In this document: piece after piece, positions 1-64,000 of the stretch
Layout of the letters: every line of letters starts with the position of its first letter
Numbering within the stretch: the stretch's first letter is position 1
Assembly: GCF_000403845.2 (NCBI RefSeq)
Contig: NZ_KE159567.1
Location: 876,911 to 940,910, forward strand
Direction of reading: 5' to 3'
Origin: Eubacterium sp. 14-2
GTDB lineage: Bacteria; Bacillota; Clostridia; Lachnospirales; Lachnospiraceae
Length of the DNA stretch: 64,000 nucleotides
Position numbers and translations under genes: made by a program
The notes under the pieces: generated by a model
Databases searched by the model: none
The model's input: only the letters and a program-made list of their open reading frames with translations
What the model was told of the DNA's origin: nothing

Positions 1-1884
1 TTTATTGATAAAATATCTATTCTGGTGGAAATGGAAGAACGGCTGAAACAGGAAACCCTGACGCCGGAACTTCTGGAAGAGGCAAAGAGACTGGAATTTC
101 CGGATTCTGTAATTGGGACGCTCACCGGGAAACAGGAACAGGAAATCCGTAATCTGCGTTATGAAAAGGGAATTACAGCGGCATTTAAAATGGTAGATAC
201 CTGTGCGGCGGAATTTGCGGCGGAGACGCCTTATTACTATTCCTGTTTCGGCAGTGAAAATGAGGCCTGTGCTGACAGCGGGGCGGAAGTTTCCGGTGAG
301 GAAAACGAAACATCCGGCAGGAAAAAGCGCAAAAAGGTGCTGGTACTGGGTTCCGGGCCCATTCGTATCGGCCAGGGGATTGAGTTTGACTACTGTTCCG
401 TACACTGTACCTGGGCTTTTGCAAAAGAAGGTTATGAGACCATCATTATAAACAATAATCCGGAAACCGTGTCCACAGATTTTGACATTGCCCACAAACT
501 GTATTTTGAACCGCTGACTCCGGAGGATGTGGAGAGTATTGTCCGTCTGGAAAAGCCGGACGGGGCGGTGGTGCAGTTCGGGGGCCAGACAGCCATCAAG
601 CTGACGGAAAGCCTGATGAAAATGGGCGTTCCGATTTTCGGCACCAGGGCAGAAGATGTGGATGCGGCAGAAGATCGGGAACTGTTTGATAAAATTCTGG
701 AACAGACGGAAATTCCGCGGGCGGCAGGAGGTACGGTATTTACCGCCGGGGAGGCGAAAGAAGTAGCCAGCCGCCTGGGTTATCCGGTACTGGTGCGCCC
801 CTCCTATGTGCTGGGAGGCCAGGGGATGCAGATTGCGTATACCGATGAAGAAATTGAAGAATTTATGGAAATTATCAACCGGATTGCCCAGGACCATCCT
901 ATTCTGGTGGACAAGTATCTGCAGGGAAAAGAAATTGAGGTGGACGCAGTCTGCGATGGCACAGATATTCTGATTCCCGGTATTATGGAGCATATTGAAC
1001 GAACGGGAGTTCACTCCGGTGACAGTATTTCCGTTTATCCTGCGCCTACCATCAGCCAGGAAGTAAAAAATAAAATTGTGGAATATACCAGGAGGCTGGC
1101 GCGGGCCCTTCATGTGGTGGGACTAATCAACATCCAGTTTATTGCCATGGGTGAGGATGTATATGTGATTGAGGTAAATCCCCGTTCTTCCAGAACCGTT
1201 CCCTATATCAGCAAAGTAACGGGAATTCCCATTGTGGATCTGGCTGCACGGGTCATTATGGGCAATACCTTAAAAGACATGGGCTATCCCACAGGCCTTG
1301 CGCCGGAAGCGGAGTACGTGGCCATTAAGATGCCGGTATTTTCCTTTGAAAAACTGCGCGGGGCGGAAATCAGCCTTGGGCCGGAAATGAAGTCTACCGG
1401 GGAATGTCTGGGAATTGCCCGGACCTTTGACGAGGCCCTGTACAAGGCATTTCTGGGGGCAGGCGTGCAGCTTCCGAAACATAAGCAGATGATTATGACG
1501 GTAAAAGATGCGGACAAGCCGGAAGCTGTGGATGTGGCAAGAAGATTCGAAGCGCTGGGCTATAAGATTTACGCTACCAGAAGTACCGCAAAATATCTGC
1601 AGAATCACGGGATCAGCGCAAGACGTATCAATAAAATATCTCAGGAATCCCCCAATGTGATGGATTTGATTCTGGGACATAAAATCGACCTTGTAATCGA
1701 CACCCCCACCCAGGGCCGGGATAAGAGCCGGGACGGATTTTTAATCCGCCGGAACGCCATCGAGACCGGGGTATACTGCATTACCGCCATGGATACGGCC
1801 AATGCTCTGGCAGAAAGTCTGGAACATGCCGGCGCCAGCGAAAAGCCGGACTTGATTGATATTGCAAAAGTGAAAAATATTTAA
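1..1884 (+). CDS. carB: Carbamoyl-phosphate synthase large subunit, 3' part
   Basis: C-terminal ~627 residues of the ~1070-residue large subunit; the frame is open to the left edge, so the 5' end is missing. The enzyme makes carbamoyl phosphate from bicarbonate, ammonia and two ATP for pyrimidine and arginine synthesis in the cytoplasm. What remains is the oligomerisation region, then the second synthetase half starting at VLVLGSGPIRIGQG, an ATP-grasp domain (VRPSYVLGGQGMQI; NPRSSRTVP), and the C-terminal MGS-like allosteric domain (IDTPTQGRDKSRDG). The linker before the second half is longer than usual, with an acidic and lysine/arginine-rich stretch (about residues 80-113 of this fragment). 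carA should lie upstream. Identification is secure. Confidence 0.97.
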   Translation, partial: FIDKISILVEMEERLKQETLTPELLEEAKRLEFPDSVIGTLTGKQEQEIRNLRYEKGITAAFKMVDTCAAEFAAETPYYYSCFGSENEACADSGAEVSGEENETSGRKKRKKVLVLGSGPIRIGQGIEFDYCSVHCTWAFAKEGYETIIINNNPETVSTDFDIAHKLYFEPLTPEDVESIVRLEKPDGAVVQFGGQTAIKLTESLMKMGVPIFGTRAEDVDAAEDRELFDKILEQTEIPRAAGGTVFTAGEAKEVASRLGYPVLVRPSYVLGGQGMQIAYTDEEIEEFMEIINRIAQDHPILVDKYLQGKEIEVDAVCDGTDILIPGIMEHIERTGVHSGDSISVYPAPTISQEVKNKIVEYTRRLARALHVVGLINIQFIAMGEDVYVIEVNPRSSRTVPYISKVTGIPIVDLAARVIMGNTLKDMGYPTGLAPEAEYVAIKMPVFSFEKLRGAEISLGPEMKSTGECLGIARTFDEALYKAFLGAGVQLPKHKQMIMTVKDADKPEAVDVARRFEALGYKIYATRSTAKYLQNHGISARRINKISQESPNVMDLILGHKIDLVIDTPTQGRDKSRDGFLIRRNAIETGVYCITAMDTANALAESLEHAGASEKPDLIDIAKVKNI

Positions 1885-2073
1885 TGGATGACAGGAATAA
1901 AAATGAGAAGAACCATTGATTTTGTTTTGGTATTCCTTTAAAATAGTGTATATGAAGTCAGCCTTCTGGCATCTGAACATTTGCCGGAGCGAGGGAGTTT
2001 TTCAGAATCGCCGGTTGATTGTCTGTTTATAGGGATGTAATTGGTACAGGGTATGCCGGAAAAGGAGGCTATT

Positions 2074-2853
2074 ATGAAGTTACAGGATTTTTGCGATATG
2101 AAAAAGTTCGAAGAAATCATGAGCAACTGGGCGCACAGCACCGGTCTTGCAACGGTGGCGGTAGGAGACGACGGGGAGTATATCAGTGATTGCTATAATT
2201 TTACTGATTTTTGTATTAAACTGACCAGAGGCAGCACAGAGGGACGCAAAAGATGTGAGAAAAATGACAGGGAAGGAGAAGGAGTGTATCCCTGCCATGC
2301 AGGACTGGTTGACTTTGGAATACCGATTACATTAGATGACGGAACCGTTCTGGGGAGCGTAATCGGCGGACAGGTACTGCCGGAAAATCCGGATGAGGAA
2401 AAGTTCCGCCAGACAGCCAGGGAGCTGGGGATTGATGAGGAGGAGTATATCAGAGCCCTTCATGAGGTAAATGTTAAAACGAAGACAGAAATTGATGCTT
2501 CCGCCCGGTTATTGGGGGATGTAATCAATATGTTTGTCAGAGCAAGTTATGCAACCATGCAGAATCAGAAACTTGTGGTTGAAATGAAGGAGGGAATCTG
2601 TAAAGCAGCAGAGCAGATTGTGGTTGCCAACGATAATACCAGGCAGATTGAAGGATTCAGCAAACGTCAGAAAATACTTGCATTAAATGCCAGTATAGAA
2701 GCGGCCAGAGCAGGAGAGTCAGGAAAAGGCTTTTCCGTGGTTGCAGATGAAGTCCAGAAACTTGCTCAGGGTATGGCGCACACCAGCGTACAGATTAAGC
2801 AGGCGTTAGAGGAAGTGACAGATACGATTATGGCGTTAAACAGCGCTGAATAA
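2074..2853 (+). CDS. Soluble PocR-domain chemoreceptor (MCP-like)
   Basis: A 259-residue cytoplasmic sensor with no membrane segment. Residues ~1-165 match the PocR ligand-binding domain: a cysteine-bearing segment ([15 protein letters not shown], then [14 protein letters not shown]) and a conserved [11 protein letters not shown] stretch. Residues ~180-259 are a short methyl-accepting signalling hairpin with the tip sequence [19 protein letters not shown] that contacts CheA/CheW. The hairpin is much shorter than in full MCPs, and HAMP is absent. The start is the ATG preceded by AAAGGAGG; an upstream in-frame TTG lacks a site. PocR domains are known or predicted to bind small hydrocarbon derivatives such as diols; the ligand here is unknown. 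It could signal to chemotaxis or to another MCP-coupled output. Confidence 0.85.
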
Positions 2854-2924
2854 GCTGCAGATTTTTTCTGCAAATGCTGTGTTTTATATGGAAACATCTG
2901 ATTTATTCTGAAAGGAGAAAATTT

Positions 2925-3191
2925 ATGGAAGGACAGACAAACGGAGGAATTGGCTTTGGAATAGCCTCAATGGTTCTGGGGATTGTTGCACTGGTAATGT
3001 CCTGCTGTTTTTATTTTATTTCTATTCCATGTGCAATCATTGGCATCATACTGGCAGGCATTGCCCTGTCAGGACATAAGGAAGGAAGAGGAATGGCGAT
3101 TGCCGGGCTGGTATGCTCTGTTATTTCACTGATTCCGGCTGCTATTATTATTATAAGCGGCGTATCTTTTATGAGTTCTCTGGGCGTTTAG
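2925..3191 (+). CDS. DUF4190 small membrane protein
   Basis: An 88-residue protein with two hydrophobic segments (about residues 12-47 and 58-85) separated by a short charged loop (SGHKEGRGMA). The arrangement matches DUF4190: a glycine-rich first helix (GFGIASMVLGIVALV) and a GMAIAGLVCSVISLI second helix. The start is the ATG six bases after AAAGGAGAAA. The function of the family is unknown; members are small inner-membrane proteins. A terminator follows at 3227-3268, so it is either a single gene or the end of a unit with the chemoreceptor 71 bases upstream. Confidence 0.75.
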   Translation: MEGQTNGGIGFGIASMVLGIVALVMSCCFYFISIPCAIIGIILAGIALSGHKEGRGMAIAGLVCSVISLIPAAIIIISGVSFMSSLGV

Positions 3192-3226
3192 TCCGCAGGC
3201 GGAGAGGTCATAGAGTAATCAGGAAA

Positions 3227-3268
3227 CCCGGAGAGAATGCACTGTTCAGGCAGTTCTCCGGGCTTTTT
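3227..3268 (+). terminator. Rho-independent terminator
   Basis: Stem CCCGGAGA (3227-3234) pairs with TCTCCGGG (3255-3262), followed by C and five T. It ends the transcript of the DUF4190 gene. Confidence 0.75.
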
Positions 3269-3310
3269 CCTCCCATTACTTTTAAGATTACGGTGAAAGG
3301 AGCAGAGGAA

Positions 3311-3778
3311 ATGAATTATCGGATTGAAACAAAGGAATCTTTCTGCATTGTGGGGGTTCCGTACCGCTGGAAAAAGAAATTGAGAAAAATTTGCAGTGAT
3401 TCCCTCCAAATGGCAGGAGATTTCCGAGAATGGAACCCTGCAGAAGCTGGCCGGCAGGATGGACAGAGAGCCCATGGGAGTGCTGGGCGTCAGCTTCTGT
3501 AACGATGAAGAACCTGGAGATACTGCATTGCTGTCTCAAACTCAAAAGAGAAGGAAGAATTTGAGGAATACATGGTACCTGCAGCCACCTGGGCAATTTT
3601 TCCGGGAGAAGGAATCAGCCAGTCCATTCAGGAACTGGAGCAGCGCATTGTCACAGAATGGCTGCCCGCTTTCGGATATGAATATGCCAACGCCCCGGAT
3701 GTGGAAGTATATATCAGTCCGGATCCGCAGAATGCCCGGTATGAAGTCTGGATACCCGTGGTGAAAAAAGACGTATAG
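3311..3778 (+). pseudogene. GyrI-like (AraC effector-binding) protein, frameshifted
   Basis: A broken gene for a ~155-residue GyrI-like/AraC-type effector-binding protein. A good site and ATG at 3311 give MNYRIETKESFCIVGV. The family-like sequence then moves to a second frame near 3364 (PLEKEIEKN), to a third from ~3396 (IPSKWQEISENGTLQKL...MGVLGVSFCNDEE), and back to the first from ~3530 to the stop at 3778 (EFEEYMVPAATWAIFPG...NARYEVWIPV). Three small frame changes in 470 bases leave no intact product longer than ~120 residues. The C-terminal part is well preserved, so the damage is recent or comes from sequencing. The intact family binds small hydrophobic molecules in the cytoplasm. Confidence 0.8.
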
Positions 3779-3795
3779 CAGATTCAGAAAAATTC

Positions 3796-4269
3796 TTATG
3801 GCAGGGGCCGCTCCGGTAAAGAGGAGATGCCTCTGCTCAGCACACTGTTGTGATATCGGTCAGAATAAGTCACATCTTCCCCGAACCATTCCGGAGGAAC
3901 GAAAGCCTTTGCTTCTTCTTCCGTGTCAAATTCCACCTCCGCCAGAATCAGAGGAGCCAGTTCTCCTTCAAAAATATCCAGTTCTATGGTATGGTGCGGC
4001 GGCAGGGGAATCAGATAACGTTTCTTGGTAATCAGAATGCCGTCTGCCTTGGGCCTCAGGTGAAGCCAGGCTTCCCTGGTCAGAGGAAGATTGTATTCCT
4101 CCCGGACCATCAGCCCTCTGGACTTATAAGTAAGATAATAGTCCTCATCCTGTCTGCGGATGCGGACTACCGGTTCCGTACAGAGATAGCCCTGTTCAAT
4201 CTGATGGAAAGGAAAAGAGTCCAGCTGTTCTGGTAATGACCGGATTAAAAATTTACGTTCAATTTCCAT
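3796..4269 (-). CDS. CYTH domain protein
   Basis: A 157-residue protein of the CYTH (CyaB/thiamine triphosphatase) superfamily. It opens with the family signature ExExK as MEIERKFLI. Alternating charged strands follow (VVRIRRQDEDYYLTYKS; ILITKKRYLIP; IELDIFEGELAPLILAEVEF), as expected for the triphosphate-tunnel beta barrel. Members hydrolyse or bind triphosphates (inorganic triphosphate, thiamine triphosphate) with metal ions in the cytoplasm. The exact substrate cannot be read from sequence. It converges on the broken GyrI-like gene and has no operon partner. Confidence 0.85.
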   Translation of the reverse strand: MEIERKFLIRSLPEQLDSFPFHQIEQGYLCTEPVVRIRRQDEDYYLTYKSRGLMVREEYNLPLTREAWLHLRPKADGILITKKRYLIPLPPHHTIELDIFEGELAPLILAEVEFDTEEEAKAFVPPEWFGEDVTYSDRYHNSVLSRGISSLPERPLP

Positions 4270-4512
4270 AAAAACATCTCCTGAAAAACAGTATTTCAGA
4301 GTCCCCTGGTCAGATATGGCAGGAAAGCTGTACCAGGAAGTCTCTGCAGTTACAGAAAGTATATAAAATAAGCCGGAAAAAGTAAAGAATAAAAAGCTCT
4401 GACTTCTTTTGACATTCTGCTTTGTATGTAAAAAAATACAGCCCTTTCGTTTCGCATGTGATAAAATTTACAGGAAGAAGAGTGTGTGTTTCAGAGAAAG
4501 GGATGAAAAATT

Positions 4513-6324
4513 ATGTTTGTAAATCTGAAGGTGCGTACAAAACTGGTTATATTGACGGTGGCGGCGGCATTGTCCATGTGTGCCCTGGGGATACTGAATA
4601 TGAGCGGTATGGAGAAATCCTACCGGCAGTCAGTTTCCAGTATGAAGGAAGTCCTCTATGCTGACTATGACCAGCAGATTAAGGGACAGGTGGAAAATGT
4701 AATTACTCTGCTGGAGAAAATTTATGCGGAGTATATGGACGGAGCGTATACAGAGGAAGAGGCAAAAAAACTGGCGGCAGATCTGGTGAGAGAGCTCCGC
4801 TATGGTGAAAGCGGTTATTTTTGGATTGATACCTGTGAAGGGGACAATGTGGTTCTGCTGGGGCAGGAAACGGAAGGCACCAACCGTCTGGAAACAGAAG
4901 ACAGCAACGGATATCAGATGATAAAGGATATCATTAAGAACGGGCTTCAGGAAGACGGAGGATTTACCGAATATTATTATACCAAAGAAGGCAGTACGGA
5001 AACTTACCCAAAACGCGCATACAGCAAGGTATTTGAACCCTGGGAGTGGGTAGTGGGTACCGGGAATTATGTGGATGAACTGGAAGAACTGGCGGTCAAA
5101 AATAATGCATCAGTAAAACATATATTTGAAGTCATAAAAGGGATATCCGTTGGGGCCATAACAGTGGCAATTCTGCTGCTTATGGGAATGGCTTTTCTGA
5201 TTGTGACGGATATTACAAAATCTCTGGGAGCCGTTGTAAAGCAGCTGAACTGTATGGCAGAAGGGGATTATACCAGAGATTTTATGAAGAAATCTGCGCA
5301 GCGGAGAGATGATTTCGGCGGTCTGGCCAGAAGCATGGAAGAAATGAAATCAGCCATGGTAACTTTAATCAGCCAGGTACAGAAGGAATCTGAGAACATC
5401 AGTTTTGCAGCAGGCTCTGTCAATGAGTGTGTGGCGAAGCTGAACGACGATATAGCAGGCGTATCTGCGGCAACGCAGGAATTGTCTGCAGGTATGGAGG
5501 AAACAGCTGCCACCACCACAATGGCAGATGAATCAGCAGGAGAAATTCATGCGGCAGTGCAGCAGATTGCCCGGCGTTCCCAGGACGGCGCACAGGGAGC
5601 CGCTGAAATTAAAGGAAGGGCAGAGAAAACCAACTTAAGAATTAAGGGCGCTCAGGAAAAAGCGGCCCTGCTGAAAAAAGAAATTCAGCAGGATTTAGAG
5701 ACTGCCCTGGAAAATGCAAAGGTAATCGACCAGATATATGAGCTGTCGGGCGTGATTATGAATGTGGTTTCCCAGACCAATCTCCTTTCATTGAATGCTT
5801 CTATTGAAGCGGCAAGGGCAGGAGAGGCAGGCAGAGGCTTTGCAGTGGTTGCAGGAGAAATCGGAGCCCTTGCAGAACAGTCCAGACAGACCGTAATCAA
5901 GATACAGGAAGTGACCCAGGAAGTAACCCAGGCGGTGGACAATCTTTCCGCCAATGCCAGAAAACTGCTGGATTTCGTGGTAAAAGACGTAACCTCAGAT
6001 TATGAAGGATTTCTTACCATTGGGGAACAGTATGACCAGGATGGGGCCTCTGTGGATGAGCTGATGAGTGAATTCAGTACCATTGCACTGGAGCTGTCAG
6101 GCAACATGGAAGGAATCAAAAACTCCATGAGTGATATTTCCAGAGCGGCAGAGGAAGGGGCAGAGGGCACCACAGAGATTGCACAGCGGGCGTCTGTGAT
6201 TGCGGAAGAGTCTGCAGAGGTGCTGGAACAGGTGACCAGGACGAGAAAGAGCGCGGAAACCCTGCGGGAGGAAATCGGAAAATTCCATGTGAACACTGCC
6301 GGAGATGTTCAGGAGGAAGCATAA
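4513..6324 (+). CDS. Methyl-accepting chemotaxis protein with Cache domain
   Basis: A 603-residue transmembrane chemoreceptor. Order: TM1 at ~10-30; extracellular single-Cache domain at ~35-200 (GESGYFWIDTCEG; YPKRAYSKVFEPWEWVVGTGNYVDEL is the usual Cache_2 ending); TM2 at ~210-232; HAMP at ~233-285; a long cytoplasmic coiled coil with the signalling tip [20 protein letters not shown] at ~425. sCache_2 domains usually sense small organic acids. The ATG at 4513 follows AGAAAGGGATG. No flagellar or che genes are in the window, so partners are encoded elsewhere. A strong terminator follows at 6341-6373, so it is transcribed alone. Confidence 0.93.
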   Translation: MFVNLKVRTKLVILTVAAALSMCALGILNMSGMEKSYRQSVSSMKEVLYADYDQQIKGQVENVITLLEKIYAEYMDGAYTEEEAKKLAADLVRELRYGESGYFWIDTCEGDNVVLLGQETEGTNRLETEDSNGYQMIKDIIKNGLQEDGGFTEYYYTKEGSTETYPKRAYSKVFEPWEWVVGTGNYVDELEELAVKNNASVKHIFEVIKGISVGAITVAILLLMGMAFLIVTDITKSLGAVVKQLNCMAEGDYTRDFMKKSAQRRDDFGGLARSMEEMKSAMVTLISQVQKESENISFAAGSVNECVAKLNDDIAGVSAATQELSAGMEETAATTTMADESAGEIHAAVQQIARRSQDGAQGAAEIKGRAEKTNLRIKGAQEKAALLKKEIQQDLETALENAKVIDQIYELSGVIMNVVSQTNLLSLNASIEAARAGEAGRGFAVVAGEIGALAEQSRQTVIKIQEVTQEVTQAVDNLSANARKLLDFVVKDVTSDYEGFLTIGEQYDQDGASVDELMSEFSTIALELSGNMEGIKNSMSDISRAAEEGAEGTTEIAQRASVIAEESAEVLEQVTRTRKSAETLREEIGKFHVNTAGDVQEEA

Positions 6325-6340
6325 AGGGAATACAAAAAAA

Positions 6341-6373
6341 GATGCGGCAAAAATTCTGCCGCATCCTTTTTTT
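6341..6373 (+). terminator. Rho-independent terminator of the MCP gene
   Basis: Nine-pair stem GATGCGGCA (6341-6349) and TGCCGCATC (6357-6365), a 7-base loop, then C and seven T. An A-tract precedes the stem, so it may also stop transcripts from the minus strand (spore protein gene). Confidence 0.9.
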
Positions 6374-6397
6374 GTATTCTGTGGGGAAGGCTTTCAG

Positions 6398-6446
6398 GCT
6401 AAAGCATAAAAATGTCTTCCTTCAGAATAAATAATTCTTATGGCAC
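6398..6446 (+). repeat. 49-nt dispersed intergenic element, copy 1
   Basis: This segment matches 41853-41901 at 40 of 49 positions without gaps. Both copies begin exactly 25 bases after the end of an intrinsic terminator's T-tract. The core contains an imperfect AGAA...TTCT inverted repeat (CAGAATAAATAATTCTTAT). Function unknown; it may be a small non-coding or REP-like element. Confidence 0.6.
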
Positions 6447-6478
6447 CGGGGTGCTTCAGGGAGTCAGAACGGCGATGA

Positions 6479-6703
6479 TTACTGCTGTCCGCCGGACATC
6501 TGCTGTTCCTGTTTCATAATCATTTTCTTAACCATTTCTCCGCCGATAGAGCCAGCCTGAGCAGAAGTTAAGTCACCGTTGTAACCTTCTTTCAAAGGTA
6601 CGCCGATTTCAGAAGCAACCTCCTGTTTAAAACGGTTCATAGCCTCTTTTGCCTGAGGTACTGCCATTTTACTTGTGTTAGAACCAGAATTGCTGTTAGA
6701 CAT
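6479..6703 (-). CDS. Alpha/beta-type small acid-soluble spore protein
   Basis: A 74-residue SASP that coats DNA in the dormant spore and protects it from UV and hydrolysis. It carries the family's two conserved blocks: MNRFKQEVASEIGV (with the GPR protease-type region) and LTSAQAGSIGGEMVKKMI. A Gln/Ser/Asn-rich head and a QMSGGQQ tail flank them. GGAGGTG lies just before the ATG. Expression in this family is forespore-specific under sigma-G; no clear sigma-G promoter was picked out by eye. Its presence shows the organism comes from a sporulating lineage. Confidence 0.95.
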   Translation of the reverse strand: MSNSNSGSNTSKMAVPQAKEAMNRFKQEVASEIGVPLKEGYNGDLTSAQAGSIGGEMVKKMIMKQEQQMSGGQQ

Positions 6704-6748
6704 TTCGATTCACCTCCAAATATTTTTTCTTTTTGTTATCTGATAAGA

Positions 6749-6785
6749 ACATCATTCCGAAATGGCTCATTCTTCGGAATGATGT
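6749..6785. promoter_or_regulatory. 13-bp perfect inverted repeat upstream of the spore protein gene
   Basis: Arms ACATCATTCCGAA (6749-6761) and TTCGGAATGATGT (6773-6785) enclose an 11-base loop. No T-tract follows on either strand, so it is not a classic terminator. It lies ~46 bases upstream of the spore gene start and ~175 bases upstream of pdxA. It could form a 5' mRNA hairpin or be a protein-binding site. Confidence 0.5.
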
Positions 6786-6890
6786 CCGCCTCGAAACGTT
6801 GCTGCTTATCATGGTGTTATTATCTGCAAAGAAAAAGAAAATATTATGGAAAATATTATGTTTTCTGGTTAAAAATTACAGAAAAAGGCC

Positions 6891-6921
6891 TTGACAGGTT
6901 CCGGCGTAATGTGTGTATAGT
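6891..6921 (+). promoter_or_regulatory. Putative sigma-A promoter of pdxA-like gene
   Basis: A perfect -35 TTGACA (6891-6896) with TATAGT (6916-6921) 19 bases later, or TGTATA with a 17-base spacer. It lies 38 bases before the pdxA-like ATG. Confidence 0.55.
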
Positions 6922-6958
6922 ATGGTAGGAGCATAAGAAAAAAGAAAGGGTGAAAAAT

Positions 6959-7957
6959 ATGAAAAAACCACGTATTGCAGTGCCCATGGGAGACGCTGCG
7001 GGAATCGGACCGGAAATTACTGCAAAAGCAGCGGCTGCTTTGGAGGTGTCTGAAGCGGCAGAGTGCGTTGTAATCGGAGAGAAGACCATTATGGAGCAGG
7101 CAATTCAGATTACCGGTGCAGAGCTTGACATTCATCTGATCCGGGAGCCTGAGGAAGGGGAATTCCGTCAGGGCGTGCTGAATTTAATTGATTTGAAAAA
7201 TCTGGACAAAAGCCAGGTTGTATTTGGAAAAGTAAACGGTATGTGCGGAAAAGCCGCATACGAATATATTGAAAAAAGCATTCTTCTTGCCAGTTCCGGC
7301 AGTGTGGATGCAGTGGCCACAACACCCATTAACAAAGAATCTCTGCGGGCGGGAGGCGTTCCTTTTATCGGCCATACGGAGATATTCGGGGCTCTGACCC
7401 ACACGGAAGATCCCCTGACCATGTTTGAAACCAACGGTATGCGGGTGTTTTTCCTGACCAGACATGTATCCATGCGGGAAATGCTGGATCTGATTACAAA
7501 AGACAGAATCAAAGACTATGTAAAGCGCTGCCTGAAGGCACTGGAAAAACTGGGTGTGACAGGGGGAACCATGGCTGTTGCGGGATTAAATCCCCACTGT
7601 GGGGAGCATGGGCTGTTTGGCTGGGAAGAGGTGCATGAAATTATTCCGGCAGTGGAGGAGTTAAAGGCGGAAGGATATCCGGTTGCCGGGCCCATCGGTG
7701 CGGATTCCGTATTCCATCAGGCGGCCATGGGAACCTATAACAGTGTTCTGTCCCTGTACCATGACCAGGGCCATATCGCCACAAAAACCCTTGATTTTGA
7801 AAAAACCATTTCCGTCACTGGCGGAATGCCCATCTTACGCACCTCCGTAGACCATGGAACTGCCTTTGACATTGCAGGAACAGGAACAGCAGGAGAAGTG
7901 AGCATGGTGGAGGCCATACTCCTTGCTGCAAAATATGCCCCTGCTTTTGCGCGATAA
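6959..7957 (+). CDS. pdxA: PdxA-family 4-phosphate dehydrogenase
   Basis: A 332-residue NAD-dependent, metal-binding dehydrogenase of the PdxA family. PdxA oxidises and decarboxylates 4-hydroxythreonine-4-phosphate in pyridoxal phosphate synthesis; the PdxA2 branch acts on threonate or erythronate 4-phosphate. Visible motifs: [11 protein letters not shown] near the start; metal-ligand histidines in [18 protein letters not shown] and [13 protein letters not shown]. The ATG at 6959 sits eight bases after GAAAGGG; an in-frame GTG nine bases earlier overlaps that site and is less likely. No pdxJ and no DUF1537 kinase lies beside it, so the PdxA/PdxA2 choice stays open. It is probably monocistronic. 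Confidence 0.85.
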
Positions 7958-7969
7958 CGCCGATTTTAT

Positions 7970-7993
7970 GCCCCGTCATTCCTGTGGCGGGGC
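7970..7993. terminator. Hairpin between convergent genes
   Basis: GCCCCG (7970-7975) pairs with CGGGGC (7988-7993), followed on the plus strand by TTTGGTTTT. It overlaps the 3' end of the AraC gene on the other strand and probably ends the pdxA-like transcript. Confidence 0.55.
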
Positions 7994-8881
7994 TTTGGTT
8001 TTCATCCTGAGAAATTCTCCCGGCGTCATATGGTATTTCTTTTTAAATGCCCGGTGGAAATAGGAAAGGTTGTGAAACCCCACGGACAGGGAAACCTCCA
8101 GAATGGAAGCGTTTTCATCTTCTAACAGTTCCACAGCCTTTTCCAGCCGCAGGTTATTCAGGTATTCCACACAGGTCATGTTCATATGTTTTTTGAAGAA
8201 ACGCATAAAATGATATTCGCTGAAATAACACAGGCCGGCCAGGTCGGAAACCGTGACGGTTTCCATGTAGTGCAGCTCCAGATAATCCAGTACGGTTTTC
8301 AGTTTTTCAGAATAGACAGCATTGGAGCTGTCGGAAGAAGGGGCATGTTCCTTAAACTGAAGCAGCAGGAAAATCATCTGCAAAAACAGCGCTTTCAGGG
8401 CCAGCTCATATCCGGGGATTCCACCGTCATACAGATTGCTGATCTGTCCGAAAATCTTCCGCAGAGAAAGATAAGCCGGGTGCTCCGGTTTGATAACGCC
8501 CGGCAGAATCATTTCATGATGGGCCAGCGGCTGCAGGTATCGGGTGGAGCAGATGTCAGTGGAATTACCGCCCAGAAAATTCATATGAAATACATAAGTC
8601 TCCGACACAAGGCCGCAGCCTTCCGGAGAAGAGGCAGAGTGGAGAGCCAGAGGAGGAACAAAAATCAGATCTTCCGGCTCTGTTTCATATTCGGTCAGAT
8701 CTATATGATAAATCCCCTTTCCTTCCGAAATCAGAGTAAATTCCGCCTCTTCGTGCCAGTGGGTGGTCAGCACCGGATACTCCGGAGAAAAGGAAGTAAT
8801 ATACTTCTGTATGGGAAAAAAGGATTCTCCGTGCCGGGCGTCTTCTTTCTGTTCTGAAATCAGCGAGTGCAGTTTTTTCAC
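7976..8881 (-). CDS. AraC-family regulator with N-terminal cupin
   Basis: A 301-residue regulator. The N-terminal ~150 residues form a cupin-type sensor (LTTHWHEEAEFTLISEGKGIYHIDL). The C-terminal ~100 residues hold two helix-turn-helix motifs (VSDLAGLCYFSEYHFMRFFK; SILEVSLSVGFHNLSYFHRA) and end with the usual KKYHMTPGEF signature. The start is GTG preceded by GGGGAGGTG. It is divergent from the GH13 alpha-glucosidase gene, with ~230 bases between the starts. It most likely controls that gene in response to a sugar; this is inferred from position only. Confidence 0.88.
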   Translation of the reverse strand: MKKLHSLISEQKEDARHGESFFPIQKYITSFSPEYPVLTTHWHEEAEFTLISEGKGIYHIDLTEYETEPEDLIFVPPLALHSASSPEGCGLVSETYVFHMNFLGGNSTDICSTRYLQPLAHHEMILPGVIKPEHPAYLSLRKIFGQISNLYDGGIPGYELALKALFLQMIFLLLQFKEHAPSSDSSNAVYSEKLKTVLDYLELHYMETVTVSDLAGLCYFSEYHFMRFFKKHMNMTCVEYLNNLRLEKAVELLEDENASILEVSLSVGFHNLSYFHRAFKKKYHMTPGEFLRMKTKAPPQE

Positions 8882-9113
8882 AGTTTCACCTCCCCTTTTG
8901 TGCTGCAGGCTGTCCTGTTCTTACAATTTCCAAAAGAGTTCTGCCGGAAAAGAGCAGGATTATGTCATAACAGGCAAATATATTGCAAGAAAATCCATAA
9001 ATATATCATTATAATAGCAGTATCTTACAAAGAAAGAAAGGGTTTTTGAAAAATCCGCAAGGATAACAGAGGATACCACAGGATGGATCAGACAGTGGGA
9101 CAGGAGGAAGAAA

Positions 9114-10814
9114 ATGGAAGCGAAAATGAGAAAATGGTGGCATGACAAAGTGGCATATCAGATTTACCCGAAAAGTTTTTATGATACCAACGGAGACGGA
9201 ATTGGGGATTTACGGGGAATCATTGCAAAACTGGACTATTTGAAGGAGCTGGGGATTGACCTTATCTGGATTTCTCCCATTTACAAATCTCCTTTTGTGG
9301 ACCAGGGGTACGATATTTCGGATTATTACGGAATCGCGCCGGAGTTCGGTACAATGGAGGAATTTGAGGAACTGCTGGCAGAAGCGAAAAAGCGCGGAAT
9401 ACAGATTGTGATGGACCTGGTAATCAACCACTGCTCCGATAAGCACGAATGGTTTCAGAAGGCCCTTGCAGACCCGGAAGGAGAATATGCCGACTATTTT
9501 TATTTTCGGGAAGGAAAAGACGGAAATCCTCCTGGAAATTACCGGTCTTATTTTGGAGGAAGCTGCTGGGAGCCGGTGCCGGGAACCAGTAAATATTATT
9601 TCCATGCATTTGCAAAAGAGCAGCCGGACCTGAACTGGGAAAATCCCAGAATGAAACAGGATTTGTACGATATGATTAACTGGTGGCTGGATAAGGGACT
9701 GGCAGGTTTCCGGATTGACGCCATTATCAATATCAAAAAAGATGTGAATTTCCCGGACCTGGAACCGGACGGACCGGACGGGCTGGCAGGCTATCACCGG
9801 GCGGTGGAACAGACCAATGGGGTAGGGGAGCTTTTGGAAGAGCTGAAAAACAACACATTTGCAAAATACGACGCCTTTACCGTTGGAGAAGTATTTAACA
9901 TGCATGAAGATGAGCTGTCAGAATTTATCGGAGAGAACGGGCACTTTTCCACGATTTTTGATTTCAGTGCCCATTGCCTCAGTGAAGGAGAACATGGCTG
10001 GTATGAGGCACCGGCTATTGAATTTAAGGAGTGGCGCAGAGCCATTGTAGATTCTCAGCTTGAAGTGCAGAAAGTGGGATTTAAGGCAAATATTATTGAA
10101 AATCACGATGAGCCAAGAGGTGTTTCCAGATTTCTGCCGGAATATGCCAGAAATGCTGCAGGAACCAAGATGCTGGGAACCGTGAGCCTGCTGCTGCGGG
10201 GGATTCCTTTCCTGTATCAGGGACAGGAAATCGGAATGCAGAACTGTGAGTGGAACAACAGTGGGGAATGGGATGATATCAGTACCAGAGACCAGTATCA
10301 GACTGCCAGAAAGGCGGGGCTTACCGAGAAAGAAGCTCTGCGTGTCTGCGCAGATATGAGCCGGGACAATGCCAGAACTCCCATGCAGTGGAGCAGTGAG
10401 GAAAATGCAGGATTTACCAGTGGGACTCCCTGGATGAAAGTGAACCCGAATTATTCCGAAATCAATGTAAAAGCCCAGCAGGAAAATGAGGATTCCGTGC
10501 TCCGCTATTATCAGAAACTGATTGCATTGCGCAAGTCAGAGGAATATAAGGAAGTATTTACTTACGGAACATTTGCGCCCGTATATGAGGAGCAGGAATC
10601 GGTCATGGCATTTTACCGGATTTCGGAAGAAGAAAATCAGGAAACCCCAAAGAAAAGGGTGCTGGTTGCAGCTAATTTTGGCAGAGAAGCTGCGGAGCTG
10701 CCGCTGGAATATAAAGTAAGCAAGGTGCTTCTTTCCAATCTGCCGGAAAATCAGGCAGGGGAAAAGCTGATACTGGCAGGCTGCGGCGTTATGGTACTGG
10801 AGTGTGAGATATGA
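9114..10814 (+). CDS. GH13 alpha-glucosidase (oligo-1,6-glucosidase type)
   Basis: A 566-residue cytoplasmic GH13_31-type enzyme, normal length for oligo-1,6-glucosidase/sucrase-isomaltase relatives; no signal peptide. The (beta/alpha)8 domain begins at WWHDKVAYQIYPKSF. The catalytic residues are visible: nucleophile D202 in GFRIDAI, acid/base E259 in GEVF, and D332 in ENHDEPR. The QPDLNWENP motif is typical of enzymes that cleave alpha-glucosides at the non-reducing end. Substrates could be isomaltose, maltose or related disaccharides; linkage preference is not certain. A site AGGAGGAAG precedes the ATG. A TATAAT lies at 9010-9015 upstream, with no good -35 at normal spacing, which fits activator control by the divergent AraC protein. 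Confidence 0.92.
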   Translation: MEAKMRKWWHDKVAYQIYPKSFYDTNGDGIGDLRGIIAKLDYLKELGIDLIWISPIYKSPFVDQGYDISDYYGIAPEFGTMEEFEELLAEAKKRGIQIVMDLVINHCSDKHEWFQKALADPEGEYADYFYFREGKDGNPPGNYRSYFGGSCWEPVPGTSKYYFHAFAKEQPDLNWENPRMKQDLYDMINWWLDKGLAGFRIDAIINIKKDVNFPDLEPDGPDGLAGYHRAVEQTNGVGELLEELKNNTFAKYDAFTVGEVFNMHEDELSEFIGENGHFSTIFDFSAHCLSEGEHGWYEAPAIEFKEWRRAIVDSQLEVQKVGFKANIIENHDEPRGVSRFLPEYARNAAGTKMLGTVSLLLRGIPFLYQGQEIGMQNCEWNNSGEWDDISTRDQYQTARKAGLTEKEALRVCADMSRDNARTPMQWSSEENAGFTSGTPWMKVNPNYSEINVKAQQENEDSVLRYYQKLIALRKSEEYKEVFTYGTFAPVYEEQESVMAFYRISEEENQETPKKRVLVAANFGREAAELPLEYKVSKVLLSNLPENQAGEKLILAGCGVMVLECEI

Positions 10815-11362
10815 ATCAGAAAGAACGGATGCTTGCCGGGCTTCCTTACAAAGCTTGGCTGGACGGACTGACAGAAGAGAGAAATGAGAATAAAAAGCGG
10901 ATTTACCGTTATAATCAGCTGTCCCCGGAACAGAGTGAGGAACAGGGCCGGCTGATACGGGAAATTCTGGGAAGCTGCAAAGAGAGTATCCATGTGGAAA
11001 CACCTTTTCACTGTGATTATGGGTATAATATTGAGGTGGGAAATAATTTTTATGCCAATTACAACCTGACGGTTCTGGATGTGGGAAAAGTGGTTATCGG
11101 GGAAAATGCCATGTTTGCACCCAATGTATCCATTTATACCGCAGGCCATCCCGTTCATCCGGATTCCAGAAATTCCGGTTATGAGTACGGAATCGGGGTT
11201 ACCATTGGAGATAATGTGTGGATTGGCGGAAATACCGTGATTAATCCGGGGGCCCATATCGGAGACAATGCTGTGATTGGTTCCGGCAGTGTGGTTACCG
11301 GAGACATTGAATTTGATGTGGAAGATTATAACGACGGGGTTCTTAACATGAATGATCTGTGA
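10811..11362 (+). CDS. Sugar O-acetyltransferase, atypical C-terminus
   Basis: A 183-residue member of the LacA/Maa left-handed beta-helix family, which transfers acetyl from acetyl-CoA to sugars such as maltose or galactosides. It begins with the Mac N-domain (NQKERMLAGLPYKAW) and has hexapeptide repeats (IGENAMFAPNVSIYTAGHPV; IGDNVWIGGNTVINPGAHIG). The start ATG overlaps the stop of the GH13 gene (ATGA), so the two are translationally coupled. The protein ends GSVVTGDIEFDVEDYNDGVL... instead of the usual ...VVAAGNPCRVIR tail, which the second acetyltransferase in this window (61134-61721) keeps. No other frame restores that tail. Acetyl-CoA contacts at the end may be altered. Confidence 0.85.
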   Translation: MNQKERMLAGLPYKAWLDGLTEERNENKKRIYRYNQLSPEQSEEQGRLIREILGSCKESIHVETPFHCDYGYNIEVGNNFYANYNLTVLDVGKVVIGENAMFAPNVSIYTAGHPVHPDSRNSGYEYGIGVTIGDNVWIGGNTVINPGAHIGDNAVIGSGSVVTGDIEFDVEDYNDGVLNMNDL

Positions 11363-11404
11363 TATAATGAAGTTACTGCGATAAAAGAAAGGAATGTATA
11401 TAAT

Positions 11405-11962
11405 ATGAAAAAAACAGGTGTATTTCTGGCAGAAGGATTTGAGGAGATCGAAGGACTGACCGTGGTGGATATTCTGCGCCGGGCCGGAATTGACGTGGTA
11501 ACCATTTCTGTTATGGGACAAAAGGAGGTTTGCGGCTCCCATAAAATTACTGTTCTGGCGGATGCTTTGTTTGAGGAAGTAAATTTTGAGGAATACGAGG
11601 GAATCGTACTGCCGGGGGGAATGCCGGGCACCACAAACCTGGGGGGCCATTCCGGTGTGAATCGTATCATAAAGTCTTTTGCAGAGCAGGGAAAACTGGT
11701 GGCGGCTATCTGCGCGGCGCCCAGTTTTCTGGGACAGGCCGGAATACTGGAGGGAAAGAAAGCTGCCTGCTATCCGGGATTTGAAGATAAGCTCACCGGA
11801 GCGGAAGTGACATTTGAGGAAGTGGCGGAAGATGGGAATGTGATTACCAGCAGAGGTATGGGAACAGCGATTCCCTTTGGACTGAGACTCACAGCTTATT
11901 TTACCACAGAGCAGAAAGCAAAAGAGCTTGCAGAGGCGATTATTTATTCCCCCGGGGAATGA
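11405..11962 (+). CDS. DJ-1/PfpI family protein (YajL/ThiJ-like)
   Basis: A 185-residue flavodoxin-like protein. The DJ-1 hallmarks are present: acidic residue in FEEIEGLTVVD, IVLPGGMPGTTNLG, and the reactive cysteine in the nucleophile elbow VAAICAAPSFLG. SRGMGTAIPFGLRL near the end is typical. Members protect against oxidative or dicarbonyl stress (glyoxalase or deglycase activity is debated). The ATG follows GAAAGGA by ~11 bases. A TATAAT at 11363-11368 may be its own -10 element, though no convincing -35 was seen; otherwise it is read with the GH13-acetyltransferase unit. Confidence 0.9.
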   Translation: MKKTGVFLAEGFEEIEGLTVVDILRRAGIDVVTISVMGQKEVCGSHKITVLADALFEEVNFEEYEGIVLPGGMPGTTNLGGHSGVNRIIKSFAEQGKLVAAICAAPSFLGQAGILEGKKAACYPGFEDKLTGAEVTFEEVAEDGNVITSRGMGTAIPFGLRLTAYFTTEQKAKELAEAIIYSPGE

Positions 11963-12133
11963 TCCGGCAGACGTATGTGCCGGTCAGAAGTAACATTCCT
12001 GAATCTGAGAACTGGCGGTATTTCTGAAGCCCGTTCCATAAAAACCGCAGGTTTTACGGTATGAAAAACCTTCCTGGCCAATATAATGTAACAAAAGAAC
12101 TTTGCTCTTTACAGGAGCGGAAAGGAAGTTACT

Positions 12134-12949
12134 GTGCTGCGGAATATAAAAATAACAACATGTCTGGCGGTACTGGTGCTTTTCGCCGGTTCCTTTTTCC
12201 TGGGACGGTTTGCAGCTCAGGTTGCACCCACCATCAGTTCAGCCATTCAGACCGATGGGGAGGAAAACTGGGGACTGAGTTTTCAGGAGGAAGGAAAACT
12301 GCCGGTTGCCAACGCTTCCATTCAGGAAATGGAAAAGTACAACGCATGTTATGCGGAGGATACTCAGGAAAAGGTTCTGTACCTTACATTTGACTGCGGG
12401 TTTGAAAACGGGAATACCCCTGCAATTCTGGATGCATTGAAAAAACATAAGGCCAGGGCAGCATTTTTTGTTGTGGGAAATTATCTGGAAACCAGTCCGG
12501 ATCTGGTAAAACGAATGATAGAAGAAGGGCATATTGTGGGAAACCACAGCTATCATCATCCCGATATGTCTCAGATGGGAAAAGAAGAGTTCTCTAAAGA
12601 ACTGGAAGAGCTGGAAGCCCTGTATGAACAGGTAACCCAGACTCCCATGGCGAAATATTACCGTCCTCCTCAGGGAAAATACAGTAAATCCAGCCTGCAG
12701 CTTGCAAAAGATATGGGATACAGAACGGTATTCTGGAGCCTTGCCTATGTGGACTGGAATCAGGACAGCCAGCCCACCCATGAGGAGGCTTTTGACAAAC
12801 TGCTGAAGCGGGTACATCCGGGAGCAGTGGTACTGTTACATAATACATCGAAGACAAACGGGGAAATTCTGGATGAACTGCTGACAAAATGGGAGGAGAT
12901 GGGTTATACGTTCAAATCTCTGGAGGAACTGCCGAAAGCAGGAGAATGA
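12134..12949 (+). CDS. pdaA: PdaA-like polysaccharide deacetylase
   Basis: A 271-residue membrane-anchored NodB-domain enzyme. A hydrophobic segment at residues ~8-28 anchors it outside the membrane. The NodB motifs are TFDCGFENGNTP (catalytic and metal Asp), HSYHHPDM (metal histidines) and RPPQGKYS; LLHNTS closes the domain. The TFDCGFENG form is characteristic of PdaA, the N-acetylmuramic acid deacetylase needed for muramic delta-lactam in spore cortex. The start is GTG after AAAGGAAG. It follows the DJ-1 gene by 171 bases that hold small inverted repeats but no clear terminator. Confidence 0.85.
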   Translation: MLRNIKITTCLAVLVLFAGSFFLGRFAAQVAPTISSAIQTDGEENWGLSFQEEGKLPVANASIQEMEKYNACYAEDTQEKVLYLTFDCGFENGNTPAILDALKKHKARAAFFVVGNYLETSPDLVKRMIEEGHIVGNHSYHHPDMSQMGKEEFSKELEELEALYEQVTQTPMAKYYRPPQGKYSKSSLQLAKDMGYRTVFWSLAYVDWNQDSQPTHEEAFDKLLKRVHPGAVVLLHNTSKTNGEILDELLTKWEEMGYTFKSLEELPKAGE

Positions 12950-12991
12950 ATTCCTCTGAACGAAACTGTCATGCACATTCATGCAACGGGA

Positions 12992-13025
12992 ACAGAGGGC
13001 TGCCGGGAAACTGACAGCCCTCTGT
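12992..13025. terminator. Hairpin between convergent units
   Basis: An 11-bp stem ACAGAGGGCTG (12992-13002) and CAGCCCTCTGT (13015-13025) with a 12-base loop, between pdaA and the 3' end of the minus-strand ABC operon. The T-tract is weak on both sides; it is probably a bidirectional terminator. Confidence 0.6.
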
Positions 13026-13027
13026 AA

Positions 13028-13105
13028 TTACTTCTTCCCGTTCCGCTTTACCAGCAGCCAGTAAGTGAAAGTAATCAATCCGATTACACATAATAAGCCA
13101 GACAT
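13028..13105 (-). CDS. 25-residue membrane peptide at end of ABC operon
   Basis: A short reading frame starting with ATG five bases after a perfect AGGAGG. It encodes 25 residues: a short head, a single hydrophobic helix (SGLLCVIGLITFTYWLLV) and the basic tail KRNGKK. A positive tail after a membrane helix is typical of real small membrane proteins. It lies 10 bases downstream of the permease stop on the same strand, so it is the last gene of the gntR-ATPase-permease operon. It may be a regulatory or accessory subunit of the ABC complex. The site and the composition are seen; the role is inferred. Confidence 0.7.
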   Translation of the reverse strand: MSGLLCVIGLITFTYWLLVKRNGKK

Positions 13106-13115
13106 GGATATCCTC

Positions 13116-13769
13116 CTAAAATTCTTTGTTTTTCATAACAGAGATACTGATTTTTGCAGATATCAGTAAAATAACAACTGCGGCAGTCATAAGAGCAGTA
13201 ACCAGGATGCCCATACTTACCGTGGGCAGATGACTGATCATATTTTCTATATCAATCCCGAAAATCTGAGCTGCCTTTACGACTATAATGCCGGTAAGAA
13301 ACAACAGGCCCAATGCACCAATTAAGGCAATCCTTCCTTTTTCACCGCCAAACTTCAGCTGGAATGGTATCATAACCGCCTGTATCACAATTAATACAGG
13401 TAAAATCATGACAGCTGTCATTGCAATTTCAGAAATGGCTGTTGTTTCTTTCAATATTCCAAAAATCATGGCGAAAAGAGTTGCCAAAATCCATGCACCG
13501 CCGCCAAGCAGGCCTGCCAGGCAGTATTTTTCAACGGTGTAGCTCGCCCGGCTGACAGGCAGCGTAAATAAAAACGCATTTCCGTTATCAAATTCGTCAT
13601 AACTTATGGTACTTAATGTGAATAACGATAAAACAAAAGGAAGAAAATTAATGATAAATGACGGATTATCAGAAAAAGCTGCTATACCGGCAGATATTGC
13701 AACGATAAGGATAAAAAAAGTTTTCTGTCCTTTCATCAGTTTGAAATCTTTGATCAATAAACCTTTCAT
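13116..13769 (-). CDS. ABC-2 type permease
   Basis: A 217-residue integral membrane protein of the ABC-2 permease superfamily with about six hydrophobic segments. The start MKGLLIKDFKLMKGQ is the usual amphipathic opening of this group (ABC2_membrane_5 type); DEFDNGNAFLFTLPVSRASYTVEKY is the conserved inter-helix loop. It is the membrane half of an exporter whose ATPase is encoded immediately upstream (4-base ATGA overlap). In other Firmicutes such operons under a YtrA-like regulator respond to cell-wall antibiotics or envelope stress. The substrate here is not known. Confidence 0.85.
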   Translation of the reverse strand: MKGLLIKDFKLMKGQKTFFILIVAISAGIAAFSDNPSFIINFLPFVLSLFTLSTISYDEFDNGNAFLFTLPVSRASYTVEKYCLAGLLGGGAWILATLFAMIFGILKETTAISEIAMTAVMILPVLIVIQAVMIPFQLKFGGEKGRIALIGALGLLFLTGIIVVKAAQIFGIDIENMISHLPTVSMGILVTALMTAAVVILLISAKISISVMKNKEF

Positions 13770-14626
13770 AATACCTGCCCCCTTATCATCATTGTAATAA
13801 CTTCATCTATGGTTCCTTTTTCGATTGCAGTTTTCGGATAGTTTTCCGCATAATACTGTCTTTGATCGGTCAGACAGCTATATCCATAGGTTTCTTTTCT
13901 GTAACGCAGAATAAACTGTTTTTCCATGTGCTGAAACTGTTTTTCGTCCACTTTCAGCAGGGCATAATCACTGAGCAATACGTCCGTATCCTCGTGTAAA
14001 ATTACTTTTCCGTTGTGTATCATATAAAGATCGTCACATAAACTTTCCAGATCACCCGAAATATGAGAGCTGATAAGGATGGAGTGTCTTTCGTCTTTTT
14101 CCATAAATTCCCGTAACATTTCCAGCAGTTCATCTCTGGCAATCACATCAAGGCCTGCTGTGGGCTCGTCGAGGATTAACAGCTTCGCATTGTGGGAAAT
14201 TGCTGCAAGCATTTTCAGCTTTGCTTTCATGCCCGTTGAAAAATCTTTGATTTTTTTGTCCATGGGCAGTTGAAATCTGCGTGTTTGTTCCATGAAAAAC
14301 GGATAATCAAAATGTTTATACAGATTTTTTAAGACAGGAATCATATCCTTAATCGTTAAATATCCGCTGAATCCGGAATCAGAGAGGACAACGCCCAGGT
14401 CTTCCCTGTCCCCTGGTGTAAACTGCTGCGGCTTTTTTCCAAGAACCGTAACATTGCCGCTGTCCATGGAAATCAGTCCCAGTACCGCCTTAAAAGTTGT
14501 GCTTTTTCCTGCACCATTCTGTCCGATTAATCCGGTGACACAACCTTCCTGTACTTCTAAAGAACAGTCCAGAGAAAAATTATCATATTCTTTTTTCAGA
14601 TGTTCAATTTTCAGCATATCTGTCAT
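13766..14626 (-). CDS. ABC transporter ATP-binding protein
   Basis: A 286-residue ATPase. Walker A GQNGAGKST, signature FSTGMKAKLKML (a degenerate LSGGQ seen in YtrB/YhcG-type ATPases), Walker B LLILDEPTAGLD and the switch histidine region (SSHISGDLESLCDD) are present. The ~80 C-terminal residues form the extra domain common in this group. It overlaps both neighbours by four bases (GntR regulator before, permease after), so the three are translationally coupled. Confidence 0.92.
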   Translation of the reverse strand: MTDMLKIEHLKKEYDNFSLDCSLEVQEGCVTGLIGQNGAGKSTTFKAVLGLISMDSGNVTVLGKKPQQFTPGDREDLGVVLSDSGFSGYLTIKDMIPVLKNLYKHFDYPFFMEQTRRFQLPMDKKIKDFSTGMKAKLKMLAAISHNAKLLILDEPTAGLDVIARDELLEMLREFMEKDERHSILISSHISGDLESLCDDLYMIHNGKVILHEDTDVLLSDYALLKVDEKQFQHMEKQFILRYRKETYGYSCLTDQRQYYAENYPKTAIEKGTIDEVITMMIRGQVL

Positions 14627-14994
14627 CCCTCCAAAATCAGTTCAAATAAACTTCTGATATCTTCATCACTTATTCCGCAGCGTCTGCCTTTTTGGATTGC
14701 CTGTTCTAAATCAGCTTCCAGTTCCTTTTTCTGTTCCTCCAGCAAAAGTTCCGGATTTGTGGCTGCTACATAGGTTCCTTTGCCGTGTACGGTTATGGTA
14801 AAGCCTTCGTTTTCCAGACTGTCATATGCTTTTTTGACAGTTAAAGCGCTGATTTTCAATTCCTTTGACAATGTGCGGACAGACGGAAGATTATCATTTT
14901 CTTTTAATTCGCCATTGCGTATGAGCGTTTTTATCTGGTCTGTAATCTGCTCATAGATGGGAACCATCAGAGAGGTGTTTATAATAATTTTCAT
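14623..14994 (-). CDS. GntR-family regulator (YtrA subfamily)
   Basis: A 123-residue repressor. The N-terminal winged helix (PIYEQITDQIKTLIRNGELKE, LPSVRTLSKELKIS, ENEGFTITVHGKGTYV) is followed by only ~45 residues of dimerisation helices, the hallmark of YtrA-type members that control ABC operons. The ATG at 14994 is preceded by GAAGGGGGAAGG; in-frame codons further upstream would read through the promoter. It is first in the operon, and its own promoter carries inverted and direct repeats (15018-15060), so it should repress itself and the ABC genes until an inducer binds. Confidence 0.9.
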   Translation of the reverse strand: MKIIINTSLMVPIYEQITDQIKTLIRNGELKENDNLPSVRTLSKELKISALTVKKAYDSLENEGFTITVHGKGTYVAATNPELLLEEQKKELEADLEQAIQKGRRCGISDEDIRSLFELILEG

Positions 14995-15017
14995 TACCTT
15001 CCCCCTTCTTTTTGATG

Positions 15018-15060
15018 ATAACAGTATATAACAGTATATGTCTGCTGTCAACTGTTATAT
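15018..15060 (-). promoter_or_regulatory. Promoter and operator of the gntR-ABC operon
   Basis: On the minus strand, TTGACA (15051-15046) and TATACT (15028-15023) are separated by 17 bases, close to consensus. The ten-base word ATAACAGTAT occurs twice in tandem (15018-15027 and 15028-15037), and its inverted form ACTGTTATAT lies at 15051-15060 (pairs with 15026-15035). The repeats overlap both the -35 and the -10, as expected for a YtrA-type operator. Confidence 0.8.
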
Positions 15061-15214
15061 TGTGTTTGTTTCGTTTTTTTGATACTTCACTGTAATAAGA
15101 GCAAAAAAACAGAGCAGACAATAAGGTTTTGCCTGCCCCTTTTGGACTGTTGGTACCATGTTTTATTTACAAATCATATCCGTATTACAATGCCGGAGGT
15201 TTTTACAGATTCTT

Positions 15215-16516
15215 TTACAGGAAAGGACATTTTCCGGAAGTGCTCCTTTGGCGGCTTATTTCCTTTTGTACATTTACACCGGCGTAGCATTGGATGAAAC
15301 CGCAGAAGTCCTCAATGCTGCGGAAATTTTCTCCGTGCTCCAGAGTATATTCTGCAATTTCCAGGGCACGTTTCTGCACAAGTCCCATAAGCTCTGTATT
15401 TTTGATACGGGCAAGGTCACAGGGCTGAGTCCAGTCAGAAGGCGTTCTGCATGCGGCAGTGACTGCAGCGCAGCGGATACTGTCATAAAAGAAAGACATA
15501 AAATATGTTTCCGGGTCGATTCTTCTCAGTGCGGGACGTTTCGGGCGGTATTTTGTGAACAGCTGTCTGAGGGTTTCCAGACAGCCGTGAAACAGGCCGC
15601 GAATCATGTCGAGGTCGTACTGCTGCATGCAAAGGCGTGATTCGTATGGAATCTCCGGTGTTCCCAGCCAGGAAACATAATTGACAATAAAGCTGCCGGC
15701 GATTCGCCCCAGGTCTCCGAAAAAGGCGGAATAGCCACCGTATTCGCAGTCAATCAGGCGTGTCTCGCCAGGGGCAATCATAATGTTTCCGGTATGTAAA
15801 TCCGTATGGCAGATACACTGTTTTCCTTCGTAAAACCGTGTGCCCATATCATGGACCATGGCTTTCAGCTTCCGGTTTGAGGCAATGCGCTGATGGGTTT
15901 CACGGGCGCCTGCTTCAAAGGGCCTGTGGGAGTCGAACAGGGCGCAGCTTTCCTGGAACAGCAGATCCAGCAGCAGTTCTTTGGCTTCCTGTGCGTCAAA
16001 AAGCTGTTCCCACTGCCTTTTCGTTTGGGCATCCAGATAAAGGTCTGAAGTAAAAAACAGCATTTCAGCCAGAAAGGCTCCGATTCGTATTCCAAAATCG
16101 GGGAACTGCTGCCGGTCGGTGAGCTGGAACCGCATATTTCTCAGATGGCTCAGATCTTCCATGCAGATAATGCCCTGTTCGGTATCCTGAAAATATACCT
16201 CCGGAGTAATTCCGGGGTAAATCACGTTCATGAGCACCATGGCCCGCACTTCCTTGGCGGTGCGGCCTCTGGCGGTGGGGCGCATGACACCCTCATGCTT
16301 CATCAGTGCCAGCACATAAGGCATAACCTGTTTGAAAATCAGGGATTTTCTGGTATGGGTATCCTTTATCTGATAAATCAGGTTCACCAGCCCTTCCGTG
16401 TCGTCGCTTCCGGAAGCAAGAGTTCTGATACTCAGTTTCGCGTCAGCCGGAAACAGGCCATGGTTTTTCACATAGCGTTCTGCTTCCTGTTCTGTAAATT
16501 CTCTGATTTTATTCAT
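15215..16516 (-). CDS. MtnK-like sugar kinase (APH fold)
   Basis: A 433-residue kinase resembling S-methyl-5-thioribose kinase. The APH-fold catalytic loop is HTDLHTGNIMI with the metal-binding DFG equivalent LIDCEYGGYSAFFGDLG. The N-terminal lobe has SIRTLASGSDDTEGLVNLIYQI and SLIFKQVMPYV. MtnK phosphorylates methylthioribose in methionine salvage; no other salvage gene (mtnA, mtnB and so on) is nearby, so another pentose or nucleoside-derived sugar is possible. GGAGGTATCCTT precedes the ATG. The gene stands alone. Confidence 0.72.
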   Translation of the reverse strand: MNKIREFTEQEAERYVKNHGLFPADAKLSIRTLASGSDDTEGLVNLIYQIKDTHTRKSLIFKQVMPYVLALMKHEGVMRPTARGRTAKEVRAMVLMNVIYPGITPEVYFQDTEQGIICMEDLSHLRNMRFQLTDRQQFPDFGIRIGAFLAEMLFFTSDLYLDAQTKRQWEQLFDAQEAKELLLDLLFQESCALFDSHRPFEAGARETHQRIASNRKLKAMVHDMGTRFYEGKQCICHTDLHTGNIMIAPGETRLIDCEYGGYSAFFGDLGRIAGSFIVNYVSWLGTPEIPYESRLCMQQYDLDMIRGLFHGCLETLRQLFTKYRPKRPALRRIDPETYFMSFFYDSIRCAAVTAACRTPSDWTQPCDLARIKNTELMGLVQKRALEIAEYTLEHGENFRSIEDFCGFIQCYAGVNVQKEISRQRSTSGKCPFL

Positions 16517-16648
16517 AAGGATACCTCCTGTTTCGGGCTGTCCGTTTTGTTCTGTATATTATACCATAAATAACCGTAAAAGCAATCATAACGGCAGTAT
16601 CTGACTCGGAATTCAGAGGAGGAATTCCATGTAATTCTATGAGGAGTG

Positions 16649-16657
16649 TGGTATAAT
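16649..16657 (+). promoter_or_regulatory. Extended -10 promoter of the restriction-modification unit
   Basis: TGGTATAAT is a TGn-extended perfect -10 element, 33 bases before the endonuclease start. No good -35 at 17 bases. Confidence 0.55.
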
Positions 16658-16689
16658 AAAAGGAACTATTTATCGAAAGAGTTGAAATT

Positions 16690-17451
16690 TTGAGATACGA
16701 AGATTTACTTTTAAAGCAGCCTTTGGAATCTGCAACATATAAAGAAGATTCAGAATTTGTTATTACTCAGGTCAGAAAGATTCTTGACAGACAAAAAGAA
16801 ACAGGTGATGATAAAATTATAATAAATCAGAATTTAAAAATGGGTCTGCCTCTTGAAAATATTAATAAAATAGCCGGCCCCATGATGGAAGCCTGGGCGG
16901 ATGAAGTGTTTGCAGGAATCAGAGACAACATGGATAATGATTATCATCTTATTAATGTGGAAGCCCAGGAACGTCTGGGAATGGCGGATATTATTTTACA
17001 GTTCAGAAAAGGGAATACAGTTCTGACAGGAAATGTGGATGTGAAAGCCACGGCGGATGATATTCCGAACAGTGGTAAGGGACCGAATATTACAAGTTTT
17101 AGCAGGATACGGACTGCATATGTGAGAGATCCGGATTTTATGTTTGTTATTCTTTCCATAAAACACAAGGTATATGTACAGAAAAATGCAGGTACGGGTT
17201 TAATGGATGGAATTATGGAAGTATCAGACTATAACGTATATGATTTGAAGTTTATCAGTGACGCAGATATAAATTATAATCCCGCTTTGGGAACAGGGCA
17301 GATACAGATAAAAGATATCCATTATGTTTCTTATCAGTACAGAACCACATGGGAAATGTGCCAGCTACTGGATTATAAATATTTGCACAGCAGTCGGAGA
17401 ACGATAGAAGATTTTTACAGGGAGGCGTCAAAAAACGGATGGATAAAATAG
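16690..17451 (+). CDS. Putative type II restriction endonuclease
   Basis: A 253-residue protein directly upstream of, and overlapping by 13 bases, a DNA methyltransferase. A PD-(D/E)XK core can be read: an acidic residue in ERLGMADIILQF at ~100 followed ~17 residues later by NVDVKATADD. Such spacing and the hydrophobic strands fit a restriction nuclease. I do not recognise the specificity. The start is TTG after CGAAAGAG; the next in-frame ATG would remove ~50 residues. The gene is clearly more AT-rich than its neighbours, which suggests horizontal acquisition. Function is inferred mostly from the partner and the motif. Confidence 0.7.
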   Translation: MRYEDLLLKQPLESATYKEDSEFVITQVRKILDRQKETGDDKIIINQNLKMGLPLENINKIAGPMMEAWADEVFAGIRDNMDNDYHLINVEAQERLGMADIILQFRKGNTVLTGNVDVKATADDIPNSGKGPNITSFSRIRTAYVRDPDFMFVILSIKHKVYVQKNAGTGLMDGIMEVSDYNVYDLKFISDADINYNPALGTGQIQIKDIHYVSYQYRTTWEMCQLLDYKYLHSSRRTIEDFYREASKNGWIK

Positions 17452-18386
17452 ATAATCAGTTTTTAATTACAGGAGATGCTATCAGAAAATTACAGGAGTT
17501 ACCGGATAAATCCATTGATTTGGTTGTGACGGATCCACCTTATAATCTGAATAAAAATTATGGAAATAGTCAGGACAGGCTTGAATTTGATGAATATATA
17601 GAATTTAGTAAGAACTGGATTTCAGAATGCAGCAGAGTATTAAAGGATAATGGAAGTATATATGTTTTTATGGGAATGAGATATATTTCATATATATATG
17701 AAATACTGGAAAGAACGTTTGGATTTGTATTTAATGGATGGATTACATGGTATTATACTCAGGGCGTGGGAAAAACGAAAGGGTTCAGTCCCAGACATGA
17801 TGATATTTTGTACTTTACAAAGAATACAAAAAATTTTACGTTTAATCTTGACGATATAAGAGTACCACAGAAATTTTACAGAAGCGTAAATAATATGCGC
17901 GGAGCGAATCCGGGAAATGTGTGGGAATTTTCCCATATGCATTATTGTAATACGAATCGACAGCGGCATCCCACACAAAAACCGGAAGGGCTTTATGAGC
18001 GGATGATACTGGCAAGTTCAAACGAGGGAGATACTGTACTGGATCCGTTTCTTGGATCAGGAACGTCGTTGAGAGTGTGCCAGCAGCTGAAAAGACATGG
18101 GATAGGAATTGATAATAATTCAGAATATATTGAAATGGCAAAAAACAGGTTGCTGGAACCTTTTGTCGGATTTGACAGCATGGATGAAAGAATGAGCAGA
18201 GTGCCAAATGATTTGAATGATCCGGATATCAGAATAACATATTTATATAATCATATAGAATGGTTTTTAAAAAATCATAAAGACGCTGTTCCCGGATTTC
18301 TGGAGGAAGTGAAAAGCAAGTATCTGGTAAAGATGATAGAAACCGGGCAGATTTCAATATTTGATGATTATGGCATCCGGATATAA
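17439..18386 (+). CDS. Type II DNA methyltransferase, beta class
   Basis: A 315-residue N6-adenine or N4-cytosine methyltransferase. Motif IV TDPPYNLNKNY comes first (residue ~32) and motif I VLDPFLGSGTS (~205) later, with HPTQKPEGLYERM (motif X) just before it: the beta-class order. The DPPY form favours adenine. A ~60-residue C-terminal extension follows the catalytic core. It protects host DNA from the preceding endonuclease. Its ATG overlaps the end of that gene, giving tight coupling; no controller (C) gene is present. AT-rich like its partner. Confidence 0.9.
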   Translation: MDKIDNQFLITGDAIRKLQELPDKSIDLVVTDPPYNLNKNYGNSQDRLEFDEYIEFSKNWISECSRVLKDNGSIYVFMGMRYISYIYEILERTFGFVFNGWITWYYTQGVGKTKGFSPRHDDILYFTKNTKNFTFNLDDIRVPQKFYRSVNNMRGANPGNVWEFSHMHYCNTNRQRHPTQKPEGLYERMILASSNEGDTVLDPFLGSGTSLRVCQQLKRHGIGIDNNSEYIEMAKNRLLEPFVGFDSMDERMSRVPNDLNDPDIRITYLYNHIEWFLKNHKDAVPGFLEEVKSKYLVKMIETGQISIFDDYGIRI

Positions 18387-18407
18387 AGATTCAAAGGAGG
18401 AACCAGG

Positions 18408-19052
18408 ATGAGCAGACAACTTTCTGAAATGAGTCTCGAAGAACTGTGGCAGTTATTTCCCATTTTTCTGACAGAGTACAAACCATACTGGAAAGACTGG
18501 TTTGAGGAAGAAGCGGCCCTGTTAAAAGAACATCTGCCTGCCGAACAGACGGTCCGTATCAGCCATATCGGCAGCACAGCCATAAAAGGTATTCAGGCAA
18601 AGCCCATCATTGACATTCTGGTGGAGATAACAGAAAACAGTGATTTGAAATGGTTTTCCCGGTACCTTACGTCAGCGGGATACCTGTGTATGTCAGAGGA
18701 AGAACAGCGTCTGTCCTTCAATAAGGGGTATACGGAACAGGGGTTTGCAGAAAGGGTGTTTCACCTGCATCTGCGCCGGGCGGGAGACAATGATGAACTG
18801 TATTTCCGGGATTACCTGAATGCCCACCCTCAGGCTGCCGGGGAATATGTAAAACTGAAACTCAGTTTATGGAAACAGTTTGAACATGACCGGGACAGGT
18901 ATACCCAGGGAAAGACAGAATTTGTAAAAAAATATACCCGATACGCAAAGGAGCAGGCCCTGAAACAGGCACTGACAGAAGAGGAACAATGTCATGGAGT
19001 CAGTCAGGATTTTCCGTATACCAGGAGAAAGCAGGAGGCGTATCTGGAATAA
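18408..19052 (+). CDS. GrpB family protein (UPF0157)
   Basis: A 214-residue member of the GrpB/UPF0157 family, which has a nucleotidyltransferase fold. The signature HIGSTAIKGIQAKPIIDILVE is intact, followed by VFHLHLRRAGDNDELYFRDYL and a C-terminal helix rich in Lys/Tyr. Some relatives are fused to dephospho-CoA kinase; the activity of single-domain members is unknown. AAAGGAGGAACC lies before the ATG. It starts 21 bases after the methyltransferase, but base composition returns to the genome norm here, so it marks the right edge of the AT-rich insert. Confidence 0.85.
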   Translation: MSRQLSEMSLEELWQLFPIFLTEYKPYWKDWFEEEAALLKEHLPAEQTVRISHIGSTAIKGIQAKPIIDILVEITENSDLKWFSRYLTSAGYLCMSEEEQRLSFNKGYTEQGFAERVFHLHLRRAGDNDELYFRDYLNAHPQAAGEYVKLKLSLWKQFEHDRDRYTQGKTEFVKKYTRYAKEQALKQALTEEEQCHGVSQDFPYTRRKQEAYLE

Positions 19053-19096
19053 TATCAGTTTCAGTGGACATATTCTTTCTGTGCGTTTGGAGGCAA

Positions 19097-19125
19097 TTGT
19101 TTCTGCCCGGCGGGGATGTTATTAT
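19097..19125 (+). promoter_or_regulatory. Putative promoter of the alpha-mannosidase operon
   Basis: TTGTTT (19097-19102), 17 bases, TATTAT (19120-19125), 64 bases before the GH125 start. The weak -35 fits a need for an activator. Confidence 0.4.
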
Positions 19126-19188
19126 GAAGTTCCGGAATGAGTCAGACCGGACAGATTATGACAGAAAGAATTGTGGGAGGAGAAAGAA

Positions 19189-20481
19189 ATGACACAGAAA
19201 CAGAAGTATGCTTCCATCAGCCATGTGTTTCAGACCGTGGAAGAAAAATTAGAAAAGTACCCCAGGATAGCTGAAATATTTCAGAACTGTTACCTCAATA
19301 CACTGGATACCACGGTGAAATCCATGGATGACGGGACCTTTTATGTGATTACAGGGGATATTCCCGCCATGTGGCTGCGGGATTCCACCGCCCAGCTGCG
19401 GCCCTTTCTTCCGGTGGCCGGAAAAGAACCGGCTCTGGGGGAAATTCTGACAGGCCTGTCAAGACGCCAGTTTCAGTATATTCAGACGGATCCCTATGCC
19501 AATGCTTTTAATGAGGCGGAGAACGGAAACTGCTGGGAACGTGATATCACGGAGCAGAACGGATGGGTATGGGAACGGAAATATGAGGTGGATTCCCTGT
19601 GTTATCCGTTGCAGCTTGCTTACCTGATCTGGAAAAATACCGGACGGGTGGACCAGTTCGATTTGTCTTTTCAGGCAGGAGCCAGAAAAATCCTGCAGGT
19701 ATTTTGCACAGAGCAGCACCATGAGGAGCGGTCGCCCTACCGCTTTATGCGGCCTGGCACATATTTCAAAGACACCCTTTCCAGGGAAGGAAAGGGAGCT
19801 CTGGTAAAATCGGGAGTCGGAATGACCTGGTCAGGATTTCGTCCCAGCGATGATGCATGTACCTATGGTTATCTCATCCCCTCAAATATGTTTGCTGTTG
19901 TGGTGCTGGGGTATCTGGAAGAAATTGCAGACATTGTTCTGAAAGACAAAGGGCTGCAAAAAGAGGCGGCCAGCCTGAAAGAAGAGATTTATCAGGGGAT
20001 AGAAACCTGGGGAGTTGTAAAGACAGAGGAGTTTGGTGAGGTGTACGCCTATGAGACAGACGGCTACGGCCAGTACAGTCTGATGGACGATGCAAATGTA
20101 CCAAGCCTGCTTTCCATGGAATATCTGGGTTACAGAGGAAACCGGAAAGAGGTTGCCGAAAATACCAGAAAGCTGATTCTGAGCGAGGCAAACCCCTTTT
20201 ACTATAAAGGCAGCAAAGGGGCCGGTATCGGAAGCTCCCATACGCCGGTAAACCATATCTGGCCCATTGCGCTGGCCATGGAGGGACTGACTGCGGAAAC
20301 AGAGGAAAGGAAACTGGAAATTCTTCGTATCCTTACGGAAACAGACGGCGGCACAGGCCTGATGCACGAGAGCTTCCATGTGAATGATGACAGAAAATAC
20401 ACCAGAGAGTGGTTTTCCTGGGCAAATGCCATGTTCAGCGAGCTGGTACTGGATTATTGCGGCTGTCCCATACTGCGCTGA
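19189..20481 (+). CDS. GH125 exo-alpha-1,6-mannosidase
   Basis: A 430-residue metal-independent alpha-mannosidase of family GH125 (DUF1237). It removes terminal alpha-1,6-linked mannose from N-glycan cores or mannan, by inversion. Family motifs: IPAMWLRDSTAQLRPF near residue 70, SDDACTYGYLIPSNMF, GIGSSHTPVNHIWPIAL and the C-terminal GTGLMHESFHVNDDRKYTRE with the catalytic acids. No signal peptide, so it works in the cytoplasm. The ATG at 19189 follows GGGAGGAGAAAG. It is first in an operon with the GH38 enzyme 111 bases downstream; the two are classically paired for high-mannose glycan degradation. Confidence 0.93.
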   Translation: MTQKQKYASISHVFQTVEEKLEKYPRIAEIFQNCYLNTLDTTVKSMDDGTFYVITGDIPAMWLRDSTAQLRPFLPVAGKEPALGEILTGLSRRQFQYIQTDPYANAFNEAENGNCWERDITEQNGWVWERKYEVDSLCYPLQLAYLIWKNTGRVDQFDLSFQAGARKILQVFCTEQHHEERSPYRFMRPGTYFKDTLSREGKGALVKSGVGMTWSGFRPSDDACTYGYLIPSNMFAVVVLGYLEEIADIVLKDKGLQKEAASLKEEIYQGIETWGVVKTEEFGEVYAYETDGYGQYSLMDDANVPSLLSMEYLGYRGNRKEVAENTRKLILSEANPFYYKGSKGAGIGSSHTPVNHIWPIALAMEGLTAETEERKLEILRILTETDGGTGLMHESFHVNDDRKYTREWFSWANAMFSELVLDYCGCPILR

Positions 20482-20592
20482 TGCAACATAAAATTTGTAC
20501 ACCAAATATAGAATCTTTTGAATTGAGAGAAAGACGCCTCCATGATAGGATAAGATTACAAAAAAGACGGATTGTAAGCGGAGGAAGGCATT

Positions 20593-23500
20593 ATGTTTTT
20601 GACAGACAGGAAACTGGAACAGCGTATCAGCGAAGCAGAACAGTATCGGTACAGGGACGTTACCCCTTTGAAAAACTTTGAGGCGGCAGAGGAAAGACAG
20701 GGTGTGGTGAACCCAAAACTTCCCGTATTTTCGGCCGGACATGTATCCGGTGATGCGGAGTTTGCAGGAGACAGGGAAGACTGGTATACTCTGGAAACAG
20801 GAGATACCTGGAAAGGGCGGGATAAATATCTCTGGCTCCACAGAGAAGTGGAAATTCCGGCTGAATGGAAAGGAAAGAAAATTCTGGGTATTTTTGATTT
20901 CGGAAATACCGGGGCAGGCAACAATTCCGGTTTTGAGTCCATGCTCTATGTGAACGGAAACATGTATCAGGGAGTGGATGTAAACCACAAAGAAGTTTTT
21001 CTGGATGACAGTCTCTGCGGTACTTCCGTGGATCTTACCTTCCGCCTGTGGTCGGGCCTGGAAGGAGGCGGGGTTCCAAAAGAACAGGAACACCGGATTG
21101 CACGGGCAGATCTGGCCTGGCTGGATGAAAAGGCAGATGACTTTTATTATCTGGCATCCATGGTATGGCAGACCATAAAAGAACTGGATTCTTCCAGCCC
21201 CATACAGCATATGCTGCGGAAATCCCTGGACAGTGCATGCCACTGCATCGACTGGTCCCGGCCAGGCAGTGAAATGTTTTACGAATCACTCCATCAGGCA
21301 GACGATTACCTGAATGAAAGCATTGACGGAATGGAGAAAGACTCCATGATCAATGTATACTGTGTGGGTCACACCCATATTGACGTGGCATGGCTCTGGC
21401 GGTTAAAGCATACCAGAGAGAAATGCTCCCGCTCATTTTCCACAGTATTTCGTCTGATGGAACTGTATCCGGAGTATATTTTTCTCCAGACCCAGCCGCA
21501 GCTGTATGAATATATGAAACAGGAGTTTCCGGAAATTTACGAAAACATCCGCCGGAAGGTAAAAGAGGGACGCTGGGAAGTGGACGGAGGCATGTGGGTG
21601 GAAGCCGACTGCAACCTGACCAGCGGGGAATCACTGACCAGACAGATACTCATTGGCAGTAAATTTATCAAAGACGAATTTGACCGGGAAGTGGAATATT
21701 TATGGCTTCCGGATGTGTTCGGCTATTCCTGGGCGCTGCCGCAGATTTTAAAGAAGGCCGGGATTCATACGTTTATGACCACGAAAATAAGCTGGAACCA
21801 GTATAACCGTATGCCCCATGACACATTCTGGTGGAAAGGGATTGACGGAAGTGAAATTCTGACCCATTTTATTACCACCCCGGAACCCTGGAATGAGCCG
21901 GGCTCCTGGTTTTACACCTATAACGGAAAACTGCTTCCCTCCACTGTAAAAGGAGTCTGGGATGCCTACAGCGAAAAACAGGTGAATCAGGATTTGCTGA
22001 TTTCCTTTGGATTTGGAGACGGAGGCGGCGGAGTCAATCGGGATATGCTGGAATACCGCAGAAGAATGGATAAAATCCCAGGGCTTCCCAATCTGAAAAT
22101 GTCCACGGCAGGGGAATATTTCCGCAGGCTGCATGACAACGTGGAAGATACGGACCAGTATGTCCACACCTGGGACGGAGAGTTATATCTGGAATACCAC
22201 CGGGGCACCTATACAAGCCAGGGCTACAATAAACGCATGAACCGTAAAATGGAGCTGTTTTACCGAAAAGCGGAATGGATGACGGTAATGGCGGCTCTTA
22301 AGAAAGGAAATCTGGCAGAAAGCAGGCAGGAGAAGCTGACAGAGGGATGGAAACATATCCTGACCAACCAGTTCCATGATATTATTCCAGGCTCATCTAT
22401 CCATGAGGTATATGAGGACTCCCGGAAAGATTACGGGCTGATTGAAAAAATTGCCGCCGACGTGGTACAGGAAGCCTGCGAGACACTGCTGACCCCGGAA
22501 GAAAATACCTATACCGTGTTTAATGATTCCGGGTGGACCGTGTCCCAGATTGTATCTGTTCCCGCAGAAACAGACGGAATCTGCAGAGATGAGGACGGAA
22601 ACGAACTGGTTTCCCAGAAGGGGCAGGGAGTCATTTATGTGGAAGTAAAAGATGTACCGTCCATGGGAACCAAAACCATTATACTGGAAGAAAAGAAAAA
22701 GGATGTGCCCAAAGCAGTATTTTCAGTCCACGGCAGGGAGATTGAAACGCCTTTTTATCAGATTTCCATCAATCAGTACGGACAGATAGGAAAACTCTTT
22801 GACAAGACCTGCGGACGTCATGTACTGCCCGAAGGACAGCGGGGCAATGTACTGCAGGTTTTTGAAGATAAACCCCTGGGAAACGACGCATGGGATATTG
22901 ATATTTTTTATCAGGAAAAAATGCGTGAGATTACAGAGCTTACCACATTTGAAATTACGGAGATGGGGCCCCTGACCATGATTATCCATATGGAATGGAG
23001 TTATATGGATTCCTGTATCCGGCAGGATATGGTGCTTTACAGCACCAGTCCCAGAATTGATTTCCGGACAAATGTGGAATTCCATGAGCAGCACCAGCTT
23101 CTGAAGGCAGCATTTCCGGTGGATGTACGTTCCACTTACGGAACTTATGATGTACAGTACGGCAATGTAAGACGTCCCAACCACTGGAACACCAGCTGGG
23201 ATCAGGCCAAATTTGAGACAGTGGCCCATCGGTGGGCAGATTTGTCAGAGCGCAATTACGGGGTGAGCATTTTAAATGACTGCAAATACGGTCACGACAT
23301 CAAAGACAATGTAATGCGGATTTCTCTGCTGCGGGCAGGAACCCATCCGGATCATCTGCAGGACCAGGGAGAGCATACATTCACCTATGCGTTGCTTCCG
23401 CACAAAGGGGATTTTGTGGAAGGAGCAGTGGTAAAAGAGGCCTTCGCTTTAAATGAGCCCATGGAGGTTCTGGCAGGAAAGAGCAGCCTTCCCTGTGACA

Positions 23501-23751
23501 GTTTCCTGTCCTTTGACAACGATCAGGTAGAGCTGGACGCAGTGAAAAAATCCGAGGACGGGGCATATCTTGTAATCCGGTTCCATGAATATGCAGGCTC
23601 CCGGCAGGAAGTAACGGTGAATCCGGGCATTTCCTGGAAAGGCTGGGCTGAGGGTGATTTAAGGGAGCGGCCTGCAGGCCCCTTCAGTCAGGATGAGATT
23701 CATCTGTCCCTTCATGCCTACGAGATTAAGACCATCCTGGTGGAAGTGTGA
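20593..23751 (+). CDS. GH38 alpha-mannosidase
   Basis: A 1052-residue retaining, zinc-dependent alpha-mannosidase, of normal length. An N-terminal accessory region of ~255 residues leads into the catalytic domain at YCVGHTHIDVAWLWRLKHT (zinc ligands His and Asp). The nucleophile is D374 in WLPDVFGYSWALPQ. Then come the three-helix region, FHDIIPGSSIHEVYED with a further zinc histidine, and the C-terminal beta-sandwich. Such cytoplasmic enzymes hydrolyse alpha-1,2/1,3/1,6 mannosides of imported N-glycan fragments. GGAGGAAGGC lies before the ATG. It works with GH125 and the GH2 beta-mannosidase of the same locus. Confidence 0.95.
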   Translation: MFLTDRKLEQRISEAEQYRYRDVTPLKNFEAAEERQGVVNPKLPVFSAGHVSGDAEFAGDREDWYTLETGDTWKGRDKYLWLHREVEIPAEWKGKKILGIFDFGNTGAGNNSGFESMLYVNGNMYQGVDVNHKEVFLDDSLCGTSVDLTFRLWSGLEGGGVPKEQEHRIARADLAWLDEKADDFYYLASMVWQTIKELDSSSPIQHMLRKSLDSACHCIDWSRPGSEMFYESLHQADDYLNESIDGMEKDSMINVYCVGHTHIDVAWLWRLKHTREKCSRSFSTVFRLMELYPEYIFLQTQPQLYEYMKQEFPEIYENIRRKVKEGRWEVDGGMWVEADCNLTSGESLTRQILIGSKFIKDEFDREVEYLWLPDVFGYSWALPQILKKAGIHTFMTTKISWNQYNRMPHDTFWWKGIDGSEILTHFITTPEPWNEPGSWFYTYNGKLLPSTVKGVWDAYSEKQVNQDLLISFGFGDGGGGVNRDMLEYRRRMDKIPGLPNLKMSTAGEYFRRLHDNVEDTDQYVHTWDGELYLEYHRGTYTSQGYNKRMNRKMELFYRKAEWMTVMAALKKGNLAESRQEKLTEGWKHILTNQFHDIIPGSSIHEVYEDSRKDYGLIEKIAADVVQEACETLLTPEENTYTVFNDSGWTVSQIVSVPAETDGICRDEDGNELVSQKGQGVIYVEVKDVPSMGTKTIILEEKKKDVPKAVFSVHGREIETPFYQISINQYGQIGKLFDKTCGRHVLPEGQRGNVLQVFEDKPLGNDAWDIDIFYQEKMREITELTTFEITEMGPLTMIIHMEWSYMDSCIRQDMVLYSTSPRIDFRTNVEFHEQHQLLKAAFPVDVRSTYGTYDVQYGNVRRPNHWNTSWDQAKFETVAHRWADLSERNYGVSILNDCKYGHDIKDNVMRISLLRAGTHPDHLQDQGEHTFTYALLPHKGDFVEGAVVKEAFALNEPMEVLAGKSSLPCDSFLSFDNDQVELDAVKKSEDGAYLVIRFHEYAGSRQEVTVNPGISWKGWAEGDLRERPAGPFSQDEIHLSLHAYEIKTILVEV

Positions 23752-23805
23752 CAGAGGTTAAAAAAAATCAGTATCTGTTGATATAAGAAAGGAAGGTGTT
23801 TTCCC

Positions 23806-24474
23806 ATGGAAGAATTATTCCGTCTGGAAAAAATATTGGGATTTTGTGAGAAAGTATGCTATTTTGTAATGGTAAACCTGCTGTTTGTGGTTTCAAATCT
23901 TCCGGTTCTGCTGTTTCTGGTGTTTGTGGGAGCCAGCCAGATACGGGAATGTCTTCCTTTGTTTCTGCTGTGCCTGCTTCCCATGGCTCCGGCTCTTTCG
24001 GCGGTAATGTATGCCATGAACCGGCTCATTCAGGGAACAGAGCGGAGCGGGTTTGCCGACTACAGGAAAGGCTACTGTTCCGATTTCCTGCAGAAGGTGC
24101 AGCTGGGAGCAGGGCAGCTGACAGCAGTTCTGCTCTGCTGGACAAATATTGAATTTTTTACGGTACAGGTTCGGATTCTTCCGCTGGCAATTGTGTTTAT
24201 ACTGCTGTTTGCGGGTATCCTTCTGGTTACGCCGAATCTTTATCTGCTGGCCAGCCGTTATGAAATGGGAAATATACAGATTGTAAAGACCGCGGTGACT
24301 CTGCTGATTGCAAGGCCCGTGTCCACCCTTGGAAATCTGGCAGCCTTTGCTGTTCTTCTGGCAGCCTTTGAGATTTCAGCAGGGACAACAGTGCTGTTTA
24401 TGGGCAGCGTCTACGGGTTTCTGATTATGTTTATGAATCAGAGTATCATGCAGAAACTGGAAAGCAGAAATTAA
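23806..24474 (+). CDS. YesL-like membrane protein (DUF624)
   Basis: A 222-residue protein with about five hydrophobic helices, family DUF624/YesL. The amphipathic start (LEKILGFCEKVCYFVMVNLLF) and the loop MNRLIQGTERSGFADYRKGY are family features. YesL proteins occur beside YesM/YesN systems and sugar ABC importers; their role is not settled (possibly sensing or assembly). It lies between the alpha-mannosidases and the YesM/YesN pair and is followed by a terminator. Confidence 0.82.
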   Translation: MEELFRLEKILGFCEKVCYFVMVNLLFVVSNLPVLLFLVFVGASQIRECLPLFLLCLLPMAPALSAVMYAMNRLIQGTERSGFADYRKGYCSDFLQKVQLGAGQLTAVLLCWTNIEFFTVQVRILPLAIVFILLFAGILLVTPNLYLLASRYEMGNIQIVKTAVTLLIARPVSTLGNLAAFAVLLAAFEISAGTTVLFMGSVYGFLIMFMNQSIMQKLESRN

Positions 24475-24487
24475 ACAGAGACAATCA

Positions 24488-24516
24488 GGGAATGCAGGAA
24501 TCTGCATTTCCTTTTT
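24488..24516 (+). terminator. Rho-independent terminator after yesL-like gene
   Basis: GGGAATGCAG (24488-24497), loop GAAT, CTGCATTTCC (24502-24511), then five T. Ten pairs with one G-T. It separates the alpha-mannosidase unit from the two-component genes, perhaps with partial readthrough since the kinase starts only 38 bases later. Confidence 0.85.
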
Positions 24517-24553
24517 GTGATTTTGCGGCTGATACACAGCTAAGAGGAAAATT

Positions 24554-26311
24554 ATGGAAATAAAAACATCAGGACAGTTATACAGCAAATTATTATATAT
24601 TGATACGGCAATTTTGTGCTGTGTGGTACTGGTAATGGGCATTTCCTTTTTTACCAGCACCAGAAACCGGTTTCTGGAACAGAACCTGAATTATATGGGA
24701 ATGATGAGCGAATCTGCCAACGCCTATCTGGAAGAAACCTCTGATATTGCGGAGTATATTCATGAGGATCTGTACAAGTCAAATATGGAATTAAACGACG
24801 GGCTCCATTATCTCACAGACGGGCCGGCGGCTTATCAGCAGTATCGGCTGGATACCTATATTGAAAGCAAAATCAGTGTTTACAAAGGCATTGAAACTTT
24901 TTTCCTGGACGCTTTCCAGGCTTATCAGAGCCTGCACCGCATTATGCTTTACAGTTATGACAGAGGGGTGCTCACAGAATATACCAGGGACGGAAAAGGC
25001 TACCGAAGGTACGGGGATAAAACATTTCTGGAGCATCTGGAGCAGGGGAGCCTGGTGGAGGAAGACTGCTTTTTCTATATAAAAGAAATACGCGACCCCA
25101 TCAACATGCAGGTGAAGGGCTGTATGCTTCTGGGATTCCAGGGCAGTAAATTTGAACGTATCCGGCAGTATTATTCCAGAGCGGAACTGATGGTATACAG
25201 TGACGGAGGAACCATGGTTTTTGATTCCACCGGCAAAAATAAAATAAGTAAAATCATGGCTGAAGAGGAGGCGGGAACACTGGAGCATTTTTTAAATGCT
25301 TATACGGAACAGACCAGAACAGGCCGGTACCACACCGTCAGCTATCTGGAAAAAAGCCGGGCGTCCGCAGTACCGGTACCTGTTATTCTGATGATTCTCA
25401 CCATAGGACTGGCGGTGCTGATTCTGGGAGAAGTATTTGTGCGGTACCACCTGCAGCGCCTTGCAAAAAGGCTGGACCGGATACTGGACGGAATGACAAA
25501 GGTAATGGAGGGGGATCTGAACGTGCGTATTCCCTCTGACCGAAACGGAGACGAGCTGGACGTAATTTCCCGGTATTTCAATGAGATGTGCGTCAGGCTG
25601 GATGATCATATCAGGAAGCGGTATCTGGCGGAAATCGAACAGCAGAATGCGGAGATGGCGGCCCTTCAGAGCCAGATAAACCCTCATTTTCTGTATAATA
25701 CCCTGGAGGCCATACGAATGAAAGCCATCTGCAACGGGGACCGGGAGGTGGGGAAAATGCTTTACAGCCTGGCTGTAACCTTCCGTGCACAGATTAAGGA
25801 AGCAGATGTAATTACACTGGCCCAGGAACTTCACTACAGCAGGAAATATATAGAGCTGTTTGAGTATCGTTATCCGGGACAGTTTCAGACTGTTGTGGAA
25901 TGTCCGGAGGAATATCTTAAGACGCCTGTGATTAAATTTGTACTGCAGCCCATTATTGAAAATTATTTTATCCATGGAATCCGGATGAAAGAAAAAGATA
26001 ATTTTATCCGGATTTCCGTTGAGAAAGAAGAAACATTCCGGATTGTGGTGGAAGATAACGGAAACGGAATGACAAAAGAGGAACTGGCAGTAAAGAACAG
26101 GGAACTGGAAGACGACATTATGGAAAAGCAGGCCTCCATTGGCGTTGCGAATGTGAACCGGAGGCTTAAGGCTGTCTACGGCAAAGAATATGGGATTCAT
26201 ATGGAAGCCGGAACCGGAGGAGGACTGCGGGTAATTCTGCGGTTTCAGCCGGGGGAAACTCCTGGCGAGGAACTCCCTGATGAGGAAGCCGGGGAAGAAG
26301 TGGAGAACTGA
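24554..26311 (+). CDS. YesM-type sensor histidine kinase
   Basis: A 585-residue membrane kinase. TM1 at ~11-32, an extracellular sensor region of ~240 residues, TM2 at ~273-295, HAMP at ~297-350, then the His_kinase domain with LQSQINPHFLYNTLEAIR (phosphoacceptor His ~377) and an HATPase domain (EDNGNGM, IGVANVNRRLKAVYG). This is the YesM/LytS-like group that phosphorylates AraC-type response regulators. The partner regulator starts 35 bases downstream. In this locus it should sense an extracellular oligosaccharide or the importer's binding protein. Confidence 0.93.
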   Translation: MEIKTSGQLYSKLLYIDTAILCCVVLVMGISFFTSTRNRFLEQNLNYMGMMSESANAYLEETSDIAEYIHEDLYKSNMELNDGLHYLTDGPAAYQQYRLDTYIESKISVYKGIETFFLDAFQAYQSLHRIMLYSYDRGVLTEYTRDGKGYRRYGDKTFLEHLEQGSLVEEDCFFYIKEIRDPINMQVKGCMLLGFQGSKFERIRQYYSRAELMVYSDGGTMVFDSTGKNKISKIMAEEEAGTLEHFLNAYTEQTRTGRYHTVSYLEKSRASAVPVPVILMILTIGLAVLILGEVFVRYHLQRLAKRLDRILDGMTKVMEGDLNVRIPSDRNGDELDVISRYFNEMCVRLDDHIRKRYLAEIEQQNAEMAALQSQINPHFLYNTLEAIRMKAICNGDREVGKMLYSLAVTFRAQIKEADVITLAQELHYSRKYIELFEYRYPGQFQTVVECPEEYLKTPVIKFVLQPIIENYFIHGIRMKEKDNFIRISVEKEETFRIVVEDNGNGMTKEELAVKNRELEDDIMEKQASIGVANVNRRLKAVYGKEYGIHMEAGTGGGLRVILRFQPGETPGEELPDEEAGEEVEN

Positions 26312-26346
26312 GGGATTTTTACATCTTAAAAGCGGAGGATGGAAGG

Positions 26347-27861
26347 ATGAAGAAGGTAATGATCGTGGAAGACGAGGAACTGATTTTACAGGGAATCCGG
26401 AATATTCTGGACTGGGAATCTCTGGGCCTTGAGGTGGTGCATATGGCTCACGACGGTGTGGAGGCCCTGGAAATGTGGGAAAAGGAACCGGTCCACATTG
26501 TGGTTACAGATATCAGTATGCCGGAAATGGACGGGCTGGAGCTGCTCCGCAAAATCAGGGAAAAAGAAGAGCAGGTGCGTTTCATCATTCTGACCGGATA
26601 TGATGAATTTAATTACGCAAGAGAGGCCATTCGTCTGGAAGTGGAAAACTATATCCTGAAACCCATCGACGAGGAGGAACTGGAACGCCAGCTTAGGGAA
26701 ACTGTGGAAAAACTGGATGAGATGGACCGGAAAAAGATTCAGTACATTGATGAAAAAACACAGTGGATGCACTTTTTAAGAGGCGGGGCAGAGGAAGGAG
26801 AGTACCGGCAGTATGCAAAAATGCTGGGGCTCTCTGCCGACTGCGGAACGTATTATGCGGCCCTGATGAAATGGAATATGGATGGCCTGAAGGAGAAAAA
26901 AATATCAGATGTGATCGTGGAACTGAAACAGGAAGAAAAACTGAAAATTGTCCATCTGCCGCCGGACAGCCTGCTGATGGTGCTGGAAGGGGAAACCATG
27001 GATGAGACAGAAGTGCAGGACTATTTCTCAGAGCTTCAGAATCAGGTGGAAAGCAGGTTTAATGTGATGACCTTTCTCTGTATCGGACCTTCTTTTCAGA
27101 GCTTTTCCCAGCTTCCGGAAAGTTACCGGATGGCCGGAAAGCTCCAGAAATATCTGATTCTGGAAGGGTACGGAACGTGTATCAGCCAGCGGCAGATTCA
27201 GAACAGGAAAACCGAAGCCCTCAGTATGGATGAAACGCTGCTCAGAAAATTTATTCTGAAAAAAGAAACGGAAGCGGCAGTGGGCTACATGGAAGATCTG
27301 TTTATCAATAATATACGGGGAGATGCTTCCGCAGGCTCTCTGTATCAGATGGCAGTAAAAATGGCCATGCTGCTGCAGGAAATAAAAAAAGAATACAAGC
27401 TGGAATCAGGCAATTTTCAGGACATAACCGATTTGATTGAGACCATTTTCCGGGCGGACGATATTTATGGAATCCGGACAGCCTTTGTCTCGGAAATCAC
27501 GGAGATTATCGCCTGTATGCATGAAGAGGATTCCCAGTACACTCCAGTGGTGCGTCAGATTATTGCTGAAGTACAGCAAAATTACAAAGAGGATATGAAT
27601 CTGAAAACCCTGGCTTATAAATACCATATGAATGCGTCCTATCTGGGACAGATTTTTCAGAAGGAAGTGGGGTGTTCCTTTGCCCGCTATTTAAGCAATA
27701 CCAAAAACGGAATTGCAAAGGAGCTGATTTTGAATACAAACATGAAAATCAATGATATTGCAAGGCAGGTGGGGTATCCGGATACCAGTTATTTTTACCG
27801 GAAATTCAAGCAGTGTTATGGGGTGTCTCCGGCTTCTCTGCGGGAGATGAAAAAATATTAG
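26347..27861 (+). CDS. YesN-type response regulator with AraC output
   Basis: A 504-residue regulator. The receiver domain (1-~120) has the acidic pair (VEDEEL), phospho-acceptor D55 in VTDISMPEMDG and the conserved LTGYDEFNYA and ILKPIDEEEL. A middle domain of ~260 residues is of unknown fold. The last ~100 residues carry two AraC helix-turn-helix motifs (NLKTLAYKYHMNASYLGQIF; KINDIARQVGYPDTSYFYRK). It pairs with the kinase upstream and likely activates the mannosidase and importer promoters. A terminator follows. Confidence 0.93.
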   Translation: MKKVMIVEDEELILQGIRNILDWESLGLEVVHMAHDGVEALEMWEKEPVHIVVTDISMPEMDGLELLRKIREKEEQVRFIILTGYDEFNYAREAIRLEVENYILKPIDEEELERQLRETVEKLDEMDRKKIQYIDEKTQWMHFLRGGAEEGEYRQYAKMLGLSADCGTYYAALMKWNMDGLKEKKISDVIVELKQEEKLKIVHLPPDSLLMVLEGETMDETEVQDYFSELQNQVESRFNVMTFLCIGPSFQSFSQLPESYRMAGKLQKYLILEGYGTCISQRQIQNRKTEALSMDETLLRKFILKKETEAAVGYMEDLFINNIRGDASAGSLYQMAVKMAMLLQEIKKEYKLESGNFQDITDLIETIFRADDIYGIRTAFVSEITEIIACMHEEDSQYTPVVRQIIAEVQQNYKEDMNLKTLAYKYHMNASYLGQIFQKEVGCSFARYLSNTKNGIAKELILNTNMKINDIARQVGYPDTSYFYRKFKQCYGVSPASLREMKKY

Positions 27862-27881
27862 AAAAAATATGTGGTTTCACT

Positions 27882-27932
27882 GGCTTTTGCCCGAGCGTGT
27901 GTTTTTACATCAGAGGGCAGAAGCCTTTTTTT
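27882..27932 (+). terminator. Rho-independent terminator of the two-component operon
   Basis: GGCTTTTGCCC (27882-27892) pairs with GGGCAGAAGCC (27915-27925), followed by seven T. Confidence 0.85.
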
Positions 27933-27985
27933 ATCTTATAAAAAACATAACTGTAATTTGTGCAATGAACCTAAAAGTTTTCAAC

Positions 27986-28014
27986 TTTCCATGCAAATTC
28001 CACAATGATATAGT
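27986..28014 (+). promoter_or_regulatory. Putative promoter of the mannoside importer operon
   Basis: TTTCCA (27986-27991), 17 bases, TATAGT (28009-28014), 77 bases before the first permease. The -35 is weak, in keeping with activation by the YesN protein. Confidence 0.5.
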
Positions 28015-28090
28015 AAATATACCAAAAAACATACTGCATATTGACGAACCGGTAAGGAAATATGCAGGAAACAAAGAAGGAGGTTTCAAA

Positions 28091-29053
28091 GTGAAAGCAA
28101 ACAAAAAAAAGGCTGTAAAGCCGAAAGGAAATTTTGTAAGCCGGTTGAAAGCAAATAAGGAACTGCTGGTCTTAAGTATGCCGGGCGCAATCTGGTTTCT
28201 GTTTTTTGCGTATCTTCCATTATTTGGAATCCTGGTGGCCTTTAAGAAGTTCCGGTTGTCCGGGGACGGATTTTTCTACAACCTGTTTACCAGCGAGACG
28301 GTCTGGTTTGACAATTTCAAGTTCCTGTTCAGCAGCGGAGACGCCTTTATAATTGTAAGGAACACCGTGTTGTATAACGCAGCATTTATCGTTCTGGGCG
28401 TGGTGATACCGGTAATCCTGGCGTTGCTGCTGAATGAAATCAGGAATAAAGGGATGATGAAAATTTATCAGAGCTCCATGTTCCTGCCCTACTTCCTGTC
28501 CTGGGTAGTGGTAAGCTACTGCGTTTTTGCATTCCTGAATCCGGAAAAGGGATATTTTAATGCAATTATACAGCAGTTCGGCGGAGAACCGATTTCCTGG
28601 TATGCAGAGACAAAATACTGGCCCTTTATCATTATCTTCATGAGCCAGTGGAAGGGAATGGGCTACAACACCGTGGTTTATCTGGCGTCCATCTGCGGTA
28701 TTGACAAAACATACTATGAAGCGGCAGTGCTGGACGGAGCCACCAAATGGCAGCAGATTAAGTACATTACGCTGCCTCTGTTAAAACCGGTCATTACCAT
28801 TCTGCTGATTATGGCAGTAGGAGGAATTTTCAAAGCGGACTTCGGCCTGTTTTATCAGCTGCCCAAGAACTCCGGGCCTCTGTATCCTGTGACAAATGTA
28901 CTTGATACATACATTTTCCGGGCCCTTAAGACCAGCGGAGAAATCGGAATGAGCGCGGCGGCCGCACTGTTTCAGTCAACGGTTGGTTTTGTCCTGATTA
29001 TGATTGCTAATAAAATCGTATCAAAAGTGGACAATGAAAATGCATTATTCTGA
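28091..29053 (+). CDS. ABC sugar importer permease (LplB type)
   Basis: A 320-residue permease with six membrane helices; the EAA loop is read as YYEAAVLDGATKWQQIKYITLPLL, where it meets the ATPase. The family (LplB/UgpA-like) imports oligosaccharides. The start is GTG after AAGGAGGTTTC; upstream in-frame codons would include promoter sequence. It is the first gene of the importer operon; the second permease follows after 16 bases. No ATPase gene is in the operon, so a shared MsmX-type ATPase elsewhere is expected. Confidence 0.92.
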   Translation: MKANKKKAVKPKGNFVSRLKANKELLVLSMPGAIWFLFFAYLPLFGILVAFKKFRLSGDGFFYNLFTSETVWFDNFKFLFSSGDAFIIVRNTVLYNAAFIVLGVVIPVILALLLNEIRNKGMMKIYQSSMFLPYFLSWVVVSYCVFAFLNPEKGYFNAIIQQFGGEPISWYAETKYWPFIIIFMSQWKGMGYNTVVYLASICGIDKTYYEAAVLDGATKWQQIKYITLPLLKPVITILLIMAVGGIFKADFGLFYQLPKNSGPLYPVTNVLDTYIFRALKTSGEIGMSAAAALFQSTVGFVLIMIANKIVSKVDNENALF

Positions 29054-29069
29054 GAAGGGAGGGAAAATC

Positions 29070-30032
29070 ATGTCTGACAAAAAAATATCCAGAAGGAAAA
29101 TAGAGAAGCAAATCCGGGCGATTGAGGCGGAAGGATGTAAATATAACCAGATTAAGAAGCCCACAAATGTGCTGTTCAACATATTTCTGGCAGTCCTGTC
29201 TCTGATTTGCGTGATTCCGTTTATATTCGTTATCATTATTTCCATTACGGACGAGGAATCACTGGCCATGAACGGATACCGGTTTATTCCGGAAAAATTC
29301 AGTCTGTATGCCTACGAGTATATAGTAAGCGCAGGTGAGAATATTCTGAGAAGCTATGGCGTGACCATTCTTGTGACGATTCTCGGAACATTGATCGGAC
29401 TGCTTCTGACAGGTACCTATGCCTATACCCTGTCCAGAAAAAATTATGCCTGCCGGAAATTTTTTACCACAGTCATCACCATTCCCATGCTGTTCAGCGG
29501 AGGTATGATTGCCAACTATCTGATTGTCACAAAGGTAATGATGTTAAAGGATACCATATGGGCGCTGATCCTGCCCCTCTGCCTGAATTCTTTTAATATT
29601 ATTGTGCTGAGGACCTTTTTTAAGACCAGTATTCCGGATGCGGTAGTGGAATCCGCCAAAATTGACGGAGCTTCAGAGTGGCGGCTGTTTTTCCAGATAG
29701 TTATTCCCATGGCGCTGCCGGGACTTGCCACCATTGGGCTGTTCCTGACACTGGGCTACTGGAACGACTGGTTTAACGCCATGATGTACATGGACAACAA
29801 AGATCTGATACCACTGCAGTATCTGCTGATTCAGATTGAAAGCTCCATTGACTGGCTGGCCAACAACAAGGCTACCATGGGAGTAGACGGTATTGCGGTG
29901 GCGGCGAATATGCCGAAAGAAACCATTAAAATGGCAATTGTGGTAATATCCACATTACCCATTATCTTTGCTTATCCGTTTTTCCAGAGATACTTTGTAA
30001 ATGGATTGACGGTAGGGGCTGTGAAGGAGTAA
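29070..30032 (+). CDS. ABC sugar importer permease (LplC/YtcP type)
   Basis: A 320-residue permease, partner of the preceding gene. A charged cytoplasmic head (~40 residues) leads to six helices; the EAA loop is VVESAKIDGASEWRLFFQIVIPMALP. The C-terminus FFQRYFVNGLTVGAVKE is the standard end of this family. GAAGGGAGGG precedes the ATG at 29070. The lipoprotein gene follows after 22 bases. Confidence 0.93.
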   Translation: MSDKKISRRKIEKQIRAIEAEGCKYNQIKKPTNVLFNIFLAVLSLICVIPFIFVIIISITDEESLAMNGYRFIPEKFSLYAYEYIVSAGENILRSYGVTILVTILGTLIGLLLTGTYAYTLSRKNYACRKFFTTVITIPMLFSGGMIANYLIVTKVMMLKDTIWALILPLCLNSFNIIVLRTFFKTSIPDAVVESAKIDGASEWRLFFQIVIPMALPGLATIGLFLTLGYWNDWFNAMMYMDNKDLIPLQYLLIQIESSIDWLANNKATMGVDGIAVAANMPKETIKMAIVVISTLPIIFAYPFFQRYFVNGLTVGAVKE

Positions 30033-30054
30033 GATTAGACAAGGAGGAGAAATC

Positions 30055-31539
30055 ATGAAATTCAGAAAATTTGTATCACTTGGCCTTGCGGCAGTTATGG
30101 CAGCGGGACTGCTTGCCGGCTGCGGCGGAAAGAAAGAAACCAATTCCAGCGGAGAAGAAGTGGTGGAACTGACCTGGTGGCAGATTGGAGACGCTCAGAA
30201 AGACCAGGAAAAGGTGCTGGAGAAAGTCAATGAATATACCCAGGAAAAAATAGGGGTAAAACTGAAAATCAATACCGCCGGATGGGGCGATTACAACCAG
30301 AAAATGCAGGTAGTGGTAAATACCGGAGACGACTGGGATCTGTGCTTTACCTGCTCCTGGGCCAACAATTATTTCCAGAATGCTGACAAGGGCGCATTCC
30401 TTGCCCTTGATGATTATATTAAAGACACAGAGATGTACAAAACCATTGACAGCCGGTTCTGGGAGGCAGCCAAAGTACAGGGCAAGACCTACGGTGTCCC
30501 CAGTGAAAAAGAAATCGGCAGTATGCCCATGTGGGTGTTTACCAAAGAATATGTGGACAAATACAATGTTCCGGTAGACGAAATCCACAGCCTGGAAGAT
30601 CTGGAACCCTGGCTGAAACTGATTCATGAAAATGAACCGGATGTGGTGCCCATGTACTTAACCAGCAGCTATTCCGCACCCATCTATATGGATTTGATTC
30701 AGGATCCGGTGGGCATTGAATACGGCGATGACAGCCTTACCGTTAAAAATGTATTTGAAACAGAGAAAATGAAATCCACACTGGATACCATGCGGAAATA
30801 TTATCTGGCAGGTTACATCAACAAGGACGCTGCCACCGCTTCTGATGACAAGTCCATCAAACGTTTTGTAACAAAAGGCGATGGCCAGCCCTATGCAGAA
30901 CTGGTATGGGGCAAAGACCTGGGATATGAAGTGGTTGCAACACCCATTATGGATACTTATGTGACAAACATCTCCGCACGGGGCGCTCTGACCGCAGTGA
31001 ACGCTCAGACCAAACATCCGGAAAAAGCAGTGGAATTTCTGAATCTGGTTAATACAGACGAATATCTGAGAAATCTTCTGAACTATGGAATCGAAGGCGA
31101 GCACTGGGACAAAGTGGAGATTCCGGAAGAAGAGGCAAAAGCGGCGGAAGGCAAACCTTACGTTTATGAAAATAAAATCAAACTGAATGAAGAAACCAGG
31201 AAAAATTACTCGGTTTCCTACTGGGTACAGGGCGGTCTGTTTAATACCTATGTACTGGAAAATGAACCTGTGGACAAATGGGCAACTTTTAAAGAATTTA
31301 ACGATTCTTCTGTGGAAGCTCCCTCTTTTGGATTCGATTTTGATCTGAATCCGGTCAGCACGGAAGTGGCAGGATTTGGAAATGTCATGGATGAATTTGG
31401 AAAATCTCTGTTTACCGGAAGCGTGGATCCGGAAGAATATCTGCCCAAACTGCAGGAAAAACTGAAAGCCACCGGCATTGACAAAGTAATTGAAGAAATG
31501 CAGAAACAGATTGACGAGTGGAAGGCAGCAAAAGAATAA
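30055..31539 (+). CDS. Sugar-binding lipoprotein of the mannoside importer
   Basis: A 494-residue extracellular solute-binding protein. Signal peptide with lipobox LLAGCGGK (lipidated Cys at ~24). The body is a type-I sugar-binding fold (ELTWWQIGDAQKDQEKVLEK; GDDWDLCFTCSWANN), and the last ~130 residues fit the DUF3502 extension typical of LplA/YtcQ-like proteins. It captures oligosaccharide at the cell surface and delivers it to the two permeases. AAGGAGGAG precedes the ATG. A strong hairpin follows the gene, probably raising its mRNA relative to downstream genes. Confidence 0.93.
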   Translation: MKFRKFVSLGLAAVMAAGLLAGCGGKKETNSSGEEVVELTWWQIGDAQKDQEKVLEKVNEYTQEKIGVKLKINTAGWGDYNQKMQVVVNTGDDWDLCFTCSWANNYFQNADKGAFLALDDYIKDTEMYKTIDSRFWEAAKVQGKTYGVPSEKEIGSMPMWVFTKEYVDKYNVPVDEIHSLEDLEPWLKLIHENEPDVVPMYLTSSYSAPIYMDLIQDPVGIEYGDDSLTVKNVFETEKMKSTLDTMRKYYLAGYINKDAATASDDKSIKRFVTKGDGQPYAELVWGKDLGYEVVATPIMDTYVTNISARGALTAVNAQTKHPEKAVEFLNLVNTDEYLRNLLNYGIEGEHWDKVEIPEEEAKAAEGKPYVYENKIKLNEETRKNYSVSYWVQGGLFNTYVLENEPVDKWATFKEFNDSSVEAPSFGFDFDLNPVSTEVAGFGNVMDEFGKSLFTGSVDPEEYLPKLQEKLKATGIDKVIEEMQKQIDEWKAAKE

Positions 31540-31577
31540 AAAATAAAATCAGGAGAAATGCAGCCTGAACAGAAAAG

Positions 31578-31610
31578 TATTCCTCCGGCTGTCTGACAGC
31601 CGGGGGAATA
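31578..31610 (+). promoter_or_regulatory. Strong intergenic hairpin after the binding-protein gene
   Basis: A 15-bp stem with a CTG loop: TATTCCTCCGGCTGT (31578-31592) and ACAGCCGGGGGAATA (31596-31610), one G-T pair. No T-tract follows, so it is probably an mRNA-stabilising or attenuating structure, not a full terminator. Confidence 0.65.
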
Positions 31611-31656
31611 TGACATTCAGAGCAGGACTGTTTTTTCCGGAAAACTGAGGTGGAAC

Positions 31657-32403
31657 ATGAAAAGAAAGCTGGAAGTATGTGTGGATTCTGTGGAATCTGC
31701 GGTAATTGCTCAGGAGGCAGGAGCGGATTGTCTGGAAGTATGTGCAAATCTTTTGATCGGCGGGACGACGCCGGGGGTCAGCCAGTTCAGACAGATCCGT
31801 GAAAGGTGCAGGATTCCTCTGCATGTGCTGATTCGTCCGAGATTCGGGGATTTTCTGTATACAGATGAGGAATTTCAGATGCTGGAAGAGGACATCTGTA
31901 TGTTCCGGGAACTGGGAGCAGAGGGCGTTGTAGTGGGATGCCTGAAGCCGGAGGGAGACCTTGATACGGACAGAATGAGACGGTTAAAAGCATGTGCAGG
32001 CCCATTGCGGATGACGCTGCACCGGGCCTTTGACGTTTGCCGGGATCCATATCAGACACTGGAAGAAGCTGTTTCCCTGGGGATTGACACCATCCTCACT
32101 TCCGGTCAGGCCCCTGTCTGCATGGAAGGAAAAGAAGTATTGAGAAAACTTCTTGCGCAGGCTAAGGGCCGGATTGAGATTCTTTTGGGCAGCGGTGTAA
32201 ATGATGGGGTAATCCGCAGTATGACAGAAGAACTTCATGCAGCCAGCTTTCACATGTCCGGAAAAAAAACACTGGACAGCGGAATGATTTACCGAAACGG
32301 GCGGGTACATATGGGACTTCCTGCGTTCAGCGAATTTGAAATTCTGCGCACGGACAGAGAGGAAATCAGAAAAGCCCGGCAGGCACTGGATGAGGTAATG
32401 TGA
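31657..32403 (+). CDS. cutC: CutC family protein
   Basis: A 248-residue TIM-barrel protein of the CutC family. Conserved features: LEVCVDSVESAVIAQEAGAD at the start, ANLLIGGTTPG, LIRPRFGDFLY, TLHRAFDVCRDP and ILTSGQAP. The family is named for copper tolerance, but its biochemical activity is not settled. Its place inside a glycan operon, between the binding protein and a transglutaminase-fold protein, points to a role in sugar or glycopeptide metabolism here. AGGTGG precedes the ATG. Confidence 0.88.
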   Translation: MKRKLEVCVDSVESAVIAQEAGADCLEVCANLLIGGTTPGVSQFRQIRERCRIPLHVLIRPRFGDFLYTDEEFQMLEEDICMFRELGAEGVVVGCLKPEGDLDTDRMRRLKACAGPLRMTLHRAFDVCRDPYQTLEEAVSLGIDTILTSGQAPVCMEGKEVLRKLLAQAKGRIEILLGSGVNDGVIRSMTEELHAASFHMSGKKTLDSGMIYRNGRVHMGLPAFSEFEILRTDREEIRKARQALDEVM

Positions 32404-32419
32404 AAGGAGGAAATCAGAA

Positions 32420-34960
32420 ATGTTTTCAAAAACACTGTGGGAATATGTCGGAAGGCAATATGACAGCCGTCTCTGGCAGATGGGAAGTTTAAAAGATGAA
32501 ATCTGCAGGAAAATGGAAGGATGTACACCAGAGGAACAGCTTCTGATGAAATTTTTTTATGGAACCATGCCATTGCGTGATATGGGAGAATATGAGTTCG
32601 AACTGTTTCTGGCTTTTGTCCGCCACGGACTTATGCTGCGTGAGACAGCAGAGTGGTGCCGGCAGCTTCCGGAGGAAATATTTTTGCATAATGTCCTGTA
32701 CTATCGGATTAATTCGGAAAATATTGAGGACTGCCGGCCTTTCTTTTATGAACAGCTCAGGGAGCGGATACAGGGAAAGACCATGGAAGAGGCAGTGCTG
32801 GAGATAAACTACTGGTGTGCGGAAAATGGGACATACGAGGCTTCTGATTTCAGGACCATATCCCCTCTGACCATGTACCGGTCCGGAGCGGGCAGGTGCG
32901 GGGAGGAATCTACCTTTGCGGTAACAGCTTTCCGCAGTGTGGGAATTCCTGCAAGACAGGTGTATACGCCCAGATGGGCGCACTGTGACGATAATCATGC
33001 CTGGGTGGAGGTTTATGTGGATGGAGACTGGCATTTTCTGGGAGCGTGTGAGCCGGAAGCAGTGCTGGATAAAGGATGGTTTTCCAATGCTTCCTCCAGA
33101 ACCATGATGGTTCACGCAAGGGAATTTTCAGATTACGGCAACCAGGAATCCTGTTTCCGGCAGGGAGAAATGCCCTGCTATAACAATGTAACGTTCCGGT
33201 ATACGGAAACCGTAGAATTTAAGATAAAGGTGACAGAGCCGGACGGCACTCCGGCAGAATATGCCAGAGTCTTTCTGGAACTTCTGAACAGCGCCGAGTA
33301 TGGCAGTATGGCGGTGCTGACAGCAGATGAGGACGGAACTGCGGCATTGCGCACAGGAATGGGAACCGTTCACCTGTGGGCAGTCCGGGGAGAAAAAACA
33401 GCGGAAGCACTGATTGATACCAGGCAGCAGGATAAGGTTCTGCTTACTCTGACAGAAGAACAGGGCCGTACTGGCGTCTGGACAGATATTGACATAAAGG
33501 CGCCTGAGGAACAGATACCTGGCAGGACTGTTCCCACCAGAGAGCAGAAAGCCAGGAACCGCCAGCGGATTCAGGCAGCGGCAGTTCTGCGGGCGGAAAG
33601 GATACGCAGTTATTACAGAGAAGAACTGGCAGAAAAATATCCGAAGGAACAGGAACTTCTGCGCCTTGCAGCAGGAAATTTTGACCAGGTGTACCAGTTC
33701 CTTGCAAAGGATGACAACCCGGACCGGGCAGGTCTTTTGCACAGCCTGAGCAGGAAAGATTACAGAGATGTCAGGGCAGATGTGCTGGAACATCATTTGC
33801 AGTATGCGGGAAAATACCGTTCTGAATGGGAAGAAAAGGGGAAACCTGATGTGTATGAAAAGTACATTCTCTGTCCGAGGATATTTTATGAAGAACTGAC
33901 CTGTTACAGGCAGGAGCTTTCCGGGTATTTCAGTGAAGAAGAAAAAGAACGTTTCCGGGAACATCCAAAGACCCTCTGGAATTATATCCAGGAACACATT
34001 CATTACGAGGAAGCATATGATTACAGGACGATTTTTTCCACGCCCCTGGGTACGATGAAACTCCGGTTTGGCAACCTTATGAGCCGGAAAATCCTGTGTG
34101 GGGCTATTCTGCGCACCCTGGGAGTTCCGGCCCGTATCAGCCAGGCAGAACAGGAAGTGGAAGTTTATCAGGAAGATAAGTTTGTGAAAATATCAGGAAC
34201 CGGGGAGGAAGAGAAATCATCGGAGCGGGTAACCCTTACCCTGAAACGGAAACCGGAAGAGAACTGGAACTATTATCAGAACTGGACCATCGGACAGTTT
34301 CAGCAGGGAAATTTTGTCACCCTGGATTATCAGGGACTGGAGTTTGATACGCTGGAACAGAAGCTGGAACTGGAGCCTGGATCCTACCGGATACTCACTG
34401 CAAACCGGCTGCCAGGAGGAGACCAGCTTGCAGCGGAATACAGATTCTGTCTGGAGCCGGGATGTCCTGGAGAAGTGGAATTATATATGCGTGCCGGACA
34501 GCCGGAGGAGCTGCTGGTATCAAGACAGCTGGATGATTTTGAACTCCGGGAGGAGGGCGGCATGACCACTGCTTCTGCGCTGACTGCCCAGGGCGTACAT
34601 ATTCTGGCATTTCTGGAACCGGGGGAAGAACCCACAGAGCATGTACTGAATGAAATGTATCAGCTTCGGGAAAGTTTCCGGGCCATGGAGACGGGAATCT
34701 GTTTTGTGGTGCGGGATGAGCACATACAGAAAACCCCGGCTTTCTGGCAGGTGACAGAGGCATTTCCGGAAATAAAAGTGGTTGCCGGAGATTTTGACGA
34801 ACTGACGGAACCCCTGGCACGGAGAATGTATACGGATCCGGAAAAACTTCCGCTGCTGCTGATTGTAAATCCGGGATTGCAGGCAGTTTACGGAAGCAGC
34901 GGCTATCAGGCCGGGAGCGTGAGCCTGATGCTGGAACTGCTGAAAGTAAACGGAAAATGA
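32420..34960 (+). CDS. Transglutaminase-fold protein with PNGase-like motifs
   Basis: An 846-residue cytoplasmic protein, no signal peptide. A transglutaminase-like core spans ~130-215: GRCGEESTFAV (Cys ~160), VGIPARQVYTPRW, then DDNHAWVEVYVDGDWHFLGACEPE (His ~193). This order resembles eukaryotic peptide:N-glycanase (GRCGEW, HxWxEVY, ACE), but the third catalytic Asp expected just before ACE reads Gly. A beta-sandwich-like region follows (~265-370). A second, degenerate core lies near ~530-580 (SRKILCGAILRTLGVPARIS), and a possible thioredoxin-like region is at the C-terminus. Position among mannosidases suggests action on imported glycopeptides, for example removing the N-glycan from Asn or trimming peptide. 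The activity is unproven. Confidence 0.75.
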   Translation: MFSKTLWEYVGRQYDSRLWQMGSLKDEICRKMEGCTPEEQLLMKFFYGTMPLRDMGEYEFELFLAFVRHGLMLRETAEWCRQLPEEIFLHNVLYYRINSENIEDCRPFFYEQLRERIQGKTMEEAVLEINYWCAENGTYEASDFRTISPLTMYRSGAGRCGEESTFAVTAFRSVGIPARQVYTPRWAHCDDNHAWVEVYVDGDWHFLGACEPEAVLDKGWFSNASSRTMMVHAREFSDYGNQESCFRQGEMPCYNNVTFRYTETVEFKIKVTEPDGTPAEYARVFLELLNSAEYGSMAVLTADEDGTAALRTGMGTVHLWAVRGEKTAEALIDTRQQDKVLLTLTEEQGRTGVWTDIDIKAPEEQIPGRTVPTREQKARNRQRIQAAAVLRAERIRSYYREELAEKYPKEQELLRLAAGNFDQVYQFLAKDDNPDRAGLLHSLSRKDYRDVRADVLEHHLQYAGKYRSEWEEKGKPDVYEKYILCPRIFYEELTCYRQELSGYFSEEEKERFREHPKTLWNYIQEHIHYEEAYDYRTIFSTPLGTMKLRFGNLMSRKILCGAILRTLGVPARISQAEQEVEVYQEDKFVKISGTGEEEKSSERVTLTLKRKPEENWNYYQNWTIGQFQQGNFVTLDYQGLEFDTLEQKLELEPGSYRILTANRLPGGDQLAAEYRFCLEPGCPGEVELYMRAGQPEELLVSRQLDDFELREEGGMTTASALTAQGVHILAFLEPGEEPTEHVLNEMYQLRESFRAMETGICFVVRDEHIQKTPAFWQVTEAFPEIKVVAGDFDELTEPLARRMYTDPEKLPLLLIVNPGLQAVYGSSGYQAGSVSLMLELLKVNGK

Positions 34961-35053
34961 TGTTATGAATTTAATATATATTTCACGGAAAATGATGTTG
35001 TGAATTTTATATGTTTCACGGAAAATGATGTTGTGAATTTTATATGCATTTCA
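34951..35053 (+). repeat. Three tandem ~35-bp repeats at a gene's 3' end
   Basis: Copies at 34951-34985, 34986-35018 and 35019-35053 (35, 33 and 35 bases), each opening CGGAAAATGATGTT and closing TTTCA. The first copy contains the last codons and stop of the transglutaminase-fold gene, so the array arose by duplicating the gene end. There are no spacers, so it is not CRISPR. Copy number may vary between strains. Confidence 0.9.
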
Positions 35054-35068
35054 GGAATTTAAGAGTAA

Positions 35069-36148
35069 TTGTATTGGAAAGGTGAAATCACGGAAACCAT
35101 GGAGAAGAAAAATTTACTCAGCCATGTGGGAACCATGCAGCAGCTTATGTATGCACGCCCGGTAACTTATGAAGAGGGCAGAGCCAGGGGCATGAAAGCA
35201 TATCAGGTGAAAAACGGCCCGCTGGAATTTACGGTGATGGCAGACAAATGTATGGACATTGCAGAAGCATCCTTTCAGGGGCATAATATCAGTTTTCTGT
35301 CAAAACCAGGGCTGATGGGCAGAAATCATTTTGATACCGGAGGGGAAGAAGCCCAACGCAGTATTATGGGCGGTCTTCTGTTTACCTGCGGCCTTGAGAA
35401 TATCGGTGCGCCCTGCAGGATAGAAGGAAAAGATTATCCCATGCACGGAAGGATACGCACCACGCCGGCAGAGCATGTGGGAGCAGACGCCTGCTGGAAG
35501 GGAGAAGATTATACGCTGACCTTAACCGGAGAACTCCGGGAGGCGGAGCTGTTCGGAGAAAATCTTGTGCTTAGGAGGAAAATTACCACCGTATACGGAG
35601 AACACAGGATTTGTATTGAAGACAGGATTTCCAATGAGGGATTCCGGACGGAGCCCATGATGCTGCTGTATCATATCAATGTGGGATATCCTTTCTTATC
35701 TGAAAAATCCAGGATTGTGCTGCCCACCCGAAAGGTGCAGCCCAGGGATGGAGTTTCGGCCGCCCATATCCAGGATTACAGTAAAATGGAGCCCCCCAGG
35801 GATAATGAGACGGAATATGTATTTCTTCATGAAATGGCGGCAGATTCAGAGGGAAATACCTTTGGGGCGGTGCTCAATGAAGAACTGGGAACTGGCCTGA
35901 AAATAGAATACAATCTGAACGAACTGCCGTATTTCATGCAGTGGAAATCCATTGCATCCGGGGACTATGTGGTGGGCCTTGAGCCTGCCAACTCCAGTGT
36001 GTACGGAAGAACGTACCATTTCAGAGAACACAGCCTGCACACACTGAAACCTCTGGAAACGGAAGTTACACATCTTACCCTGAAGTTTCTGACAGGGGCG
36101 GAACTGGAGCAGGTAAAAGAAGAGGCGAATAAACTGCTGGAAACCTGA
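35069..36148 (+). CDS. DUF4432 aldose epimerase-like protein
   Basis: A 359-residue galactose-mutarotase-fold protein, DUF4432. Typical stretches: GRARGMKAYQVKNGPLEFTV, DKCMDIAEASFQGHNISFLS, GGLLFTCGLENIGAPC, PMHGRIRTTPAEHV and LEPANSSVYGR. Catalytic-type His residues are in MHGRI and the LLYHINVGYPF motif. It may interconvert anomers of a sugar released in this locus, for example mannose. The start is most likely TTG at 35069 (AGGAA 11 bases before), because homologous sequence (YWKGEIT) precedes the first ATG. The upstream tandem repeats lie in its leader. Confidence 0.8.
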   Translation: MYWKGEITETMEKKNLLSHVGTMQQLMYARPVTYEEGRARGMKAYQVKNGPLEFTVMADKCMDIAEASFQGHNISFLSKPGLMGRNHFDTGGEEAQRSIMGGLLFTCGLENIGAPCRIEGKDYPMHGRIRTTPAEHVGADACWKGEDYTLTLTGELREAELFGENLVLRRKITTVYGEHRICIEDRISNEGFRTEPMMLLYHINVGYPFLSEKSRIVLPTRKVQPRDGVSAAHIQDYSKMEPPRDNETEYVFLHEMAADSEGNTFGAVLNEELGTGLKIEYNLNELPYFMQWKSIASGDYVVGLEPANSSVYGRTYHFREHSLHTLKPLETEVTHLTLKFLTGAELEQVKEEANKLLET

Positions 36149-36217
36149 TGCTGCGGGAAAATCTGCAGTACAAAACGGTCAGTCACAGCTATTAATTGTA
36201 AGGAGAGGAAAAAGAAG

Positions 36218-36898
36218 ATGAAACGTTCAAAAATAAATGCGGAAATCAGACATATGGAAGAAATCATTCAGGCACATGGATTTGAAATTCCGCCCTTTTG
36301 CAAATGGTCGGCAGAGGACTGGAAGACAAAAGGGGCAGAATACAATGAAATCCGGGACAATATGCTGGGATGGGATATTACGGATTACGGGCTCGGAAAA
36401 TTTGATGAAGTGGGATTTTCCCTGATTACCATCCGCAACGGTAATCTGAAAATGGATCAGTACACCAAAACCTATGCGGAAAAACTCCTCCTTGTGAAAG
36501 AAGGACAGATGGCGCCCATGCATTTTCACTGGAATAAAATGGAAGACATTATCAACCGGGGAGGCGGAAATGTACTGATTACCGTTTACAATTCCACGGA
36601 AGACGGAAAGTTTGCGGATACGGACGTGACGGTCAACTGCGACGGACGGGAATTTACGGTTCCGGCAGGTACAAAAGTAAAGCTGACGCTGGGAGAAAGC
36701 ATTACCATTTATCCATACATGTATCATGATTTCCATGTGGAGGAAGGAAGCGGAGACGTGCTTCTGGGAGAAGTGTCCATGTGCAACGATGACGAAAACG
36801 ATAACCGTTTTTATGAGCCCATCGGACGGTTCCCGGAGATTGAGGAAGATGAAGCGCCCTACCGCCTGTTGTGCAACGAATATCCGAAAGCAGAGTGA
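36218..36898 (+). CDS. D-lyxose/D-mannose isomerase-like cupin
   Basis: A 226-residue cupin of the D-lyxose ketol-isomerase family. Motifs: GLITIRNGN-type strand (GFSLITIRNGNLKM), metal ligands in MHFHWNKMEDIINRGGG and YMYHDFHVEEGSG. Family members interconvert D-lyxose and D-xylulose and, with the same stereochemistry, D-mannose and D-fructose. In a mannosidase operon the likely job is free mannose to fructose in the cytoplasm; no mannose-specific kinase or phosphomannose isomerase is nearby. AGGAGAGG precedes the ATG; the beta-mannosidase starts 14 bases downstream. Confidence 0.87.
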   Translation: MKRSKINAEIRHMEEIIQAHGFEIPPFCKWSAEDWKTKGAEYNEIRDNMLGWDITDYGLGKFDEVGFSLITIRNGNLKMDQYTKTYAEKLLLVKEGQMAPMHFHWNKMEDIINRGGGNVLITVYNSTEDGKFADTDVTVNCDGREFTVPAGTKVKLTLGESITIYPYMYHDFHVEEGSGDVLLGEVSMCNDDENDNRFYEPIGRFPEIEEDEAPYRLLCNEYPKAE

Positions 36899-36912
36899 GA
36901 AGGAGAACCGCA

Positions 36913-39420
36913 TTGATACAGCAGAAATTAAATAATAACTGGCAGATGCACGGGCCGGGGGAACCCTTAAGGCCCGCAGCTGTTCCGGGGACGGTCTATA
37001 CGGATCTGCTGCGCAGGGGGGAGATGGAAGACCCTTTCTGGAAAGACAATGAAATCCGTGCGCTGTCCCTGATGGAAAAAGATTATGAGTATGTGACGTG
37101 TTTTGACGCGGAAAAAGAACTGCTGGCCAGCAGCAGAATTCTGCTCCGTTTTGACGGGCTGGACACCATTGCTGATATTTATCTCAACGGTACCCAGGTG
37201 GGGGCGGCATATAATATGCACCGTATCTGGGAATACGATGTGACCCATATCCTGAAAGAGACAGGAAATGAGCTGAAAGTCCTCCTTCATTCCCCCCTTA
37301 AATTTATCCGGGATGCATTTGCAGAATGCAGGACCCTTGGCTCCGAAGACGCCATGGACGGCTTTGTCCACATCCGGAAAGCCCACTGTATGTTTGGCTG
37401 GGACTGGGGCGCCCACCTGCCGGACGCAGGTATTTTCAGGGAAGTAACTTTGCTGGGTATCACCGGCGCCAGACTGGACAGCGTCTATATCCGGCAGGAG
37501 CATACGGACGGAGAGGTCAGCCTGCAGTTTCAGGTGGAAGCAGAACGGGAACAGGCAGTATCAGCCCATGGCTGTGCTGTGGAAAAAATCTCTGTGAAAA
37601 ACTCCGGTGGGGATGAAAATCCCGGCAGCCCAGGGGTTGCTTATACGGTGGAACTCACCACGCCGGAAGGGGAAACCCGGACATATTTCGATTCTCCGGC
37701 AGAAATTCATATTACCAGTCCCAGTCTCTGGTGGCCTAACGGGTATGGAGAGCAGCCTCTTTATCAGGTAAAAGTAACGTTGTATGCAGAAGGGACTGCT
37801 GTTGATGTGTGGGAAAGAAAAATCGGTCTTCGCACCCTTACCGTGAAAACAGAAAAGGACGAATGGGGCGTGGGATTTGCCCATGAAATCAACGACATTA
37901 CCATATTTGCCATGGGGGCCGACTATATTCCGGAGGACCATCTGCTGGGCCGGGTAACGCCGGATACCACCAGAAAGCTGCTGGAACAGTGTGTGGCGGC
38001 AAATTATAATGCCGTCCGGGTGTGGGGCGGCGGATATTATCCGGAAGACTGGTTTTATGATATCTGTGACGAGCTGGGGCTGATTGTCTGGCAGGACTTT
38101 ATGTTTGCCTGTGCCGTTTATGAACTGACGCCGGAATTTAAGGAAAATATCCGTCAGGAATTTGTGGATAATGTAAAACGCCTCCGCCACCATCCCTCTC
38201 TGGGCCTGTGGTGCGGCAATAATGAGATGGAAATGTTTGTGGAAGAAGGACATCACTGGGTTACGAAAAAGACAGAGGTGCGGGACTATATCCTCATGTA
38301 TGAGCAGCTGATCCCGGAGGTGCTTAAGATACACGATCCCCAGACCTTTTACTGGCCTGCAAGCCCTTCTTCCGGAGGAGCTTTTGATGAGCCGAACAGC
38401 CCGGACAGAGGAGATGTGCATTACTGGAGCGTGTGGCATGGAAACAGGCCTTTTTCCGAATATCGGAAATACTTTTTCCGCTATGCGTCAGAATTTGGCT
38501 TCCAGTCCCTGCCTGCCAGAAAAACACTGGAAACCATCACCGACGATCCCAGGGATATGAACCTGTTTTCCTATGTGATGGAAAAGCACCAGAGACAGTA
38601 CGGGGCCAATGGAAAAATCATGAATTATCTCCAGCAGACCTATCTCTATCCTTCGGATTTTAATACGTTAATCTATGCGTCCCAGCTTCTGCAGGCTGAC
38701 GCCATCCGGTATGGGGTGGAGCATTTCCGGAGAAACCGGGGCCGCTGCATGGGAGCCATTGTCTGGCAGCTAAACGACTGCTGGCCGGTGATTTCCTGGT
38801 CCTCCATTGATTACTGCGGCCGCTGGAAGGCTCTGCATTATATGGAAAAACGGTTTTTTGCACCTCTGATGATTTCCTGTCAGGAAGAGGGAATGATGAC
38901 AAAGGAAGCCGATATGAACCGGGAGCATTTTGTATTTGAAAAGTCCATCCGCTTAAATGTTGCAAATGAGACCAGAGCAGACCAGCAGGTGGAGGTATTC
39001 TGGGAAGTAAGAAATGCCGCGGCAGAGGTTCTCAGAAGGGGTGAAATCCGTCAGGTGCATGTTCCGGCCCTTACCAGTGTCTGGCTTGAGAAAGTGATGC
39101 TGCCGGAAACGGACATATTTTCAGAGTATGTGAGTTTTGGAATGAGACAGAACGGAAAAGTCATATCTGAGGGAACCGTGATTTTCTCTTATCCCAAATA
39201 CTTCCGCTATGAAAATCCCCGCCTTTCCTTCCGGCTGGAAGAGGACGAAATCATAATATCCGCAGACGCTTATGCAAAAAGCGTGGAAATACGGAATGAA
39301 CAGGAAGACTTCATTCTTTCGGATAATTATTTTGACATGAACGCAGGAGAGAAGCGGGTAAAAATTCTTTCCGGAGAGCCTCAGGGAATCCGGTTGAGAA
39401 GCGTGTATGATATCAGGTAA
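36913..39420 (+). CDS. GH2 beta-mannosidase
   Basis: An 835-residue cytoplasmic GH2 beta-mannosidase. Sugar-binding and sandwich domains (GTVYTDLLRRGEMEDPFW; LRFDGLDTIADIYLNG; MFGWDWGAHLPDAGI) precede the TIM barrel. Acid/base E438 is in LWCGNNEME and nucleophile E527 in RYASEFGFQSLP, 89 residues apart as usual. WGGGYYPEDWFYDICDELGL is a family block. It would cleave the Man-beta-1,4-GlcNAc core linkage left after alpha-mannose removal, or mannan disaccharides. The start is TTG at 36913 after AAGGAGAA; no ATG is suitably placed. It is last in the operon. Confidence 0.93.
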   Translation: MIQQKLNNNWQMHGPGEPLRPAAVPGTVYTDLLRRGEMEDPFWKDNEIRALSLMEKDYEYVTCFDAEKELLASSRILLRFDGLDTIADIYLNGTQVGAAYNMHRIWEYDVTHILKETGNELKVLLHSPLKFIRDAFAECRTLGSEDAMDGFVHIRKAHCMFGWDWGAHLPDAGIFREVTLLGITGARLDSVYIRQEHTDGEVSLQFQVEAEREQAVSAHGCAVEKISVKNSGGDENPGSPGVAYTVELTTPEGETRTYFDSPAEIHITSPSLWWPNGYGEQPLYQVKVTLYAEGTAVDVWERKIGLRTLTVKTEKDEWGVGFAHEINDITIFAMGADYIPEDHLLGRVTPDTTRKLLEQCVAANYNAVRVWGGGYYPEDWFYDICDELGLIVWQDFMFACAVYELTPEFKENIRQEFVDNVKRLRHHPSLGLWCGNNEMEMFVEEGHHWVTKKTEVRDYILMYEQLIPEVLKIHDPQTFYWPASPSSGGAFDEPNSPDRGDVHYWSVWHGNRPFSEYRKYFFRYASEFGFQSLPARKTLETITDDPRDMNLFSYVMEKHQRQYGANGKIMNYLQQTYLYPSDFNTLIYASQLLQADAIRYGVEHFRRNRGRCMGAIVWQLNDCWPVISWSSIDYCGRWKALHYMEKRFFAPLMISCQEEGMMTKEADMNREHFVFEKSIRLNVANETRADQQVEVFWEVRNAAAEVLRRGEIRQVHVPALTSVWLEKVMLPETDIFSEYVSFGMRQNGKVISEGTVIFSYPKYFRYENPRLSFRLEEDEIIISADAYAKSVEIRNEQEDFILSDNYFDMNAGEKRVKILSGEPQGIRLRSVYDIR

Positions 39421-39425
39421 AATCT

Positions 39426-39455
39426 GCCGGTATTCAGTTGAATACCGGCTTTTTT
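39426..39455 (+). terminator. Rho-independent terminator of the mannoside operon
   Basis: GCCGGTATTC (39426-39435), loop AGTT, GAATACCGGC (39440-39449), six T. A perfect ten-pair stem. Confidence 0.93.
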
Positions 39456-39540
39456 CATGATACAATTTATTAAATTATATTTTTAATTATGTAAAATTCT
39501 TCCTGTTTTTGTAAAAGTTTGCTATGGAAAGGAGATTAGA

Positions 39541-41535
39541 ATGAAAAAGGCATATCTGCGCGCACTGTTTCTGATGGTCTGGCTGCTGCTGATTCCCCTG
39601 GCAGGAAATTTTGCAGGAATGGAAGCTCAGGCAGCTTCCGGGGAGAAGCCGGACAATATGGAATATACCTTTGCTTCCATAAATGGGTGGGAGGTTTCTA
39701 CCAAAACAGAGATGGGAAAAGTCACAGTGCTTGTATTTGGATACACAACCTGTGGGAATTCCCAGGCTACCATCCGGAATATTGCAAAAAGCGACTGGGT
39801 AAGCAGTGCGGGAATACGGGTGGTTTTTGCAGAAGCTAATAAAGCCTCTCAGGAAGCGGTGAAAAATTTTGCCGCAACATACGGGAATGAGCATATTCTG
39901 TTCTGTTATGATGGAGGGAGCAGTATATGGGACGCCGCGTTTGAATATTATGACCTTGGCGTTCTCAATGAGGGGGCAGGAGCCGGATTCCCTTTTACGG
40001 TTCTGATTGACGGGAACAATAAAGTTCAGAAGGTACTGACCGGATATCAGACAGCAGACGGAATTCTGAAAGAGATCAGAGCCTTTGCCGGTGAGAATTA
40101 TGAGGAAACCAATCCAAAGGTCACTGTGGATATCAGCGGTACGGAGCATTATTCCTATGCAAATGAAGTGCTGGCGCTGGTTAATCAGGAACGTGCCAGG
40201 AGAGGACTTGGGGCCCTGAAACAGGACCAGGCCCTGACAGAGGTTGCCATGCAGCGGGCGGCGGAACTGGCCATGTATTACAGTCACACCAGACCGGACG
40301 GGACGAAGTGTTTTACCGCCACTGACCGGGGTACCCGCAGAGCGGAGAACATAGCGGTTGGTTATCCTTCTCCCCAGGCTGTAATGGCGGCCTGGATCAG
40401 TTCCCCAGGCCATCTGGCCAATATCACGGATTCGGAAATGACCAGCATTGGAATCGGCTGCTTTCAGGACAGCGGAGGAATCTGGCACTGGGTACAGTTT
40501 TTTGACAATGCACAGGCGTCAGAGACGTCTCTTTCCGGAACCAGACAGGTAACCAGGGGCATTTCCATACGGAAATCTCTGCTGCATCTGCAGCCAGCGG
40601 CAAATCAGGCCTTTGTATGCAAAGATAAGGGAACGGCAGTTTCCATGGATATTTATCATGCAAATGAACTGTTTGAGGCCAGTAAGCCGAAGCTCGCGGC
40701 TTCCGGTTTTGATTTTGTCAGCAGTAATCCTGCGGCGGCAACGGTTGACGCCGGCGGAATGATTACCGTGCAGGGGCCGGGAACCGCCGTAATCACTGCC
40801 TCTGTAAAGGGAGACACTTCCTGTACTGTGACAAAGACCGTCACAGTGGCGGACCATGTATATGTTGCCAGCAAAGTGGAGCCCACTTATACGGAGGAAG
40901 GTTATACCCTGCACACCTGTTCTGTCTGCGGAGACAGCTATAAGGATTCCATTGTTCCAAAGCTGGAGCAGCCTCAGAATTCCGAGAAAGATATTTCCGA
41001 TGTGACCGGTCTTAAGGCCTCGTCCGGGGCCACCAGTATCAAATTGAGCTGGAAGAAGGTTTCCGGCGCGGAAGGGTACCGGATTTATCAGTATTCCGGG
41101 AAAAAATGGGAGAAGCTGGCAACGGTAACCTCCGGCCGAACTTCCTGTACTGTGAAAAAGCTCAGGTCTGCCACCGGTTATCGGTTTGCAGTAAAGGCGT
41201 ACCGGACCGTAAATAAAAAGCAGGTGTTCAGCAAGTCCTACACTTCTCTGTATACTGCCACAAATCCGGCAGATGTGAAGTTTAAAGTAACGGCCGGGAA
41301 GAAGAAAGCTGCTGTAAAATGGGATAAGGTGCCCAGGGCTGACAAATATATCGTTTCGTATAAGACCGGGACAAAAGGTTCCTGGAAGAATCTGAAAACC
41401 ACAAAGAGCCTCCGTTATACCAGGAAGAATCTGAAATCCGGGAAGACGTATACTTTTGCAGTGAGAGCCTGCAAAGTTTACCGGGGAAAAACTTACACCA
41501 GCAGTTATCAGGGGAAAAAAATAAAAATTAAGTAA
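39541..41535 (+). CDS. Secreted thioredoxin-like, CAP and FnIII protein
   Basis: A 664-residue exported protein. Signal peptide 1-~31 (cleavage near AQA). A TlpA/thioredoxin-like domain (~40-180) has GYTTCGNSQ, so CxxS replaces CxxC (Cys 71). A CAP/SCP domain (~205-330) follows: LALVNQERARRGLGAL, YYSHTRPDG, RAENIAVGYPSP, WISSPGHLANI. Next is a Big2-like segment, a short CxxC module (HTCSVCGDSYKDSIVP) common in Lachnospiraceae surface proteins, and two FnIII repeats to the end. No LPXTG or membrane anchor. The function could be cell-surface redox or wall-associated; the reaction cannot be assigned. It is monocistronic. Confidence 0.85.
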   Translation: MKKAYLRALFLMVWLLLIPLAGNFAGMEAQAASGEKPDNMEYTFASINGWEVSTKTEMGKVTVLVFGYTTCGNSQATIRNIAKSDWVSSAGIRVVFAEANKASQEAVKNFAATYGNEHILFCYDGGSSIWDAAFEYYDLGVLNEGAGAGFPFTVLIDGNNKVQKVLTGYQTADGILKEIRAFAGENYEETNPKVTVDISGTEHYSYANEVLALVNQERARRGLGALKQDQALTEVAMQRAAELAMYYSHTRPDGTKCFTATDRGTRRAENIAVGYPSPQAVMAAWISSPGHLANITDSEMTSIGIGCFQDSGGIWHWVQFFDNAQASETSLSGTRQVTRGISIRKSLLHLQPAANQAFVCKDKGTAVSMDIYHANELFEASKPKLAASGFDFVSSNPAAATVDAGGMITVQGPGTAVITASVKGDTSCTVTKTVTVADHVYVASKVEPTYTEEGYTLHTCSVCGDSYKDSIVPKLEQPQNSEKDISDVTGLKASSGATSIKLSWKKVSGAEGYRIYQYSGKKWEKLATVTSGRTSCTVKKLRSATGYRFAVKAYRTVNKKQVFSKSYTSLYTATNPADVKFKVTAGKKKAAVKWDKVPRADKYIVSYKTGTKGSWKNLKTTKSLRYTRKNLKSGKTYTFAVRACKVYRGKTYTSSYQGKKIKIK

Positions 41536-41564
41536 TTGACAAATATTAGCAGACATGTTTTAAT
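41536..41564 (+). promoter_or_regulatory. Strong promoter of the ABC-exporter leader
   Basis: TTGACA (41536-41541), 17 bases, TTTAAT (41559-41564). Starts right after the stop of the preceding gene. Transcription should begin near 41571, ~225 bases before the leader terminator. Confidence 0.8.
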
Positions 41565-41608
41565 AGAACGTAGAAATCAGATAAAATAAAAGAAAGCGAG
41601 GTAAGATC

Positions 41609-41698
41609 ATGATTAAGTTAGCACAGAAGAACAGAAATAATTTCACAGAGACAACTTGCAGATTTACCTCGGTGACTGTAGACAGGATTCCACATTAA
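41609..41698 (+). CDS. 29-residue leader ORF 1
   Basis: ATG preceded by GCGAGGTAAGATC; it encodes 29 residues starting MIKLAQKNRNNF and ending TVDRIPH, polar with one Cys and no membrane helix. It lies between a strong promoter and an intrinsic terminator, upstream of a two-gene ABC exporter. It may be a regulatory leader peptide; it could also be a small exported peptide. No homologue is recognised. Confidence 0.5.
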   Translation: MIKLAQKNRNNFTETTCRFTSVTVDRIPH

Positions 41699-41712
41699 TT
41701 TCAGGGAAAGAT

Positions 41713-41784
41713 ATGCACATGTATCGGATGTGCCTGAAGAATGAAATAGCAGTGGATTTGTATGTGCAGAGTGCGTACAGATAA
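41713..41784 (+). CDS. 23-residue leader ORF 2
   Basis: ATG preceded by CAGGGAAAGAT; it encodes 23 residues starting MHMYRMCLKNEIAV. The stop codon ends only 11 bases before the terminator stem begins, so a ribosome paused at its end would cover the 5' arm of that stem. This geometry is what ribosome-mediated attenuation requires. Confidence 0.5.
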   Translation: MHMYRMCLKNEIAVDLYVQSAYR

Positions 41785-41795
41785 CAGGAAGACAG

Positions 41796-41828
41796 AAACC
41801 CCGTGGGTAAAGCCCACGGGGTTTTTTT
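41796..41828 (+). terminator. Leader terminator (putative attenuator) before ABC exporter
   Basis: AAACCCCGTGGG (41796-41807), loop TAAAG, CCCACGGGGTTT (41813-41824), with the T-tract to 41828. Very stable. It lies 154 bases before the exporter gene, with no evident new promoter between. Confidence 0.9.
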
Positions 41829-41852
41829 ATCTTAAAAGAAAGACCTTGCCAC

Positions 41853-41901
41853 GCTAATGCGTGAAAATGTTTTCTTACAGAATAAAAAGTTCTTATCGCA
41901 C
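41853..41901 (+). repeat. 49-nt dispersed intergenic element, copy 2
   Basis: Matches 6398-6446 at 40 of 49 positions, ungapped. It begins 25 bases after the T-tract of the preceding terminator, as copy 1 does. It holds short inverted repeats (CACGC/GCGTG partly outside, AGAA/TTCT inside). Confidence 0.6.
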
Positions 41902-41982
41902 TGCGGCGAATCTGAAGTATGTCACAGGGACTCGAATCAGTATGAAAACTGTCACCGGGAGACATCTGGGAAAGGAAAGATT

Positions 41983-43704
41983 ATGAAGAAAATACTGAAT
42001 TATATCGCCCATTACTGGTATGCGTATCTGTTTGCCATTTTCTGTATGGTGACAGCCATTGTGCTGGATATGCTGTATCCGGTAATCACCAAAAGTATTG
42101 TGGATGATGTTATCATTCAGGGGAAAATGGAGCTTTTGGGCGGACTGCTTACCATGATAGTGATTATCGGGGCAGGCCGGAGTCTGGGCGGTTATCTGAA
42201 AGAATTTACCTTTGATGCGGTAAGTGTTAAGATTGCAGCCAGACTGCGGAAAGATTTGTTTGCCCATATTGAAGGGCTCTCCATGGATTATTTTGACGAC
42301 ACCAATACGGGAGAGCTGATGGCGCGGGTAAAAGATGATGTGGACGCGGTCTGGAATGCACTGGGGTATGTGGGAATGCTGGCCATTGAGGTGGTCATCC
42401 ACATTTCCATGGTGCTTTACTGTATGTTTACCCTGAACTGGAAACTGGCTTTTCTGCCCCTTGGAGTAATGATACTGATGGGAATTACCGCTGTTTTCAT
42501 GGAGCGGAAACTGGATAAGATTTATGAATCTATCAGTGAGGAGAATGCCAGGCTCACCACCATTGCAGAGGAAAACCTGGCGGGGGTACGCACCGTAAAA
42601 GCCTTTGCACGGGAAAAGTTTGAGATTAAAAAATTTCTTTCCCACAACCGGCAGTATTATGATCTGAATATGCAGCAGGCAAAAACACTGGTACGGTTTT
42701 ATCCGGTGTTTCAGTTTACCGGAAAGCTGCTGCCGGTGGTAATGGTGATTATCGGCGGAGTTCAGGTTATCCACGGGGAGATGACGCTGGGTACGCTGGT
42801 GGCGTTCTCCGAGTATTGCCGGAATATTGTGTGGCCCATGGAAATGCTGGGATGGCTGACCAATGATCTGTCTTCGGCCGTTGCTTCCTGTAAAAAAATC
42901 AATAAAATTTATCAGCAGAAATCTTCCATTACAGAGCATGAAAATCCCGTGGTACTGGAACAGGTAAAAGGAGAAATTTCCTTTGAGCATGTATCCTTTG
43001 CCAGAGGGAACCAGAAAATTCTGGAAGATGTTTCCTTTACGCTGCCGCAGGGGAAAACCCTTGGGGTGATGGGGGCTACCGGGGCCGGAAAGACTTCCAT
43101 GGTAAACCTGCTGATGCGCTTTTTTGATGTGAAAGAAGGAAGTGTGAAGCTGGACGGTGTGGATGTGCGGGAACTGTCTCTGGCACAGCTTCGCAGCAGT
43201 ATCGGAACCGTTATGCAGGATGTATTTCTGTTTTCTGATACTATTTCCGAGAATATCCGTATGGGCAAACGGGTGGCTCTGGACAGTTCAACCATGGTCC
43301 ATGCCGCCGGGCTGGCTCAGGCCAGAAAATTTATAGAAAATATGCCGGAGACCTATGAGACCATTATCGGGGAGCGGGGCGTGGGATTGTCCGGCGGCCA
43401 GAAACAGCGTATCAGTATTGCAAGAGCCATTGCAAAACGCAATCCGGTGCTGATTCTGGACGATTCCACCTCAGCTCTGGATATGGAGACAGAATATGAG
43501 ATTCAGAAGGCCCTGGACACACTGGATACCACGAAAATTATTATTGCTCACCGGATTTCCGCAGTACGCCGGGCAGACGAGATTATTTTTCTGGAGGACG
43601 GAACCATAAGAGAGCGGGGAACCCATGAGGAACTGCTGGCGAAACAGGGCCTTTATTATGACACTTATGTGGCTCAGATGGGCACAGCGCCGGGGCAGGC
43701 CTGA
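41983..43704 (+). CDS. ABC exporter half-transporter, BmrC-like (degenerate site)
   Basis: A 573-residue fused membrane-ATPase half transporter: six helices (~1-300) and a nucleotide-binding domain (~330-565). Walker A is MGATGAGKTS, signature LSGGQKQR, and Walker B ends LILDDSTSALD: the catalytic Glu is replaced by Asp, as in the degenerate subunit of heterodimeric exporters such as BmrC, LmrC or TM287. It pairs with the next gene, whose site is canonical. Such pumps export drugs or lipids-linked compounds. AAAGGAAAG precedes the ATG at 41983; the in-frame GTG/ATG-rich region upstream includes the 49-nt element and is not coding. Confidence 0.92.
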   Translation: MKKILNYIAHYWYAYLFAIFCMVTAIVLDMLYPVITKSIVDDVIIQGKMELLGGLLTMIVIIGAGRSLGGYLKEFTFDAVSVKIAARLRKDLFAHIEGLSMDYFDDTNTGELMARVKDDVDAVWNALGYVGMLAIEVVIHISMVLYCMFTLNWKLAFLPLGVMILMGITAVFMERKLDKIYESISEENARLTTIAEENLAGVRTVKAFAREKFEIKKFLSHNRQYYDLNMQQAKTLVRFYPVFQFTGKLLPVVMVIIGGVQVIHGEMTLGTLVAFSEYCRNIVWPMEMLGWLTNDLSSAVASCKKINKIYQQKSSITEHENPVVLEQVKGEISFEHVSFARGNQKILEDVSFTLPQGKTLGVMGATGAGKTSMVNLLMRFFDVKEGSVKLDGVDVRELSLAQLRSSIGTVMQDVFLFSDTISENIRMGKRVALDSSTMVHAAGLAQARKFIENMPETYETIIGERGVGLSGGQKQRISIARAIAKRNPVLILDDSTSALDMETEYEIQKALDTLDTTKIIIAHRISAVRRADEIIFLEDGTIRERGTHEELLAKQGLYYDTYVAQMGTAPGQA

Positions 43705-43810
43705 TGTGTTTCTTCCCCAGGATACATTGCCGCTTTGATAAGTGAAAGTGTTTTCCTGCGAGAGGAAACCTGGAGAGGCAGACAGAAACAGACAGAAAGC
43801 AGGTGTGATT

Positions 43811-45598
43811 TTGGCAGTTAATTCTTATAAAGTGGACGAACAGCTTGAGGGTATCGGGAAAAAGGAGACGCTCAAAAGGCTGTTTGCCTATTTGTTTCAA
43901 TATAAACTTCAGGTGGCCGGAGTGCTGGTCTGTATGATTATCACCGTTGTGATTTCCCTGATTAACCCTCTGATTATTGAAGAGGCAATCGACGTATACA
44001 TTGCCCGAAAAGATATGGAGGGGCTGGCCAGGCTGGCAGCGGTTACCCTGATGATCAACGTGATTTTTATTGTTATGGTAAAGGTGCGTATGTATGTGAT
44101 GGCACGGATTTCCAATCAGATTCTGCTGGAAATCCGGCAGGAGCTGTATGAGCATATCCAGACACTGTCCTTTTCTTTTTTTGACAGCCGTCCCACCGGA
44201 AAGATTCTGGCGCGGGTCATCGGGGATGTAAATTCCCTGAAAAATGTGCTGGTCAACGCAGTTACCACTCTGATTCCTGATTTTATTACCATCTGCGGCG
44301 TGGTGGTGATTATGGTAGTGAAGGACTGGCGCCTTGCGCTGGCTTCCTTAAGCAGCATTCCGGTAATGGCGGCGGCAATCTGGTTTATCCAGAAATTTTC
44401 CCATGCCCGCTGGCAGATTTTCCGGAAGAAAGGCTCCAATCTGAACGCCTATGTTCATGAGGGCATTGCAGGAATGAATGTGGTTCAGAGTTTCCATGCG
44501 GAACATGAAACACAGGATATTTTTGCAGGTCTGGTGAAAGAGCATGAACAGTCCTTTATCAGGGCGGTGCGGATTTCAGATATGTTCGGCGGGGCCATAG
44601 ATTTCTGCTGGGGTATCGGGGCCATGATTCTCTACTGGGTGGGAATTCAGATGATTGGCGGTGAATATGTGAGTATTGGTATGCTGGTGGCTTTCGGCAC
44701 CTATATCAATATGTTCTGGAATCCGGTGATGAACCTGAGTAATTTTTACAATCAGGTGATTACCAATCTGACAGCGGCAGAGCGTATTTTTGAAATTCTT
44801 GACACGAAGCCGGATATTTTTGACAATTCGGATGTACAGGAACTGCCGGATATTCAGGGAAAAGTGGAATTTGAGCAGGTGTCCTTTACTTATGATGAGG
44901 GAACTCCTGCGGAAACAAAAGTGCTGGAAAATGTAAGTTTTCAGATTCAGCCGGGAGAGACCATTGCTCTTGTGGGTCCTACCGGAGCGGGAAAAACCAC
45001 CATTGTGAATTTAATCAGCCGCTTTTATGATATCCAGAAAGGGAGGATTCTCGTTGACGGACACGATATTCAGAAGGTGTCCATGGAAAGTCTGCGGCGG
45101 CAGATGGGTGTGATGACACAGGAGAATTTTATTTTCCAGGGAACAGTCAGAGAAAATATTCTCTATGGCAATATGGAAGCCACAGAGGAGGAAATCATTG
45201 CGGCCTCAAAGGCGGTCAATGCCCATGAATTTATTATGAAGATGGAAAAGGGCTATGATACTGTGTTAAAAGAGCGCGGAGCGGGACTGTCCATCGGCCA
45301 GCGCCAGCTGATTGCATTTGCCAGAACTATGGTGAGTATGCCGAAAATCCTGATTCTGGACGAAGCTACTTCCAGTATAGATACCCACACGGAGATTCTG
45401 GTGCAGAAAGGGATTGAAGCGTTGCTGAAAGGACGTACCAGCTTTGTTATTGCCCACAGGCTGTCCACCATACAGCGGGCAGACCGGATTTTTGTCATTG
45501 ATAAAGGAGGTATCCTGGAACAGGGCAGACCGGCGGAACTGATGGAGAAGAAAGGCCATTATTATAATCTGTATATGGCCCAGTTTAAGAATGTTTAA
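43811..45598 (+). CDS. ABC exporter half-transporter, BmrD-like (canonical site)
   Basis: A 595-residue half transporter, partner of the preceding gene. Walker A is VGPTGAGKTT, signature LSIGQRQL, and Walker B LILDEATSSID keeps the catalytic Glu. The extra N-terminal ~25 residues before TM1 (AVNSYKVDEQ...) are typical of the BmrD/LmrD side. The start is probably TTG at 43811 after AGCAGGTG, giving (M)AVNSYK; a GTG six bases earlier is possible. The two genes are separated by 106 bases. Confidence 0.92.
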   Translation: MAVNSYKVDEQLEGIGKKETLKRLFAYLFQYKLQVAGVLVCMIITVVISLINPLIIEEAIDVYIARKDMEGLARLAAVTLMINVIFIVMVKVRMYVMARISNQILLEIRQELYEHIQTLSFSFFDSRPTGKILARVIGDVNSLKNVLVNAVTTLIPDFITICGVVVIMVVKDWRLALASLSSIPVMAAAIWFIQKFSHARWQIFRKKGSNLNAYVHEGIAGMNVVQSFHAEHETQDIFAGLVKEHEQSFIRAVRISDMFGGAIDFCWGIGAMILYWVGIQMIGGEYVSIGMLVAFGTYINMFWNPVMNLSNFYNQVITNLTAAERIFEILDTKPDIFDNSDVQELPDIQGKVEFEQVSFTYDEGTPAETKVLENVSFQIQPGETIALVGPTGAGKTTIVNLISRFYDIQKGRILVDGHDIQKVSMESLRRQMGVMTQENFIFQGTVRENILYGNMEATEEEIIAASKAVNAHEFIMKMEKGYDTVLKERGAGLSIGQRQLIAFARTMVSMPKILILDEATSSIDTHTEILVQKGIEALLKGRTSFVIAHRLSTIQRADRIFVIDKGGILEQGRPAELMEKKGHYYNLYMAQFKNV

Positions 45599-45663
45599 GG
45601 TTTGCCCTGAGGAGGGCCCGGAGGGCTGGCAGAAGTGGCCGCCTGTGTTGGGAGGAGATAAAA

Positions 45664-46176
45664 ATGCGCGTGGCAGTGATCGGATACAGCGGCAGCGGGA
45701 AATCTACCCTTGCAAAATATTTGGGCGAGAAATTTCAGATTCCTGTTCTGCACCTGGACAGGGTGCACTGGCTTCCCGGCTGGCAGGAGAGAAGCAGAGC
45801 GGAATCAGCAGAGATTGTGAAACAGTTTCTGGATGAACATAAGTCCTGGGTGATTGACGGGACTTATTCCGCTCTGGAATATGAAAGACGTCTGAAGGAA
45901 GCAGATACCATTGTTTTAATGGATTTCAGACGTCTTTCCTGTTTCTTCCGGGCCTGGAAACGGTATGTTCAGAACCGGGGAAGAACCAGGGATTCCATGG
46001 GAGAGGGATGCGTGGAACGGATGAACCGGGAATTTATCTGGTGGCTGCTTCACAGGAAGAAGAGCCAGAAGGAACGGTATCGGAAGGTGCTGGAGCAGTA
46101 CGGATACAAAACCGTTGTGATTCGCAGCCAGAGAGAACTGGATAAGTGGATGAAAGAGTTTGTCGGAAACTGTTGA
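45664..46176 (+). CDS. P-loop kinase, FlaR/topology-modulation type
   Basis: A 170-residue adenylate-kinase-like protein with P-loop GYSGSGKST, a lid-type arginine-rich region (RLSCFFRAWKRYVQNRGRTR) and HLDRVHWLPGW. The group is annotated as DNA topology modulation protein (FlaR); the true substrate is unknown, probably a small-molecule or nucleotide phosphotransfer. GGGAGGAGAT precedes the ATG. It begins 65 bases after the exporter gene, so it may share the transcript. Confidence 0.8.
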   Translation: MRVAVIGYSGSGKSTLAKYLGEKFQIPVLHLDRVHWLPGWQERSRAESAEIVKQFLDEHKSWVIDGTYSALEYERRLKEADTIVLMDFRRLSCFFRAWKRYVQNRGRTRDSMGEGCVERMNREFIWWLLHRKKSQKERYRKVLEQYGYKTVVIRSQRELDKWMKEFVGNC

Positions 46177-46320
46177 AAGGGCAAAATTTGTTGCTGAAAG
46201 CGGCGATAAATCGGAAATAAGTGGACAGGTATTGTGCCAGTGAAATTATCTGGCCGGACACATTTGTGTTGTGTAAATTGTGTATCATCCCACAGTGTTT
46301 TGAATAATTTGTGAAAATAC

Positions 46321-46355
46321 TTTACGAAAGGTGATAATAGAGATATAATTATATC
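46321..46355 (+). promoter_or_regulatory. Promoter with palindromic operator of the fused TA gene
   Basis: TTTACG (46321-46326), 17 bases, TATAAT (46344-46349). The -10 lies inside a perfect 14-base palindrome GATATAATTATATC (46342-46355), a likely site for Phd-type autorepression. Confidence 0.65.
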
Positions 46356-46380
46356 AAAAAAATGATACGAGGTGATATGG

Positions 46381-46833
46381 ATGATCATAAAAGCATCAGC
46401 GTCATTAAGAAATGATTACACAACGATTTCTAATATGGCAAAAGAAACAAAAGAGCCAATATATATTACTAAAAATGGTGAGGGTGATCTGGTTCTTATG
46501 AGTATAGAGGCTTTTGAAAGGCGGGAACAGATTTTACAGCTCCGCGCGAAGGTTTTTCAGGCAGAACAGGAGCGGATTGAAGACTGGTATCTGGTTCAGT
46601 TTGGCGTGGAAACAGCTTTGAAAATAAGTGACCATATATTGAACGTAACAGAACGTTTGGGGGAGTTTCCGGATTCAGGTTCTTTAACACCAGATGAATG
46701 GCTGAATCAGCAGGGATACAGAATGGTTATATGTGATAAGCATGTTGTCATTTATAAGCAGACTGGCACAGTGGTTTATATTTACCATATCGCAGACACC
46801 CGGACAGATTATACGAAATTGTTCCGTCAGTGA
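46381..46833 (+). CDS. Fused Phd/YefM antitoxin - RelE/ParE toxin
   Basis: A single 150-residue chain. Residues 1-~60 match a Phd/YefM antitoxin (IIKASASLRNDYTTIS, EPIYITKNGEGDLVLMSIEAFERRE). Residues ~70-150 match the later part of a RelE/ParE toxin (ISDHILNVTERLGEFPDSG, GYRMVICDKHVVIYKQTG, VVYIYHIADTRTDYTKL). The usual antitoxin C-terminal toxin-neutralising tail and the toxin's first ~20 residues appear to be missing at the junction. It may be a genuine one-chain system or the result of an internal deletion joining two genes. GAGGTGAT precedes the ATG. AT-rich surroundings. Confidence 0.8.
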   Translation: MIIKASASLRNDYTTISNMAKETKEPIYITKNGEGDLVLMSIEAFERREQILQLRAKVFQAEQERIEDWYLVQFGVETALKISDHILNVTERLGEFPDSGSLTPDEWLNQQGYRMVICDKHVVIYKQTGTVVYIYHIADTRTDYTKLFRQ

Positions 46834-47120
46834 AGTAAAATATGTATTGTAATCCTATAGTTGCACCACGAAATGTTTGAAGAAATAATTTCACGAGGAT
46901 AGAAATTGGATTTATAATTATTTAGTGGCGACACTTTGGCAACAGAAAATTAGTAAGCCTAAATATAGTATATAATTGAAATATAAACTCGGCAATTAGT
47001 CATAGAAAGTTAAACAAAATAGATTAAAAAACAAACTGGATTTGCCGAATCTGAATTATGTTTTGTAGCCGCCGCAGCAGGCTGGTTTTGCGGCAGCTTC
47101 CGGAACATCTCTCCTTGTTC
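46834..47120. other. AT-rich intergenic stretch, nothing recognised
   Basis: 287 bases between the fused TA gene and the 3' end of the DUF2812 gene, notably AT-rich to ~47040. I see no ORF with a site, no RNA gene and no convincing terminator. Confidence 0.6.
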
Positions 47121-47666
47121 TTACAGGGATTTCTGATACTTCCAAAACTGTATGGCGAACCAGAAAAACATTATAAGGTATACCACAAACAGGACGGAAA
47201 AGGTTCCTGCCAGTATCTGCCCGGCCAGTGTGACATTATGGAGCTGTATAAACAGATTTGGCAGGATAATCAGGAAAAAAACACAAAGCAGCGGAACCAT
47301 GCGTCCCCGGAATATCCGTTTCATCATTTCAAGCCGGGAGGTGTCATCACAGAAGATTTCTTCCTCTTTTCCCTTCATTTCAGAGACAGGCTTTCGAAAA
47401 TAACTGTACCCGAAAAAATCCTGCATATATTCCCATCCGCAGTCAGAAAATATCTGAATATATTCTGATTTGTGGGCCAGGCCGTCAGGGTTGTAATCTA
47501 ACTGATAAATCACATCTTCCGGTTCACATTTTTCAAAGTGGTAACATCCAATCTTATTCACATAAGTAAATTCCCATCCCAGTTTATGCTGGTTTCTGAG
47601 ATAATCTTCTTCTTTTTTCCATTCAGGAATTGAAAAAAATCTGATTTCAGTTTTCATGTCTTTCAT
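47121..47666 (-). CDS. DUF2812 membrane protein
   Basis: A 181-residue protein. The soluble N-terminal part (~1-115) matches DUF2812 (IRFFSIPEWKKEEDYLRNQH, GWEFTYVNKIGCYHFEKCEPEDVIYQLDYN, CGWEYMQDFFGYSYFRKP). Two hydrophobic helices follow (~125-145 and ~150-172). DUF2812 genes typically sit beside PadR regulators and may sense membrane or envelope state, possibly as an anti-repressor. The ATG at 47666 follows GAGGTG and overlaps the padR 3' end by 20 bases. Confidence 0.85.
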   Translation of the reverse strand: MKDMKTEIRFFSIPEWKKEEDYLRNQHKLGWEFTYVNKIGCYHFEKCEPEDVIYQLDYNPDGLAHKSEYIQIFSDCGWEYMQDFFGYSYFRKPVSEMKGKEEEIFCDDTSRLEMMKRIFRGRMVPLLCVFFLIILPNLFIQLHNVTLAGQILAGTFSVLFVVYLIMFFWFAIQFWKYQKSL

Positions 47667-47982
47667 TATCACACACCTCTTTCATAGTCCGGTAAAGTCG
47701 CTCTATCCGTTTCTGTTCCAGCTCCAGTACCTGTGTCCCCAGTTCCGTAATACAGTAAATTTTTCTCTTTTCTTCTTCCCGGACAAAACGGATGAGACCG
47801 TCCTTCTCCATTTTTGACAGGCTGCCGTACATGGTGCCGGGACTGATGTGGATTTCTCCCTGTGTCAGCGCTTCCACCTGTTTCACAATACTGTAACCGT
47901 GGGCTTCTTTACGCAGAAAAAGTAAAATGTAAAATCCCGTTTCTGTCATCGGAACGTATACTTTCTGAATATGGGCATTCAT
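47647..47982 (-). CDS. PadR-family repressor
   Basis: A 111-residue PadR regulator: winged helix with PMTETGFYILLFLRKEAHGYSIVKQ, the wing MYGSLSKMEKDGLIRFVREE and a C-terminal dimerisation helix. Such repressors control adjacent membrane-protein genes and respond to drugs or phenolics. GAGGTGGTGAC precedes the ATG. It is the first gene of a two-gene unit with DUF2812 and has two palindromic sites in its promoter, so it is surely autoregulated. Confidence 0.93.
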   Translation of the reverse strand: MNAHIQKVYVPMTETGFYILLFLRKEAHGYSIVKQVEALTQGEIHISPGTMYGSLSKMEKDGLIRFVREEEKRKIYCITELGTQVLELEQKRIERLYRTMKEVCDNERHEN

Positions 47983-48026
47983 GTCACCACCTCACTGTCC
48001 GGTTCAATGCCTGAGTACCGTAAATA

Positions 48027-48081
48027 TATCGCAGTACGATAGTTATATTCTGATTATCGCACTGCGATATATATTTGTCAA
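48027..48081 (-). promoter_or_regulatory. padR promoter with two PadR operators
   Basis: Minus-strand TTGACA (48081-48076) and GATAAT (48058-48053) with a 17-base spacer. Palindrome TATCGCACTGCGATA (48055-48069) sits between them, and a second one, TATCGCAGTACGATA (48027-48041), lies 28 bases downstream, over the start region. Both fit PadR operators of the ATCGnnnnnCGAT kind. Confidence 0.85.
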
Positions 48082-48237
48082 GGAATAAATGTGCAGCCAG
48101 ACCAGAGGGTTTGTGTCCCTTTCCCATAGATTTCTGCCATTATATGTGCTAAACTGTAAACTGATACAGATATCATTGAAAATTCCGGCAGAAACCGGAA
48201 CCGGACAGAGAACATCCAAAAGAAGTGAGGGCCGAAA

Positions 48238-48852
48238 ATGCTTTACGATAAGGATATCAGAGAACCGCTGTTTGATTTTCTGGAAGAAAAATACGGGAAA
48301 ATCAGGATTATAGAAGAAAAGTCAGTGGGGCGGAGCCGTGCAGATGTGGTAATGGTGCTTCCGGAATCCCTTTGCGGACTGGAAATCAAAAGCGATGCGG
48401 ACACTTATGCCAGGCTGAGCCGTCAGGTGAGAGATTACAATCAGTATTTTGATTATAACTATATTGTGGCGGGGACGAAACACGCCCACCATGTAGAGGA
48501 ACATGTGCCTGACTGGTGGGGCATTATTACAGTGGAACTGGAAGAGGGCAGGCCGGATTTTTACCTGCTGCGGAAAGCCGGGGAGAATCCCAAAGTCAAC
48601 TGGAAACGGAAACTGGGCCTTTTGTGGCGGCCGGAGCTTGCACGTATTCAGGAGAAAAACAGTTTGCCAAAGTACAGACAGAAAAGCAAGGATTTTGTGA
48701 TAGAAAAAATTTTGCTGAAAGTGCCCGGAGAGCGTTTGTACAGACAGATCAGCGACGAACTGTTTGAGCGGGATTATACAGAGATTGAGGAAAATATCAG
48801 GGCTTATAAAAAGGAAGCTCTGCTGAGGCGGTTACAGAAGAAAGGCGGGTGA
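48238..48852 (+). CDS. PD-(D/E)XK nuclease-like protein (sce7726 type)
   Basis: A 204-residue protein resembling the sce7726 family. A PD-(D/E)XK core is visible: SRADVVMVLPESLCGLEIKSDADTY (Asp ~35, then ExK) followed by RQVRDYNQYFDYNYIV. The C-terminal half is basic and helical. It is probably a nuclease or a DNA-binding relic of one; the target is not known. It is not beside a methyltransferase or phage gene. The stop overlaps the start of the AraC gene (GTGA), so the two are translated together. Confidence 0.65.
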   Translation: MLYDKDIREPLFDFLEEKYGKIRIIEEKSVGRSRADVVMVLPESLCGLEIKSDADTYARLSRQVRDYNQYFDYNYIVAGTKHAHHVEEHVPDWWGIITVELEEGRPDFYLLRKAGENPKVNWKRKLGLLWRPELARIQEKNSLPKYRQKSKDFVIEKILLKVPGERLYRQISDELFERDYTEIEENIRAYKKEALLRRLQKKGG

Positions 48853-49631
48853 GCTTTGTGGGATATCAGGATGAGTGGCTTCTTTTTGAAGCGGAAGATG
48901 ATGTGGATGAAATCGAACACAGACAACCGACAGAAGAATTTCTGTTTTATCAGGCAGTATCCAACGGAAATGTGGCTGCAGTTCGGAAGAACTGTGAACA
49001 GGAACGGTTTCTGGACAGCGAGGGCGTTGGCATACTGTCCCGCAATCAGGTAACGAATCTGAAATATCATTTTGTGATTACGACGGCCATGATTACACGT
49101 CTGTGCAGGCAGAAAGGTATGGAGCTGGAACAGGCTTTTCGGATGAGTGATTTTTATATTCAGAAGCTGGATGATATTCATACTGTGCAGGGAGTGCATA
49201 ATCTGCATGATGAAATGGTATTGGATTATGCGGAAAAGATGCGCATACTCCGCCGGAGTGATACCAACTCCAGACATATCAGCGCCTGTAAGGAATACAT
49301 TTATTCCCATATCAAAGAACGTATTACCATTGAAGACCTGGCAGATGAACTTGGAGTGTCGTCCAGCTACCTTTCAAGGCTGTTTAAAAAGGAAACCGGG
49401 GATTCTGTCAGCGCCTATATCCGGAAACAGAAAATTGAAAAGGCCAGAAATCTGCTCCGCTACAGTGATTACTCTGTTATTGAGATTGCCAACCGTCTCT
49501 CCTTTTCTTCCCAGAGCCATTTTATACAGCAGTTTCGGGAAATTGTGGGTATGACGCCGAAAAAATACCGGGATATCAATTATATGGTGCAATGGGATAT
49601 TGAAACCGGGGCAGAATCTGCCCCGGAGTAG
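48849..49631 (+). CDS. AraC-family regulator coupled to a nuclease-like gene
   Basis: A 260-residue regulator. The N-terminal ~150 residues are an uncharacterised sensor common in Lachnospiraceae AraC proteins (EFLFYQAVSNGNVAAVRKN...GVGILSRNQVTNLKYHFVI). The C-terminal ~100 residues have two helix-turn-helix motifs (TIEDLADELGVSSSYLSRLF; VIEIANRLSFSSQSHFIQQF) and the VGMTPKKYR ending. The start is GTG overlapping the preceding stop by four bases. It converges on the GH94 genes (6 bases between stops) and may control them, given AraC-like direct repeats before that operon. Confidence 0.88.
   Translation: MSFVGYQDEWLLFEAEDDVDEIEHRQPTEEFLFYQAVSNGNVAAVRKNCEQERFLDSEGVGILSRNQVTNLKYHFVITTAMITRLCRQKGMELEQAFRMSDFYIQKLDDIHTVQGVHNLHDEMVLDYAEKMRILRRSDTNSRHISACKEYIYSHIKERITIEDLADELGVSSSYLSRLFKKETGDSVSAYIRKQKIEKARNLLRYSDYSVIEIANRLSFSSQSHFIQQFREIVGMTPKKYRDINYMVQWDIETGAESAPE
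49605..49625. terminator. Hairpin at convergent AraC/GH94 ends
   Basis: CCGGGGCAG (49605-49613), loop AAT, CTGCCCCGG (49617-49625). It lies within the last codons of the AraC gene and directly beyond the GH94 stop on the minus strand. T-tracts are weak; probably a shared terminator. Confidence 0.55.
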
Positions 49632-49637
49632 CTGCCT

Positions 49638-52049
49638 TTATAATACAAGCACTATTTCATTTTCTTTCTGAAGAAGGCTGGCCGGGATATAATTTCCGGT
49701 GAGCTTTTTGCCGTTCAGCGTAAGTTTTTCACAGCCGGATTCCCGTCTGCCGGGATTTTCCACAAGGATATGCAGATGTTTTCCGCGGAAGTCTTTGTCA
49801 ATCTCAAAATGTGTCCACTCCTTTGGTATGGACGGGGAGATTTTAATTCCCTCCGGGTCGGGGCGAAGTCCTAAAATGCCTTCCACACAGCCCACCATAA
49901 CAGTGGAAGCGGTACCGGTGAGCCAGTGTACATGAGAGCGTCCGGGGTGTTTGCTGGCCCTTCCCTCTGTAAACTGCCCGTAACAATATGGTTCCAGGCG
50001 GCGGATATCTGCCTGCTCATTCCAGGCGGCAGGGGCATTTTCCATGAAATAGGTAAAGGCACGTTCTCCATGGCCGCAGAGAGCCTCCGCAAGAATCAGC
50101 CACCCCTGGGATTGAGAAAATATACCTGCGTTTTCCTTGGTGCCAGGATTATAAATCACTGCCAGTGCGCCCTCAAAGGCATGGGCATGGTAAGGGGGAT
50201 CCATCAGCAGCGCGCCGTATTCCGTATTTAACCGGTGATAAACGTTGTCAAGTATGGCGTCAGCCTGTTGCATATCGGCAAGTCCGCTGATAACAGCCCA
50301 GCTCTGAGGGTTTAACCAGAGATTGGCTTCCGGGTCCGCGGCAGAGCCCACAGGCTGGCCTTTTTCTGTGTAACCCCGGATAAATCTGTCTTTGTCCCAG
50401 CACAGTTTCCGGATGAGTGCGCCAAGTTCTTCCTGTTGTTTTGTTAAAAAATTCAGATAGTCTGTATCCTGCCTGTATGTTGCGAACTTTTTCAAAACAG
50501 TCATGGCATAATAAAGCTGCATCGCCACAAAAGAGGATTCTCCGTCTGCCCCCAGGCGCAGGCAGTCATTCCAGTCTGCGTAAAGCCCGGCAGGCATGCC
50601 GTGAGGACCGGAATGTTCCAGAGAAAAGCGGATGGCCCGTTTCAGATGGTCGTACACACTGTCTGCTTCTTTATCCGCATAGGGAATGCGTTCTTCAAGA
50701 AAATCCATATTTCCTGTTTCAGCGATATATTTATAAACGGTTGGAAAGAGCCAGAGAGCGTCGTCTGCCCGGTAAGCCGGATGCCCGGTTTCCTGTCGGT
50801 AGGAAGCGTCGTCCGGGGTATCTTCATGTCCGGGATTATGGGTAAATTTTACAAGGGGCAGACCACCTCCGCTGCTTGTCTGGGCAGAAAGCATAAAGCG
50901 GATTTTTTCTGCCGCCAGTTCCGGTGCAAGGTGGATGATTCCCTGGATATCCTGTACGGTGTCACGGTAACCATAACCGTTGCGCAGGCCGCAATAGATA
51001 AAGGAGGCTGCGCGGGACCAGAGGAAGGTCATAAAGCAGTTGTATGCATTCCAGGTATTGATCATGGTATTGAATTCCGTACTGGGGGTGCTGACTTTCA
51101 GATGATCCATCCTGTTATGCCAGCAGTTTTTCAGCTCGTCCAGTTCCTTCCTTACGGTTTTTTCCGTATCTGTGTAAGCAGAAAGGATGGCTGCCGCTTT
51201 TGGGGATTCCTGTTCTCCCAGCAGAAATGCAATGGTTTTTGTCTCTCCCGGCTCAAGAGTAATATTGCAGGAGAGGGCACCGCAGGAGTTTCCGTTGTAG
51301 CCTGTGATATTTCCAAGGTTACCGGAGGAAACTCCCTGCGGATTGTTGTATCCATGGTATTTTCCAAGAAAGTGTTCCTTTTCTCCGCAGTAGGAAGCAA
51401 CTTCGGCTCCGACAAGACCAAAGAAGCGTTCCGTTACATTTTTTTCATCCACTTTTTCGTTTTCCCGAAGGGAATCCAGATTGCCATGTATCTGCTGCAT
51501 GATTCTGTTTTCTTCAAATAACGTGCGGCCAATGAACAGAGAGTATTGCAGATTTACCTGATCCTGCTCATAGTTGCTGTGGTTGGTAAATTCTCCATAT
51601 CCGGTAATGGTAAGTTCTCTGGGATTTTCGGAGGTGTTCGTCAGGGACAGGGCCCAGACTTCATGGGCTTTTTTCAGGGGGACATAGTAGGAGGCCCTGG
51701 AAATGATTCCGGCATATACGGATTCTATTTGGGTATAGCCCATTCCATGGCGGCAGGTGCTTTGATAATCTTTTAAATCTTTCCCGACTGGCTGCCAGGA
51801 AGCGGACCAGTAATCTCCGGATTCATTGTCGCGTATGTAGAGATATCGGCCAGGCTGGTCAAAGCTGTTGAAAATGTAGCGCAGGATGCGTCCGTTTGCG
51901 CCGGATTTTGCAAAGCTGTAGCCCCCGGCATTGTTGGAAATGATTGCACCGTATTCCGGAGAGCCAAGATAGTTTACCCATGGGGCTGGCGTATCCGGCC
52001 GTTCTATGATGTATTCTCTGTTATCGTCGTCAAAATATCCATATTTCAT
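49638..52049 (-). CDS. GH94 phosphorylase, cellobiose phosphorylase-like
   Basis: An 803-residue GH94 enzyme that splits a beta-glucoside with phosphate to give alpha-glucose-1-phosphate. The N-terminal opening MKYGYFDDDNREYIIERPDTP and WVNYLGSPEYGAIISNNAGGYSF match cellobiose phosphorylase. The catalytic acid is D492 in LYADWNDCL, and the phosphate-site region includes GRSHVHWLTGTAS. Length is normal for cellobiose phosphorylase. Cytoplasmic. It follows the other GH94 gene by 23 bases. Specificity for cellobiose versus another beta-linked disaccharide is not certain. Confidence 0.88.
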   Translation of the reverse strand: MKYGYFDDDNREYIIERPDTPAPWVNYLGSPEYGAIISNNAGGYSFAKSGANGRILRYIFNSFDQPGRYLYIRDNESGDYWSASWQPVGKDLKDYQSTCRHGMGYTQIESVYAGIISRASYYVPLKKAHEVWALSLTNTSENPRELTITGYGEFTNHSNYEQDQVNLQYSLFIGRTLFEENRIMQQIHGNLDSLRENEKVDEKNVTERFFGLVGAEVASYCGEKEHFLGKYHGYNNPQGVSSGNLGNITGYNGNSCGALSCNITLEPGETKTIAFLLGEQESPKAAAILSAYTDTEKTVRKELDELKNCWHNRMDHLKVSTPSTEFNTMINTWNAYNCFMTFLWSRAASFIYCGLRNGYGYRDTVQDIQGIIHLAPELAAEKIRFMLSAQTSSGGGLPLVKFTHNPGHEDTPDDASYRQETGHPAYRADDALWLFPTVYKYIAETGNMDFLEERIPYADKEADSVYDHLKRAIRFSLEHSGPHGMPAGLYADWNDCLRLGADGESSFVAMQLYYAMTVLKKFATYRQDTDYLNFLTKQQEELGALIRKLCWDKDRFIRGYTEKGQPVGSAADPEANLWLNPQSWAVISGLADMQQADAILDNVYHRLNTEYGALLMDPPYHAHAFEGALAVIYNPGTKENAGIFSQSQGWLILAEALCGHGERAFTYFMENAPAAWNEQADIRRLEPYCYGQFTEGRASKHPGRSHVHWLTGTASTVMVGCVEGILGLRPDPEGIKISPSIPKEWTHFEIDKDFRGKHLHILVENPGRRESGCEKLTLNGKKLTGNYIPASLLQKENEIVLVL

Positions 52050-52072
52050 CTTGCAGTTTTCATCCTTTCCTT

Positions 52073-54772
52073 TTAAATAAGTTCTACTGTGATTGTGTAT
52101 GCGTGATCCGGCAGGGCATTTATGCTTTCCCGTGTGAGAACCGCAAAGGAATCTTCACAGACAGGAAGCATGGTCTGCCCGCAGAGGGCGGAACCAATGG
52201 TACAGGCGCCGAAATCTTTGCCTTCTGTGTTTTTGTATACGATGGTAAAACATTTTCCGGCAAAAGGGACGGTGATGGAGGCATTTCCATCTGAATCAAA
52301 CTGTTCTGCCAGAAGTTTAGGGTATAAAATAAGATCTCCGGATTCTCCGTGGACGCCGAAAACTTCTGTAATCATGGTCATCATGTACCAGCTCGCCGCT
52401 CCGGTCAGATAGTGGTACATTCCGCGTCCGTCAGAGCGGAAATATTCCGGGATGCCAGGATAAATGTGGCTGGTATCAAAATTCAGGGCGGTATCGGCGA
52501 GGGTTTTTAAAGCCTTCCAGCCTTCTTTCACAAATCCCCGGCGATACAGGGCGTTTGCGTACATGACTGCCATGTGGGAGAAGACGGAGCCATTTTCCTT
52601 TTCCCCATAGGCGAATCCAAACATGCGTCCCATATCAGATTTCAGTTCATGGAAATCAGTATTCAGACGGTAGCCGCCTGTTTCTTTCCGGTAAAGATAA
52701 TGATCTGCACTTTTTACAATTTTCCTGATGTGGGTGTCCTCCGCCACTCCGCTCATGATGGCAAAGACCTGGCCGGTCAGCATCATGCGAACCTGTCCAT
52801 TGTGGATTCCTTCCACAGCCTGTCCCTGGTTGTCATAATAGCTGTTGAACCAGCCTTCTCCCTCCATTCCTTCTATCCATTCCTGATTTCTCACATAATC
52901 CATCAGCCAGGCTGCTTTTTGGGACAGATCTGCTGCAAGTACAGAAAGGGAAAAAACGGCGCGTCTGCCTCTGACAGTATGTTTACAACGGGAAGTATAG
53001 TCAGCCAGAATTTTCTGCTTTCTGCCAGTGTCGTTATAAAGTTCCGGGTGGTCGCAGAGTAAAAGTTCTGTTTCTTCCAGAAGTTCAGCGGTATGGACTG
53101 TAGAACTGCTGTCCAGCAGACGGATCATGGCGGCAAGTTCCAGGAGGTTGCCTGCATAGGCGCAGGTGAAGGCAACGCTTTCGCCCTTTTCCGAGGCCAT
53201 ATCCAGCGCATCGTTCCAGTCTGCGTCCCGCAGCCGGCAGATATTATGGTCTCCTGTTTCGTAAAAGGCAGTAAGCTGCTGGATGAGAAGATGCTCTAAA
53301 ATGCTTCCGGTATAAATATCTTTTTTATCTGTAAGCTGCATATTTCCATCTGCCTGGTCCCAGAGGGTATCCAGGGCTGTTCCCCGCATTACCTGCGCAT
53401 CTTTGAAATAGGGAACCTGCCGGTTCAGGATTTCAATGTCTCCGGTCTGGTCGATGTAAAGTTTTGTGGTCATCAGCGGCCAGAGGGCGTGATCCATCCA
53501 GACACGGGTAATACCGTTGCGGTCTGCAAGGAAATTTCCGTCTCCGGTTCCGATAATGGTGGCGTTTGTTCCGTCCATGCGGACGCCGCCGTAGTTTTTG
53601 ATGATCATGTCCCTGACATTTTCCGGTTCCATCAGAAGAAGAGAGAGGCAGTCCTGCCATAAGTCGCGCCATCCCCGGCCTCCCCGGCCATAATCGTGAT
53701 GAGGGAGGAAGGAGCAGCCAAACAGCCGGCGCAGGAAGGGCTGGAAGCTGATCCACTTCATGAGACAGTCAAAATCTCTGTCACCGGTATGAAAGCTGAC
53801 TTTTACTTTTTCCTGCCAGCAGGATTTCGTATCAGCCAGGGCAGCCTGTACCTTTTCTGAGGTATTGTATTTGCGGAAAATATGGTGAATCTTTTCCCGG
53901 CTGTTTTCTGCTCCAAGGAGGATGATATATGATACCTGCCCGCCGGGGGCAAGGGAAATGGTTTCAAAACGGAAAGCGCCCATTCCTTCTTTTCCGGCTG
54001 CCTGACAGGGGGCGGGATATCCCGGATACTGTTCGTATACGGCACGGGGATGAGTAAAGGAGCCTCCTTCTCCAATAAAATCTTCCACGGTGGGATAGAA
54101 GCTCACTGGTGCAGATCCGCTTTCGGTACAGCCCATAACGTAATAAATCCGGTCATTTGGGCGGTGGCCTTTCTCATCAAAAGACATGGTGGGGCGGACA
54201 AAGATTCCGTATTCTTCTGCATCAATGCGATGAAGCATGGAAGTTACATTCCGATGGTCACGGATGTTGTCTGCACTGCGGCCGTAAATTGGGATCCCTG
54301 CACAGGCTGTCAGCTTCCGGGCAGATTCCGACCGGTTTTGGATTGTCACATGCATGATTTCCACATTTTCGTCTTTTGGAATAAAAAGATCCACTGTGGA
54401 TGTAAGCTGCAGAGCTTTGAAGGAACGATTTAATGTATGCCACATAAATCCTGCGGACACCTGGCTTTCCTCCTGCCGGGAAGTGAATTTTGCCGCTTCC
54501 TGTTCCGCAGAAGCGCCGGAGACGGAACAGACGTCTCCAGTTTCCGTGGTACACCAGAAATTCCGGACAGAACGGTTATTATGGAGATTTTCCGAACTTA
54601 CCGGTTCCAGAAGAAAAGTTTCCTGGTCAATCTTGGCGTCCCCGCCAAGGCTGGGGGTTACGGCGCTTTTTAATCCTGTTTCCGAAGCCAGAGGAAAGTA
54701 CAGGTAACTGGTATTTTCCGGCTGGCTGATTACGAAACTTCCATGTTCATCGGTAAATTTTATACGTTTCAA
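52073..54772 (-). CDS. GH94 phosphorylase, laminaribiose phosphorylase-like
   Basis: An 899-residue GH94 enzyme. Length and N-terminal sequence (FTDEHGSFVISQPENTSYLYFPLA; TPSLGGDAKIDQETFLLEPVSSEDL-like LLEPVSSENLHNNRS) resemble the laminaribiose phosphorylase group. D518 in RDADWNDALDMA is the general acid; FLPHHDYGRGGRGWRDLWQD is the other family block. It would phosphorolyse a short beta-1,3-glucoside, or a related linkage. The start is TTG after GGAAAGGAGAAAG. It is first in its operon; AraC-like direct repeats lie at 54833-54865. Confidence 0.85.
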   Translation of the reverse strand: MKRIKFTDEHGSFVISQPENTSYLYFPLASETGLKSAVTPSLGGDAKIDQETFLLEPVSSENLHNNRSVRNFWCTTETGDVCSVSGASAEQEAAKFTSRQEESQVSAGFMWHTLNRSFKALQLTSTVDLFIPKDENVEIMHVTIQNRSESARKLTACAGIPIYGRSADNIRDHRNVTSMLHRIDAEEYGIFVRPTMSFDEKGHRPNDRIYYVMGCTESGSAPVSFYPTVEDFIGEGGSFTHPRAVYEQYPGYPAPCQAAGKEGMGAFRFETISLAPGGQVSYIILLGAENSREKIHHIFRKYNTSEKVQAALADTKSCWQEKVKVSFHTGDRDFDCLMKWISFQPFLRRLFGCSFLPHHDYGRGGRGWRDLWQDCLSLLLMEPENVRDMIIKNYGGVRMDGTNATIIGTGDGNFLADRNGITRVWMDHALWPLMTTKLYIDQTGDIEILNRQVPYFKDAQVMRGTALDTLWDQADGNMQLTDKKDIYTGSILEHLLIQQLTAFYETGDHNICRLRDADWNDALDMASEKGESVAFTCAYAGNLLELAAMIRLLDSSSTVHTAELLEETELLLCDHPELYNDTGRKQKILADYTSRCKHTVRGRRAVFSLSVLAADLSQKAAWLMDYVRNQEWIEGMEGEGWFNSYYDNQGQAVEGIHNGQVRMMLTGQVFAIMSGVAEDTHIRKIVKSADHYLYRKETGGYRLNTDFHELKSDMGRMFGFAYGEKENGSVFSHMAVMYANALYRRGFVKEGWKALKTLADTALNFDTSHIYPGIPEYFRSDGRGMYHYLTGAASWYMMTMITEVFGVHGESGDLILYPKLLAEQFDSDGNASITVPFAGKCFTIVYKNTEGKDFGACTIGSALCGQTMLPVCEDSFAVLTRESINALPDHAYTITVELI

Positions 54773-54832
54773 ATTTCTTTCTCCTTTCCATATGGTTAAG
54801 GAATATCATATAGGAATTTTACTTCTGAGAAA

Positions 54833-54865
54833 ATCAGAAATATGAGAAAAATATCAGAATTATGA
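54833..54865 (-). promoter_or_regulatory. AraC-type direct repeats before the GH94 operon
   Basis: ATCAGAAATATGA (54833-54845) and ATCAGAATTATGA (54853-54865): 12 of 13 bases identical, 20 bases apart. The period of about two helical turns is typical for AraC proteins. A minus-strand -10 TATGAT is at 54810-54805 with a poor -35 next to the repeats, so the site could activate the GH94 operon. Confidence 0.55.
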
Positions 54866-54951
54866 CCTAAAAATAAAAACATGGATTTTGGTATATCGCG
54901 TCAGGAATAATATTTTCAAAAGGTGTCATGAATCTGACATTTTGTTAAAAT

Positions 54952-54986
54952 TCGTAGTATATTCGTCCTGGAATCTACGATATAAT
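54952..54986 (+). promoter_or_regulatory. -10 and operator-like inverted repeat before the beta-glucoside importer
   Basis: TATAAT at 54981-54986, 72 bases before the binding-protein gene. An imperfect inverted repeat TCGTAGTATATTC (54952-54964) and GAATCTACGA (54971-54980) lies over the -35 region, where no consensus -35 is seen. Likely a regulator site. Confidence 0.5.
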
Positions 54987-55057
54987 CCTGCCACACAATA
55001 AATGTGCGGTAGAAGTGTAAGGCAGATGCCGCAGAAAAAAGAAGGAGGATTTATCAA

Positions 55058-56443
55058 ATGAAAAAGAGGACAGTTAGTATCTTATTGGCTGTTGCAATGG
55101 CAATGGGAGCGCTGGCAGGATGTGGAACGTCGTCCGGCTCCGGAGCGGGAGAAGCATCCGATTCAGAGGAAGGGAAAGTCATCAATATTTACAGCTGGAA
55201 CGATGAATTCCGTCAGCGTGTGGAGGCGGTTTATCCGGAGGTGAAGGAAACCTCCAAAGACGGAACGGTAACTACATTAAAGGATGGGACGGAAATCCAC
55301 TGGACCATAAATCCCAATCAGGATGGCGTATACCAGCAGAAACTGGATGAAGCGCTGTTGAATCAGGCGGATGCGGCGGCAGACGATAAAGTAGATATCT
55401 TTTTGTCCGAGACAGATTATGTGAACAAATATACGGATGCAGATGCAGACGCAGCCATGCCCCTGACAGACCTTGGCATCGATCCGGAAAAGGATCTGTC
55501 GGATCAGTACAGTTTCACAAAGGTTACAGCTTCTGATGCAAACGGTGTTCAGAGAGGTTCCACCTGGCAGTGCTGTCCGGGACTTTTGGTATACCGCCGG
55601 GATATTGCCAAAGATGTATTCGGTACGGATGATCCGGAAAAAGTGGGCGAAAAGGTGAAGGACTGGGATACTATGAAAGCAACAGCGGAAGAACTGAAGG
55701 CGAAGGGGTATTTTACATTTTCCTCTTATGCGGATACGTTCCGGCTTTATGGCAACAGTATTGCCCAGTCCTGGGTCAGCCCCGGAGAAACTGTAATCAA
55801 AGTGGATCAGAAAATAATGGACTGGGTAAGCGATTCGAAGGAATGGCTGGATGCGGGATATCTTGACAAAAATATAAAAGGCCAGTGGAATGATGACTGG
55901 AACAAGGCAATGGGTTCCACTTCAAAGGTGTTTGCTTTCCTGTTTCCGGCATGGGGCATTGATTTTACGCTGAAGCCCAACTGGGATGGTGAAGACGGCG
56001 CCTGGGCAGTTACCAATCCTCCGCAGGAATATAACTGGGGCGGTTCCTATGTTCATGCATGTACCGGCACAGATAACCCGAAGCATGTGAAAGATATCAT
56101 CCTTGCAGTGACTGCAGATCAGGAAAATCTGTTAAAGATTTCCAAAGATTATGCGGACTTTACCAATACTCAGAGCGGTATGCAGCGGGCGGCAAAAGAT
56201 GATAAGAAGTTTGCTTCTGATTTCCTGGGCGGACAGAACGCATTTGCATATTTTGCACCGGTGGCAGAGAATATCGTGATTGCGCCTCTTTCTGCTTACG
56301 ATCAGGGCTGTGTGGAATTAATCCAGAATTCTTTTAATGATTATCTGCAGGGGAACGTTGACTTCGAAAAAGCAAAAGCGAACTTCGAAACAGCAGTTAT
56401 TGAGCGTTACCCGGATATTACGGAAATTCAGTGGCCGGAATAA
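55058..56443 (+). CDS. Sugar-binding lipoprotein of the beta-glucoside importer
   Basis: A 461-residue ABC solute-binding protein with signal peptide and lipobox ALAGCGTS (Cys ~22). A low-complexity Ser/Gly linker follows, then the binding fold (VINIYSWNDEFRQRVEAVYPEV; DIFLSETDYVNKYTDAD; FLFPAWGIDFTLKPNW). A run of tryptophans (NPPQEYNWGG, SWVSPGE, GQWNDDWN) suits oligosaccharide stacking. GAAGGAGG precedes the ATG. The permeases follow after a 138-base gap with GC-rich hairpins. Confidence 0.92.
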   Translation: MKKRTVSILLAVAMAMGALAGCGTSSGSGAGEASDSEEGKVINIYSWNDEFRQRVEAVYPEVKETSKDGTVTTLKDGTEIHWTINPNQDGVYQQKLDEALLNQADAAADDKVDIFLSETDYVNKYTDADADAAMPLTDLGIDPEKDLSDQYSFTKVTASDANGVQRGSTWQCCPGLLVYRRDIAKDVFGTDDPEKVGEKVKDWDTMKATAEELKAKGYFTFSSYADTFRLYGNSIAQSWVSPGETVIKVDQKIMDWVSDSKEWLDAGYLDKNIKGQWNDDWNKAMGSTSKVFAFLFPAWGIDFTLKPNWDGEDGAWAVTNPPQEYNWGGSYVHACTGTDNPKHVKDIILAVTADQENLLKISKDYADFTNTQSGMQRAAKDDKKFASDFLGGQNAFAYFAPVAENIVIAPLSAYDQGCVELIQNSFNDYLQGNVDFEKAKANFETAVIERYPDITEIQWPE

Positions 56444-56521
56444 AGAGATTCTGACGTCCTGGTGCGCAGGATAAGGCAGCGTAGCCCGGATAACCGGGAT
56501 TTGCAGCCAGAATGAAAAGAG

Positions 56522-56555
56522 CCGGCGCTGCGGTATGCAGAATGGGCGGCGCCGG
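56522..56555 (+). promoter_or_regulatory. GC-rich hairpin between binding protein and permease genes
   Basis: CCGGCGC (56522-56528) pairs with GCGCCGG (56549-56555), and a smaller CCCGG/CCGGG stem lies at 56485-56498. No T-tract follows. Such structures usually protect the upstream mRNA or lower downstream expression. Confidence 0.55.
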
Positions 56556-56581
56556 ATAAAAACAGAAAGGGGTGGCAGTTT

Positions 56582-57532
56582 ATGGAAAAGAAACATAAAA
56601 AAATAGATTATGCAAAATGGGGCTATCTGTTTATCCTTCCATTTTTTGTGAGTTTTTTCATATTTTCTCTGATCCCTCTGGTGGATACTGTCCGGTATAG
56701 TTTTTTTGAGTATTACCGTTCAGGGATTAAAGAGATAGGGCCGAATTTTGTGGGTCTGGAGAATTATATCAGCCTGCTGGGTTCGGATATGCTGAAATAT
56801 GCAGGCAATACCATGATACTGTGGATTATCGGATTTATTCCCCAGATTGTAATTGCTCTGGTGCTTGCCGAGTGGTTTGTGGACGCAAGGCTTAAAATCC
56901 ATGGAACACAGTTTTTTAAGGTGGTGATATATCTGCCGAATCTGATTATGGCTTCTGCCTTTGCCATGTTGTTTTTTACCATGTTTTCCACGAACGGGCC
57001 CATCAATTCCATTTTGACTTCTTTCGGATGGATCAGTCAGCCGGTGGATTTTCTGGGTTCTGTATGGGGAACAAGATCCCTGGTAGGGCTTATGAATTTC
57101 CTGATGTGGTTTGGAAATTCCACAATTATGCTGATGGCGGCCATTATGGGAATCAGCCCGGATGTATTCGAGGCGGCTGAACTGGATGGATGTAACAGCC
57201 TGCAGCGGTTTTTCTATATTACCCTTCCCCAGATACGTCCAATTCTTGCCTATACGTTGATTACTTCTATTATCGGCGGATTGCAGATGTTTGATGTGCC
57301 TCAGATTCTGACAAACGGACAGGGGACGCCGGATCGTACCTCCATGACCCTGATTATGTTTCTGAACAGTCATTTAAAGAGTAAGAATTATGGTATGGCG
57401 GGCGCATTATCGGTATTTCTGTTTGTTGTCAGCGGTATCTTATGCTTTGTAGTATATCGGATGACCAATAATGATGATCCGGATGGCTCGAAAGCGGCAG
57501 CGAAAAAAGCAAAAAAGCAAAGGAGGGGATAA
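56582..57532 (+). CDS. ABC beta-glucoside importer permease 1
   Basis: A 316-residue MalF-type permease with six helices. The EAA loop is VFEAAELDGCNSLQRFFYITLPQ. C-terminal ~20 residues are Lys/Ala-rich. GAAAGGGGTGG precedes the ATG. Together with the next gene it forms the membrane channel; the ATPase must be encoded elsewhere (no ATPase in the locus). Confidence 0.92.
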   Translation: MEKKHKKIDYAKWGYLFILPFFVSFFIFSLIPLVDTVRYSFFEYYRSGIKEIGPNFVGLENYISLLGSDMLKYAGNTMILWIIGFIPQIVIALVLAEWFVDARLKIHGTQFFKVVIYLPNLIMASAFAMLFFTMFSTNGPINSILTSFGWISQPVDFLGSVWGTRSLVGLMNFLMWFGNSTIMLMAAIMGISPDVFEAAELDGCNSLQRFFYITLPQIRPILAYTLITSIIGGLQMFDVPQILTNGQGTPDRTSMTLIMFLNSHLKSKNYGMAGALSVFLFVVSGILCFVVYRMTNNDDPDGSKAAAKKAKKQRRG

Positions 57533-57536
57533 AGTT

Positions 57537-58382
57537 ATGAAATCAAAAGGCTCCAACCATGCACGAAGTATATTGGCGCATATTGTACTGATTATCCTGT
57601 CGTTTATGTGTCTGTTTTTCTTTTATATTCTGTTTATCAATTCCACGAGGTCCCATGGAGATTTGCAGAAAGGTTTTTCTGCTCTGCCGGGAAATTATTT
57701 TCTGGAAAATCTGAAAAATGTGGCTAACGACGGTACATTTCCCATGTTTCGGGGGATTTTAAACAGCCTGGTGGTTTCCGGCTGTTCAGCGGCAATCTGT
57801 ACATATTTTTCGGCATTGACAGCTTATGGCCTTTATGCGTATAATTTTAAATTAAAGAAAGCGGCCTTTACTTTTATCATGGCAATCCTTGTGATGCCCA
57901 CGCAGGTGACAGCAATGGGATTCCTGCGGTTAATTACAAATATGGGAATGTATGATTCCCTGCTTCCGCTGATTATTCCCTCCATTGCATCTCCGGCTGT
58001 ATTCTATTTTATGTACAGCTACCTGCAGTCCTCCCTTCCCCTGTCTCTGGTGGAGGCGGCAAGAATTGACGGTTCCGGGGAATTTCGGACTTTTAACCAG
58101 ATTGTGATTCCCATTATGAAGCCGGCCATTGCGGTACAGGCAATCTTCACCTTTGTGGGTTCATGGAATAATTATTTTGTTCCGGCACTGGTGATTCAGT
58201 CCAAAGATAAAATGACGGTGCCCATACTCATTGCGACCCTTCGCGGTGCGGATTATATGAATTTTGATATGGGTAAAATATACATGATGATTCTGGTGGC
58301 AATTGTTCCAATTATCCTGGTGTATCTGTTCCTGTCAAAATATATTATTGCAGGCGTAACCCTTGGCGGAGTAAAGGAGTAA
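57537..58382 (+). CDS. ABC beta-glucoside importer permease 2
   Basis: A 281-residue MalG-type permease with six helices; EAA loop LVEAARIDGSGEFRTFNQIVIP, and ending SKYIIAGVTLGGVKE, the family's usual C-terminus. AAGGAGGGGAT precedes the ATG, four bases after the stop of permease 1, so the two are tightly linked. Confidence 0.92.
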   Translation: MKSKGSNHARSILAHIVLIILSFMCLFFFYILFINSTRSHGDLQKGFSALPGNYFLENLKNVANDGTFPMFRGILNSLVVSGCSAAICTYFSALTAYGLYAYNFKLKKAAFTFIMAILVMPTQVTAMGFLRLITNMGMYDSLLPLIIPSIASPAVFYFMYSYLQSSLPLSLVEAARIDGSGEFRTFNQIVIPIMKPAIAVQAIFTFVGSWNNYFVPALVIQSKDKMTVPILIATLRGADYMNFDMGKIYMMILVAIVPIILVYLFLSKYIIAGVTLGGVKE

Positions 58383-58469
58383 TGACGGGAAGTTTTACAG
58401 AAAAAAAGTTGCTTTTAATATAAGGTTCAGTTATGTTTGAAGCCTGAAGCAGTATAAAATGAAACGAAG

Positions 58470-58512
58470 GAATCCAACTCTGTGTGAAAGCAATATATGA
58501 TGGGTTGGATTC
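58470..58512 (+). promoter_or_regulatory. Inverted repeat between permease and GH3 genes
   Basis: GAATCCAAC (58470-58478) and GTTGGATTC (58504-58512) with a 25-base loop and no T-tract. May be an operator or mRNA structure. Confidence 0.4.
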
Positions 58513-58549
58513 TGTTCGTGTCAGAAAATAAGATTGGAAAGGAGAAAGT

Positions 58550-61117
58550 ATGGCGGTATTACAACAGGTCCACAGTGGTACAATGGAAGAACGTCCATCT
58601 AAACGGGAAATCCTGCATGGAAAACTGGCCGGAAAACTGGCAGCGGAAGGCATGGTTCTTCTGAAAAATGAAGGGGTTCTTCCCCTTAAAACTTCTGCGC
58701 CCGCAGGGTTGTTTGGCGGAGGCGCAGTCAGAACGGTGAAAGGCGGAACTGGTTCCGGGGACGTGAACAACCGGGAAAATATTTCTGTTTACCGGGGACT
58801 GAAAGAGGCAGGGGTTCCCATCACCAGTGAAGAATGGCTGATAGATTACGAGAAGCGTTATGAGGATGCCAGGAATGTATGGAAGGAAAAGGTGCTAAAG
58901 GACGCCGAAAAGATGGAAAATCCTTTTGACGCCTATGCCCTGAATCCATTTTCCATGCCGGAGGGCCGCAGTATTTCAGAAGAAGATGTGAAAGGCGCTT
59001 TGACGGCGCTGTATGTAATCAGCCGCATTTCCGGCGAAGGGAAAGACCGCAGCAGAACAGAAGGGGATTATTATTTAAGCAGACAGGAGCGGGAGGATAT
59101 TCTGTTTCTGAACCGTCAGAACATGCCCATTGTGCTGATTCTGAATGTGGGAGCACCAGTGGAACTGACGGATATACTACAGGAGGCAGAGAATATAAAA
59201 GGGATTCTGCTTATTTCCCTGCCGGGACAGGAGGGAGGACACGCGGCGGCCAACGTGTTGCTTGGAAAATCTGTACCTGGAGGAAGGCTGACAGCTACCT
59301 GGGCAAAGCGCTATGAAGATTATCCTTCGGCGGAGGAGTTTGGAGCCCTGAACGGAAATCTGGAAACAGAGGAATACCGGGAAGGAATTTATGTGGGATA
59401 CCGGTATTTCAGCAGTTTTGGTGTACAGCCCCTGTTTCCCTTTGGCTACGGACTTTCCTATACGGACTTTTCCGTGGATTTTGACAGACTGGAAATTACG
59501 GAAACAGGCGCGGAGCTTATCGTTACTGTGAAAAATATCGGGAAAATTTATGCAAGCCGGGAAGTTGTACAGGTCTATGTAACATTACCTCAGAAAGAGA
59601 TGGAAGAAGCAGAGTGTTCTGCGGCTGATGAGGAAAGGATAGGGCTGTCGTACCTGTTTGGGCCTCAGGGGAAAGAATGCTACCGGCTGGCCGGATTTGC
59701 CAGGACGGGATTACTGCAGCCGGGGGAATCCCAACAGCTCAGAGTTGTCACAGACCAGAAACAGATGGCTGGTTTTTCAGAAGAACAGCAGGCCTGGATA
59801 GTGGAGAAAGGTTCTTATGGGTTGTGGCTGGGAAAACATGCAGAATCTCTGGAACCGGCGGCAATTCTTACAGTACCGGAGTCTGTGGTGCTGGAGCGTA
59901 CGGAAAGAATACGTCCGGCACAAAAAGTTCTGGAAGAATTTGCCGAACCGAAATCTGTGAAGGAGAATGTCTCAAAATGGTTGAAAATGGCAAAAAAGCA
60001 GAAGACGCCAGAATTTCTGTTCCATCCCCGCGGGGAGCAGAACCGGGAAACGAAATATTCCGTGACTCCGATGCCCGGCGGGCAGGGAGGAAGTAAGGAA
60101 GAGCTGAAAGGAAAGGAGCAGGAACTGTCCGTTGAGGAGTTGATTCCTCTTTTATATGGAAATGTTGTAAAGGGAGCCAGTACTCTGGGCTCATCGGGCG
60201 TCCGGGTGCCGGGTTCAGCCGGGGAGACCACGGAAACGCTGGAACATAAATATGGTGTACGTTCGCTGATTATGGCGGATGGGCCGGCGGGGCTGCGCTT
60301 GCGCCAGAGCTATCAGGTGGACCGGAAATCAGACTCTGTGTATGGGGTGGGAGTTCTGGGCTCTCTGGAGAACGGTTTTCTGGAGGAAATGGAATTTCAT
60401 GAGGATGCGGACACCTATTATCAGTATTGTACGGCTTTTCCCGTGGGGACAGCGCTGGCCCAGACCTGGGACGTGGATTTAATGAGAGAATTTGGCAGAG
60501 CTGTGGCTCTGGAGATGGAAGAGTTTTATGTGGATCTGTGGCTTGCGCCTGGGATGAATATTCAGCGGAATCCGTTGTGTGGAAGGAATTTTGAATACTA
60601 TTCGGAGGACCCTTTCCTGTCCGGAAAAATGGCGGCGGCAGTTGTTTCCGGTGTGCAGGCAGATGGAAATTGCGGTGTTACGGTGAAGCATTTTGCCTGC
60701 AATAATCAGGAAGATAACCGGATGAGTGTAAATGTCTGTATTTCCCCGCGGGCCTTACGGGAAATTTATCTTCGTGGGTTTGAAATTGCAGTCAGGGAAA
60801 GCCGGCCCGTTGCTGTTATGTCCTCCTATAATCGTATCAATGGCTTTCATGCAGCTAATTTTGGAGATATCTGTACAGGAGTCCTGCGGAAAGAATGGGG
60901 ATTTGAAGGTGTGGTAATGTCTGACTGGAATACAACAGTTCCGGCGGACGGAAGCATTTCCTGGAAATGCGCCGTTGCCGGAAATGATATTATTATGCCG
61001 GGAAATCCCCAGGATGATGAGAATATCCGGCAGGCCTGTGAGAGAGGAGAACTGTCAGAAGAAGCAATCCGAACCTGTGGGAGACGGGTGCTTGCCATGA
61101 TCCGGAAACTGACATAA
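58550..61117 (+). CDS. GH3 beta-glucosidase with permuted domains
   Basis: An 855-residue cytoplasmic GH3 enzyme with reversed domain order. The (alpha/beta)6 domain usually found second comes first (EGMVLLKNEGVLPLK near 35; VPGGRLTATWAKRYEDYP), then an FnIII-like domain (~310-450), then the catalytic barrel (SLIMADGPAGLRL; VKHFACNNQEDNR; SYNRINGFHA) with nucleophile D792 in GVVMSDWNTT. This layout is known from some rumen and gut Firmicutes. It probably hydrolyses beta-glucosides imported by the preceding transporter, alongside the two GH94 phosphorylases. GGAAAGGAG precedes the ATG. Confidence 0.92.
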   Translation: MAVLQQVHSGTMEERPSKREILHGKLAGKLAAEGMVLLKNEGVLPLKTSAPAGLFGGGAVRTVKGGTGSGDVNNRENISVYRGLKEAGVPITSEEWLIDYEKRYEDARNVWKEKVLKDAEKMENPFDAYALNPFSMPEGRSISEEDVKGALTALYVISRISGEGKDRSRTEGDYYLSRQEREDILFLNRQNMPIVLILNVGAPVELTDILQEAENIKGILLISLPGQEGGHAAANVLLGKSVPGGRLTATWAKRYEDYPSAEEFGALNGNLETEEYREGIYVGYRYFSSFGVQPLFPFGYGLSYTDFSVDFDRLEITETGAELIVTVKNIGKIYASREVVQVYVTLPQKEMEEAECSAADEERIGLSYLFGPQGKECYRLAGFARTGLLQPGESQQLRVVTDQKQMAGFSEEQQAWIVEKGSYGLWLGKHAESLEPAAILTVPESVVLERTERIRPAQKVLEEFAEPKSVKENVSKWLKMAKKQKTPEFLFHPRGEQNRETKYSVTPMPGGQGGSKEELKGKEQELSVEELIPLLYGNVVKGASTLGSSGVRVPGSAGETTETLEHKYGVRSLIMADGPAGLRLRQSYQVDRKSDSVYGVGVLGSLENGFLEEMEFHEDADTYYQYCTAFPVGTALAQTWDVDLMREFGRAVALEMEEFYVDLWLAPGMNIQRNPLCGRNFEYYSEDPFLSGKMAAAVVSGVQADGNCGVTVKHFACNNQEDNRMSVNVCISPRALREIYLRGFEIAVRESRPVAVMSSYNRINGFHAANFGDICTGVLRKEWGFEGVVMSDWNTTVPADGSISWKCAVAGNDIIMPGNPQDDENIRQACERGELSEEAIRTCGRRVLAMIRKLT

Positions 61118-61133
61118 AGCCTCCGGACATAAA

Positions 61134-61721
61134 TCAGATGTCGTTTTTTCTTATAATACGGCAAGGATTTCCGCAGGCGATGGTATTGTCCGGAAAATCT
61201 CTGGTGACAACGCTTCCGGCTCCTATGACAACATTATTGCCGATGGTTACGCCCGGCATAAGGATGGCGCCGCCTCCCAGCCATACATTATCTCCGATGA
61301 CAACAGGGGCAGTCTGTGTTTTACAGAATTCAAAAGAACCGTCTTCCCTGGCGGGTCCGAACCGGTTCGCTGCATTTGTGGGATGGAAGGCGGTATAAAT
61401 CTGGACATTGGGCGCTATCAGCGCGTTATTTCCGATGATAATTTTATTATCGTCCAGAAACGTACAGTTCATATTTACTTCGCAGTTATTTCCAAAATAA
61501 ATATTATTGCCGTAATCCACATAAAAGGGCGGGGTAATCCACAGATTTTTACCCCGTCCGCCCAGCAATTCATTCAGAATCCGTTCTTTTTCTTCGGAAT
61601 CTGCAGAATCCGTTTGATTGTAATTCCTGATTAAATCTTTTGCTTTATGCCATTGGGTCAGCAGCTCTGTGTCTCCGCAGTCATAGAGCTGGCCTGCCAG
61701 CATTTTTTCCCGTTCTGTCAT
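61134..61721 (-). CDS. Maltose/galactoside O-acetyltransferase
   Basis: A 195-residue LacA/Maa-type acetyltransferase: N-terminal Mac domain (TEREKMLAGQLYDCGD), left-handed helix repeats (IGNNALIAPNVQIYTAFHPT with the catalytic-type His; IGDNVWLGGGAILMPGVTIG) and the complete tail DNTIACGNPCRIIRKN. It acetylates sugars in the cytoplasm. The ATG at 61721 follows GAAAGGAAACC; longer in-frame starts lack a site. It converges on the GH3 gene (17 bases between stops). Confidence 0.92.
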   Translation of the reverse strand: MTEREKMLAGQLYDCGDTELLTQWHKAKDLIRNYNQTDSADSEEKERILNELLGGRGKNLWITPPFYVDYGNNIYFGNNCEVNMNCTFLDDNKIIIGNNALIAPNVQIYTAFHPTNAANRFGPAREDGSFEFCKTQTAPVVIGDNVWLGGGAILMPGVTIGNNVVIGAGSVVTRDFPDNTIACGNPCRIIRKNDI

Positions 61722-61837
61722 AGTCTGGTTTCCTTTCGTAATCTGAATTGATAAATCAATTATACGGTAAAATTCTCTCCATGTCACCCTTTTTCGCCGG
61801 AACCGGGGCTTAAAACAGCAGCCTGTGTAAATCCAGG

Positions 61838-61890
61838 TTGACAAAAAGACAAATATTTTGTATGATAAAGGAACTTTAACGGTTTAAAGT
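61838..61890 (+). promoter_or_regulatory. Near-consensus promoter and palindrome before DRE-TIM gene
   Basis: TTGACA (61838-61843), 17 bases, TATGAT (61861-61866). Just after the expected start point lies ACTTTAA-CGGT-TTAAAGT (61873-61890), a possible operator. Confidence 0.75.
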
Positions 61891-61920
61891 GCGAAAAGAC
61901 AGATTACGGAGGGATAAGAA

Positions 61921-62907
61921 ATGAGTGCGGAACAGTGTAATAAGAGAACATTAATGGATTATTGTCCCGATATCAAGGTTGTGGATTGTACGCTGAGAGA
62001 CGGCGGACTTGTAAATAATTTTGCTTTTACGGATGAGTTTGTCCATGATTTGTATGAAGCGAATGTAAAAGCCGGTGTTGATTATATGGAATTTGGTTAT
62101 AAAGCCTCCAGAGAACTGTTTGATCCAAAGGCCTTTGGAAAATGGAAGTTCTGTGAAGAAAAAGACATCCGGGCTGTTGTGGGGGATAATCGGTCGCCTT
62201 TGAAAATTTCTGTGATGGCGGATGTGGGACGCTGTAATTACAAAAGGGATATTCTGCCGAAAAAGGACAGTGTCATTGACATGGTGCGGGTGGCCACTTA
62301 TATCCATCAGATACCCACAGCCGTTGAAATGATTGAACATCTGAAAAAGAAAGGGTATGAAGTTTGTGTAAACATTATGGCGGTTTCCAAAGTAAATACC
62401 GATGACCTGGACGCAGGCCTGGAGCTTCTTGCAAGAAGCTCGGTGGACACCATTTACCTGGTGGACAGCTTCGGGTTCTTCTATCCGGAGCAGATTACAA
62501 AGCTGTCTCAGAAATACGTGGAGATTGCGGAAGCCAACGGAAAAAATGTGGGAATCCATGCCCACAACAATCAGCAGCTTGCCTTTGCCAATACCATTGA
62601 AGCATGCCGTATGGGAGTCAGCCTGCTGGATGCCACAGTCAGCGGCATGGGACGGGGAGCCGGGAACTGCTTTATGGAGCCGCTGCTCAGTTTCCTGAAA
62701 AATCCCAAATATGATGAAATTCCCATCATCCGCTTTGTGGAAAAACATATGCTGAAATTAAAGGCAGAAGGCGTGGTATGGGGATATGATATTCCCTATC
62801 TTGTAACAGGTATTCTGAACAGCCATCCTTCCACAGCCATTAAATTTATCAGAGAACAGAGAAGCGATTACTGTAATTTCATGCAGGAACTGCTGGATCT
62901 GGAGTAA
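61921..62907 (+). CDS. DRE-TIM aldolase-like protein (HMGL-like)
   Basis: A 328-residue TIM-barrel metallo-lyase of the HMGL/4-hydroxy-2-oxovalerate aldolase type. The DRE motif appears as DCTLRDGGLVNNF, and the metal histidines as GIHAHNNQQLAFAN; DSFGFFYPEQ and SGMGRGAGNCFMEPLL are further barrel strands. The family condenses or cleaves alpha-keto acids with divalent metal. No dehydrogenase or hydratase partner is adjacent, so the substrate is open. CGGAGGGAT precedes the ATG. It has its own strong promoter and terminator. Confidence 0.87.
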   Translation: MSAEQCNKRTLMDYCPDIKVVDCTLRDGGLVNNFAFTDEFVHDLYEANVKAGVDYMEFGYKASRELFDPKAFGKWKFCEEKDIRAVVGDNRSPLKISVMADVGRCNYKRDILPKKDSVIDMVRVATYIHQIPTAVEMIEHLKKKGYEVCVNIMAVSKVNTDDLDAGLELLARSSVDTIYLVDSFGFFYPEQITKLSQKYVEIAEANGKNVGIHAHNNQQLAFANTIEACRMGVSLLDATVSGMGRGAGNCFMEPLLSFLKNPKYDEIPIIRFVEKHMLKLKAEGVVWGYDIPYLVTGILNSHPSTAIKFIREQRSDYCNFMQELLDLE

Positions 62908-62919
62908 GCGGCAGCCGGA

Positions 62920-62945
62920 GAATCCTGCATTGCAGGATTCTTTTT
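62920..62945 (+). terminator. Rho-independent terminator
   Basis: GAATCCTGC (62920-62928), loop ATT, GCAGGATTC (62932-62940), five T. Ends the DRE-TIM transcript. Confidence 0.9.
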
Positions 62946-63038
62946 CTGTCGGTGTGATACGGACCGGAAGACAATTTCTGTGATGCAGGAAAGTTCATGT
63001 CAGTTTTGAAAAAAGTGCTGGTATTTTTATAAGAAGTG

Positions 63039-63047
63039 TGCTATACT
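63039..63047 (+). promoter_or_regulatory. Extended -10 promoter of tig
   Basis: TGCTATACT (TG at 63039-63040, TATACT at 63042-63047), 88 bases before the tig ATG; the -35 is poor, as allowed with an extended -10. Confidence 0.55.
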
Positions 63048-63135
63048 TTTAAAATGATTGTAAGTTAGGGAATCAGGCTTTATAATAGTAAAAGTTATAA
63101 GGATTACCACATATATTAAGGAGGAAATCGTAGCA

Positions 63136-64000
63136 ATGAGCGTACAGGTAGAAAACTTGGAGAAAAATATGGCAAAACTCACCATTGAGGTTCCGGCAGA
63201 AGAATTGGAAAAAGCAATTCAGAATGCATATATGAAGCAGAAAAGCAGAATCAGCCTTCCGGGTTTCCGTAAAGGAAAAGTGCCAAGACATATGATTGAG
63301 AAAATGTATGGCCCGGAAATTTTTTATGAGGATGCTGTCAATGAGCTTGTTTCTCAGGAATATCCCAAAGCGGCTGACGAGTCCGGACTGGAGATTGTTT
63401 CCCGGCCGGAGATTGGTGTGGAACAGATTGAAAAGGGAAAGAGTTTCATATTTACTGCAGAAGTTGCTGTGAAGCCGGAGGTGACTCTGGGCAAATATCT
63501 GGGCGTTCCGGTGAAGAAGACGGATGTGGCTGTAACAGAAGAAGAGACAGACGCTGAAATAGAGAAAGAGCGTGAGAGCAATGCCAGAATGATTACCGTG
63601 GAAGACCGGGCAGTGGCTGACGGAGATACGGCGGTGATTGACTATGAAGGCTTTATGGATGGAGAAACATTTGAAGGAGGAAAGGGTGAGAACCATTCTC
63701 TGGTTATCGGTTCCCATACCTTTATTGATAATTTTGAAGAACAGTTAATTGGAAAAAATACCGGTGATGAGCTGGAAGTCCATGTAACATTCCCGGAAGA
63801 ATATCATGCACCGGAGCTGGCAGGCAAACCTGCAGTATTCCAGGTGAAAATCAATGAGATTAAGACCAAAGAGCTTCCGGATCTGGACGATGAATTTGCA
63901 CAGGACGTTTCGGAATTTGACACCCTTGCAGAATACAGAGAAAGCGTTGTGAAGAAACTGACAGAGCGCAAAGAGAACGAAGCAAGACATGCAAAAGAGG
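63136..64000 (+). CDS. tig: Trigger factor, 5' part
   Basis: The first 288 codons of trigger factor, cut by the right edge. Trigger factor is the ribosome-bound chaperone and prolyl isomerase that meets nascent chains. The ribosome-docking signature GFRKGKVPRHMIE is at ~36-50. The FKBP-type isomerase domain follows at ~155-245 (DGDTAVIDYEGFMDGETFEGG; GSHTFIDNFEEQLIGKNTGDE; FPEEYHAPELAGKPAVF). The C-terminal chaperone arm begins before the cut. The ATG lies 11 bases after AGGAGG (63119-63124). clpP and clpX often follow in related genomes. Confidence 0.97.
   Translation, partial: MSVQVENLEKNMAKLTIEVPAEELEKAIQNAYMKQKSRISLPGFRKGKVPRHMIEKMYGPEIFYEDAVNELVSQEYPKAADESGLEIVSRPEIGVEQIEKGKSFIFTAEVAVKPEVTLGKYLGVPVKKTDVAVTEEETDAEIEKERESNARMITVEDRAVADGDTAVIDYEGFMDGETFEGGKGENHSLVIGSHTFIDNFEEQLIGKNTGDELEVHVTFPEEYHAPELAGKPAVFQVKINEIKTKELPDLDDEFAQDVSEFDTLAEYRESVVKKLTERKENEARHAKE

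Follow-up and report, generated by a model that had tools for sequence, protein, structure and literature searches.

A transglutaminase-fold protein encoded beside CutC in Eubacterium sp. 14-2 is a predicted counterpart of glycosylasparaginase

Eukaryotic-type peptide:N-glycanase (PNGase, EC 3.5.1.52) carries two CxxC zinc motifs, and glycosylasparaginase (PF01112) is an Ntn hydrolase, whose fold is unrelated to that of the protein described here. The CutC family is conserved from bacteria to humans, and in human cells it shares the cytosol with NGLY1, a PNGase that makes glycosylamines. Some bacteria use glycosylasparaginase to free the sugar from asparagine, as in L. casei, where the alf-2 genes listed in the part of the paper drawn on here (a permease, the GH29 enzyme AlfC, the peptidase PepV, the glycosylasparaginase AsnA2 and the kinase SugK) degrade fucosyl-GlcNAc-Asn; the authors describe the decay of 1-amino-GlcNAc in this pathway as non-enzymatic (PMC6960285).

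We analysed a stretch of 64,000 nucleotides from Eubacterium sp. 14-2 (the window), which encodes a transglutaminase-fold protein of 846 aa with an ATG start (TG; Table 1). A preliminary description had recognised in TG the motif order of PNGase, and the motifs are indeed there: GRCGEE (C160), VGIPAR, NHAWVEV (H193) and GACEPE all occur. The TG family has no specific name in Pfam or NCBIfam, and 589 matching stretches were found. We aligned the window protein with 80 loci, the best-scoring 80 of these 589 relatives, and with a second copy in L072. The results showed that C160, H193, G208 and E211 were each present in 82/82 rows, as were the stretches RCGEES and HCDDNHAW, in contrast to a degenerate second core in the same protein. 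When the alignment was widened to 94 rows, both C160 and H193 were again invariant (94/94 each), and G208 was found in 92/94; the two rows without it fit L098 and L099, short Persicobacter outliers whose cores read differently and contain neither GRCGEE nor GACE. The third triad residue, Asp or Asn at its usual place in the transglutaminase-like superfamily, is absent from TG and G208 stands there instead. HMMER alignments placed the W-x-x-x-G of TG on the W-x-x-x-D of mouse PNGase, yeast PNGase and 3isr, which bears out the earlier remark that Gly replaces the third catalytic Asp of PNGase. As this Gly occurs in all 82 rows, it is a fixed trait of the TG family and not a sign of decay. C160 and H193 are the candidate nucleophile and general base, and another residue would stand in for Asp.

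Table 1. Features of the window (nucleotide positions) and domains of TG (residues)
Feature	Position	Strand	Basis or remark
GH125 family protein (alpha-mannosidase)	19171..20481	+	Upstream of TG
GH38 family protein (alpha-mannosidase)	20593..23751	+	Upstream of TG
Histidine kinase and AraC-type response regulator	24554..27861	+	
Two ABC importer permeases	27869..30032	+	
Solute-binding protein (SBP_bac_8/SBP_bac_1, DUF3502)	30055..31539	+	
CutC (PF03932; 'copper homeostasis' by annotation), putative partner of TG in one pathway	31657..32403	+	Co-occurrence, L087 fusion
TG, transglutaminase-fold protein	32420..34960	+	Pfam, AlphaFold2 model, Foldseek, profile searches
C160-G161 codons, nucleophile candidate	32897..32902	+	C160 82/82; 94/94 with distant rows
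H193 codon, general base candidate	32996..32998	+	82/82; 94/94 with distant rows
G208-A209-C210-E211 codons; Gly at PNGase Asp position, Glu common to PNGase	33041..33052	+	82/82; alignment to PNGases
DUF4432 protein	35069..36148	+	
D-lyxose/D-mannose isomerase family	36218..36898	+	Below NCBIfam cut-off
GH2 protein with mannosidase-type Ig domains (beta-mannosidase-like)	36871..39420	+	
Terminator-like hairpin 3' of GH2	39426..39449	+	
TG N-terminal helical domain	residues 1-110		Model
TG core	residues 113-230		Model and Pfam
TG Ig-like domain	residues 266-343		Model and profile
TG helical region	between Ig-like domain and degenerate second core		Model
TG degenerate second core	residues about 497-600		Model and second Pfam stretch
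TG beta domain	after second core		Model
TG C-terminal thioredoxin-like domain without CxxC	residues about 720-846		Foldseek/profile searches

Transglut_core (PF01841) matched TG in two stretches, including residues 113-204 (E=1.2e-24, well beyond chance), and its score of 87.1 bits passes the curated cut-off of 23. The AlphaFold2 model of full-length TG, built with 62 aligned sequences, was confident (mean pLDDT 91.7, pTM 0.89), and the domain borders were set on it by eye. A degenerate second core, already noticed in the preliminary description, is supported by the second Pfam stretch and by the order of helices and strands at 542-590; an ungapped reading of the alignment puts L or P at its expected Cys position. 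There is no CxxC anywhere in the window protein, and at least two CxxC motifs were found in 2/93 TG loci. A crude hydropathy check detected no signal peptide in TG, in agreement with the cytoplasmic location assigned to it before, and on this basis extracellular action in the window's organism was rejected. The N-terminus of a Bacteroidota relative (L100) looked lipoprotein-like by eye. The window's genome gave no further TG match at E<=1.

A profile of the TG core alone, built from 71 rows, matched 3isr (3.5e-5), mouse PNGase 2f4m (1.9e-4), yeast PNGase 1x3w (1.7e-3) and 3esw (2e-3) in the PDB. Foldseek with a model of the core (69 rows, pLDDT 88.9) ranked 3isr first (5e-7) and mouse PNGase next (1.5e-5), with yeast PNGase at rank 10 (3.8e-4). 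PNGases were thus among the top matches, but first place went to 3isr, a putative cysteine protease from Cytophaga hutchinsonii and the closest solved transglutaminase-like core; its function is 'putative' by title, and it keeps Asp where TG has Gly. Query TM-scores for the 3isr and PNGase matches were modest (0.35-0.48), so PNGase counts among the nearest superfamily kin of TG and the match is not an identity. The Foldseek list also includes a Bacillus cereus N-acetyltransferase titled with a Cys-His-Glu site, which is a precedent for a different third catalytic residue. Outside the core, the Ig-like domain matches 3e8v over residues 270-347 (profile E=9e-17), a Bacteroides fragilis transglutaminase-family entry that is probably a fragment of a TG relative; it covers only an 82-residue non-catalytic domain.

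Cytosolic PNGase (Png1/NGLY1; 2f4m, 1x3w, 3esw) shares the transglutaminase fold with TG and acts on the bond proposed for it, and the mouse enzyme aligns with the TG motifs GRCGE, R-x-x-G-x-x-x-R, H-x-W-x-E and C-E. However, with Gly at the place of the catalytic Asp the Cys-His-Asp triad is incomplete in TG, which also lacks the CxxC pair, has large extra domains, is bacterial and is encoded beside catabolic genes. Membership of the PNGase family was rejected for want of the catalytic Asp and the CxxC motifs. The PF01112 profile found no match on TG up to E=1, nor did the PNGase F profiles (PF09112/PF09113). TG belongs to neither known amidase family.

In the window, the genes on the + strand follow the order permeases, solute-binding protein, CutC, TG, DUF4432, isomerase and GH2, with 16 bp between CutC and the TG start, and the hairpin behind GH2 is the sole intergenic terminator-like match on this strand. 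GH125 and GH38 lie near TG on the same strand, as had been described. Searches of the window's genome found no GH29 and no M17, only four incomplete GH18 matches at a great distance from the window, and no PF01112 glycosylasparaginase up to 1e-10; the last agrees with the earlier remark that a GlcNAc-Asn step is otherwise missing here.

We examined whether this gene setting recurs among the relatives. Among the best 80 of the 589 relatives, GH2, DUF4432 and the isomerase were each near TG in 6/80, GH38 in 3/80 and GH125 in 2/80. Mannosidases are thus rare near TG relatives, an outcome that the preliminary description had itself named as speaking against its proposal, so the mannosidase setting is local and the operon argument used before is weak; a simple role in a mannosidase operon was rejected on the same ground. 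Recurrent partners were identified by BLAST labels within 10 kb of TG, with cluster representatives named via Pfam, in 93 loci (94 examined, L070 left out; L098, L099 and loci with flanks below 10 kb included). CutC was found at 43 of the 93, an undercount that misses examples at L002 and L008 as well as the CutC part of the L087 fusion; it was followed by SBP_bac_5 (21), OppC (21), OppB (20), DeoR (20), M17 (18), GH29 (18) and GH18 (12), and GH38 was undercounted in this set by the coverage filter. Most copies share the strand of TG (CutC 42/43, M17 18/18, GH18 12/12, GH29 18/20). One GH18 and one GH29 were compared with solved structures: the GH18 of L083 was nearest to the N-acetylglucosaminidase 6inx and the GH29 of L092 to 6gn6.

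Individual loci illustrate the range of arrangements. The order is M17-CutC-GH29-TG in L092 and GH18-M17-GH29-TG in L088, where a CBM9 domain is fused to TG, and in L100 (Phocaeicola) CutC and GH29 converge on TG. Among the four distant TG proteins of a phylum-wide sample, two adjoin GH38, one GH18 and one a CBM9 protein. Importer, fucosidase, peptidase and putative amidase gene kinds occur together in L044, L057 and L072; the window combines importer, mannosidases and TG. None of the main partners was found at 21/93 loci, although L087 with its fused CutC, L084/L085 with a partial GH38, and loci on short contigs are counted among them. In L096 (Parabacteroides), neither CutC nor an N-glycan gene is among the 13 annotated neighbours of TG. 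A quickly built tree of 92 rows, several of its branches long and with no shuffled control, required a minimum of 15 changes for CutC (over 73 scored rows), 10 for M17 (63) and 8 for GH29 (64), numbers that are inflated by missed neighbours. These repeated gains or losses indicate that TG and its partners are not one inherited block.

CutC, directly upstream of TG and absent from the preliminary description, is the most informative neighbour. In 299 genomes from 298 genera of the window's family, Lachnospiraceae, TG was present in 36 and CutC in 73; CutC occurred in 33/36 genomes with TG compared with 40/263 without it (P = 3e-20 by Fisher test, which here and below takes genomes as independent). 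CutC lies within 5 kb of TG in 20/36 genomes, including the window's, and lies farther away or is missing in 16/36, being absent in 3; the sole CutC carries a stop codon in genomes G467 and G479. At L087 (G390; 6066-9218), CutC and TG form a single reading frame 1050 codons long, and the fusion keeps the core RCGEES/NHAWVE/GACEP intact. Locus L131 (G577:C24) has a window-like operon (SBP, CutC, DUF4432, isomerase, GH2) without TG. In the phylum-wide sample (n=299), TG was found in 5 genomes, 2/5 of them with CutC (P = 0.07).

Glycosylasparaginase, for which the same bond is proposed as for TG (AsnA2 of L. casei, AGA of Hymenobacter), also has CutC as a neighbour in several genomes, in a similar kind of cluster. 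PF01112 was present in 7/299 genomes of the family sample, 6/7 with CutC (P = 1e-3), and four of these genomes carry CutC within 2 kb and no TG. In the phylum sample it was present in 10/299, with CutC in 7/10 (P = 2e-6), within 5 kb in 5, and with TG in none. On three Hymenobacter plasmids the glycosylasparaginase and CutC genes overlap, with GH92 nearby. TG and glycosylasparaginase may therefore be alternatives beside CutC; their avoidance of each other in the family sample is not significant (P = 0.6), with G566 as the only genome that holds both. Among the 40 CutC genomes without TG, 5 have PF01112 and 35 have neither amidase, so CutC must serve other routes too. At L101-L103 and L143-L146, glycosylasparaginase and CutC cluster with genes that by eye resemble PTS components, so that glyco-asparagine might be taken up there through a PTS. 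A single PNGase F was identified, in the Persicobacter cluster of L098 (4997-10011), which also encodes CutC and a remote transglutaminase-like protein with a differing core.

CutC also keeps such company away from TG. Nine annotated plasmid regions around CutC were chosen from 67 matching records, and 8/9 contain amino-sugar genes (glycosylasparaginase, ROK kinase, nagA, nagB, GH20 or murQ), the exception being from Parabacteroides; murQ is the neighbour at L156. CutC annotated 'copper homeostasis' was seen amid amino-sugar genes at L095 and L153-L159, on plasmids of Alphaproteobacteria and Bacteroidota. In 14 of 40 CutC regions read by eye, what we take to be a GlcNAc-type PTS adjoins CutC in L125, L127, L142 and L152, nagA and nagB presumably lie near it in L147, and the neighbours in L118 and L122 look unrelated. 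In E. coli, the copper-sensitive phenotype of cutC mutants has been traced entirely to the MicL RNA (PMC6538781). In a computed Xanthomonas network, VirK was joined with CutC, an asparaginase and the Nix N-glycan enzyme, and no function beyond copper is proposed for CutC in the corresponding part of that paper (PMC5700972). Among open PMC papers, we found no publication that links TG-like proteins, CutC, N-glycans and amino sugars in the way proposed below.

On balance, we lean towards reading TG as a PNGase- or glycosylasparaginase-like intracellular amidase for imported N-glycopeptides or glyco-asparagine, and CutC as an amino-sugar enzyme; the substrate and chemistry of TG and the reaction of CutC are proposals from genomic context and homology. 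TG would hydrolyse the GlcNAc-Asn amide bond of these compounds inside the cell, at a Cys160-His193 site on the transglutaminase fold by the Cys-His thioester route of the superfamily. The products would be a glycosylamine that ends in GlcNAc and either Asp or an Asp-peptide. In the window, its substrate would be an oligomannosyl-GlcNAc-Asn species left after trimming by GH125, GH38 and GH2. For many of the relatives we envisage uptake through importers of the dipeptide or sugar type, after which a GH29 fucosidase, a GH18 N-acetylglucosaminidase and an M17 aminopeptidase would trim the substrate; the aminopeptidases and dipeptide importers fit both free glyco-asparagine and short glycopeptides. 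CutC would work on the amino-sugar product, perhaps converting the glycosylamine to GlcNAc and ammonia.

The L. casei cluster is the nearest precedent. As far as its genes are listed in the part of PMC6960285 used here, alf-2 and several TG loci share an importer, GH29, a peptidase and a sugar kinase, with TG in the place of AsnA2 and CutC added; alf-2 has an MFS permease, whereas the TG loci have an ABC importer, and its listed genes include no CutC. From this precedent and the similar parts in TG loci we propose the sequence of import, trimming, amide cleavage by TG and CutC-aided use of the amino sugar. TG is accordingly predicted to be a transglutaminase-fold counterpart of glycosylasparaginase, and its spread-out family may fill the amide-cleavage gap in bacteria without that enzyme. 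The evidence also ties CutC, a widespread orphan protein, to amino-sugar metabolism, which makes its function directly testable. The earlier proposal that TG releases N-glycans from Asn is partly supported and appears right in direction, for reasons other than the mannosidase operon: the CutC link, the glycosylasparaginase-CutC pairs, the GH29, M17, GH18 and dipeptide-importer neighbours and the PNGase matches in the PDB speak for it, while the operon argument and membership of the PNGase family fell away. A wider claim, put forward tentatively and doubtful as a whole, is that TG and CutC form a conserved module that frees and uses the Asn-linked GlcNAc of N-glycans, in which TG is a new non-homologous glycosylasparaginase/PNGase with a Cys-His site without Asp, and CutC, mislabelled 'copper homeostasis', is the enzyme that acts next, on the GlcNAc-amine set free or on the 6-phosphate of this amine. 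A partnership of this type (NGLY1 and CutC) might exist in the human cytosol too.

Other activities were weighed against this amidase. Imported glycopeptides could be trimmed by TG acting as a cysteine peptidase or isopeptidase, with the GlcNAc-Asn bond left to another enzyme. The best sequence and fold match of the TG core is a putative cysteine protease, and frequent neighbours of TG include dipeptide-type importers and M17 aminopeptidases, but PNGases stand directly behind 3isr in the sequence search with the C-E motif in common, glycosylasparaginase occupies the place of TG in some CutC loci, and the window's genome yielded no PF01112 that could do the cutting; we consider the peptidase unlikely. 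It is less likely still that TG acts on another amino-sugar amide, such as muropeptides in cell-wall recycling. Dipeptide importers can carry muropeptides, CutC is also found near murQ, GH20 and nagA/nagB, and GH3 adjoins TG in L090; however, TG has GH29, GH38, GH125 and GH2 in its surroundings and the glycosylasparaginase-CutC pairs have GH92 close by, which points to N-glycans and not murein.

The replacement of Asp by Gly could also mean a loss of catalysis, leaving TG as a pseudoenzyme or binding scaffold. The invariant G208, the loss of Cys from the second core and the thioredoxin-like domain without CxxC are compatible with this, but the unbroken conservation of C160, H193, RCGEES and HCDDNHAW in the first core, beside a second core that has degenerated, argues for a working site, and we regard the scaffold as very unlikely.

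Elsewhere in the window, two neighbouring GH94-type proteins are encoded on the - strand at 49638-54772, the second with a much weaker match, and a GH3 protein at 58550-61117 has its C-terminal-type domain ahead of its N-terminal-type domain.
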